Shown: one piece after another, positions 1-33,079 of the stretch
How the letters are laid out: each line of letters opens with the position of its first letter
How positions within the stretch are numbered: position 1 is the first letter of the stretch
Source: Blastococcus sp.
Lineage (GTDB): Bacteria > Actinomycetota > Actinomycetes > Mycobacteriales > Geodermatophilaceae
Assembly: GCA_025965795.1 (NCBI GenBank)
Contig: JAOPWH010000243.1
Span: 1 to 33,079, forward strand
DNA: 33,079 bases
Direction: 5' to 3'
Notes under the pieces: model-generated
What the model was told of the DNA's origin: nothing
Database searches by the model: none
The model's input: the letters and a program-made list of their open reading frames with translations, nothing else
Position numbers and translations under genes: made by a program

Positions 1-490
1 GCGTTGAACCACTTCACTGTTCCTTCGGGCATTGCTCGCTCCTAGCTGAGGTCGTACATCGGGGTTCTGCCATAGCGCAGAGCCTTCCCGATGCGCCAAC
101 CCTAGCTGTTCAAGTGCCTCCGTGAACATCCGGAGGGTGAAATGTGTTCTGCGAGCCGTCGCAGCGTCGCTTCGAGCACCCCCGCGGGACCTCGCCGGGC
201 GCTCGGAGCGGCTCGTCGGAGGGCGCACGGCGGCCCGTGCGTCCACCGTGGAACTCGCGGCAGCGGGCGACGCGGACCGGCCCGTGGTCGCGAGCCACGA
301 GCAGGAAGCCCGCACCGGCCCGGTAGGCCAGCACGTACTTCCCGGGCGGTCACCCTGGCTCGCGCAGGCGGCGGCCTCCAGGCTTGCGGTTTTCCTGCGG
401 TTTTCTCGACGGGCCCCTGCGGCCCGGCCTGCAGGGTCGTCGGCAGCCGGAAAACAACACCGGCGTCCGACCGAGCCAGGAGACACCGTC
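1..490. other. Leading stretch without an assigned gene
   Basis: No convincing gene was found. The first ~130 bases are less GC-rich than the rest and contain the octamer cctagctg twice (41-48 and 110-117). A minus-strand frame from 334 down to 110 (GTG start, 74 codons) has good GC3 in its first 30 codons and could be a fragment of an old gene. It has a stop codon five codons upstream of the GTG and no recognisable family. Further right, the 10-mer TGCGGTTTTC occurs twice (385-394 and 396-405). The last ~60 bases hold the leader and Shine-Dalgarno sequence (AGGAGA, 478-483) of the small gene at 491. Confidence 0.4.
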
Positions 491-688
491 ATGGAGACCA
501 CCCTCGCGCTGACCGATCGCCCCTTCGCCCTCCGGGACGTCGAGGACCTCCACGACGCCGACCTGGACAACGTCCTCGCCGACGGGCTGGCCGACCGCTA
601 CGACGCCGTGGTCATGGCCGCCGCGCTGGCGCAGCTGGTCGGGGATTCCGGCCCGGTGGCGATGCTCGCCCACGACCTCGGCCGCTGA
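491..688 (+). CDS. Small hypothetical protein A of a tandem pair (65 aa)
   Basis: This 65-residue protein belongs to no family I recognise. The ATG is preceded by an AGGAGA Shine-Dalgarno sequence about seven bases upstream, which fixes the start; the longer frame opening at 122 is rejected because it has no such site. Residues 14-22 read LRDVEDLHD, followed by an acidic, leucine-rich middle and a short hydrophobic Ala/Val/Leu patch (about 39-60). There is no signal peptide or full transmembrane helix. It ends two bases before the next small gene, so the two are probably translated together. The blocks LRDV-acidic-DL, LAD-x-Y and LA-x-[DE]LG recur in the neighbour in the same order, which suggests a tandem duplication. 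Function unknown. Confidence 0.6.
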   Translation: METTLALTDRPFALRDVEDLHDADLDNVLADGLADRYDAVVMAAALAQLVGDSGPVAMLAHDLGR

Positions 689-690
689 GC

Positions 691-942
691 ATGGCGACCT
701 CCACCGCGACCGGCTTCGTGTCGTCCCCGCGCTTCGTCGGTTTCGCGCACAGCGCGCCACGCGAGCTGCGGGACGTCGACGACCTGTACGACCTCCGGGC
801 CGTCCGTCCCGTCCAGCTCGCCGACGCCTACCGTGCGGCGGCCCCGGCGGCGGGGCTCCCCCGCCGGCAGCTGCAGCCCGGTCGCACGGCCCTGCTCGCA
901 CGCGAACTCGGTACACGGGCGGCACTGCTCGCGCTCGGCTGA
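691..942 (+). CDS. Small hypothetical protein B of a tandem pair (83 aa)
   Basis: The ATG lies two bases after the stop of the preceding small gene, indicating coupled translation. The product has an N-terminal extension of about 25 residues (Ser/Thr/Phe-rich, no signal peptide). It is followed by RELRDVDDLYDL (about residues 24-35), LADAYRAA and a C-terminal LLARELGTR segment. These three blocks match protein A in order (LRDVEDLHD, LADRYDA, MLAHDLG), so the two look like diverged paralogues. No known domain, metal site or cysteine is visible. I considered a RiPP precursor because such genes are short and tandem, but no modification enzyme lies nearby. Function unknown. Confidence 0.55.
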   Translation: MATSTATGFVSSPRFVGFAHSAPRELRDVDDLYDLRAVRPVQLADAYRAAAPAAGLPRRQLQPGRTALLARELGTRAALLALG

Positions 943-1342
943 AGCGGCACGGTCGGACGGCGCCCGGGCCACGGCGCGGGCGGCCCGGTGGCAGGCGAGT
1001 GGACCTGCGGCGACGTGACCTCGGCCCCGACGCCGGTCGAGCTCATGGCGGGCAGACCGCCGGATGATCCGGACGACCAGCCTCGCCACCAGCGGCCCGC
1101 ACCCGACACGCCGCGGCGCCGGCACACCGTTGCCGGACATCTTCGCGGACACGGTGGCCACCGCGTTCCCGCACGGCATAGGTCAGCGAGCCGGAGTGGG
1201 TCACCGGAACGGGGCGAGGAACAGCGGCGGCACGACCGCGCTGACGGGACCACCTGGGACCTATGGCTTCCTTCGCATCGCCCTCGGGACGGGCGGTCCG
1301 GACACCGGTGTCCGGCCGGCTGCCGGCGAACCGCCGCCGCCG
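943..1342. other. Convergent intergenic region
   Basis: About 400 bases separate the small-protein pair (rightward) from the primase-polymerase gene (leftward). All frames through it look like GC-rich shadow frames, with no Shine-Dalgarno and no recognisable protein. The only clear structure is the 18-base palindrome at 1298-1315, listed separately. Confidence 0.5.
1298..1315 (-). terminator. Perfect 18-bp palindrome, probable terminator hairpin
   Basis: CCGGACACCGGTGTCCGG is a perfect inverted repeat lying 28 bases beyond the stop of the leftward primase-polymerase gene. No T-tract follows on either side, which is common for actinobacterial terminators. Its position at the 3' end of the leftward repair-gene run makes a terminator the simplest reading. 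A dimeric protein-binding site is the alternative. Confidence 0.45.
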
Positions 1343-2410
1343 TCAACCGTCAGCGTCAGCCGGCTTCCGTGCGCGGCTGGGCTGCACCCGCATCGGCTCG
1401 CCGGGCATCTTCGGGTAGTCCGGGGGGTAAGGCAGGTCGCCGAGGCCGTCGTCCTTGGCCTGGCGCTCGACCAGCTCCAGCAGCGGCTCGATGCTGAACG
1501 CGTGGTCGGCCAGGCCGGCGTGCTTGTCGCCGACCTCCCTGAACCGCGCCGGCATGGTGAGGACGTCGAAGTCGAACGGTGAGACGTCGGGCAGCTCGTC
1601 CCAGTCGAGGGGCGCGGACACCGGCGCGTGCGGCTTGGGCCGGATCGAGTACGCCGAGGCGATCGTGCGGTCCCGGGCCATCTGGTTGTAGTCGATGAAG
1701 ATCTTCTCGCCGCGCTCCTCCTTCCACCACGACATGGTCACTCGGTCGGTGAGCCGGCGTTCGAGTTCGCGGCCGAACGCGATGACGGCGCCGCGCACCT
1801 CCTGGAAGGTCCAACGGGGCTGGATCGGCACGTAGATGTGCAGACCGCGGCCGCCCGAGGTCTTCGGCCAGCCCTGCATGCCGAACTCCGCCAGCAGCTC
1901 CCGCACGTGCGGGGCCACCCAGACGGCGTCGGAGAAGTCGGTCCCAGGCTGGGGGTCGAGGTCGATGCGGATCTGGTCCGGTGACTCCACATCGCCCTTG
2001 GAGACCGGCCAGGGATGGAAGGTCAGCGTGCCGAGGTTCGCGCACCACGCGACGACGGCCACCGAGTCGGGCGCGATCTCGTCGGCCGTCCGGCCGCTGG
2101 GGAACGTGATGTGCGCGGTCTGCACCCACTCGGGCGCGTTCTTGGGCACCCGCTTCTGGTAGAACGCGTCGCCGGTGTTGTCCACGCGGGTGGAGATCCG
2201 GGCGCCCTCGAAGACGCCGCCCGGCCAGCGCTCCAACGTCGTCGGACGGTCGCGCAGCGCGAACAGGATGCCGTCACCCACGGCGACGAAGTACTCCACG
2301 ACGTCGATCTTGCGGATGCCCTTGTCGGCGAAGTACGGCTTTTCCGGGTTGGAGACGCGCACCTCGTGACCGCCGACGTCGAGGACGACGGCGTCCTTGC
2401 TGCTGGCCAT
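1343..2410 (-). CDS. LigD-type primase-polymerase (PrimPol-C-like, archaeo-eukaryotic primase family)
   Basis: This 355-residue protein corresponds to the stand-alone polymerase domain of LigD-type repair enzymes, which add short, RNA-preferring patches at breaks or gaps. Visible motifs are NPEKPYF near residues 21-27, the metal-binding pair D150/D152 in RIDLDPQPG, SGGRGLH at 185-191 and the third acidic residue D240 in IFIDYNQ. All catalytic positions are present. No ligase or nuclease domain is attached. The ATG has an AGGAG Shine-Dalgarno about eight bases upstream. A LigC-like ligase gene lies 1.7 kb upstream on the same strand with one peptidase gene between; in Mycobacterium the PrimPol-C and LigC genes are also neighbours. 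This supports a joint role in gap or excision repair rather than classical Ku-dependent joining, and no ku gene is seen here. Confidence 0.93.
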   Translation of the reverse strand: MASSKDAVVLDVGGHEVRVSNPEKPYFADKGIRKIDVVEYFVAVGDGILFALRDRPTTLERWPGGVFEGARISTRVDNTGDAFYQKRVPKNAPEWVQTAHITFPSGRTADEIAPDSVAVVAWCANLGTLTFHPWPVSKGDVESPDQIRIDLDPQPGTDFSDAVWVAPHVRELLAEFGMQGWPKTSGGRGLHIYVPIQPRWTFQEVRGAVIAFGRELERRLTDRVTMSWWKEERGEKIFIDYNQMARDRTIASAYSIRPKPHAPVSAPLDWDELPDVSPFDFDVLTMPARFREVGDKHAGLADHAFSIEPLLELVERQAKDDGLGDLPYPPDYPKMPGEPMRVQPSRARKPADADG

Positions 2411-2454
2411 GGGGGCTCCTACCGCCGAGGGCTACCGCGCGAGGGCGGAGAGTG

Positions 2455-4023
2455 TCACGCGGGACACGTGAGTCCGTCGTCGGGCGCCTTCAGGTCGATC
2501 AGGTAGGCGTCGACGGCGGAGGTGATGCACGGCGTCTTGGGATAGGCGGTGTGCCCGCTGCCCTGCCAGGTCAGCAGGACGCCGGACTGCAGGTCCTCGG
2601 CCATGTCCTTCGCGCCTGGCAGCGGCGTCACCGGGTCGCCGGTGTTGCCCACCACGAGGATCGGCGCGCTGCCGGCCGCGTCGCGCTCGGGCAGCGGAGT
2701 GCGTTCGGCCTTCCACACCGAACAGGTGTACAGCCCGACCGCGGAGGAGGCACCGAAGAGCGGGTACTTGGCGTCCCACTCGGCGACCAGCGCGCGGATG
2801 TCGTCCTTCGGGACGGTCTGGTCCGTGTCGGCGCAGTTGATGGCCAGGTTGGCGTCGAGGAGGTTCGAGTAGGACTTGTCGTCCAACCGGCCGGTGTAGT
2901 TGTCGACCAGCGAGAACAGGCCCTTGGAGTCGCGCTTGTGGGCAGCGGCCAGCGACTGCGCCAACTGCGGCCACGACTCGGTGTCGTAGAGGGCCGCCTG
3001 GATCGCGGTGAGCACCACACCGGCCGTGGCCTTGCGGGTCTCGCCCTTCTCCGAGCTCGGGATGGGTTCCTTGTCGGCGTCACCCATCAGGCGCTCCACG
3101 TACTGCCGGGGCTCATTGCCGAGCGGGCATCCGGCGAGCAGTTTCGTGCAGTTCGCGGCGAAGGCGTCGAAGCCGGCCTCGAAGGCCTTGGCGCTCGCCT
3201 CGGCGTCCGACGTCGGATCGGCATGCGGATCGACCGCGGCGTCCAGCACCAGCGCCCGCACCTTGTCGGGGAACAGCTCGGCGTAGGTGGAGCCGAGCGT
3301 GGTGCCGTAGGAGTAGCCGAGGTAGGTCAGCTGCCGGTCGCCCAGCGCCTCCCGGAGCCGGTCCATGTCCCGTGCGGTCGCCACCGTGTTGAACGTGCCC
3401 AGCGCGTCGCCGTACTTGTCGGCGCACCCCTGGGCCGCCTCGTCGGCGAGGGCGAAGGCGTCGTCGATCTCCTGCGCAGTCGTCGGCCGCGGCTCGGCGG
3501 CGATCATCTGCTCCTTGAGCTCGGCCGGGACGCACTCGACCGGTGTGGACAGCCCGACCCCGCGGGGGTCGAAACCGACCAGGTCGAAGCGGCGCAGCAC
3601 GTCCTCCGGCAGCGTGAGAGCAAGGCCGATCGCGGCGTCCGAGCCCGAGGCGCCCGGGCCGCCGGGGTTCACGACGAGCGAGCCGATCCGCCCGGTCTGC
3701 CCGGCCATCACCGCGCGGACCAGGAACAGCGGCAGGGTGGCCCCCTGCGGCTCGTCGTAGCTGATCGGCACCTCGGTGCGGCCGCACTCGAAGGTGAGGT
3801 CGCGGTCGCTGCCCTTCTGCCCGGCGATCAGCGGCTGGATCTGCTTGTTGCAGTCGGACCACTCGATGGGTGCGGGCTTCGGCTTCTCGGTCGGGGAACT
3901 CGTCGCCGACGACGACGACTCGTGCGCCAGGGTGTCGGAGAACGAGGTGCAGCCGGTCAGGACGAGAGCCGCCGCCAGGAGCAGGCTCGGTACGACGGCC
4001 GGCCGGCAGGGGTGCGAACGCAT
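2455..4023 (-). CDS. Secreted lipoprotein alpha/beta-hydrolase peptidase (tripeptidyl aminopeptidase, TAP-like)
   Basis: This is an exported serine peptidase of the TAP/SlpD type, which removes short peptides from protein N-termini outside the membrane. The N-terminus is a lipoprotein signal: basic start, hydrophobic stretch and lipobox LTGC with the lipidated Cys at residue 25. A Ser/Thr/Pro linker follows. The fold motifs are NPGGPGASG (119-127, oxyanion loop), GYSYGT with nucleophile S238, D463 in GNTGDPVTP and H491 in GSGHTAY. The C-terminal TAP-like domain carries paired cysteines. The full length is about 522 residues, normal for the family. The start is the ATG at 4023; a GTG two codons upstream is equally possible and neither has a clear Shine-Dalgarno. 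It sits between the primase-polymerase and ligase genes without any evident functional link. Confidence 0.9.
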   Translation of the reverse strand: MRSHPCRPAVVPSLLLAAALVLTGCTSFSDTLAHESSSSATSSPTEKPKPAPIEWSDCNKQIQPLIAGQKGSDRDLTFECGRTEVPISYDEPQGATLPLFLVRAVMAGQTGRIGSLVVNPGGPGASGSDAAIGLALTLPEDVLRRFDLVGFDPRGVGLSTPVECVPAELKEQMIAAEPRPTTAQEIDDAFALADEAAQGCADKYGDALGTFNTVATARDMDRLREALGDRQLTYLGYSYGTTLGSTYAELFPDKVRALVLDAAVDPHADPTSDAEASAKAFEAGFDAFAANCTKLLAGCPLGNEPRQYVERLMGDADKEPIPSSEKGETRKATAGVVLTAIQAALYDTESWPQLAQSLAAAHKRDSKGLFSLVDNYTGRLDDKSYSNLLDANLAINCADTDQTVPKDDIRALVAEWDAKYPLFGASSAVGLYTCSVWKAERTPLPERDAAGSAPILVVGNTGDPVTPLPGAKDMAEDLQSGVLLTWQGSGHTAYPKTPCITSAVDAYLIDLKAPDDGLTCPA

Positions 4024-4084
4024 GATCACGAGACTAGGAGCCAGGTGCGACGGCTGCAGGCGCTCGATACCGATCGGGCGGCAC

Positions 4085-5176
4085 TCAACCCGCCAGCACC
4101 TCGGCCAGGTCGTAGCGCACCGGGACCTCGAGCTGGTCGTACGTGCAGCTCAGCGGCTCGCGGTCCGGGCGCCAGCGCAGGAACTGGCCGGTGTGACGCA
4201 GGCGACGTCCCTCGAGCTGGTCGTACTTGATCTCGACCACCAGTTCCGGACGCAGCGGCACCCAGGAAAGGTCCTTCTTGGCGTTCCAACGGCTGACCGC
4301 GCCCGGCATACGCCTCTCCGTTCCGTTCGCTGCGTCGTCCCCCTGGGCAACCTGGGCGTTGGCCCAGTCCTGCCACGGGTGGCCGTCCAGCGCCTCCGCG
4401 CGGTAGGGCGCGAGCTCTTCGACGAGCTCTGCCCGGCGGGTCATGGGAAAGGAGGCGGCCACCCCGATGTGCTGCAGGTCGCCGGCGTCGTTGTAGAGGC
4501 CCAGCAGCAGCGACCCGACGATCGGGCCGCTCTTGTGCCAGCGGAAGCCGGCCACGACGCAGTCCGCCGTCCGTACGTGCTTGATCTTGGTCATCAGCCG
4601 CTGGTCGGACCCGTAGGGCAGGTCGGCGGCTTTGGCGACGACGCCGTCCAGACCGGCGCCCTCGAAGGTCTCGAACCACCGCTGGGCGGTCTCGGCGTCC
4701 CGGGTGATCGCCGTGACGTAGACCGGCGCCTGGACACCGGCCAGTGCGTTCTCCATGCGGGCTCGCCGCTCGGCGAACGGCGTCTCCAGCAGTGAGTCGT
4801 CGCCGAGAGCCAGCAGGTCGAAGGCGACGAAGGAGGCGGGGGTCTGCTCGGCGAGCAGCTTCACCCGCGAGTCGGCGGGATGGATCCGCTGCAGCAGCGC
4901 CTCGAAGTGCAGCCGGTCACCGGCCGGCACCACGATCTCGCCGTCGACCACGCACCGCTCGGGCAACTGCGCCTTCACCGCCTCGACGACCTCGGGGAAG
5001 TAGCGGGTCAGCGGTCGCTCGTTGCGGCTGCCGAGCTCGACCTCGTCGCCGTCCCGGAAGACGACGCAGCGGAAGCCGTCCCACTTCGGCTCGTAGTACA
5101 GGTCGTCGGCGACGGGCAGCTTGGTGGCTGCCTTGGCCAGCATGGGCTTCACCGGCGGCATGACGGGCAGGTCCAT
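4085..5176 (-). CDS. ligC: ATP-dependent DNA ligase, LigC type
   Basis: The 363-residue product has the two core domains of ATP-dependent ligases. The adenylation domain contains the nucleotidyl-Lys motif I EPKWDGFR (K31), motif III near VAFDLLAL, motif IV DGVVAK and motif V LMTKIKHVRTADCVV. An OB-fold domain runs over roughly residues 220-360. There is no attached polymerase or phosphoesterase domain, and the length matches mycobacterial LigC (about 358 residues), so LigC fits better than LigD. It seals nicks using ATP. The primase-polymerase that would supply the gap-filling step is two genes downstream on the same strand. The ATG at 5176 is the only sensible start: motif I is then at the usual distance, and the longer overlapping frames are shadows. 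Confidence 0.93.
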   Translation of the reverse strand: MDLPVMPPVKPMLAKAATKLPVADDLYYEPKWDGFRCVVFRDGDEVELGSRNERPLTRYFPEVVEAVKAQLPERCVVDGEIVVPAGDRLHFEALLQRIHPADSRVKLLAEQTPASFVAFDLLALGDDSLLETPFAERRARMENALAGVQAPVYVTAITRDAETAQRWFETFEGAGLDGVVAKAADLPYGSDQRLMTKIKHVRTADCVVAGFRWHKSGPIVGSLLLGLYNDAGDLQHIGVAASFPMTRRAELVEELAPYRAEALDGHPWQDWANAQVAQGDDAANGTERRMPGAVSRWNAKKDLSWVPLRPELVVEIKYDQLEGRRLRHTGQFLRWRPDREPLSCTYDQLEVPVRYDLAEVLAG

Positions 5177-5248
5177 GCCGGCCAGTCAATCAGCCGCGAC
5201 GGCGCCCGATCATGATCGGGTTTGCCATCGGTGGTCGACGGGCTCGGG

Positions 5249-7369
5249 TCAGCCGCCGCGACCGCCCGCCAGCCTCATGAGGTCGCGCACGCCCGCCTCC
5301 GGCAGGTAGGCCTTGGTCAGCGCGATCCCGATGCGGGGCAGATCCCCGTCGTCCCGGTACGCGAGAAGGAGGGGCTCGTACCGGGGACTGAACTTGCTCT
5401 TGAACGCGTGCAGCGACCGGAAACCGTAGTGCGGCTCCATCACCGCCCCGAGTGAGTCGAGCAGCCGTTCGACGGCGGGTGGCTGTTCGGCGGTGTCCGC
5501 CCGGGCGAGCGGGGCCCCCGACAGCGACACGAACTCGGCCCCCTGGGCCTGGAAGGCCAGACAGGCCGAGGCGATCAGGAACTCCGACACCGGCCGGAAG
5601 CCGTCGTTGCGACGGCGCGTGACATCGAGCGTCCAGCCGCGCACGGTGCCGCCTGCCGCCAACACCGGCAGCCACGACGTGACCCCGTGCACGCTCCCGT
5701 CCGCGTCGACGGCGAGCCCTACGCGGACCGCCGGGTCGAGCGCCTCGTCGATGCCGCCGAGGGTGAAGCCCATCTCCGGCAGGCCCTTGTCGCCGACCCA
5801 CTCCTGCGAGATCGCCCGCACCTGGGCGCGCACCGCCCACGGCTCCTCCGCAAGAGTGACCTCGCGATAGGAGATCCCTTCCTTGGCCGCGCGGTTCAGC
5901 GCGGACCGGATGTCCTGCCACTTCCGGCCACGGACCTCCAGGCTGCCGAGGTCGATGATGGTGTCGTCGGCGATCCGGACGTGCTGCCACCCCAGGACGG
6001 CGGCGAGCGCCGCGGTGCTCGTGGTGACGGAGAAGAAGCAGGGCACGGATCCGGTGTGCTCGCACATGGCGGCGAAGGCGCTCACCGCGGCCCCGCGCCG
6101 CCCCGGCGGCCCGACCGGGTCCCCGAGCGCGATCGCGACGCCGGCGTGATGCTCGTAGGCGATCACGCTGTCCCCGTCGGGCGTGCGGAAGTAGGACTTG
6201 TCGGGCCACGTCGCCATCCAGGACAGGTTCCCGCCGCCGTGCCGGGCCAGGAGGTCCCGGACGACCTCGCGGTCCGTCCGCTCCGCCCTCATCCGTCGGC
6301 CGAGGCGCCGCCGCGACGGCGCGCGGAACGCGTGCCGCCCGACTCCGAGGACGACGAGTTCGCCGAGCCAGAGCACACCCGCTGTGACCGCGATCGCCGT
6401 GCCCTCCGCGCCGGACAGCGCGCCCACCGCGATCGCCAGGGCGGCGGTGGCGTTCAACGCGCCGAGCACCGCCCCGCACCACCACGCCCACTGGCGTCCC
6501 TTCCGGAGGCCGTCCAGGATCAGCACGATCACCACGACGTCGACGACCACACCGCCGACCGACGCCTTGGCGCCACCGAGCCCGCCGAGCGGGCCGTGCG
6601 CGGAGACGAGCAGCAGGACCAGCTCGGCGGTGCCGATGAGTGCCAGTCCGGTCGCTGCGAGCAGCCGCCACTCGCGCCGGCTGAGCGGCCGTCCGCCGTT
6701 CGCGACGGCCGCCACCTGCGTTCCGACCAGGCGCCGGCCCAGGGACAGGCCGAGTGCCACCGCCCACAGGTGCTCGAGGTCGGAAAGCGAGCCGAGGAAC
6801 AGGACCGACACGACGACGTAGACACACAGCCCCGCGCGGATCCGCAGCCGCCACGGAGGCCGCATCGTCGCGGTGACCGCGCTGATGCAGGCCAGAGCAC
6901 CGGCGGAGAATCCTGCGTCCCGGGCCGTCTCGAGCGACTCGGCCCACGCCCAGCTGTTGAACCGGAGGGCGACGAGCGTGCCGGCCGACGCGAGGATCGC
7001 GACGAGCTGGCCGGCCATGCAGATCAGCGCCGTGCGCCGGGTACCCAGCCGCCGTTCGGTGAAGCCGACGAAGACCGCGAACGACGCGATGACCGCGATG
7101 TAGAACGCGGGCGACAGAGCCACGAGCGACCCCGTGACCGGCGTCCACCAGGCTCCTTCGGTCAGCGACGGAAGCCCGTAGGCGACGTCCTCGAACCAGA
7201 TGTGGTCCGGGAGGGGCGTCCACAGTGAGCCCGTGCCAGTGCCGATGACCAGGAACAGCAGCACCACGGACGTGGTGAAGGGGATGCGGCGGAGGAAGCT
7301 GACGGCGTTCCTCGCGAACCGGGAACGGGTCCGGATGGCCCTCGTGGGGACGTCGGCTGACTTCGGCAC
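5249..7369 (-). CDS. Membrane protein with rhomboid-like N-terminal half and DUF2156 (MprF/LPG-synthase-like) C-terminal half
   Basis: The predicted product has 706 residues. Residues about 30-345 hold a dozen or fewer hydrophobic helices. Residues about 365-690 form the DUF2156/GNAT-like domain of aminoacyl-phosphatidylglycerol synthases, with motifs such as NLSWMATWPDKSYF, AIALGDPVG and a C-terminal YGFRSLHAFKSKFSP. Such proteins transfer lysine or another amino acid from tRNA to membrane lipids, changing surface charge. The first half resembles a rhomboid core: DAGFSAGALA places S155 in a GxSxG setting, and H200 sits in LEHLWAVALGLSLG. The start is chosen at GTG 7369 because GGAGG lies five bases upstream; a GTG one codon earlier (7372) is possible. 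The frame stays open up to 7705, but that part runs antisense into a real gene and is not coding. Amino-acid specificity cannot be read from the sequence. Confidence 0.82.
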   Translation of the reverse strand: MPKSADVPTRAIRTRSRFARNAVSFLRRIPFTTSVVLLFLVIGTGTGSLWTPLPDHIWFEDVAYGLPSLTEGAWWTPVTGSLVALSPAFYIAVIASFAVFVGFTERRLGTRRTALICMAGQLVAILASAGTLVALRFNSWAWAESLETARDAGFSAGALACISAVTATMRPPWRLRIRAGLCVYVVVSVLFLGSLSDLEHLWAVALGLSLGRRLVGTQVAAVANGGRPLSRREWRLLAATGLALIGTAELVLLLVSAHGPLGGLGGAKASVGGVVVDVVVIVLILDGLRKGRQWAWWCGAVLGALNATAALAIAVGALSGAEGTAIAVTAGVLWLGELVVLGVGRHAFRAPSRRRLGRRMRAERTDREVVRDLLARHGGGNLSWMATWPDKSYFRTPDGDSVIAYEHHAGVAIALGDPVGPPGRRGAAVSAFAAMCEHTGSVPCFFSVTTSTAALAAVLGWQHVRIADDTIIDLGSLEVRGRKWQDIRSALNRAAKEGISYREVTLAEEPWAVRAQVRAISQEWVGDKGLPEMGFTLGGIDEALDPAVRVGLAVDADGSVHGVTSWLPVLAAGGTVRGWTLDVTRRRNDGFRPVSEFLIASACLAFQAQGAEFVSLSGAPLARADTAEQPPAVERLLDSLGAVMEPHYGFRSLHAFKSKFSPRYEPLLLAYRDDGDLPRIGIALTKAYLPEAGVRDLMRLAGGRGG

Positions 7370-7529
7370 CACTGCCTCCGCGCCGGCCCGCGCACTCTGC
7401 GTCCCTGCCCTGGGTCGACGTGGGCGACGCCGTCGAGGCCGACCGTTCTCCCAGCCCGCCGTGCACGTCAAGTAGGTAGCGCCCGGGGCCGCCCGTCGTC
7501 GCCGGCAGGTGTGGGTCATGATCGGCGGC

Positions 7530-8195
7530 ATGGCCACGATCCACCGGACGACGATGGTGCCGACCAAGCTGGAGCTGCTCGCCGACTGGCTGCCGCGGCA
7601 GCCGTGGTACCGGACCACGCGCCGACCGCCGGAGCTCTCCCGAGCCGGTGGGTTCCGCCTGGACGACCCCGCCGGCGAGGTCGGGATCGAGTTCGCGTTC
7701 GTCACCGACGGCGGGGAGGGCGACGGGACGACGTACTCCGCACCGATGGCCTACCGCGGCGCCCCGCTGCCCGGTGCGGAGGAGGGCCTGATCGGCACCT
7801 CGGAGCACGGGGTCCTCGGCACGCGCTGGATCTACGACGCCGCGCACGACCCGGTCGCCGTCGCCCAGCTGCTCGCGTTCGTCTGCGGACGGGTCGTGGC
7901 GCAGCAGCAGGGCGAGAGCGACACTCCCGATCCGACCGTCGGCCGGCACTGGCCGTCGGCCGGGCGACTCGCCGCCGCCGCCCCACTGCGGGTGCGGAAC
8001 TCCGAGCCGGGGCGGACGACCGTCGGGGTAGAGGTGACCGATGCCTCGACGGCGCGGACGCTGTCCGGGTCGCTGCACCTCGTCCGCGTCCTGGAGCCGG
8101 GAACCGATGAGGAGCCGGACCTCGCCCGCGTGGAGGCCGACTGGACCCGGCCCGACGGCACGACCTGGCGCGGTCCGGTAGCCGTCGTCCGGTAG
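7530..8195 (+). CDS. Maltokinase N-terminal cap-like domain protein
   Basis: The product has about 221 residues. Its opening, MATIHRTTMVPTKLELLADW followed by LPRQPWY, and the next segment GGFRLDDPAGEVGIEF resemble the N-terminal cap domain of actinobacterial maltokinases and TreS-Pep2 fusions. The kinase domain itself is absent, so it is a stand-alone cap protein of unknown role. The end (VEADWTRPDGTTWRGPVAVVR) is typical of these cap-like proteins. The start could also be the ATG at 7518 or a GTG at 7509; none has a strong ribosome site. It diverges from the MprF-like gene across about 160 bases. I can name the domain resemblance but not a substrate. Confidence 0.72.
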   Translation: MATIHRTTMVPTKLELLADWLPRQPWYRTTRRPPELSRAGGFRLDDPAGEVGIEFAFVTDGGEGDGTTYSAPMAYRGAPLPGAEEGLIGTSEHGVLGTRWIYDAAHDPVAVAQLLAFVCGRVVAQQQGESDTPDPTVGRHWPSAGRLAAAAPLRVRNSEPGRTTVGVEVTDASTARTLSGSLHLVRVLEPGTDEEPDLARVEADWTRPDGTTWRGPVAVVR

Positions 8196-8285
8196 CCGTC
8201 ATCGGGTTGGCGGCGTCCGGAGCCCTCGACGCGACCGTGCGGCGCCCCTAGCGTCGCGCTGCGGGGGGCGACGAGGAGGCCGACG

Positions 8286-8621
8286 ATGCCGCTCTACCTG
8301 ACCAGGTTCAACTACACCCCCGAGACGTGGGCGATGCTCATCGCCCACCCCGAGGACCGCCGCCGGGCCGCGCAGGCCTACATCGAGTCGGTCGGCGGGA
8401 CCCTGCACGGGTTCTGGTACGCCTTTGGCCCCTACGACGGGGTCAACCTGTGGGAGGCGCCGGACAACGTCTCGATGGCGGCCGTGGCGCTCGCCATCGG
8501 CGGGGGTGGCGCCCTCAGCTCGATCGAGACGACCGTCCTGCTGACCGTGGAGGAGACCATCGACGCCCTGGGTCGGGCCCAGGCTGTCGGGTACCGGGCA
8601 CCGGGGGCCTCGGACGTGTAG
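8286..8621 (+). CDS. GYD domain-containing protein
   Basis: This 111-residue protein matches the GYD family of small dimeric alpha/beta-barrel-like proteins. It shows YLTRFNYTPETWAMLI, RRRAAQAYIESVGGTLHGFW and the family signature AFGPYDGVNLWEAPD near residues 46-60. The ATG at 8286 is preceded by AGGAGG about seven bases upstream, so the start is firm. No partner gene is evident; the stretch that follows is non-coding. The family is functionally poorly defined. Confidence 0.88.
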   Translation: MPLYLTRFNYTPETWAMLIAHPEDRRRAAQAYIESVGGTLHGFWYAFGPYDGVNLWEAPDNVSMAAVALAIGGGGALSSIETTVLLTVEETIDALGRAQAVGYRAPGASDV

Positions 8622-9070
8622 CCGCTGCCCCTGTCGGTGGAGTCCTGGGGTCGGACCGCCCGGTTGGGGTCCCTCGGCGCGGATGTCGCCGTGCCGGACG
8701 AGGATGCGGTCGAGATCCCCGAGGCCCGGTACGCAGCCGGGCACCCGCGACGAGGGGGATGGCGGCCTGGCAGTACCCGGTCACCGACAAGGACCGCCAT
8801 GCGATCGACAACCGCCTGACGAGCGATCACGGCGGACCCAGCCGTTCCTCCCCGGACCCATCGTCGGGCCGCTCGGTCCGGCCGACACGGTGATACTCGC
8901 GTTCAGCCCTGTCGGCGGTCCACGAGGCCGCCGGCGAGCCGGACCAGCTCATCGCATGGCCATACCGCGAGTCCCCTCAGCACGGGTGAGCCGGCGGTGT
9001 CCGGCGACCTTTCCCGCGGGACGCGGTCCGAGCTGGTCCGCGACCTTCGACTGCTGAGCTGAGGACGTGG
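8622..9070. other. Convergent intergenic region with no firm gene
   Basis: About 450 bases lie between the GYD gene and the leftward reductase gene. A 44-codon frame at 8759-8893 (ATG directly after a GA-rich run) encodes a polar N-terminus (MAAWQYPVTDKDRHAIDNRL) that could be a gene remnant. It has no proper Shine-Dalgarno spacing and no known family. Other frames are shadows. No strong hairpin was recognised. Confidence 0.4.
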
Positions 9071-9796
9071 TCAGGCAGGCGGCAGCACGGCGTAGCGGCT
9101 GAACAGGACGCCGTCCTCCTCGAGCAACTGCCGCAGGTCCAGGCGGACGACGTCGGGCAGGGCCTCGCCGAGGAGGCGCGCCTCGCCCCCCACGAGCGCC
9201 GGTGCCGTGGTGAGATCCAGTTCGTCGACCACCCCGGCGGTCAGCGCGGCGCGCAGCAGCCCCGGCCCGCCCTCGCAGAGCACCTGCTCGTGGCCCAGCC
9301 CGGCGAGCCGGTCGAGGGCCGACGTCAGGTCCACGTCGTCCTGGCCGCAGACCAGCACCCTCACGCCGGCGGCGTCCAGCGTGTCCCGCCGCTCGGCATC
9401 CGCGGACTCGCACGTCACGCAGATCGTGGGGGAGGTGCCGCCGATCAGGCGGGCCGGGACCGCTGCCCGCCCGGAGACGACGACGACCGGCGCGGTCGGG
9501 GCCCGGCCCAGGAAGGCCCGCAGCCGGCCGACAGGGGTCTCGGCGCGCATCGGGCCGTAGCCCTCCGCGGCCGCGGTCCCGGAGCCGACCAGGACGGCGT
9601 CGGTCAACGCCCTGAGCAGGTCGAAGATCCGCTTGTCACCGGGCGACCCGAGCCCCTCGCTGCGGCCGGCGACGGTCACCGCGCCGTCCAGCGAGGCCAC
9701 GAAGTTCACCCGCAGCGAGCGGCCCGCGGGGAGGCGGTAGGCGTCGACGAGACCGTCGTCGTCGAGTTCCGCCGGCTCGGGGAACAGCCGCCGCAC
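9071..9796 (-). CDS. RibD C-terminal domain (pyrimidine reductase-type) protein
   Basis: The product has about 241 residues with the DHFR-like fold of the RibD C-terminal reductase. Visible are FVASLDGAVTVAGRSEGLGS (substrate/NADPH region), DKRIFDLLRALTDAVLVGSGTA and the nucleotide-binding LCEGGPGLLRAALTAGVVDEL. RibD-C proteins reduce a ribosylaminopyrimidine in riboflavin synthesis, but many actinobacterial stand-alone copies have unknown substrates. The start is taken at GTG 9796, one base past the stop of the upstream epimerase gene; a longer frame to 9856 would overlap that gene. It is the last gene of the leftward isomerase-epimerase unit, so its role may be an NAD(P)H reduction in that pathway rather than riboflavin synthesis. 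That is inference. Confidence 0.83.
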   Translation of the reverse strand: MRRLFPEPAELDDDGLVDAYRLPAGRSLRVNFVASLDGAVTVAGRSEGLGSPGDKRIFDLLRALTDAVLVGSGTAAAEGYGPMRAETPVGRLRAFLGRAPTAPVVVVSGRAAVPARLIGGTSPTICVTCESADAERRDTLDAAGVRVLVCGQDDVDLTSALDRLAGLGHEQVLCEGGPGLLRAALTAGVVDELDLTTAPALVGGEARLLGEALPDVVRLDLRQLLEEDGVLFSRYAVLPPA

Positions 9797-9797
9797 G

Positions 9798-10667
9798 TCA
9801 GTGATGCGTGGTGGAGGCCATCGCGACCAGCTTGTCCCGGATGAAGGCGTTGGCATGCGCCCCCAGCTCGTCGCTGTCGCTCCACAGATTCCGCCAGATG
9901 CCGAGCATCCGGCTGAGGTCGGGGGAGACGACGCTGGAGGAGAACGACTCGAAGACCACCGGCCCGTCGTAGCCGGTGCGGTGCAGTGCCTTGAAGAACG
10001 AGTCGAAGTCCACGTTGCCGGTGCCCAGGTAGCCCCGGTGGCTCTCCCCGATGTGCACGTAGGAGAGCAGCTCGGCGGTGTCGAGGACCGGGTTGAACAT
10101 GTCCGTCTCCTCGATGTTCATGTGGTACGTGTCCAGGTGCACCCCGACGTTGTCGCTCCCGGTCGCGGCCGCGAACTCCCGGGCCTGGCGAGCGGTGTTG
10201 AGCACGTTGGACTCGTAGCGGTTGGTCACCTCGACGGAGACCTTGATCCCCGCCGCCCTGGCCCGTTCGCCGATCCGTCCGATCACCGCCTGGCTGTTGG
10301 CGACGCCCCGCTGTGTCGCCGGCTCCATGTACTTGCGCATGGCGCTGTAGATGATCCCGCAGAGGTGCTCGGCGCCGAGCTCGGCGAGCACGTCGACCGC
10401 TCGCTCGAGCAGGGCCTCGCCCGCACGGACGGCGGCGTCGTCCTCGCTGCTCACGTCGGTGCTCTCGTCGAGCCCGAGGGAGCCCGTCGCGACGATCCCG
10501 TAGTCGTCGAGCGCTGCCCGGGCCGCGGCGACGTCGAAGGTGAACGGGTCCATGAGCGGGAACTCGATGAGATCGAAGCCCGCCTCCTTGGTCTTCTGCA
10601 CCGCATGCCGGATGCCCGCCGCGTCGTAGGTGCCGGTCCAGACCAGGCCGTGGCAGCCGATTCTCAT
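9798..10667 (-). CDS. Sugar phosphate isomerase/epimerase, D-tagatose/D-psicose 3-epimerase-like
   Basis: This is a 289-residue TIM-barrel protein of the AP endonuclease 2 superfamily. Four metal ligands characteristic of ketose 3-epimerases are present in order: E146 (VEVTNRYE), D179 (HLDTYHMNIEE), H205 (HIGESHRG) and E240 (VFESF). The segment HIGESHRGYLGTGNVDF is close to the HxxENxRG element of tagatose/psicose 3-epimerases. The expected reaction is C3 epimerisation of a free ketose using Mn2+ or Co2+. The ATG overlaps the stop of the upstream isomerase gene by four bases, so the two are translationally coupled. An isomerase-to-epimerase sequence would convert an aldose to a ketose and then to its C3 epimer. 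Substrate not determinable here. Confidence 0.87.
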   Translation of the reverse strand: MRIGCHGLVWTGTYDAAGIRHAVQKTKEAGFDLIEFPLMDPFTFDVAAARAALDDYGIVATGSLGLDESTDVSSEDDAAVRAGEALLERAVDVLAELGAEHLCGIIYSAMRKYMEPATQRGVANSQAVIGRIGERARAAGIKVSVEVTNRYESNVLNTARQAREFAAATGSDNVGVHLDTYHMNIEETDMFNPVLDTAELLSYVHIGESHRGYLGTGNVDFDSFFKALHRTGYDGPVVFESFSSSVVSPDLSRMLGIWRNLWSDSDELGAHANAFIRDKLVAMASTTHH

Positions 10668-12316
10668 CGTGAGCCCGCCCCGGCGAACTGCACGTCCCCG
10701 CAGACGTGAACGGTCAGGCCCAGCGAGTCGAACATCGCGGCCTTCGCGGTCACCGCGCGGTCGGCGCCGTCGGCGTCCTCGGCGTAGGCGACCTGGATGT
10801 GGTTGGCCTTGTGCCGCGCCATGAACTGGTCACGGGAGACGCCGTGCAGGACGGCACTCATGATCGGCCACTCCGGGTTGGTCGCGTCCTTGCGTCGCTG
10901 GGTCTCCTCCGCCGGCAGCTCGACCACGGTGCCGCGGCCGATGTCGACGTGCAGGCCACCGTCGGCCACGTAGACGCGGGACCAGACGATCTCGCCCGGC
11001 CGGGAGACGCCGTTGATGGTGCTGCCGCCCGCGGGGAAGAAGACGTTCCCCTGCCGCCATCCCTCGGCTCCGGCGTACCCGCCCACGAGGTGCGACGGCG
11101 GCACGGAACCGGAGATCTCGAAGACCCAGACGAACTGGCCGTCGTACTCCTCACCCCAGCGGACGTCGTGCAGGGTGGTCGCCGGATCGAGGCCCATGGC
11201 GCGCCACACCCGGTTGGTGACCAGCCCGTCGACGGCGACGCCCTCGTCCACCTCGTTGAAGTGCGGGATCGCGAGTCCTTCGAAGAGCACCCGGCTGCCG
11301 TCGCGGCTGCGCACCGGGGGTCGTTCCACGTTGTTGAGGAGGCCCTCGACGAGGTCCGATGCCGGGCTCAGGTCCTTGAGGCCCTGCTGGTACTGGATGC
11401 CGATCGAGTCCAGGCCGAAGTCGTCGGTCATGCGGACGGCGGCGATGTACATCTTGTGCTGCCACGTGAGCTGGCGCTCGGTCAGCTCGGTCGCCTCGTC
11501 GGTGCCCAGCCGGAAGGTCATGCCCTGGTCGGTGAGCCACCGTCCGACCTCGGCCGCCTCGTCGTCGCTGACGCGCTGCATCTCGGCCCACAGGGCGCTC
11601 TGGGAGAGCCGCTCCTTGTAGATGCCGATCGGGTTGAGCAGCTCGTCGTCGATGATGGCGTTGTACATGCCCATGCAGCCTTCGTCGAAGATGCCGATCA
11701 GGGCCTTCTCCGCGAGCAGCTCGGCGGCAAGCGCCCGACCCAGCTCCGTCTCGGGGGTATCGGGCAGCGCGGGGAGCGGGCGGACGTGCGACTCGTCGTG
11801 CGTCACCGTCCCGGTGGCGGCCCAGGCCTGCATGCCTTCGCGGAACCACTCGTCGGTGCCGTCGACCGTCCAGAGCGTGGAGTAGTCCCGGCCCATCTTG
11901 GTCAGCCCGGCGTTGAGGTTGAGCAGCCCGACCAGCCCCGGCCACCTGCCCGAGAAGTTCGCCACCGTGAGGATCGGTCCCCGGTGCGTGCGCAGGCCGG
12001 GCAGCACGTGGTGCGAGTACTGCCAGTTCGCGATCGCGACGACCACGGGCGCCTCTGGCGGAACGGACTTGAACAGTTCGATGCCCTCGCGCTGGCTGCT
12101 GACGAAGCCGTGCTCTGCGTCGTCGGCAACGGGAGCGGCGCGGTGGACCGACCAGCCGTTGCGCTCCAGCTCCGCCGTGATGACGGCCTCCAGCTCGACC
12201 TGGGTCGGCCAGCTGGCGATGTTCGCCCGCTCGCGGGAATCGCCGCTGGTGACGAGGTAGGCGGTCTGCGGCGGAGCGGCGACGGCCTCGCGCGGCAGGG
12301 GCAGGGTGTAGGTCAA
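10664..12316 (-). CDS. L-fucose isomerase-like protein (FucI/AraA-fold)
   Basis: The 550-residue product resembles the L-fucose/L-arabinose isomerase fold family. Its middle domain carries FDEGCMGMYNAIIDDELL (about 210-227) followed by NPIGIYKERLSQSALW. Its C-terminal domain has KANHIQVAYAE and a closing VHVCGD segment, as in isomerase C-terminal domains. Such enzymes interconvert aldoses and ketoses with Mn2+. E. coli FucI is longer (591) and rather distant, so the substrate may be another 6-deoxy- or pentose-type sugar. Translation probably starts at a TTG (12316), because GAGGAG lies five bases upstream and the TTG overlaps the stop of the preceding kinase remnant (TTGA). It is followed with a four-base overlap by the epimerase gene. 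The unit is probably repressed through the LacI-type operator at 12598. Confidence 0.82.
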   Translation of the reverse strand: MTYTLPLPREAVAAPPQTAYLVTSGDSRERANIASWPTQVELEAVITAELERNGWSVHRAAPVADDAEHGFVSSQREGIELFKSVPPEAPVVVAIANWQYSHHVLPGLRTHRGPILTVANFSGRWPGLVGLLNLNAGLTKMGRDYSTLWTVDGTDEWFREGMQAWAATGTVTHDESHVRPLPALPDTPETELGRALAAELLAEKALIGIFDEGCMGMYNAIIDDELLNPIGIYKERLSQSALWAEMQRVSDDEAAEVGRWLTDQGMTFRLGTDEATELTERQLTWQHKMYIAAVRMTDDFGLDSIGIQYQQGLKDLSPASDLVEGLLNNVERPPVRSRDGSRVLFEGLAIPHFNEVDEGVAVDGLVTNRVWRAMGLDPATTLHDVRWGEEYDGQFVWVFEISGSVPPSHLVGGYAGAEGWRQGNVFFPAGGSTINGVSRPGEIVWSRVYVADGGLHVDIGRGTVVELPAEETQRRKDATNPEWPIMSAVLHGVSRDQFMARHKANHIQVAYAEDADGADRAVTAKAAMFDSLGLTVHVCGDVQFAGAGSR

Positions 12317-12564
12317 CGGAACTCCTCGGTTGCGGTGCGGACGGTGCGCTGCTCACGATCCACGAGGGCGGGCGCCGTCGCGGTCGTGGACGGATAGAGC
12401 TCCCGGTGCCGGGAGTAGAGCTCGTCGTACTCGGTCCGGACCGCGGGATCGGGCTCCCGGATCGATACCTCCGGGGAGCAGACCACGGTGACCTCGCCGT
12501 CGAACAGGACACCCGTCGTGCTGGATGTACCGACGTCCACGCGGAGTGTTCCCCTGGGCCTCAA
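12313..12564 (-). pseudogene. Internally deleted FGGY carbohydrate kinase remnant
   Basis: The 83-codon frame reads like the two ends of an FGGY sugar kinase joined together. It begins with the phosphate-1 loop (VDVGTSSTTGVLFDGEV) and passes within about ten residues to a typical FGGY C-terminus (IREPDPAVRTEYDELYSR, then HRELYP). About 400 residues, including the whole catalytic and substrate region, are missing, so it cannot be an active kinase. The frame is intact and its stop overlaps the isomerase start, so it may survive as a leader that couples translation. The start may be TTG 12564 or, more likely, GTG 12540 with AGGGGA nine bases upstream. It is the first reading frame behind the operator-promoter at 12589-12617. 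A genuine new small protein is the less likely alternative. Confidence 0.75.
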
Positions 12565-12588
12565 CGCCGTCCCCTCATCGCCCGGTCG

Positions 12589-12617
12589 AGCCTGTCAGAA
12601 ATCGATTTCAGGAGCAA
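12589..12617 (-). promoter_or_regulatory. Candidate promoter of the isomerase unit
   Basis: On the minus strand TTGCTC (12617-12612), a 17-base spacer and CAGGCT (12594-12589) form a plausible but weak sigma-70-type promoter. The LacI-type palindrome sits exactly within the spacer, which is a classic arrangement for repression. The assignment rests on position and consensus likeness only. Confidence 0.35.
12598..12609. promoter_or_regulatory. LacI-family operator 1 (GAAATCGATTTC)
   Basis: A perfect 12-base palindrome with the central CG typical of LacI-family sites lies just beyond the 3' end of the lacI-type gene and upstream of the kinase-remnant/isomerase unit. Extended to 14 bases it reads AGAAATCGATTTCA. 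The same core recurs at 13724-13737 in front of the fuconate operon and at 25270-25283 inside fucU. The likely binder is the LacI-type regulator encoded at 12630-13628. Confidence 0.72.
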
Positions 12618-12629
12618 GGCCGACCCGGG

Positions 12630-13628
12630 TCATCGGGCGGCAGCGGGGTCGGGCACCGGCGTGCGGAGCTCGCCCGGAATGACGACTCGCCGTCCGGGGC
12701 CCTGATGACCGTCGATGCGCTCGAGCAGCAGAGCTCCGGCCGTAGTCCCCATCGTGCGGGTCGGCAGGTGGACGACGGGCACGGCGTCCTCCGAATGCGC
12801 CGAGAAGGGCAGGTCGCCGATGACCGCGATGCCGAACTCCGCCGGCGAGATGCCTCGTTCGTTGAGGATCTGGAGCGCCCCCACCCCGACGAGGTTGTTT
12901 CCCGCCACGACGGCGTCGGGCGGGCTGGCCAGCTCCAGGAGTTCGGCCATCCGCGCCCGGCCGCCGCCGACGCGGAAGTCGGCGTGTGCCAGGAAGTGCA
13001 TGCCCGGAGGGGCAGCGGAGATCTCGTCGAGGACCTGCGCCCAGCCGCGGCCGCGGTCGACGGCGGTCACGATCTCCGACGGCCCGGTGATGCACGCGAT
13101 CTTCCGGAACCCGGCGTCCCAGAGGGCGCGCGTGGCCAGCCGTCCCGCGCCGACGTTGTCGATGACCACGGAATCCACGTTCGCGCCCGGGACCGGGCGG
13201 TCCACGGCCACTACGGCGCGGCCGCGATCGAGCAGGGGCTGCGCGACGCTCGTCGACGCCGCCGGGGCAAGGACGACGCCGGCCATGTTCTCGGACAGGG
13301 CTATGTCGAGGAAGTGCTGTTCCTTGTCGACGTCCCCGTCGGTGTTGCAGAGGACGACCGAGTACCCGGCCTCCTGGGCGGTGTCGGCCACGCCCCGGGC
13401 GAGAGACGTGAAGAAGGGGTTCTCGATGTCGGGGATGACCAGCGCCACGACCTCGGAGAGCTGGCGGCGCAGGGTCCGCGCCACGCGGTTGGGCGTGTAG
13501 TTCAGGGTCCGGGCGGCTTCGGTGACCGACCGCTCCTTGTCCGGGGAGACGGCCCGGCCGTTGAGGACCCGGGACACGGTGGCTGGCGAGACGCCGGCGA
13601 GGGCCGCGACGTCGTAGATGGTCGCCAT
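12630..13628 (-). CDS. LacI-family transcriptional regulator
   Basis: This is a 332-residue LacI/GalR-type repressor. Residues 1-48 form the helix-turn-helix and hinge helix (ATIYDVAALAGVSPATVSRV, then LNY-P-N-VARTLR). Residues about 60-325 form the periplasmic-binding-protein-like sugar-sensing domain (VALVIPDIENPFF, VVAVDRPVPG, PDAVVAGNN). The ATG is firm because the HTH starts immediately. The gene diverges from the fuconate operon with an operator-like palindrome in the 131-base spacer, and it is followed downstream by a second such site before the isomerase unit. It therefore probably represses both flanking units and itself, releasing them when a pathway sugar or sugar acid binds. The inducer is not readable from sequence; L-fucose, fuconolactone or fuconate are candidates. 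Confidence 0.92.
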   Translation of the reverse strand: MATIYDVAALAGVSPATVSRVLNGRAVSPDKERSVTEAARTLNYTPNRVARTLRRQLSEVVALVIPDIENPFFTSLARGVADTAQEAGYSVVLCNTDGDVDKEQHFLDIALSENMAGVVLAPAASTSVAQPLLDRGRAVVAVDRPVPGANVDSVVIDNVGAGRLATRALWDAGFRKIACITGPSEIVTAVDRGRGWAQVLDEISAAPPGMHFLAHADFRVGGGRARMAELLELASPPDAVVAGNNLVGVGALQILNERGISPAEFGIAVIGDLPFSAHSEDAVPVVHLPTRTMGTTAGALLLERIDGHQGPGRRVVIPGELRTPVPDPAAAR

Positions 13629-13723
13629 CCGCAGAACCTATCCGTGCACCTGGATGCGGATCCGTGAAGGCCCACGCCCGCTGTCCGGAGCACCCGCCCG
13701 CCAGGATCCGGGCACCACTAGGG

Positions 13724-13737
13724 TGAAATCGATTCCA
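13724..13737. promoter_or_regulatory. LacI-family operator 2 (TGAAATCGATTCCA)
   Basis: A 14-base palindrome with one mismatched pair lies 22 bases upstream of the FAH-hydrolase ATG, in the spacer between that operon and the divergent lacI-type gene. TAGGGT at 13719-13724 could be a -10 element abutting it, although no good -35 is visible. The position suits control of both the fuconate operon and autoregulation. Confidence 0.68.
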
Positions 13738-13759
13738 GCTCATCTCACGGAGGACTCGC

Positions 13760-14608
13760 ATGCGGCTGTTGCGGATCGGGGAGCCCGGCGCCGAGCGCCC
13801 GGCCGTCGAACGGGACGACGTCTGGTTCGACGCCCGACCGGTCACCGCCGACTTCGACGGGCCGTTCTTCGCCGGCGGAGGCGTCGAGCGACTGGGTGCC
13901 GCGCTGGACGCCGGTGAACTGCCGGAACTTCCGCGGGACGGGGTGCGGCTCGGCGCGCCGGTGGCCCGGCCCGGCAAGGTCGTCTGCATCGGGCTGAACT
14001 ACCGGGACCACGCGGCGGAGACCGGCGCGACGCCCCCGGACGAGCCGGTCGTCTTCATGAAGGACCCGAGCACCGTGATCGGTCCGGCGGACGAGGTACT
14101 CGTCCCCAGGGGTTCGACGAAGACCGACTGGGAGGTGGAGCTCGGTGTGGTCATCGGGTCGCCGGCCCGCTACCTGGAGAGCGCGGAGGCGGCGCGTGCG
14201 GTGATCGCCGGCTATCTGGTCTCCCATGACGTGTCCGAACGCGAGTTCCAGCTCGAGCGTGGCGGTCAGTGGGACAAGGGCAAGAGCTGCGAGACCTTCA
14301 ACCCGGCCGGCCCGTACCTGGTGACCGCCGACGAGGTCGCGGATCCGCAGCAGCTGGGGCTGCGTCTCTGGGTGAACGGGACCCGGCGGCAGAACGGCAG
14401 CACGGCGGACATGATCTTCGGAGTCCTCGAGGTCGTCCGCTACCTCAGCCAGTTCATGGTGCTGAACCCAGGCGATCTGGTGAACACGGGGACGCCGGCC
14501 GGGGTGGCCCTCGGACTTCCCGGCACGCCCTACCTCCGAGCAGGTGACGTGGTGGAACTGGAGATCGACGGGCTCGGGCGTCAGCGCCAGAAGGTGGGAC
14601 AGGCATGA
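13760..14608 (+). CDS. FAH-family hydrolase, probable 2,4-diketo-3-deoxy-L-fuconate hydrolase
   Basis: The 282-residue product is a fumarylacetoacetate hydrolase-family enzyme. The catalytic domain begins at about residue 73 (KVVCIGLNYRDHA). The metal ligands E125 and E127 (WEVELGVVIG) and D157 (SHDVSERE) are present, followed by KGKSCETFNPAGP and GDLVNTGTPAGV. In the oxidative L-fucose pathway, such an enzyme splits 2,4-diketo-3-deoxy-L-fuconate into pyruvate and L-lactate. That assignment comes from the neighbouring genes, which supply the other four steps. A Shine-Dalgarno CGGAGGA precedes the ATG. The gene is first in the operon, just behind a LacI-type operator, and its stop overlaps the SDR start by four bases. 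Acylpyruvase or another FAH activity remains possible. Confidence 0.87.
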   Translation: MRLLRIGEPGAERPAVERDDVWFDARPVTADFDGPFFAGGGVERLGAALDAGELPELPRDGVRLGAPVARPGKVVCIGLNYRDHAAETGATPPDEPVVFMKDPSTVIGPADEVLVPRGSTKTDWEVELGVVIGSPARYLESAEAARAVIAGYLVSHDVSEREFQLERGGQWDKGKSCETFNPAGPYLVTADEVADPQQLGLRLWVNGTRRQNGSTADMIFGVLEVVRYLSQFMVLNPGDLVNTGTPAGVALGLPGTPYLRAGDVVELEIDGLGRQRQKVGQA

Positions 14609-15363
14609 GCGACGCGCGGCCGGAACTGGACGGGCTGGTGGCCGTGGTCACCGGCGCGGCATCAGGAATCGGCCTGGCGACGGCCCTCGAGCTCGCCCGG
14701 CGGGGAGCGGCGGTCGCCGCCGTCGACCGCGACACCGCCGGGGTGCCGGAACCGCTGCACGCCTACCAGTGCGACGTCTCCGACGGTGCCGCGGTCGCCG
14801 CCGCCGTCGAGCGCATCGCCGCGGAGCTCGGCGGGATCGACGTGCTGGTCAACAACGCAGGCATCGGCGCCCAGGGCACGGTGGCCGAGACCGACGACCA
14901 GGAGTGGCTGCGCGTGCTCGACGTCAACGTCGTGGGCATCGTGCGCATGTCGGCGGCCGCACTGCCGCACCTGCGCCGTTCGCCGGCCGCCTCGATCGTG
15001 AACATGTGCTCTGTCGCCGCGTTCGTCGGCCTGCCACGGCGGGCGGCCTACTCCGCCAGCAAGGGAGCAGTGCTCGCCCTCACCCGGGCGATGGCCGCCG
15101 ACCACGTGGGCGAGGGCATCAGGGTCAACTGCGTCAGCCCCGGCACGGTGAACACGCCCTGGGTCCAGCGGCTGCTGGCCTCGGCGGAGGACCCCGAGGC
15201 CGAGGCGGCGCGGCTCGCGGCGCGGCAGCCCACCGGCCGTCTGGTCGAACCCGACGACGTGGCGCAGGCGGTGGTGTACCTCGCCTCGCCGCGGAGCGGT
15301 GCGGTGACCGGTACGTCGCTGGCCGTGGACGGTGGCATGTCGGGCGTCCAGTTGCCCTCCTGA
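14605..15363 (+). CDS. Short-chain dehydrogenase, probable 2-keto-3-deoxy-L-fuconate dehydrogenase
   Basis: This is a 252-residue classical [11 protein letters not shown] (16-23) is the dinucleotide-binding glycine motif, D41 after the second strand suggests NAD over NADP, and NNAG is at 83-86. The active site is N109, S136, Y149 and K153. The C-terminal [11 protein letters not shown] is typical of the family. Overlap with the FAH gene (ATGA) and the downstream fuconate dehydratase argue that it oxidises C4 of 2-keto-3-deoxy-L-fuconate to the 2,4-diketo acid, the substrate of the preceding hydrolase. SDR sequences alone rarely fix substrates, so the role rests on context. Confidence 0.87.
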
Positions 15364-15421
15364 CCGGATCGGCCGGACGGCCGGGCCCGGTTCGTTCCGT
15401 GCACCTCGAGGAAGGACGCCC

Positions 15422-16696
15422 GTGAGCTCCATCGAGACCATCGACACCTTCGACGTCCGGTTCCCGACGTCGGCGATGCTGGACGGTTCGGACGCCATGA
15501 ACCCGGACCCGGACTACTCCGCCGCCTATCTCCGGCTGGGTACGGACGCCGGTGACGCGGGCCATGGGTTCGTGTTCACCATCGGGCGCGGCAACGACGT
15601 CCAGCTCGCGGCCGTGCGGGCCGTGGCCGACCTCCTGCAGGGCGAGGAGGTCGAGCCTCTGCTCGCGGACATGGGCGGCACCTGGCGCAGGTTCGTGCAC
15701 GACTCCCAGTTGCGCTGGCTGGGGCCCGAGAAGGGCGTCATGCACATGGCCGTCGGCGCGGTGGTGAACGCCCTGTGGGACCTCAAGGCCAAGCGGGCGG
15801 GCAAGCCGCTGTGGCTGCTGCTCAGTGAGATGTCGCCGAGGGAGCTGGTCGACCTCGTCGACTTCCGTTACCTCACCGACGCGCTGACGCCGGACCAGGC
15901 ACTGGAGATCCTCGAGACGGCGGTTCCGGGCCGGGAGGAGCGACGGCGCCGGCTCGAGGAGGAGGGCTACCCGGCCTACACGACGACACCCGGCTGGCTG
16001 GGGTACGACGACGAGAAGCTCGTGCGGCTGGCCCGGGAAGCGGTCGAGGAAGGCTTCGAGCAGATCAAGCTCAAGGTCGGCAGCGACCTCGACGAGGACG
16101 TCCGGCGCCTGAGGCTGGCCCGCGAAGCCGTCGGCCCGGACATCCGGATCGCCGTCGACGCCAACCAGCGGTGGGACGTCGACGAGGCGATCGCGTGGAC
16201 GAACGAGCTCGCGCAGTTCGACCTCGCGTGGATCGAGGAGCCGACGAGCCCGGACGACATCCTCGGGCACGCGCGCATCGCCGCGGCCGTGGCGCCGGTG
16301 CCGGTGGCGACCGGCGAGCACATGGCGAACCGGGTCATCGCCAAGCAGCTGCTCCAGTCGGGAGGGGCCCAGGTGCTGCAGATCGACGCGACCCGGGTCG
16401 CCGGCGTGAACGAGAACATCGCGAATCTTCTGCTGGCGGCGCGGTTCGGCGTGCGGGTGTGCCCGCACGCGGGCGGCGTGGGGCTGTGCGAAGCGGTGCA
16501 GCACCTGTCGATGTTCGACTTCGTGGCCGTGTCGGGAACCGTCGAGGACCGCTATCTCGAGTACGTCGACCACCTGCACGAGCACTTCGTCGTACCCACC
16601 GATGTGCGGAACGGCCGCTACTGGCCGCCGGCCGCGCCCGGCGCCGGGACGGAGATGCTCGCCGCGTCCGTCGAGCAGCACCTCTTCGCGGGCTGA
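15422..16696 (+). CDS. L-fuconate dehydratase (enolase superfamily)
   Basis: The product has 424 residues from a GTG start with GAGGAAGGA upstream; the frame to the left of it overlaps the SDR gene and is not used. It belongs to the mandelate racemase group of the enolase superfamily. All catalytic positions are in order: K216 and K218 (IKLKVG), D246 and N248 (AVDANQRW), E272 ([10 protein letters not shown]), E299 (TGEH), D322 ([10 protein letters not shown]) and H349 (VCPHAGG). Length, the N-terminal [20 protein letters not shown] and residue spacing match characterised Xanthomonas-type fuconate dehydratase with an offset of about two residues. It removes water from L-fuconate to give 2-keto-3-deoxy-L-fuconate, using Mg2+. 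The specificity call is the strongest in the operon; other 6-deoxy or galacto-type sugar acids may also be accepted. Confidence 0.93.
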
Positions 16697-17661
16697 TGTC
16701 CACGGTCGGGCCGGTCGACCTCGGCCCCTTGGGTTACGGCGCAGCCGCCGTCGGCAACCTCTATCGGGCGGTCGACGACGAGTCGGCCCGTCGGCTGCTC
16801 GACGCGGCCTGGGATTCGGGGATCCGCTACTACGACACGTCGCCGCACTACGGGCTGGGGCTGTCCGAGCGGCGGCTCGGGGAGATGCTGCGGCAGCGCC
16901 CGCGGGCGGACTTCGTGGTGTCCACAAAAGTCGGTCGCCTCCTGATCCCGGACCCGGACGGCGCGACCCGCAGGGACGACGACATCTTCGAGGTCCCGGC
17001 CGATTTCCGGCGGGTGTGGGACTTCTCCGAGGGAGGGATCCGCCGCAGCCTCGAGGAGTCCCTGGTCCGGCTGGGGCTCGACCGCGTCGACGTCCTCTAC
17101 CTGCACGACGTCGAGCGCAGCCCCCAGGGCATCCCGGAGGCCGTCGACTCCGGCATCGCCGCACTCGTCCGGATGCGGGAGGAGGGCCTGGTGCGGGCGA
17201 TCGGCGTCGGCACCAAGGACCTCGGCGCCGTCGAGCGGGCGGTGCGCACCGACGCGATCGACCTCGTGATGCTCCCGGGCCGCTACACGCTGCTCGAGAC
17301 CCCGGCGAAGGATGTCGTGCTGCCGCTCTGCCAGGAACGAGGGGTCGGCATCGTGAACGTCGCCGTCTTCAACTCCGGGCTGCTCGCCAGCCCGGATCCG
17401 GGCGAGGAAGCGCGCTACGAGTACCTGCCGGTTCCGGCGGACAAGCTGCGGCGGGCGCAGGAACTGGCGCGGGCGTGCCGCGAACTCGGGGTGGAGCTGC
17501 CGACCGCGGCGCTCCATTTCAGTGCCCGGCACCCGGCCATGGTGTCGGTCGTCGTCGGTGCCGACACCCCCGAGCAGATCCGGCAGAACGTCGCGCGCAT
17601 GCGGTCTCCGGTTCCCGACGAACTGTGGGAGCTCCTGGCCGAACGGGGGCTGCTCCCGTGA
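16696..17661 (+). CDS. Aldo/keto reductase, probable L-fucose (D-threo-aldose) 1-dehydrogenase
   Basis: This is a 321-residue TIM-barrel aldo/keto reductase with the catalytic tetrad D47, Y52 (DTSPHYGLG), K78 (VSTKVG) and H137 (LYLHDVE). It resembles bacterial D-threo-aldose 1-dehydrogenases, which oxidise L-fucose and related sugars at C1 to the lactone with NAD(P). The ATG shares its A with the stop of the dehydratase gene, and the stop overlaps the lactonase start (GTGA), so it is embedded in the pathway operon. Oxidation of L-fucose to L-fucono-1,5-lactone would be the first step of the pathway. Confidence 0.88.
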   Translation: MSTVGPVDLGPLGYGAAAVGNLYRAVDDESARRLLDAAWDSGIRYYDTSPHYGLGLSERRLGEMLRQRPRADFVVSTKVGRLLIPDPDGATRRDDDIFEVPADFRRVWDFSEGGIRRSLEESLVRLGLDRVDVLYLHDVERSPQGIPEAVDSGIAALVRMREEGLVRAIGVGTKDLGAVERAVRTDAIDLVMLPGRYTLLETPAKDVVLPLCQERGVGIVNVAVFNSGLLASPDPGEEARYEYLPVPADKLRRAQELARACRELGVELPTAALHFSARHPAMVSVVVGADTPEQIRQNVARMRSPVPDELWELLAERGLLP

Positions 17662-18518
17662 CCGGGTCATCGCTGCCGATCGACGCGCACGTGCACGTCT
17701 GGGACCTGGAGCTGCACGACTACGCCTGGCTCGGCCCGCAGCACGGTGGGCTGTACGCGTCCTTCTCACCGGTTCAGGCCCTGGAGGCGCTGACCAGCTG
17801 CGGCGTCGGTACCGCGGTGCTGGTCCAGGCGGAGGACTCCGCCGCCGAGACCGCCTACCTGCTGGCCGTCGCGGACCGGCATCCGTGGGTCGCCGGCGTC
17901 GTCGGCTGGCTCCCGCTGGCCGACCCGGAGGCCACGGCGGCCGCCCTCGAGGACCTCCTCCGGAATCCCCGGTTCTGTGGTGTGCGGCATCTGGTGCACG
18001 CCGATCCCCGGCCCGATCTCCTCGACTCCGCCCCCGTCCGGGACTCGCTGCGGCAGGTGGCTGCCGCGGGGCTGCCGCTGGACGTTCCCGATGCCTACCC
18101 GCGCCACCTGGAGCAGGCCGGCCGGCTGGCCGAGGAGGTCGCTGATCTCGTCGTGGTCATCGACCATCTCGCCAAGCCGCCCCTGGGCCGGCCCGAGATG
18201 GGGGAGTGGCGGGCGCAGCTGCGGCGCGTGGCGCAGCGGCCGAGCACCGTGGCCAAGGTGTCGGGACTGCGGTCGCCCGGTGCTCCCTACACCGTCGAGG
18301 CCGTGCGCCCCGCCTGGGACGCCGCGCTCGAGCTCTTCGGCCCCGATCGGCTGATGTTCGGCAGCGACTGGCCCGTGACCGTGCCCGAGGACGCCCACGG
18401 GCCGGTGGGTTACCGGCCGACGTTCGAGGTGCTGGCCGCGCTCGTGGGCGAGCTGACCGTCGACGAGCAGCGATCGGTCTGGGGCGAGACAGCCCGCCGG
18501 GTGTACCGGCTGCGCTGA
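17658..18518 (+). CDS. Amidohydrolase, probable L-fuconolactonase
   Basis: The 286-residue protein is of the amidohydrolase-2 (COG3618) lactonase group. IDAHVHVWD places metal ligands H11 and H13 at the N-terminus. DHLAKPPLG carries a conserved His, and MFGSDWPV near residue 235 carries the catalytic Asp. Characterised relatives open L-fucono-1,5-lactone to L-fuconate and similar galacto- or rhamnono-lactones. The GTG start overlaps the aldo/keto reductase stop by four bases, so the lactone producer and lactone opener are coupled. It is the last gene of the operon and meets the convergent GntR gene after only ten bases, with no clear terminator between them. Confidence 0.87.
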   Translation: MTGSSLPIDAHVHVWDLELHDYAWLGPQHGGLYASFSPVQALEALTSCGVGTAVLVQAEDSAAETAYLLAVADRHPWVAGVVGWLPLADPEATAAALEDLLRNPRFCGVRHLVHADPRPDLLDSAPVRDSLRQVAAAGLPLDVPDAYPRHLEQAGRLAEEVADLVVVIDHLAKPPLGRPEMGEWRAQLRRVAQRPSTVAKVSGLRSPGAPYTVEAVRPAWDAALELFGPDRLMFGSDWPVTVPEDAHGPVGYRPTFEVLAALVGELTVDEQRSVWGETARRVYRLR

Positions 18519-18528
18519 CCGGCCCGGC

Positions 18529-19335
18529 TCACACGACGCGTACCAGCGGCGGCACAGCCCGGCCGCCGGGGGCGCGCTCGAGCTCGACCTCGAACCGGGA
18601 TCGGTCCCCGCGGTGATAGGCGACGAAGGTCTCCACCGGTCGGTTGTCGGCGCCGAAGCTGACGTTGATCAGCTTGAGGACCGGCGCGTGCCGCGGGATC
18701 CTCAGGTCGCCGGCCAGTCGCTGGCCGGCGACATGTGCCTCGACCGATCGCCGGCTGCGGACGAGGCGGAGCCCGTAGCGGCGCTCCAGCAGTGCATACA
18801 GCGACTGCTCCCGGAGGTCCTGGTCGACCAGGTCGGGCGCCAGGGCGGCCGGTACGTGGCTGATCGCGTAGACCCAGGGCTCGTCGTCGACGAAGCGGAG
18901 CCGCTCGGTGACGACGACCGCGGTGCCGACGGGGATCTCCAGGCGTCCCGCCACGTCGGGGTCGGCCGCGGTGACCTTGAGCGTCCGGACCTCGCTGAGC
19001 AGGGTGCGGCCCATCGCGTGGACGTCGTCGTGCAGCCCGGTCAGCGCCTGGACCAGGCTCTGGGACGTCAACTGCGGCGCCACGAACGTGCCGCGGCCCT
19101 TGATCCGCTGCAGGACACCCTCGTACTGCAACTCCGAGAGGGCCTGCCGCACGACGGGACGCGAGACCCCGTACTGCTGGCACAGCTCGTGGTCGCCCGG
19201 GAGCCGGTCCCCGGACCGCAGCCCGCGCCCGGTGATGTCGGCCCGGAGGATGTCCTTGAGCTGCCGGTAGAAGGGAACGGCTGATCCCTTGTCGATGGCG
19301 TGCGCCACGGCCGTCGGGACGGCGGCGCGGCTCAT
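18529..19335 (-). CDS. GntR/HutC-family (UTRA) transcriptional regulator
   Basis: The 268-residue regulator has a winged helix at about residues 18-86 (PFYRQLKDILRADI, DRLPGDHELCQQYGVSRPVV, GRGTFVAPQ) and a UTRA ligand-binding domain at about 105-260. UTRA domains sense small effectors, often sugar phosphates. The ATG overlaps the stop of the aldolase gene, so the regulator is made from the same leftward transcript as the six-gene kinase operon it ends. That arrangement suggests autoregulation. Likely targets are the TGACA/TGTCA half-sites at 24404-24447 in front of the operon. The inducer is unknown. Confidence 0.9.
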   Translation of the reverse strand: MSRAAVPTAVAHAIDKGSAVPFYRQLKDILRADITGRGLRSGDRLPGDHELCQQYGVSRPVVRQALSELQYEGVLQRIKGRGTFVAPQLTSQSLVQALTGLHDDVHAMGRTLLSEVRTLKVTAADPDVAGRLEIPVGTAVVVTERLRFVDDEPWVYAISHVPAALAPDLVDQDLREQSLYALLERRYGLRLVRSRRSVEAHVAGQRLAGDLRIPRHAPVLKLINVSFGADNRPVETFVAYHRGDRSRFEVELERAPGGRAVPPLVRVV

Positions 19336-19985
19336 CCGGCCGCTGCCAGGGCCACGGCCTCGCGGGCCAGACGCTCGATCGTCTCCCAGTCACCGGACTG
19401 GACCGCCGTGGGCGGGGTCAGCCACGAGCCACCGACGCAACTCACGTTGGGCAGCGAGAGGTACTCCGCGGCGTTGGCCCTGCTGATGCCGCCGGTCGGG
19501 CAGAACAGAACGTCCGGAACGGGTCCGGCGACCGCGCGCAGGTAGGCGGTCCCACCCGACGCCTCGGCCGGGAAGAACTTGGCCGTCTGCTGGCCGTGCT
19601 CCCGCAGACGGAGGATCTCCGTCAGCGTGCTCGCGCCGGCCAGCAACGGCAGGCCGGTGTCCAGCGCCGCCGCCAGCAACCGGTCGGTGGCACCCGGGGT
19701 CACGAGGAACTGGGCGCCGGCTCTCACCGCGGCGGCCACGTCCTCCGGCGTCGTCACCGTGCCGGCCCCGACGGTGGTCTCCGGCACCTCGGCGGCGACC
19801 CGCTCGATCGCCTCGAGCCCGGCGGCGGTTCGCAGTGTGATCTCCATGATCCGGACCCCACCCCGCGCCAACGCCCGGGCCAGCGGCACGGCGTCCACTG
19901 CGCTGTCGAGGACGATCACCGGGATGACCGGACTGATGCGCAGGAGGTCGCCGCCGGTACCGAGTGCCTGGGTGTCGGAGCTCAT
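19332..19985 (-). CDS. eda: KDPG/KHG-type aldolase (2-dehydro-3-deoxy-phosphogluconate aldolase family)
   Basis: This is a 217-residue class I aldolase of the Eda/DgoA family. RGGVRIMEITLRT carries the catalytic E48, VGAGTVTTPED and FLVTPGATD follow, and the Schiff-base K136 sits in TAKFFPAEASGG. FCPTGGISRANAAEY binds phosphate. The enzyme cleaves a 2-keto-3-deoxy sugar acid phosphate to pyruvate plus an aldehyde. There is no 6-phosphogluconate or sugar-acid dehydratase in the same operon, so its physiological substrate is not the obvious one and may come from the neighbouring kinase and dehydrogenases. AGAGGA lies six bases before the ATG. It is followed with a four-base overlap by the GntR gene and preceded, after 46 bases, by the phosphotriesterase-family gene. 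Confidence 0.9.
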   Translation of the reverse strand: MSSDTQALGTGGDLLRISPVIPVIVLDSAVDAVPLARALARGGVRIMEITLRTAAGLEAIERVAAEVPETTVGAGTVTTPEDVAAAVRAGAQFLVTPGATDRLLAAALDTGLPLLAGASTLTEILRLREHGQQTAKFFPAEASGGTAYLRAVAGPVPDVLFCPTGGISRANAAEYLSLPNVSCVGGSWLTPPTAVQSGDWETIERLAREAVALAAAG

Positions 19986-20031
19986 GGTCGTCCTCTTCCG
20001 GAGATGCTCGTGGTTCGTGGGGACATGGATC

Positions 20032-20952
20032 TCACGGTTCGGGGTCCCAGCTCAGCCAGCGGGCCGGGTTGGCGACGAGCACCGACGCGAGCGCGTCGTC
20101 CCCGACAGCCGTCCGCAGGCGGGGCACGAATCGATCGAACAGGTAGCCGAGGCCGGGCATGCCGCCGTAGCTCACGTAGCGGGTGCGTCGCGCGACGTCC
20201 CCGCCCAGCAGCACATGTTCTCCGGCGCCGCCCTCGACCACCGCGGCCAGGCAGTCGATCAGGACCGAGTCGGGCCAGCGCTGGTGTCTTGCGGCGCCGT
20301 CGTAGCCCAGGTAGGCGCCACGGGCGGCCAGTTCCCGGTGCAGGCCGGGATCCGGGTTGCGATCGACGTGGGCCAGCGCCACCCGGGTCTCGGGACAACC
20401 CTCGCCGGCCAGGAGGTCGAGCACCTCGTGGCCGGCGCTGCCGTGCTCGAGATGCACCATGACGGGCGTTCCGGCCCCAGCCGCGAGCTGTCCGACGGCG
20501 ATCAGCACGCGTCGCTCGAAGCCGGTGAGCGACCAGTACCCCGCACCGGCCTTGACGGCTCCGGCGCGAACCACGGTGCCGTCCATGCCGGCGAAGAGGT
20601 CCTGGGAGAAGCGCGCCACCAGCGCTTCGACGGGCTCGTCGAGCAGCGGGTGCCCGGGCGGGTAGTGGGCCTCGCGGTGAGCGCCGGTGACGTGCACGAT
20701 CCGTAGGCCGGTGCCGGCGGACACCCGCGCCACCGCCTCGGGCCGGCGCCCGAGCCCCGTCGGGGTCGCCTCCACCATCGCACCGGCGCCGGACGCGCGC
20801 AGCAGCCCCGCCTCGCGGGTGCTGGCCGGTTCGTCGTCCAGGTCGTCGCCCGGCAGCAGCGGAGAGGCCTGGAAGAGGTGCTCGTGGTAGTCCGTGGCAC
20901 CCAGCTCGTCGGGTGGGATGTCGCCCAGGACCGTGCGTACCCGCAGGCTCAT
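20032..20952 (-). CDS. Phosphotriesterase-family metal hydrolase (probable lactonase)
   Basis: The 306-residue protein is of the phosphotriesterase (PTE/Php) family. Binuclear metal ligands are visible: H23 and H25 (TDYHEHL), the bridging K135 (AGAVKAG), H168 (VMVHLEHG), H196 (LAHVDRN) and D253 (LGGDVARR). Natural members are mostly lactonases, some acting on sugar-lactone phosphates; true phosphotriester hydrolysis is unlikely here. The start at 20952 overlaps the stop of the upstream shikimate-dehydrogenase-like gene (ATGA), and a longer frame to 21060 is rejected for that reason. Its place between dehydrogenases and an aldolase suggests that it opens a lactone formed in this pathway. Confidence 0.88.
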   Translation of the reverse strand: MSLRVRTVLGDIPPDELGATDYHEHLFQASPLLPGDDLDDEPASTREAGLLRASGAGAMVEATPTGLGRRPEAVARVSAGTGLRIVHVTGAHREAHYPPGHPLLDEPVEALVARFSQDLFAGMDGTVVRAGAVKAGAGYWSLTGFERRVLIAVGQLAAGAGTPVMVHLEHGSAGHEVLDLLAGEGCPETRVALAHVDRNPDPGLHRELAARGAYLGYDGAARHQRWPDSVLIDCLAAVVEGGAGEHVLLGGDVARRTRYVSYGGMPGLGYLFDRFVPRLRTAVGDDALASVLVANPARWLSWDPEP

Positions 20953-21860
20953 CGGACGCTCTCGGCCGCTTCCGCCAAGCGCGCCACGAGGGTGGGCTCC
21001 ATCGGCAGGTCGAACACGTCGGAGACCACCTGCGACCAGCCATGGATGAAGTAGCGCCACCCGTCGACGACGGTCAGGTTGCGGGCCGCCTGCTGCCGGC
21101 GGGCCTGCGCGAGGAACTCCAGCGATCCCCGGTAGTTCAGTTCCCAGACCACGGCGCGTTCCGGGAAGACGGCCGACGACGGGAGCGGAGATCCCGGACG
21201 GTCCTTCCCGAGGCCGGTCGCGTTGACGACCAGGCTGTGTGGCGGGAGCGCGGCGAGCTCTGCGGGTGCGTCCGCCTCGGCCGCGGTCAGGGTGCGTAGT
21301 TCGACCTGCGGAGCGTGAGCGGAGAGCACGTCGCGCAGATGTCGCAGCCGGGTCTCCTCGACGTCGATGAACGTCATCCGCTCGGGAGCGTCCGTGCGCC
21401 GTCCCAGGTACCAGCCGATGGCGGTGCCGGCGCCACCCGCACCCAGGCAGAGGACGTGCGCGCCCCGCGCGAAGTGGTCCGCGGCGAGTACCTCCTCCAG
21501 CGAGAGGCCTGCCGTCAGCGGGTCCTTCGCGGCGCCGAGCGTCCGTCCGCCGCGCATCGCGATCGAGGAGATCTCACCGACGCTGGCGGCGAACTCGTCG
21601 ACCTCGTCGAACATGTCGCCGGCGGCGTCGAACAGCGCGATCTTGTGCGTGGTCACCAGGGCACCCGCGCAGGACGGGTCCCCCTGGATGGCCGCCACCG
21701 CGTCGCGGTAGGACTCCGCGGGCGCGCCGAGCGGGATGTCGAGGCCGACGAGTTCGGCGTCGAGGCCGAGGATGTCGGACCAGAGCGGGAACACTTTCAT
21801 GATCGACGACGACGCCGTGCTCACACCGACGAAGCGCATGCGGCGGGTGCTCGTGCTCAC
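20949..21860 (-). CDS. Shikimate dehydrogenase-like NAD(P) oxidoreductase
   Basis: This is a 303-residue AroE/YdiB-fold protein. The N-terminal substrate domain has GALVTTHKIALFD, where K73 corresponds to the catalytic Lys of NVTxPxK, and AKDPLTAG, where D113 corresponds to the catalytic Asp. The Rossmann domain has LGAGGAGTAIG (139-149) and VVNATGLG. The fold and catalytic pair are kept, but the substrate loop differs from biosynthetic AroE (TTHK instead of the usual T-x-P-x-K), and it lies in a catabolic operon. It probably oxidises or reduces a polyol, cyclitol or keto-acid other than shikimate. The GTG start overlaps the stop of the hydroxyacid dehydrogenase gene by four bases, so the frame further upstream is not used. 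Confidence 0.85.
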   Translation of the reverse strand: MSTSTRRMRFVGVSTASSSIMKVFPLWSDILGLDAELVGLDIPLGAPAESYRDAVAAIQGDPSCAGALVTTHKIALFDAAGDMFDEVDEFAASVGEISSIAMRGGRTLGAAKDPLTAGLSLEEVLAADHFARGAHVLCLGAGGAGTAIGWYLGRRTDAPERMTFIDVEETRLRHLRDVLSAHAPQVELRTLTAAEADAPAELAALPPHSLVVNATGLGKDRPGSPLPSSAVFPERAVVWELNYRGSLEFLAQARRQQAARNLTVVDGWRYFIHGWSQVVSDVFDLPMEPTLVARLAEAAESVR

Positions 21861-22855
21861 GGTCGGCCTCCGGGGGACGGCACCACGGGGTGCGCGGGGG
21901 GCCGCCCGGCGAGGACGGCCAGGACGTCCTCCACGGCCAGGGTGCCCATGGTGTCGACCGCCTCGCGGGTCTGGGCACCCAGGTGCGGCGTGACCACGAC
22001 CCGGTCGGCGAGGTCGTCGGCCAGGAGCGGCGAGGCGGCGTCGCCGCCGGTCTCGGCGGCGAGCGTGTCGGCCGCGTACCCCGCCAGCCGGCCCTCGCGG
22101 AGGGCGCGGGCGACGGCGCCCTCGTCGACCAGGTCGGCCCGGGCGGTGTTGACCACCACCTGGTCGGCCGGGCAGCGGGACAGCCACGACCCGTCGACGA
22201 CCGGCGAACCACCCGGCGCGTGCAGCGACACGACCTGGGCCGTGTCGCGTACCTCCTCGAGCGTCGCGGGCCTGGCGCCGGTGGCGCGCACGTCGTCGTC
22301 GGCGGCGTACGGGTCGAAGGCCAGCACGTCACAGCCCAGCGCCATGAGCCGGCTCGCGGTGCTCCGCCCGATGCGGCCGAACCCCACGACGCCGGCGACC
22401 GACCCCGCCAGCTGACGCCCACGCGAGACGGTCCAGTCGGCTCGTCGCACTCGACGGTCTCCGGCGGTGACGCCGCGCAGCAGTGCGAACAGCAGCGCGA
22501 CGGCGTGCTCGGCCACGGCCTCGCTGTTGGCCCCCGGCGTGTTGGTCACCACGATGCCGGCGTCGGTCGCGGCCGCGAGGTCGACCGCGTCGACGCCGGT
22601 GCCGTAGCGCGCGACCACCCGCAGGGCCGGGGCGGCCTCGAGATGGCGGCCGGTCACCGGCCCGGTGCCCGCGATCCAGGCGACGGCGTCCCGGAGCACC
22701 GGTCCGAGGGCCTCGAGGTCGTGGGTGGCCGGAGCCCGCACCACCGCGAGGCCGGCCGCCTCCAGGCGCGCGACCAGGTCGACCCCACCGGTGGAGAACG
22801 ACCGGGAGGTGACGACGACGGTGCCGGTGACGGTGCCGCTCACGGGGCCGCTCAC
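21857..22855 (-). CDS. D-2-hydroxyacid dehydrogenase (phosphoglycerate dehydrogenase-like)
   Basis: The 332-residue product is of the D-isomer-specific 2-hydroxyacid dehydrogenase family. VVGFGRIG (G158, G160, G163) is the NAD motif, preceded by RYGTGVDAVDL and TNTPGANSEAVAEHAV. Catalytic residues are R239 (VNTARADLVD), E268 (DTLAAETGGD) and H291 (VTPHLGAQT). It lacks the ACT regulatory domain of serine-pathway SerA. It should interconvert a D-2-hydroxy acid and a 2-keto acid. The GTG at 22855 overlaps the kinase stop by four bases; a second GTG four codons later (22843) lies in a 12-base repeat, so the exact start is ambiguous. It is the second gene of the six-gene kinase operon. Confidence 0.88.
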   Translation of the reverse strand: MSGPVSGTVTGTVVVTSRSFSTGGVDLVARLEAAGLAVVRAPATHDLEALGPVLRDAVAWIAGTGPVTGRHLEAAPALRVVARYGTGVDAVDLAAATDAGIVVTNTPGANSEAVAEHAVALLFALLRGVTAGDRRVRRADWTVSRGRQLAGSVAGVVGFGRIGRSTASRLMALGCDVLAFDPYAADDDVRATGARPATLEEVRDTAQVVSLHAPGGSPVVDGSWLSRCPADQVVVNTARADLVDEGAVARALREGRLAGYAADTLAAETGGDAASPLLADDLADRVVVTPHLGAQTREAVDTMGTLAVEDVLAVLAGRPPAHPVVPSPGGRP

Positions 22856-22863
22856 GGGGCCGC
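22821..22863. repeat. 12-bp degenerate tandem repeat over a start/stop junction
   Basis: About three and a half copies of a 12-base unit run in tandem (GTGCCGGTGACG, GTGCCGCTCACG, GGGCCGCTCACG, then GGGCCGC). They cover the last codons of the kinase gene and the first codons of the hydroxyacid dehydrogenase gene, whose N-terminus therefore reads SGPV-SGTV-TGTV. The unit duplicates a GTG start codon. Confidence 0.75.
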
Positions 22864-24348
22864 GATCCGACGGTCGAACCATGGCTCGAGCCGGTCGTAG
22901 GCGTCGAGGAAGACCTCGTGCTGCGCGTTGCTGAGGTCGCCGCGGGCCGAGTCGGGGAGGAACTCCGCCGTCGTCGTCGACAACGAGCGTGCGACGCCGA
23001 AGTCCGGCACCAACCCGAGCCCGACGGCCGCGGTGACGGCGGCACCGAGACTGTTCGCATCGGCGACGATCGACCGCCGCCGAACCGGCACCTGCCAGAC
23101 GTCGGCCAGCACCTGCATCCACACGTCGCTGGTGGCGCCGCCACCGATCACGTCGACGTCGTCCACGGGGATGCCGTTGTCGGTGAACGCGCCGATGCAG
23201 GTGCGCAGGTTGAAGGCCACGCCCTCGAGGACCGCCCGCACCAGGTGGCCCGGCCCGTGATGACGCTGGAGGCCGGCGAAGACGCCCGCTGCCCCGGCGT
23301 TCCAGTGCGGAGACCGCTCGCCGAGCAGGTAGGGGAGGAAGAACAGTCCCTCGTCGGCCGCCCGGACCCTGCCCGCCTCCAGGAGCAACTCCTCGTACCC
23401 GCCGCCGGCCGCTCCCAGGAGCTGTACGACCCAGCTCAGGCTGGCACCGCCGGCCTGCATCGTGGCCGTGGGGACGAAGTGCCCGGGGACGACGTGGTTG
23501 AAGGTCATCGAGCGCATGGCGGGGTCGTGCAGCGGCTCGGTGGAGGACGCCGATATCCAGGACGACGAGCCGAGACAGACGTAGGCGCCGTCGGCGGGGG
23601 TGATCACGCCGGCCCCCACCGCCGCCATCGGACCGTCGCCGCCGCCCAGGACGACCGGGGTACCGGGCTGGAGCCCGGTATGCGCGGCCGCGGCCGGCGT
23701 CAGCCCGCCGACCACCGTGGTGGAGTCGACCACCGGCGGGAGGACGCCGGGGGCGATCCCGGCCGAGCCGAGGAGCAGGTCCGACCACTCGCCGGACGAC
23801 TGGTCGTACGCGTCGGTGCCCGACGCGTCGGAGGGATCGGTGACGAGGACGCCGGTCAGGCGGTGGACGACGAAGTCCTTGGCGATGCAGACGTGCCGGG
23901 TCCGGGCCCACGTCTCCGGCTCGTGGTCGCGGACCCACATCATCTTCGGCAGCGTGTACGTGGGGTGGATCCGGTGACCGAGGCGCCGGTACGCCACGTC
24001 CTGGCCCACCTCGGCCAGCAGCCGGTCGGTCTGTTCGGTGCTGCGGTGGTCCGCCCAGATCATCGCGGGACGGACCGGCCGGTGATCTCCGTCGAGGAAG
24101 ACCGCGCCCATCATCTGGCCGGACAGCCCGACCCCCACCACCGCCGAGCCCGGCACGCCGGCCACCTCCAGCAGCCGGCGGGTGGCGGTACCCACCGCCT
24201 CCCACCAGTGCTCGGGATCCTGCTCGGCGACCCCGCCCGCCGCGAAGTTCGCGGGGTAGTCGACGGTGACCGCCGCCAGGGTGCGGCCTTGCTCGTCGTG
24301 CAGCGAGGCCTTGTTCCCGGTGGTACCGAGGTCGTGCGCGACGATCAC
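22852..24348 (-). CDS. FGGY-family carbohydrate kinase (xylulokinase-like)
   Basis: The product has about 498 residues with both FGGY domains. The N-terminal phosphate loop is IVAHDLGTTGNKASL, VGVGLSGQMMGAVF follows, and TDPSDASGTDAYD is near the middle. The C-terminal domain has VIGGGATSDVWMQVLADVW and ANSLGAAVTAAVGLG. It phosphorylates a sugar, ketose or sugar acid with ATP; xylulokinase-like is the nearest description, but the substrate is not fixed. The start is chosen at GTG 24348 because AGGAG lies upstream at a reasonable distance and residue spacing to the phosphate loop fits. An ATG at 24411 would place 21 extra residues inside the regulatory half-site cluster. It is the first gene of the leftward operon and diverges from the glucose-6-phosphate isomerase gene. 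Confidence 0.89.
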   Translation of the reverse strand: MIVAHDLGTTGNKASLHDEQGRTLAAVTVDYPANFAAGGVAEQDPEHWWEAVGTATRRLLEVAGVPGSAVVGVGLSGQMMGAVFLDGDHRPVRPAMIWADHRSTEQTDRLLAEVGQDVAYRRLGHRIHPTYTLPKMMWVRDHEPETWARTRHVCIAKDFVVHRLTGVLVTDPSDASGTDAYDQSSGEWSDLLLGSAGIAPGVLPPVVDSTTVVGGLTPAAAAHTGLQPGTPVVLGGGDGPMAAVGAGVITPADGAYVCLGSSSWISASSTEPLHDPAMRSMTFNHVVPGHFVPTATMQAGGASLSWVVQLLGAAGGGYEELLLEAGRVRAADEGLFFLPYLLGERSPHWNAGAAGVFAGLQRHHGPGHLVRAVLEGVAFNLRTCIGAFTDNGIPVDDVDVIGGGATSDVWMQVLADVWQVPVRRRSIVADANSLGAAVTAAVGLGLVPDFGVARSLSTTTAEFLPDSARGDLSNAQHEVFLDAYDRLEPWFDRRIAAP

Positions 24349-24403
24349 CGGTGGCCGTCTCCTCGTGCTGCTGTGCTCGGGCTGTCGAGTCGCCGACTCT
24401 GCA

Positions 24404-24447
24404 CCTGACATGACAAGTGGTCAAGGGCTTGTCCTGACAGGTTGTCA
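24404..24447. promoter_or_regulatory. Cluster of TGACA/TGTCA half-sites in a divergent promoter (candidate GntR operators)
   Basis: Within 44 bases TGACA occurs at 24406-24410, 24411-24415 and 24435-24439, and TGTCA at 24443-24447. TGTCCTGACA (24430-24439) is a palindrome, and GACAAG/CTTGTC form a 10-base-loop dyad. On the plus strand TTGTCC (24429-24434) and TACGGT (24453-24458) could be a promoter for the isomerase operon. On the minus strand TTGACC (24424-24419) and CAGAGT (24401-24396) could be a promoter for the kinase operon. The half-sites overlap both. The co-transcribed UTRA regulator is the likely binder, by inference. Confidence 0.55.
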
Positions 24448-24485
24448 CCCCCTACGGTCAGCCTCTCGAATGAGACGGAGGCCAC

Positions 24486-25088
24486 ATGACCACCACTGTT
24501 CCGGATCCGGGGCTGCTCGCCCTCGGGCTGGACGGCGTCATGCAGGGCGCCACGTCGAGCTACGAGAAGCGGCTGGGGGACATGGCCGGGGTCTACCGGG
24601 ACGACGCCGCCTATCGCAGGGCGCTCGCCGAGAAGGGCGCCGGCTTCCTCGTCTACCGGGTCGAGGAGCACCGCAACGTGGGCGGACCCGGGGCGCTGAT
24701 CATCGGCACGAGCACTCTGCAGCCCGGGCGGTACGGGGACGAGTTCGCCGTGACCCGCGGCCACCTGCACGCCCAGGCCGACCGTGCGGAGCTGTACTAC
24801 TGCCTCAGCGGCACGGGGGTCATGCTCCTGGAGACCTTGGACGGCCGCAGTGAGGCGCTGCCCATGCGACCGGGTGGGGCCGTGCACGTACCGGGGCACT
24901 GGGTGCACCGGAGTGTCAACGTCGGCGACGAGCCGTTCGTGACCCTCTTCTGCTACGGGGCGGACGCCGGGCAGGACTACGAACTCATCGCCCGCGCCGG
25001 AGGCATGTCCTCGCTCGTCGTCGACGACGGGGCGGGCGGCTGGTCCACCCGCCCCAATGCCGAGCACACCGGCTACGCCCGTACCTGA
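24486..25088 (+). CDS. Cupin-type glucose-6-phosphate isomerase
   Basis: The 200-residue cupin is of the archaeal-type phosphoglucose isomerase family, unrelated to the common Pgi. The metal site is RGHLHAQADRAELYYCLSG (two His and one Glu) with the fourth ligand in VPGHWVHRSVN. These enzymes interconvert glucose-6-phosphate and fructose-6-phosphate with Fe2+ or another metal; in bacterial sugar clusters related cupins may act on other sugar phosphates. GGAG lies seven to eight bases before the ATG. It is the first gene of the rightward importer operon and is divergent from the FGGY kinase, so both would be induced together. Confidence 0.86.
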   Translation: MTTTVPDPGLLALGLDGVMQGATSSYEKRLGDMAGVYRDDAAYRRALAEKGAGFLVYRVEEHRNVGGPGALIIGTSTLQPGRYGDEFAVTRGHLHAQADRAELYYCLSGTGVMLLETLDGRSEALPMRPGGAVHVPGHWVHRSVNVGDEPFVTLFCYGADAGQDYELIARAGGMSSLVVDDGAGGWSTRPNAEHTGYART

Positions 25089-25093
25089 TCACC

Positions 25094-25114
25094 GCATCGC
25101 GCCTACCGCGATGC
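25094..25114 (+). repeat. Intercistronic hairpin between the cupin isomerase gene and fucU
   Basis: GCATCGCG and CGCGATGC form a perfect eight-base stem with a five-base loop, starting six bases after the isomerase stop. No T-run follows, so it is more likely a partial terminator or mRNA-processing/stabilising element than a strong terminator. FucU has its own strong GGAGGAG ribosome site downstream. Confidence 0.5.
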
Positions 25115-25147
25115 CACCGACCTGATCCGACCTGGAGGAGACGCTCT

Positions 25148-25573
25148 GTGCTCAAGAACATCGACCCGCTGCTGACGGGTTCGCTGCTGTCCCTGCTCGA
25201 CCGGATGGGGCACGGCGACGTCCTGGGCGTGGTCGACCGCAACTTCCCGGCGCATCGCTATGGTGCGCCTGTAATCGATTTCAGAGGTGTGGACACGGGG
25301 GCGGCCGCGGCGGCCATCCTCAGCGTCTTCCCCCTGGACGGGTTCGTGGACGAGGCGGTGCACCGCATGGAGATCGACGGCTCTCCCGGCGAGATCACCG
25401 CTGCGACCGAACGTCTTCAAGAGGCGGCGGACGCTGCGGAAGGCCGCTCCATAACGATTGCGTCCGTGGAGCGCTTTGCGTTCTACGACATGGCCAAGCA
25501 GGTGTACGCCTTCGTGCACACCGGCGAGACCGTCCCTTACAGCTGCTACCTGTTGAGAAAGGGCGTCGTGTGA
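25148..25573 (+). CDS. fucU: RbsD/FucU-family mutarotase (L-fucose mutarotase)
   Basis: The 141-residue protein is of the RbsD/FucU family of decameric mutarotases, which interconvert sugar anomers after uptake. MGHGDVLGVVDRNFPAH holds the conserved H22 and D30, RMEIDG and FAFYDMAKQVYAFVHTGE follow, and CYLLRKGVV closes the protein. Length and the RNFPAH motif favour FucU (140 in E. coli) over RbsD. The GTG start is fixed by GGAGGAG about eight bases upstream. The middle and 3' part use codons that are rare in this genome (GTA, AGA, ATA, CCT), unlike its neighbours, and a LacI-type operator copy overlaps codons 41-46. Together with the downstream RbsABC genes it points to uptake of L-fucose or a related 6-deoxy sugar. 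Confidence 0.88.
   Translation: MLKNIDPLLTGSLLSLLDRMGHGDVLGVVDRNFPAHRYGAPVIDFRGVDTGAAAAAILSVFPLDGFVDEAVHRMEIDGSPGEITAATERLQEAADAAEGRSITIASVERFAFYDMAKQVYAFVHTGETVPYSCYLLRKGVV
25270..25283. promoter_or_regulatory. LacI-operator-like palindrome inside fucU (TGTAATCGATTTCA)
   Basis: A 14-base palindrome with one mismatched pair shares the AATCGATT core and the outer TG/CA with the sites at 12598 and 13724. It is intragenic (encoding Val-Ile-Asp-Phe) and is written with the rare codons GTA and AGA. It may be a real downstream operator or roadblock site for the LacI-type regulator, or chance. Confidence 0.4.
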
Positions 25574-25640
25574 ACGGGCGGCGTACGAGCGGGCGCTGCC
25601 GGCACTCCTTCCACCAACGATGCGACAGGCGGGTGCATGC

Positions 25641-27155
25641 ATGAGTCAGCTCCTCAGAGTCGAGGGGATCAGCAAGGAATTCCCCGGGGTCAAAGCACTG
25701 GACGGCGTCAACTTCGAACTCGACCGCGGCGAGGTTCTCGCCCTCGTCGGTGAGAACGGTGCCGGCAAGTCCACCCTGATGAAGATCCTCTCGGGGATCT
25801 ACAGCCCCGATGCCGGCCGGATCGTCATCGAGGACCAGGAGGTGGACGTCACCGGTCCCAAGGCGGCCCAGCAGCTCGGCATCAGCATCATCCACCAGGA
25901 GATGAACCTGATGCCTCACCTGACGGTGGCGCAGAACATCTTCATCGGCCGCGAGCCCCGAACCGGCCCGTGGCTCCGGGACGCCGAGCTGAACCGGCGG
26001 ACCAAGCAGCTCCTGGACGATCTCGGCGTCCACCTCCTGCCGACCCAGAACGTCGGGAACCTGACGGTCGCATCGCAGCAGATGGTGGAGATCGCCAAGG
26101 CGCTCTCCTTCGAGCACACCAAGATCCTGATCATGGACGAGCCGACGTCCGCGATCAGCATCTCCGAGACGCAGGTGCTGTTCCGGCTCATCCGGTCGCT
26201 CCGGGATCGCGGCGTGGGCATCGTCTACATCTCCCACCGGATGGAGGAGCTGCACCAGATCGCGGATCGGGTCACGGTGCTGCGGGACGGCCAGTACGTC
26301 GGTACCCGGCGGATGGACGACGTGACCGACGACGAGATCATCGCGATGATGGTCGGCCGCGAGATCTCCGCGGCGTACGACGACCGGCAGGAGGTGCGCA
26401 CCGGCAGTGCCGACGTGGTGCTGTCCGTGCGTGGCCTGTCCACGAAGAACCTGCTCCGCGATGTGTCCTTCGACCTGCACCGGGGCGAGATCCTGGGCTT
26501 CGCGGGCCTCATGGGCGCCGGCCGCACGGAGACTGCCCGCGCCATCATCGGCGCCGATCCCATGAGCGCCGGGACCGTCACCGTCGAGGGCAGGGAGCTC
26601 CACATCTCGGGGCCGAACGTGGCCGTCAAGCACGGGATCGGCTACCTGCCCGAGGACCGCAAGCGCCACGGTCTGATGCTCGAGCAGGACGTGACGTTCA
26701 ACGTGGCGATGGCCTCGCTGTCGGCCAACAAGACCCCACTCGGTTTCCTCCGCGAGGGTCGCGCCCGCCGCGTCGCGGACAGCTTCATCAAGTCGCTGCG
26801 GATCAAGACGCCGTCCAACAGGACGAACGTCAAGACCCTCTCCGGCGGCAACCAGCAGAAGGTCGTCATCGCGAAGTGGCTCGCGAGGAACTGTGACGTG
26901 CTCATCTTCGACGAGCCGACACGGGGCATCGACGTGGGTGCCAAGGAGGAGATCTACAAGCTGATCAAGCAGCTCGCCGACGACGGCAAGGCCGTCATCA
27001 TGATCTCTTCGGAGCTGCCGGAAGTCCTCCGTCTCTCGCACCGGATCGTCGTCATGTCGCAGGGCCGGGTCACCGGCACGCTGAGCCCCGACAAAGCCGA
27101 TCAGGAATCCATCATGAAACTGGCCACTCAGAACATCGAGGAAGTAGCGGCATGA
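25641..27155 (+). CDS. Sugar ABC importer ATP-binding protein (RbsA/MglA type, two ATPase domains)
   Basis: This is a 504-residue fused ATPase. Domain 1 (about 1-235) has Walker A GENGAGKST, signature VASQQMVEIAKAL and Walker B ILIMDEPTSAI. Domain 2 (about 260-500) has the degenerate Walker A GLMGAGRTE usual in this family, signature LSGGNQQKVVIAKWL and Walker B VLIFDEPTRGIDVG. It powers a CUT2-type monosaccharide importer. The ATG at 25641 is preferred because the protein then begins MSQLLRVEGISKEFPG; an ATG seven codons upstream has no ribosome site. The permease gene overlaps its stop by four bases. The substrate is inferred from the adjacent fucU and fuconate genes. Confidence 0.94.
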   Translation: MSQLLRVEGISKEFPGVKALDGVNFELDRGEVLALVGENGAGKSTLMKILSGIYSPDAGRIVIEDQEVDVTGPKAAQQLGISIIHQEMNLMPHLTVAQNIFIGREPRTGPWLRDAELNRRTKQLLDDLGVHLLPTQNVGNLTVASQQMVEIAKALSFEHTKILIMDEPTSAISISETQVLFRLIRSLRDRGVGIVYISHRMEELHQIADRVTVLRDGQYVGTRRMDDVTDDEIIAMMVGREISAAYDDRQEVRTGSADVVLSVRGLSTKNLLRDVSFDLHRGEILGFAGLMGAGRTETARAIIGADPMSAGTVTVEGRELHISGPNVAVKHGIGYLPEDRKRHGLMLEQDVTFNVAMASLSANKTPLGFLREGRARRVADSFIKSLRIKTPSNRTNVKTLSGGNQQKVVIAKWLARNCDVLIFDEPTRGIDVGAKEEIYKLIKQLADDGKAVIMISSELPEVLRLSHRIVVMSQGRVTGTLSPDKADQESIMKLATQNIEEVAA

Positions 27156-28210
27156 CCACTCAACGCACGGACGAAGATCTGGCAGACGCAGGCACCCAGT
27201 CGCCGCCAGGGGAGAGCGTCGCGGCGGCCGGTGCGCGCACCGGCCGGTTCGCCGGGCTGGGTCAGGGACTCCAGCAGATGCTGGCGTTCGGAACGCTCAT
27301 CGCGCTGGTGATCATCTTCTTCATCGCCAGCCCGAACTTCCTCACGATCTCGAACCTCAGCTCGATCCTGCTGTCCACGGCCGTCATCGGCATCCTCGCG
27401 GTGGGCACCACGTTCGTGATCATCACCGGCGGCATCGACCTGTCGCTCGGTACGGCGATGACCCTGTGCTCGGTCGTCACCGGCCTTCTGCTGGCCAACG
27501 CCGGCCTGCCGCTCCCGGTGGGCGTCCTCGGCGGGATCGCGATGGGGGCCTTGGTCGGACTCATCAACGGTTTCAACGTCGCGATCCTGGGATTGCCCCC
27601 GTTCATCGCCACGCTGTCGATGATGCTGGTGGCGCAGGGGCTGGCCCTCGTCCTCTCCGGCGTCCGGCCGATCTACTTCAACGACGTGCCGGGATTCTCG
27701 AGGATCGCGCTCGGCGAGATCATCCCCAAGGTGCCGAACGCGGTGCTGATCCTGTTCCTCCTCGCCCTCGTGGCCGGGATCATCCTGCGCAAGACCATCC
27801 TCGGCCGGATGACCTACGCCATCGGCAGCAACGAGGAGGCGACCCGGCTCTCGGGCATCAACACCCGACGCTGGACCCTGGCCATCTACACCCTGGCGGG
27901 GGTGGCCACCGGCGTCGCCGGCGTGGTGCTCGCGGCGCGGCTGAACTCTGCCCAGCCGCAGCTCGGTGTCGGCTACGAGTTGCAGGCCATCGCCGCGGTG
28001 ATCATCGGTGGGACGTCGCTGCTCGGCGGACGGGGATCGATCCTCGGCACGATCATCGGCGCGCTGATCATGAGCGTCCTGATCAACGGCCTACGCATCC
28101 TCGCGATCCAGACCGAGTGGCAGACCGTGGTCGTCGGCATGGTCGTCCTCATCGCGGTCTTCGCGGACAACCTGCGCAAGCGGCGCGCCGAGGGCGGCGC
28201 CCATAAGTAG
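27152..28210 (+). CDS. Sugar ABC importer permease (RbsC type)
   Basis: This is a 352-residue membrane permease of the BPD_transp_2 family. A polar N-terminus of about 45 residues precedes eight to ten hydrophobic helices. The cytoplasmic coupling segment GSNEEATRLSGINTRRW (about 223-239) contacts the ATPase. ITGGIDLSLG and AAVIIGGTSLLGGRGS are family hallmarks. As in other CUT2 importers only one permease gene is present, so the channel is probably a homodimer. The ATG overlaps the ATPase stop. It would move a monosaccharide delivered by the binding protein encoded 111 bases downstream. Confidence 0.94.
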   Translation: MTTQRTDEDLADAGTQSPPGESVAAAGARTGRFAGLGQGLQQMLAFGTLIALVIIFFIASPNFLTISNLSSILLSTAVIGILAVGTTFVIITGGIDLSLGTAMTLCSVVTGLLLANAGLPLPVGVLGGIAMGALVGLINGFNVAILGLPPFIATLSMMLVAQGLALVLSGVRPIYFNDVPGFSRIALGEIIPKVPNAVLILFLLALVAGIILRKTILGRMTYAIGSNEEATRLSGINTRRWTLAIYTLAGVATGVAGVVLAARLNSAQPQLGVGYELQAIAAVIIGGTSLLGGRGSILGTIIGALIMSVLINGLRILAIQTEWQTVVVGMVVLIAVFADNLRKRRAEGGAHK

Positions 28211-28321
28211 GGGTGCCTCTGCGCGTGATCACGTCCGCGCCTCAGTCACACAAGGAACGGTGGATCGAACGGTCATCGCCGACAGGCGAGCGTGCCGAGT
28301 CAGTCGAAGGAGAAACCTGCT

Positions 28322-29656
28322 GTGAAGAATTACACGAAGGCCATCGTGGCGGTCGTTTCGGTCGCGGTGCTCAGCCTGAGCGCCTGCGGTCGCGGCGGCA
28401 ACGACACCGGCAGCGGTTCCGGGGGTGGCGGCAAGGGCGAGCTGGACATCGCCCTGGTGTCGAAGGGGTTCCAGCACCAGTTCTGGCAGGCGGTCAAGCA
28501 GGGCGCCGAGGAGAAGGCCAAGGAGCTCGGGGTCACGATGACCTTCGACGGTCCCGCGTCCGAGACCGAGGTCGACGCGCAGCTGCAGATGCTCCAGGCG
28601 GCGATCGAGCGCGGGCCGGATGCCATCGGGTACGCGGCGCTGGACCCGGAGGCTTGTGTGCCGCTGCTCGACCAGGCGAAGTCGGGTGACATCCCGGTCG
28701 TCGAGTTCGACGCCGGATGCAACTCCGAGGTGCCGGTGACCATCTGTCAGACGGACAGCAAGGCGGCCGGAGCGCTGGCCGCTGAGCACATGGCCGAGCT
28801 GATCGGCAAGAAGGGCAAGGTCGCCATCGTCGGTCACAGCCAGATCAACAGCACCGGCGTCGAGCGCCGGGACGGCTTCGTGGACAAGATGAAGGCGGAC
28901 TACCCGGACATCGAGATCGTCGACATCCAGTACGGCGAGGGTGACCACATCAAGTCGGCGGACATCGCCAAGGCAATGATCGCCTCGCACTCCGACCTCG
29001 CCGGCCTCTACGGCACCAACGAGGGCTCGGCGATCGGCATCGTGGACGCGGTGAACGAGCTGGGTCTGGAGCCCGGCAAGCTCACCATCGTCGGCTTCGA
29101 CTCCGGCCAGGCCCAGATCGACGCCATCAAGAGCGGTGTCATGGCCGGGGCGATCACTCAGGACCCGCTGGGCATCGGCCGGTGCACCATCGAGTCCGCG
29201 GTGAAGGCCATCAACGGTGACTCCCAGGAGAAGATCCAGGACACCGGGTCGTACTGGTACGACAAGGCCAACGTCGAGGACGCCAAGATCGCGCCGCTGC
29301 CGGCTCCGGCCGGGCCGGTCAGGGGAGGGGCGGTTGCGCCCCGGCGTGCTGCACGCAGCGCGCCGCGGCGTCCGAGGCGGCTCGCATCGCGGTCTCCCTG
29401 TCCTCCCCGAGGCTCAGTCGCGCGGCGAGCGTGCCGCAGTAGGCGTCGCCGGCGCCGGTGGTGTCCACCACGGTCACCTCGAGCGCGGGGACATGCACGT
29501 CGCCCCACCGCGATCCCCGCGTGCCCAGGGTCTGCAGCACGGAGGGTGTGGCGATACCGGCCCGCTCGAGGAGTTCGGCCTCGTACTCGTTCACGACGAC
29601 CGGATCGCAGGCGGCCAGGACGGCCTCCGGAAGCGGGGCGAAGGGCGCGAGGTTGA
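28322..29656 (+). CDS. Sugar ABC substrate-binding lipoprotein (RbsB type) with aberrant antisense C-terminal tail
   Basis: The GTG has AAGGAGA upstream. The N-terminus MKNYTKAIVAVVSVAVLSLS ends in lipobox LSAC, followed by a Gly/Ser linker and a type I periplasmic-binding fold (LDIALVSKGFQHQFWQAV, DPEACVPLLDQAK, GLYGTNEGSAIG, VGFDSGQAQIDAI). Normal relatives end at the equivalent of WYDKANVEDAKIAPL plus a few residues. Here residue 326 (29297-29299) is followed by no stop: the frame runs on for 118 Arg/Pro-rich codons antisense to the convergent PfkB gene, to a stop at 29656. The binding domain itself looks complete, so the protein may still work if the tail is tolerated or trimmed. A small deletion at the 3' junction is the likeliest cause; a sequencing error is possible, although no early stop was seen in the adjacent frames. 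Confidence 0.85.
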   Translation: MKNYTKAIVAVVSVAVLSLSACGRGGNDTGSGSGGGGKGELDIALVSKGFQHQFWQAVKQGAEEKAKELGVTMTFDGPASETEVDAQLQMLQAAIERGPDAIGYAALDPEACVPLLDQAKSGDIPVVEFDAGCNSEVPVTICQTDSKAAGALAAEHMAELIGKKGKVAIVGHSQINSTGVERRDGFVDKMKADYPDIEIVDIQYGEGDHIKSADIAKAMIASHSDLAGLYGTNEGSAIGIVDAVNELGLEPGKLTIVGFDSGQAQIDAIKSGVMAGAITQDPLGIGRCTIESAVKAINGDSQEKIQDTGSYWYDKANVEDAKIAPLPAPAGPVRGGAVAPRRAARSAPRRPRRLASRSPCPPRGSVARRACRSRRRRRRWCPPRSPRARGHARRPTAIPACPGSAARRVWRYRPARGVRPRTRSRRPDRRRPGRPPEAGRRARG

Positions 29657-30137
29657 GGATGACGCGGGCCCCGCGGGACGCGCCGGCCTCGACCGCCGCC
29701 GACACGACGTCGAGCGGGAGTTCGAGCGGCATGAGCAGGACGTCGCCCGGGGCGAGGTCGTCGAGCTTGGCGAGATCTGCGTGGCCCATGTGATGATTGG
29801 CGCCGGGGGCGACGACGATCATGTTCTCTCCGTCGCGGTCGTTGTAGATGATGGCGGTGCCCGTGGGGGCGTCCGCCACGATCTCCATCCGGGACGTGTC
29901 CACTCCGAAGGCGGAGAGGCGCTCGACGTACTCGCGTCCCTGCGGATCGTCGCCCACCTTCCCGACGAACAGGGACTCCGCGCCCGCAAGTACCGCCGCG
30001 ACCGCCTGATTGGCGCCCTTGCCGCCGAACCGGTAGTCGATGTCCCCGGACATCACGGTCTCGCCGGTGCCGGGATGACGTTCCATGTGCAGGTGCAGGT
30101 CCTGACTCAGCGAGCCGAAGACGATCACTCTGCCCAT
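29319..30137 (-). CDS. PfkB-family carbohydrate kinase (ribokinase-like), 3' end apparently clipped
   Basis: The 272-residue kinase has both PfkB signatures, GGKGANQAV (38-46) and DTTGAGDAYCG (225-235, catalytic D231), plus GSLSQDLHLHMERHPGTGET for sugar binding. It is most like ribokinase, phosphorylating a free sugar with ATP. The protein stops at HAGAQPPLP, where relatives carry about 10-15 more residues, so the C-terminus seems shortened. It is convergent with, and overlaps on the opposite strand, the run-on tail of the binding-protein gene. The ATG at 30137 is chosen over the frame extending to 30212, since family homology begins at MGRVIVFGS. Its opposite orientation separates it from the importer operon; it diverges from the Gfo/Idh gene. 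Confidence 0.88.
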   Translation of the reverse strand: MGRVIVFGSLSQDLHLHMERHPGTGETVMSGDIDYRFGGKGANQAVAAVLAGAESLFVGKVGDDPQGREYVERLSAFGVDTSRMEIVADAPTGTAIIYNDRDGENMIVVAPGANHHMGHADLAKLDDLAPGDVLLMPLELPLDVVSAAVEAGASRGARVILNLAPFAPLPEAVLAACDPVVVNEYEAELLERAGIATPSVLQTLGTRGSRWGDVHVPALEVTVVDTTGAGDAYCGTLAARLSLGEDRETAMRAASDAAARCVQHAGAQPPLP

Positions 30138-30185
30138 GGTGTGCGGTCCTCTCGGCGGGGGGCGACCTGTCGTCAGCCCGGATGC

Positions 30186-30205
30186 GGGGCGGCCACGGCC
30201 GCCCC
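30186..30205. repeat. GC-rich dyad in the pfkB / Gfo-Idh divergent spacer
   Basis: GGGGCGGCC and GGCCGCCCC form a perfect nine-base inverted repeat separated by two bases. It lies about 50 bases upstream of the PfkB-kinase start and 95 bases upstream of the oxidoreductase start. It may be a protein-binding site; the loop is too short for an ideal RNA hairpin. Confidence 0.45.
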
Positions 30206-30223
30206 AGGTCATGAGCAGGTTAG

Positions 30224-30255
30224 GGGACCTTCCCGGCAGGAGCGGGAAAGGTCCC
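30224..30255. repeat. Long inverted repeat upstream of the Gfo/Idh gene
   Basis: GGGACCTTCCCG (30224-30235) pairs with CGGGAAAGGTCCC (30243-30255), giving a 12-base stem with one bulged A and a seven-base loop. It lies 43 bases before the GTG start of the oxidoreductase gene. It could be an operator, or an RNA hairpin in the leader. Confidence 0.55.
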
Positions 30256-30298
30256 GGTCAGGTCAGCGAGATCCGGGAAGTCGACACCAGGAGGACAC

Positions 30299-31273
30299 GT
30301 GGAATCGCTCCGTTGGGGCGTGCTCGGTGCCGCCCGCATCGCGCGCGAGCAGGTCATACCGGCCATCCGGCGTTCGGGATGTGGGGACGTCGTGGCGGTC
30401 AGCAGCGCGAGTGGGCGCGGCCGCTCGTACGCCCACGAGCTGGGCATCCTGCGGTCCTACGACTCGCACGAGGACCTCCTGGCCGACCCCGGCGTCGATG
30501 CGGTCTACATCGCGCTGCCGAACTCCCTGCACGCCGCGTGGATCATGCGGTCGGCGCAGGCCGGCAAACACGTCCTCTGCGAGAAGCCGGTGGTCCTCGG
30601 GTCCGCGGAACTGGACCAGGTGGACGCGGCGGTCCGCGCCGCGGGGGTGCACCTGGCCGAGGCGTTCATGTACCGGCACCACCCGCAGCTGGCCACGGTC
30701 CGGACGCTGCTCGGCGCCGGAGAGGTGGGCGATCTCGTCGCGATGGAGGCCCGCCTGCACTTCTCGCTTCCCCGCACGGGTACGCCGGACATCCGCCTGC
30801 GGTCCGACATGGGGGGCGGATGCCTCCTGGACCTCGGCTGCTACCCGGTCGACCTCTTCGGGGGGCTGGCGGGCAGGGATCCCGACGACGTGGCGGCCGT
30901 CGCCCACCGGGACGGCGACGGCGGGGTCGACACGCGCACGGCGGCGACCCTCCGGTACGGGGACGTCCTGGCGACCCTGGACTGCAGCTTCGACGCCCCG
31001 ATGGTGGACACGGCGACCCTGATCGGCACCGAGGGGACGATCCGGTTGCCCCATGTGTTCCGCACCGACCTCGTGGGCGGGGTCGGCACGGTGCACGTCG
31101 ACCGCGAGGGCCGGACGCGGGAGATCGAGGTACCGGGAGACGCCTACGCCGAACAGGTGCGAGCCTTCACCGCGGCTGTGACCGACCGGCGCGCCGCCGG
31201 GGGCGAGTTCGAGCTCACCCGGCGCACCGTTGGCACTCTCGAGCGGATCGCGCAGGCGGCCGGCCTGACCTGA
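30299..31273 (+). CDS. Gfo/Idh/MocA-family oxidoreductase
   Basis: This is a 324-residue sugar or cyclitol dehydrogenase. The N-terminal Rossmann domain (WGVLGAARIA) leads to HVLCEKPVV with the catalytic-site K96. The C-terminal domain contains the family segment GGGCLLDLGCYPVDLFGGL, in which the usual catalytic His position is replaced by Tyr (GCY instead of GCH/GSH). This could mean altered chemistry. Members oxidise or reduce a ring hydroxyl of sugars, inositols or their phosphates with NAD(P). GTG start with AGGAGG about seven bases upstream. It probably forms one transcript with the aldolase gene 60 bases downstream. Substrate unknown. Confidence 0.88.
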   Translation: MESLRWGVLGAARIAREQVIPAIRRSGCGDVVAVSSASGRGRSYAHELGILRSYDSHEDLLADPGVDAVYIALPNSLHAAWIMRSAQAGKHVLCEKPVVLGSAELDQVDAAVRAAGVHLAEAFMYRHHPQLATVRTLLGAGEVGDLVAMEARLHFSLPRTGTPDIRLRSDMGGGCLLDLGCYPVDLFGGLAGRDPDDVAAVAHRDGDGGVDTRTAATLRYGDVLATLDCSFDAPMVDTATLIGTEGTIRLPHVFRTDLVGGVGTVHVDREGRTREIEVPGDAYAEQVRAFTAAVTDRRAAGGEFELTRRTVGTLERIAQAAGLT

Positions 31274-31332
31274 CCGGCGTCCGAGACCACCCCGCCCCCG
31301 GGGACACAGCCAGCCGACGGAGGAGAAGACCT

Positions 31333-31977
31333 GTGGCGTTGTACATCGATTCGGCGGACCGCACGCTGATCGCGGACCTGTGGAGCTCCGGCGTGTTCGC
31401 CGGGGTCACGACGAACCCCACGATCCTGGACCGGGCAGGGCTCGGGCAGCGGGATCTGGCCGACCTGCATGCCTGGCTCGCGGAGCTGGGCGTGCCGACC
31501 GTCTACATGCAGGTCGTCGGCCGGACCAGCGACGAGATGCTGCGCAGCGCGGAGGGCCTCCGGGCACTCGGGCCGGTCACCGTCAAGGTCCCGGCCACTG
31601 CGGCCGGCTTCTCGGCGGCGAGGGCGCTCGTCCAGGAGGGGGCGCAGGTCCTGCTGACGGTGGTCTACCACCCGGTGCAGGCCCTCATGGCTCGCGACTG
31701 CGGGATCCAGGGGGTGGCGCCCTACGTCGGGCGGATGACCGATGCGGGGCGAAACGGCGTGGAGTCGGTGATCGCCATGCAGCAGGCCATCGGAACGGAG
31801 CCCACCCGCATTCTGGCCGCTTCCCTGCGCAGTGCGGACGACATCGCCCGTCTCGCCGCCGCGGGGGTGCCGGACTTCACCCTCGGCGGCCCCTTGGCCC
31901 AGGCAGTCCTGGACGACGGCCTCACCCGGGCAGCGGTCGAGGAGTTCGAGAGCGCCGCCGCGCGGCACCTCGCCTGA
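31333..31977 (+). CDS. Transaldolase / fructose-6-phosphate aldolase-like protein (TalC/FSA type)
   Basis: The 214-residue protein is a short transaldolase-family enzyme. YIDSADRTLI and FAGVTTNPTIL open the barrel, the Schiff-base K85 lies in VTVKVPAT, and AAYHPVQ-like VVYHPVQALMA and APYVGRMTDAGRNG follow. The length matches FSA/TalC (about 220) rather than classical transaldolase (about 320). These enzymes cleave or form ketoses using dihydroxyacetone or hydroxyacetone, or act as transaldolases. GTG start with AGGAGA upstream; the longer frame to the left is a shadow of the oxidoreductase gene. In a 6-deoxy-sugar cluster it could take a 1-deoxy or 6-deoxy ketose intermediate. That is inference. 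Confidence 0.87.
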   Translation: MALYIDSADRTLIADLWSSGVFAGVTTNPTILDRAGLGQRDLADLHAWLAELGVPTVYMQVVGRTSDEMLRSAEGLRALGPVTVKVPATAAGFSAARALVQEGAQVLLTVVYHPVQALMARDCGIQGVAPYVGRMTDAGRNGVESVIAMQQAIGTEPTRILAASLRSADDIARLAAAGVPDFTLGGPLAQAVLDDGLTRAAVEEFESAAARHLA

Positions 31978-32002
31978 CGCCGAGGATGCGCGGAGTGGCC
32001 CG

Positions 32003-33079
32003 TCAGCGGGTGGAGAGCACGGCCGCGCTCTCCGGGGGCAGGGTCACCGTCGCGCCGTCCAGGTCGGGGAGCTCGCCGGTGGCGAACAGGACGTCGGACG
32101 CCGGCACGTCCAGGTCGATCTCCCGCGGCTGGTCGGCCAGGTTGATGACGACCCGCAGCGACCCGCGCTGGACGACCATCCACTGATCCGCGTCGTCCCA
32201 GCTCACCGCCACGGCCGACAGGTCGGCGTCGACCAGGTCGGGATGGGCCCGCCGGAGCGCGAGCAGCGAGCGGTGCACGGCCAGCAGGCGCTCGTGCGGC
32301 TCCTCGTCCAGCTCCGACCAGTCCAGCTTGGACCGCTGGAACGTCTCCGGGTCCTGCGGATCGGGAACGACGTCGGCGTCCCAGCCGTGCTCGGCGAACT
32401 CCCCGATCCGCCCCTCGGCGGTCGCCTTGCCCAGCTCCGGCTCGGGATGGCTGGTGAAGAACTGCCACGGGGTGGTGGCACCCCACTCCTCGCCCATGAA
32501 CAGCATCGGGGTGAACGGGCTGGTCAGCACCAGCGTCGCGCCGACGCCCAGCAGGCCGGGGGAGAGGGAGGCGGAGATCCGGTCGCCGACGGCGCGGTTG
32601 CCGATCTGGTCGTGGTCCTGGATGTAGCCGAGGAACTTCCAGCCGGGCAGGGCGGCGGGGTCGACCGGCCGGCCGTGGTGCCGACGGCGGAAGCTGGACC
32701 AGGTGCCGTCGTGGAAGAACGCGCCGATCAGGGTCTTGGCCAGGCCCGCGAGGCCGGCCTCGGCGAAGTCGGCGTAGTAACCCTGACCCTCGCCGGTGAG
32801 GGTCGCGTGCAGCGCGTGGTGGAAGTCGTCGCTCCACTGTGCGGTGAGGCCCAGGCCCCCGGCGACCCGCGGGGTGACCATCCGGGGGTCGTTGAGGTCG
32901 CTCTCCGCGATCAGCGTGAGCGGCCGGCCGACGGCGACCGACAGCCTGTCCACCTCCTGGGCCAGCTCCTCGAGCACGTGGGTGGCCCGCTCGTCGACCA
33001 GCGCGTGCACGGCGTCCAGCCGGAGCCCGTCGACGTGCATGTCGCGCAGCCACATCAGCGCGTTGTCGATGACGTAGCG
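32003..33079 (-). CDS. treZ: Malto-oligosyltrehalose trehalohydrolase, C-terminal part (cut by window edge)
   Basis: The last 358 residues of a GH13 enzyme are present; the N-terminus lies beyond the window. The catalytic nucleophile sits in MHVDGLRLDAVHAL (D22 of the visible part), the acid/base in LIAESDLNDP (E59) and the transition-state stabiliser in YIQDHDQIGNRAVGDR (D157). The DQIGNRA and TPMLFMGEEWGA motifs distinguish TreZ from branching enzyme and other relatives. It releases trehalose from maltooligosyl-trehalose made by TreY in the cytoplasm. It is convergent with the aldolase gene (25 bases between stops) and belongs to a separate trehalose locus presumably continuing to the right. 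Confidence 0.93.
   Translation of the reverse strand, partial: RYVIDNALMWLRDMHVDGLRLDAVHALVDERATHVLEELAQEVDRLSVAVGRPLTLIAESDLNDPRMVTPRVAGGLGLTAQWSDDFHHALHATLTGEGQGYYADFAEAGLAGLAKTLIGAFFHDGTWSSFRRRHHGRPVDPAALPGWKFLGYIQDHDQIGNRAVGDRISASLSPGLLGVGATLVLTSPFTPMLFMGEEWGATTPWQFFTSHPEPELGKATAEGRIGEFAEHGWDADVVPDPQDPETFQRSKLDWSELDEEPHERLLAVHRSLLALRRAHPDLVDADLSAVAVSWDDADQWMVVQRGSLRVVINLADQPREIDLDVPASDVLFATGELPDLDGATVTLPPESAAVLSTR

Follow-up and report, generated by a model that had tools for sequence, protein, structure and literature searches.

A conserved bacterial gene module predicted to degrade a sugar phosphate by way of a phospho-lactone

Closest described systems

In the Entner-Doudoroff pathway, G6PDH, 6-phosphogluconolactonase, Edd and Eda convert a sugar phosphate via a lactone-phosphate and an aldonate-phosphate into a 2-keto acid, which a class I aldolase then cleaves. 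The gene cassette that we analyzed in a 33,079-nucleotide stretch of Blastococcus sp. DNA (contig JAOPWH010000243.1; hereafter the window) would follow the same outline and encodes an aldolase of the Eda family, but its dehydrogenase and lactonase candidates are of other folds, a 2-hydroxyacid dehydrogenase stands in the place of the dehydratase, and a predicted ketose kinase and cupin isomerase precede these steps. Its phosphotriesterase (PTE)-family protein has metal ligands and a basic distal pocket in common with the phospho-furanose lactonases of cog1735, but the pocket reads Arg/Gln/Arg/Arg in the window protein and Lys/Lys/Arg/Tyr in Lmo2620. A third point of comparison is provided by shikimate/quinate dehydrogenases and 5-ketofructose reductase, which share the fold, the GAGGAG motif and a Lys-Asp pair with the cassette's AroE-like protein, whereas the residues at S16, N86 and Q244 of shikimate dehydrogenase differ. 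Finally, relatives of the AroE-like, PTE and cupin genes cluster with YhfS-like, DUF2620 (which we take to be YhfU) and Metalloenzyme (YhfW-like) genes at three loci (L036, L037 and L117; Pfam was run on L036 and L117) that resemble the yhf/php-type operons of E. coli; unlike the cassette, the stretches fetched from these loci hold no FGGY kinase, and at L036 Pfam identifies genes for HPr and EI of the PTS in its place.

Two divergent operons and their recurrence

Six genes lie on the minus strand of the window. They encode a GntR/UTRA regulator (18529-19335; Pfam GntR and UTRA), a KDPG/KHG-type class I aldolase (19332-19985; PF01081, with TIGR01182 and PRK05718 above cut-off), the PTE-family protein (20032-20952; PF02126), the AroE-like dehydrogenase of shikimate-dehydrogenase fold (20949-21860), a PGDH-like D-2-hydroxyacid dehydrogenase (HADH; 21857-22855; PF02826/PF00389, best matched by the PGDH model, below cut-off) and an FGGY kinase of XylB type (22852-24348). 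Pfam thus backs the FGGY, 2-Hacid_dh, PTE, KDPG/KHG aldolase and GntR-plus-UTRA families named in an earlier sequence-only reading. That reading also described a six-gene operon in which four of five junctions overlap by 4 bp, and the sequence bears this out: we read ATGA at 19332-19335 and 20949-20952 and GTGA at 21857-21860 and 22852-22855, leaving the 46-bp gap between the aldolase and PTE genes as the sole non-overlapping junction. The interval it assigned to the operon (19332-24348), however, holds the five enzyme genes, with gntR outside. Two of the four overlaps depend on GTG starts, and the first ATG of the AroE-like gene, at 21839, may be its conserved start, giving a 17-bp gap instead of an overlap. 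The kinase ATG at 24348, which is preceded by a further in-frame ATG at 24411, yields a protein of 498 amino acids that matches the gene calls in two related loci (L042 and L043).

The module is larger than first noted, as the earlier reading covered the minus-strand operon but missed a divergent half on the plus strand, across a 137-bp gap. This half encodes a cupin-type phosphoglucose isomerase (24486-25088; PF06560, 137 bits to archaeal cupin PGI), an RbsD/FucU-family sugar mutarotase (25148-25573; PF05025, L-fucose mutarotase model below cut-off) and an Rbs-type ABC importer comprising an RbsA-type ATPase (25641-27155; ABC_tran; relatives in 50/64 loci), an RbsC-type permease (27152-28210; BPD_transp_2; relatives in 47/64 loci) and an RbsB-type sugar-binding protein (28292-29365; PDB relatives 4kqc, 4wut and 4rxt), the 3' end of whose gene is uncertain within an open frame of 28292-29656. 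The intergenic gap contains the palindrome TGACAGGTTGTCA (24435-24447), an exact match to the pattern TGACA-N3-TGTCA, and a second copy with one mismatch, TGACAAGTGGTCA (24411-24423). Judged by its sequence and position, TGACAGGTTGTCA is a putative operator common to the two operons: the equivalent gap in L042 and L043 carries the palindrome, and seven of the eight exact copies in 80 related loci precede cupin, kinase or rbsB genes. Counting against a shared operator, 72 of the 80 loci lack an exact copy, and none was found in 10 of 21 loci checked with one mismatch allowed. The GntR/UTRA protein is the probable regulator of the module; gntR relatives occur in 21 of the 64 loci in which the AroE-like gene is flanked by 8 kb on both sides (hereafter fully flanked loci).

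Across these 64 loci, the AroE-like gene is accompanied by PGDH-like (58), cupin (59), kinase (55) and PTE (55) genes, and the complete set of PGDH-like, kinase, cupin and either PTE or MBL-fold genes is present in 50, a recurrence that is beyond chance and that upholds the earlier view of one functional module. At least 587 AroE-like stretches were confirmed and, among the matches listed, they fall in five phyla. The cassette thus recurs with little change across distant bacterial groups, and no named pathway explains it. Distance matrices of the core proteins agree, with r of 0.83 for AroE-PTE, 0.88 for AroE-HADH and 0.90 for PTE-HADH (host kinship uncorrected), and none of 200 permutations reached equally high agreement. 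Cupin distances match those of the other core genes poorly (r 0.36-0.43), which speaks against the route proposed below.

Predicted enzymes of the cassette

The window kinase exceeds the cut-off of the XylB equivalog model (TIGR01312, 380 bits) with 402 bits, as does the L044 kinase with 383.5 bits; the S. meliloti kinase (L122) falls below at 326 bits. Conserved columns are seen in its alignment, and we predict that it is a ketose kinase. In the cupin, T90, G92, H93, H95, E102 and H141 are present in 62/62 rows, comprising what we take to be the metal site (H-x-H, E and H) and phosphate site (T-x-G) of cupin PGI. The gene is the only PF06560 match in its genome and is predicted to encode a ketose-phosphate/aldose-phosphate isomerase. 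On a common megaplasmid of S. meliloti a cupin relative lies beside an FGGY kinase, an alcohol dehydrogenase and an Rbs-type importer, an arrangement that counts for the cupin acting after a ketose kinase; this 24.5-kb stretch gave no match to the AroE-like, PTE, MBL, PGDH-like or aldolase queries.

The AroE-like label given by the sequence-only reading finds no support from the Pfam shikimate domain, which has no match in this protein, and all NCBIfam shikimate models fall far below their cut-offs (best 48.9 versus 235 bits), but the fold is backed by structure prediction. The AlphaFold model (mean pLDDT 93.5) is closest to quinate/shikimate dehydrogenases and 5-ketofructose reductase, at 14-24% identity to the 50 structures listed. 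K66 and D106, the latter aligned with the Asp of the N-T-D-G motif, are kept in 81/81 rows (window row included) and correspond to what we take to be the catalytic K65 and D102 of AroE. Of the residues that presumably bind shikimate in E. coli AroE (S14, S16, N86 and Q244), a MAFFT alignment with four AroE proteins shows S14 retained as S11 and S16 replaced by I13, and in another comparison N86 and Q244 correspond to S91 and G267; the last replacement is the least certain, as it depends on the register of the D-G motif and the MAFFT alignment places the C-terminal part differently. This loss of shikimate-binding residues disfavors a cyclitol as substrate, one of the options raised earlier, and no set of inositol genes was noticed next to the cassette. 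A separate AroE above the Pfam cut-off is encoded in 5/5 cassette genomes, including that of the window. We predict that the AroE-like enzyme oxidizes an aldose-phosphate to a lactone-phosphate. AroE-fold enzymes are known to oxidize secondary alcohols of rings or to reduce 5-ketofructose, and we know of no documented C1 oxidation by this fold, which weighs against the proposed step, as does the variable cofactor position 159 (D in 35, A in 30, N in 14 and G in 2 of 81 rows).

The PTE-family protein keeps its metal ligands (H23, H25, K134, H167, H195 and D252) in 66-67 of 67 rows (window row included), and its best solved relatives are 3pnz and 3msr, which we take to be Lmo2620 and MS53_0025, phospho-furanose lactonases of cog1735. 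The distal-phosphate pocket of Lmo2620 presumably consists of K242, K244, R275 and Y278. In the aligned columns of the cassette proteins we find R222 (65 R and 2 K), R255 (63 R, 1 K) and R258 (62 R) among the 67 rows; at position 224, 48 rows have R and 13 have K, but the window protein has Q, against the phosphate reading. From these residues we predict a phospho-lactone hydrolase, with the window protein scoring 107 bits against an NCBIfam phospho-furanose lactonase cut-off of 630. Among 88 loci, 67 have PTE only, 10 an MBL-fold protein only, one both and 10 neither. The MBL-fold protein replaces PTE in 8/8 plasmid-collection loci fetched, and among plasmid records, the 15 in which the AroE-like gene is full-length are also the 15 best for MBL. 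By sequence it appears distantly UlaG-like, scoring 44 bits against the UlaG (L-ascorbate-6-phosphate lactonase) model (cut-off 306), behind a generic metal-dependent hydrolase model (61 bits, cut-off 144). Seven of the 64 fully flanked loci have neither PTE nor MBL, which argues against a phospho-lactone route; two of these (L086 and L098) have no core family within 8 kb.

The earlier reading held that every enzyme keeps its catalytic residues, which is the case for the PTE, AroE-like and aldolase proteins and for R239 and H291 of HADH (67/67 rows, window row included) but not for what we take to be the third residue of the HADH triad, E268, a column split between E (29 rows), D (37) and Q (1) among the 67 rows. 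An acidic residue, D181, is found in 65/67 HADH rows and suggests NAD(H) use, so the enzyme is probably NAD-dependent. Although it misses the PGDH equivalog cut-off (197.5 versus 454 bits; 332 amino acids versus a 525-position model), we predict that it oxidizes an aldonate-phosphate at C2. The aldolase has the Glu (E48) and Schiff-base Lys (K136) in 34/34 rows (window row included), scores 244 bits against TIGR01182 (cut-off 156) and is predicted to act last, cleaving a 2-keto acid between C3 and C4. Two points run counter to the proposed route here: the aldolase gene is present in 30 of the 64 fully flanked loci and absent from 34, its type varying, and the usual product of KDPG aldolases is pyruvate rather than hydroxypyruvate.

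Proposed route and alternative readings

Taken as a block, the genes very probably form a catabolic module for a sugar phosphate with a phospho-lactone step. We propose that the two operons are co-regulated, and we infer a route, including its reactions, order and sugar, in which the importer would take up a sugar that either is a ketose or is converted into one; the FGGY kinase would phosphorylate the ketose and the cupin would isomerize the product to an aldose-phosphate. Oxidation of C1 of the cyclic form by the AroE-like enzyme would then give a lactone-phosphate, which the PTE-type enzyme (MBL-fold in the proteobacterial versions fetched) would open to an aldonate-phosphate; the PGDH-like enzyme would produce the 2-keto-aldonate-phosphate by oxidation at C2, and the KDPG-type aldolase would cleave the latter, yielding glyceraldehyde-3-phosphate and hydroxypyruvate from a C6 acid. 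In outline this would resemble the Entner-Doudoroff pathway, but other enzyme families would do the work and oxidation would take the place of dehydration; we give this complete order of steps somewhat less than an even chance. In agreement with the sequence-only reading, which saw no sugar-acid dehydratase, Edd does not exceed the TIGR01196 cut-off in any of eight cassette genomes, that of the window (88% complete) included, by a strict cut-off that the control exceeds in 2/14 genomes; oxidation may therefore replace dehydration. The window genome also has three G6PD_N matches and so encodes an ordinary G6PDH. Nameable front-end genes are mostly ketose-forming (L-fucose isomerase family, 3-epimerase-like, polyol dehydrogenases).

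A bolder and rather doubtful extension is that the cassette is a complete, undescribed Entner-Doudoroff analogue, in which PGDH-like oxidation substitutes for the dehydratase and hydroxypyruvate is released, spread over five phyla and supplied with sugars by interchangeable front-end genes (for an isomerase, a 3-epimerase, polyol dehydrogenases or a PTS), and that its yhf-type versions provide an initial clue to what the orphan php/yhf operon of E. coli does. If true, many proteins labelled shikimate dehydrogenase, phosphoglycerate dehydrogenase, glucose-6-phosphate isomerase or phosphotriesterase-like would be misnamed members of one sugar pathway, oxidative sugar-phosphate breakdown would have a second solution that dispenses with a dehydratase, PTE proteins that hydrolyze phospho-lactones would gain a biological role, and the yhf/php operon would acquire a testable lead.

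Near to the earlier view is an improbable alternative in which PTE begins by opening a lactone that is not phosphorylated, the kinase phosphorylates the resulting acid in the manner of gluconokinase, and the AroE-like and PGDH-like enzymes oxidize inner carbons or invert them ahead of the aldolase step. The kinase matches include an FGGY gluconokinase model (234 bits, cut-off 649), but no FGGY model other than XylB exceeds its cut-off for the window kinase. In favor of this order, L081, L060 and L069 carry a fucose-cluster-type aldo-keto reductase and an L-fuconolactonase-like gene, an aldose dehydrogenase and lactonase-like pair beside the cassette that misfits a ketose front end, and TRAP transporters, which often import acids, are found in L114 (by reading) and L127 (annotated). 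This order would nonetheless leave the cupin sugar-phosphate isomerase with no role. Because that isomerase is present, the PTE pocket is cationic and conserved, and PTE is exchanged for a distantly UlaG-like MBL-fold protein, we instead favor a lactone that is an internal, phosphorylated intermediate formed after the kinase; a lactone step, as suggested earlier, is thus retained, but not a lactone as imported substrate.

Similarly improbable is a reading that places the PGDH-like enzyme last, as a hydroxypyruvate/glyoxylate reductase acting on the aldolase product, with the AroE-like enzyme supplying the keto group. HADH does match models for reductases of glyoxylate and hydroxypyruvate, though below their cut-offs, and at a single locus, L090, a relative of glycerate 2-kinase is encoded a short way downstream of the AroE-like gene (280 versus cut-off 550 bits), an observation that also counts for the main route. 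Against this reading, HADH is more widely kept than the aldolase (58 of the fully flanked loci versus 30), and the NAD(H) use suggested by D181 fits oxidation, though reduction is still compatible.

That the pathway has already been characterized under another name is less probable again. EFI solute-binding-protein work reportedly studied similar gene sets, but our search of an open-access library listed no paper that joins these families or describes the cassette, and annotated records label the genes generically. This is in keeping with the earlier description of an unusual combination with no nameable pathway, as is our neighborhood comparison, in which the gene set co-occurs widely and no characterized pathway was found for it.

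The least probable reading makes the operon an accessory of the neighboring L-fucose pathway (9.8-18.5 kb of the window), specific to L-fucose or L-galactose: the window and many Microbacterium loci do have fucU, rbsABC, epimerase, fucI-like and akr or fucD relatives close to the cassette, and across whole loci (up to 10 kb a side) fucD is found in 27 of 80 and akr in 29. Within 8 kb, however, fucD occurs in 3 and fucU in 14 of the 64 fully flanked loci, the operons at five loci (L044, L048, L052, L075 and L093) come with an importer of their own but lack any fucose gene within eight genes, and seven annotated proteobacterial loci have no fucose gene, with polyol dehydrogenases in several of them.

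Gene arrangement and neighbours in the window

The host assembly comprises 4.0 Mb in 317 contigs at 88% completeness, and the window is its contig C50. The sequence-only reading described an operon (19332-24348) encoding a kinase, a hydroxyacid dehydrogenase, an AroE-like protein, a phosphotriesterase (PTE) lactonase-like protein, a KDPG-type aldolase and a GntR regulator. All six genes, which lie on the minus strand, were confirmed with the stated coordinates, four overlaps of 4 bp and one gap of 46 bp; GTG starts are needed for two of the overlaps. Family searches upheld the assignments, with an FGGY kinase and a PGDH-like dehydrogenase, save for the AroE-like protein, whose sequence resembles shikimate dehydrogenases only distantly. 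PTE is a predicted phospho-lactone hydrolase. Beyond the six genes, on the far side of the kinase start, we found a divergent group made up of a cupin phosphoglucose isomerase gene (24486-25088; 137 bits to the archaeal enzyme), an RbsD/FucU-family mutarotase gene and RbsA, RbsC and RbsB importer genes. The RbsB frame (28292-29656) runs approximately 95 codons beyond its usual end, given relatives of approximately 330 amino acids, and overlaps the 3' end of the opposite-strand ribokinase-like gene (29322-30137), possibly as a frame or assembly artefact.

Within the 137-bp gap separating the kinase start (24348) from the cupin gene lie an exact palindrome, TGACA-N3-TGTCA (24435-24447), and a copy with one mismatch (24411-24423). 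When up to one mismatch is allowed the window holds three matches versus 0.45 expected, the third being inside the binding-protein gene. A scan of 80 related loci (1.51 Mb), exact in all 80 and with one mismatch allowed in 21, recovered eight exact copies, where base composition alone would predict approximately 0.43. In seven cases the copy precedes a gene for a cupin, a kinase or rbsB (L042, L043, L052, L059, L075, L087 and L088, where L-numbers denote loci fetched from other genomes or plasmid records) and the eighth (L055) does not; the exact palindrome was absent from the other 72 loci. For the window's lineage, we read the palindrome as the probable GntR operator.

A separate L-fucose-type cluster (9798-18518) ends beside gntR and encodes 3-epimerase-like, distant FucI-like (Fucose_iso_C), LacI, FAA hydrolase, SDR, enolase-type dehydratase, AKR and L-fuconolactonase-like proteins, part of these assignments being by reading only. 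The importer is followed by genes for a ribokinase-like PfkB, a Gfo/Idh/MocA dehydrogenase and a fructose-6-phosphate-aldolase/transaldolase-like protein (29322-31977), and pfkB and transaldolase relatives also adjoin the cassette repeatedly in other genera. LigD-type polymerase-, ATP-dependent DNA ligase- and trehalose-forming GH13-like genes (1343-5176 and 32003-33079) were assigned by reading only.

Distribution and conservation of the cassette

An AroE-like relative (E <= 1e-10) was detected in 22 of 394 genomes of the class, and a scan of named genomes confirmed at least 587 AroE-like stretches, the best 80 of which were kept, a set skewed towards Microbacterium. The closest relatives among the matches listed belong to a Geodermatophilaceae bacterium (85%) and a Blastococcus MAG (82%), which points to a probable origin of the window in that family. 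The best 80 of at least 587 include many Actinomycetota, Microbacterium foremost, as well as Anaerolineae and other Chloroflexi, Trueperaceae (Deinococcota), Bacillota (Paenibacillus, Cohnella, Eubacteriales and Christensenellaceae) and alphaproteobacteria (Paracoccaceae and Lichenibacterium). Records from a plasmid collection, 8 of 16 of which were fetched, add rhizobia, Marinovum, Lichenicola and Paraburkholderia. One of the records, CP090106.1 (L122), is called plasmid pSymB at 3.7 Mb, roughly as large as the S. meliloti chromosome, and its label may be wrong.

Gene content was tabulated for the 64 loci, from the best 80 of at least 587, that have 8 kb on both sides, leaving outside the table 24 of the 88 loci (16 genome loci lacking full flanks and the eight plasmid loci); genes were called by tblastn because our home-made gene caller erred (L031 and L104). 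In these 64 loci we detected cupin in 59, PGDH-like in 58, kinase in 55, PTE in 55, an MBL-fold protein in 3 and aldolase in 30, together with rbsA in 50, rbsC in 47, a 3-epimerase-like gene in 29, gntR in 21, fucU in 14 and fucD in 3. The complete core (PGDH-like, kinase, cupin, and either PTE or MBL) is present in 50 of the 64; 7 have three of its four functions and 7 have fewer. The eight plasmid loci contain kinase, cupin and MBL in every case, PGDH-like in seven, aldolase in six and PTE in none.

Pairwise distances, computed from alignments of proteins within length limits, are correlated among the AroE-like, PTE, PGDH-like and kinase proteins (r 0.78-0.90), weakly so between each of these and the cupin (0.36-0.43) and to an intermediate degree for the aldolase (0.53-0.69). 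In the window's genome the cupin family is matched once and the ordinary PGI family twice, both times partially. A PTE-anchored search returned 49 of 394 genomes (E <= 1e-30), and the 20 stretches fetched from it are mostly non-cassette contexts; a 3.3-kb contig (L160) carries PTE, aldolase and hydroxyacid dehydrogenase genes without an AroE-like gene. AroE-like genes with no cassette nearby occur at L066 (a short contig), L086 and L098, and those of Spongiactinospora (L066 and L086) share a different neighbourhood. L076 has a further AroE-like gene of divergent sequence (11893-12807; 41% identity to the window's) beside the cassette, and no other locus combines PTE with MBL signals. DeoC-family aldolases lie inside the cassette in some lineages (L122 and L095, TIGR00126 above cut-off), and were also assigned at L108 by reading and at L121 from a similar gene row.

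REPLACEMENTS and the proposed chemistry

Our favoured scheme would lead from a ketose through ketose-phosphate, aldose-phosphate, phospho-lactone and phospho-aldonate to a 2-keto acid cleaved by the aldolase. Across the 88 loci (the best 80 of at least 587 plus eight plasmid loci), 67 have PTE only, 10 MBL only, one both and 10 neither. Among the plasmid records, the 15 that carry AroE-like genes of full length also rank as the 15 best for MBL. This near-mutual exclusion argues that PTE and the MBL-fold protein most likely share one function. Known relatives of each, phospho-furanose lactonases for PTE and UlaG for the MBL-fold protein, open phosphorylated sugar lactones. The match of the MBL-fold protein to the L-ascorbate-6-phosphate lactonase (UlaG) model is weak (44 bits, cut-off 306), its best model being a generic hydrolase (61 bits, cut-off 144). 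In PTE, the pocket matching that of 3pnz, whose residues we take to hold the distal phosphate, is basic as well.

Some clusters lack the FGGY kinase: a PfkB relative is present at L119, and HPr and EI are encoded at L036 (assigned with Pfam) and at L037 and L117 (both by reading), as expected if the FGGY kinase phosphorylates the incoming sugar. These three loci are yhf/php-type operons (YhfS-like, DUF2620, Metalloenzyme, HPr and EI) that contain AroE-like, PTE and cupin relatives, a link to the orphan yhf operon of E. coli. An S. meliloti relative of the L122 cupin (58-62%) is accompanied only by an FGGY kinase, an alcohol dehydrogenase and an importer of the Rbs type, as expected if the cupin isomerises a ketose-phosphate. 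PMC10433430 names pgiA1 (SMc02042) and pgiA2 (SMb20857), and we infer that the latter encodes the L181 cupin.

The genes ahead of the kinase differ by lineage and include the L-fucose isomerase family (L109 scores far above the cut-off and L105 lies at it; L104 and L113 were assigned from similarity), 3-epimerase-like genes and, in rhizobia, polyol dehydrogenases, all front ends that make ketoses. An aldose dehydrogenase with a lactonase-like gene at L081, L060 and L069 misfits a simple ketose front end.

The AroE-like enzyme, the 2-keto acid and the substrate

The AlphaFold model of the AroE-like protein is confident (mean pLDDT 93.5), and the 50 closest solved structures listed, which include quinate dehydrogenase, 5-ketofructose reductase (treated in PMC7954740) and shikimate dehydrogenases, match it with query-normalised TM-scores of 0.63-0.75 at 14-24% identity. 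All 81 aligned rows share Lys66 and Asp106. We take S16, N86 and Q244 (AroE numbering) to be shikimate ligands. In an alignment for which seven AroE control loci were fetched, the motif filter giving a protein in four and none in three, S16 corresponds to Ile13. In another alignment N86 corresponds to Ser91 and, by reading its register, Q244 to Gly267, an end that the first alignment shifts. A separate protein over the Pfam shikimate cut-off is encoded elsewhere in each of the five cassette genomes examined, and on this and the lost ligand residues a true shikimate or quinate enzyme was rejected. K212, R237, W261, Y263 and H266, kept in 79-81 of the 81 rows, may bind a phosphorylated sugar. 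The enzyme would oxidise C1, yielding the lactone for its usual partner, or alternatively another carbon.

For the 2-keto acid, a dehydratase would be the alternative source. Edd reached its cut-off in none of eight cassette genomes, a strict cut-off reached by 2 of 14 control genomes; five of the eight have a single ILVD_EDD-family member, taken for IlvD, and the window's genome has one such protein. Enolase-type dehydratases are present as fucD in the window's L-fucose cluster and, by reading, around a second KDPG aldolase at L189, and enzymes of this type are known to act on unphosphorylated acids. The PGDH-like enzyme, which has an NAD-type Asp in 65 of 67 rows, could thus supply the aldolase's 2-keto acid by oxidising C2, and aldolase cleavage would then give hydroxypyruvate. 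At one locus, L090, a glycerate 2-kinase relative (280 bits, cut-off 550) lies shortly downstream of the AroE-like gene.

These enzymes are individually of known kinds, and our literature search, covering mostly open-access journals, found no paper joining the families into one pathway, which would be a new form of oxidative sugar-phosphate breakdown; searches by locus tag likewise yielded no such function. A role limited to part of L-fucose breakdown was rejected, as fucD and fucU occur within 8 kb in only 3 and 14 of the 64 fully flanked loci. A cyclitol pathway was rejected because the window's Gfo/Idh gene scores 93 versus 355 for inositol dehydrogenase and no set of inositol genes was noticed next to the cassette. 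Apiose, tetritol, altritol, ascorbate and sulfo-sugar pathways are not known to use these gene families, and a tetrose substrate was rejected since no 1,4-lactone can form from a 4-phosphate. Relatives of the binding protein are too remote for naming the sugar. Known substrates of related phospho-lactonases are C5, while C6 is suggested by the enzymes that the cupin is named after and by a fructoselysine-6-phosphate deglycase relative at L107 (174 bits, cut-off 430). The species name of the L063 host, Cryobacterium tagatosivorans, may hint at tagatose.
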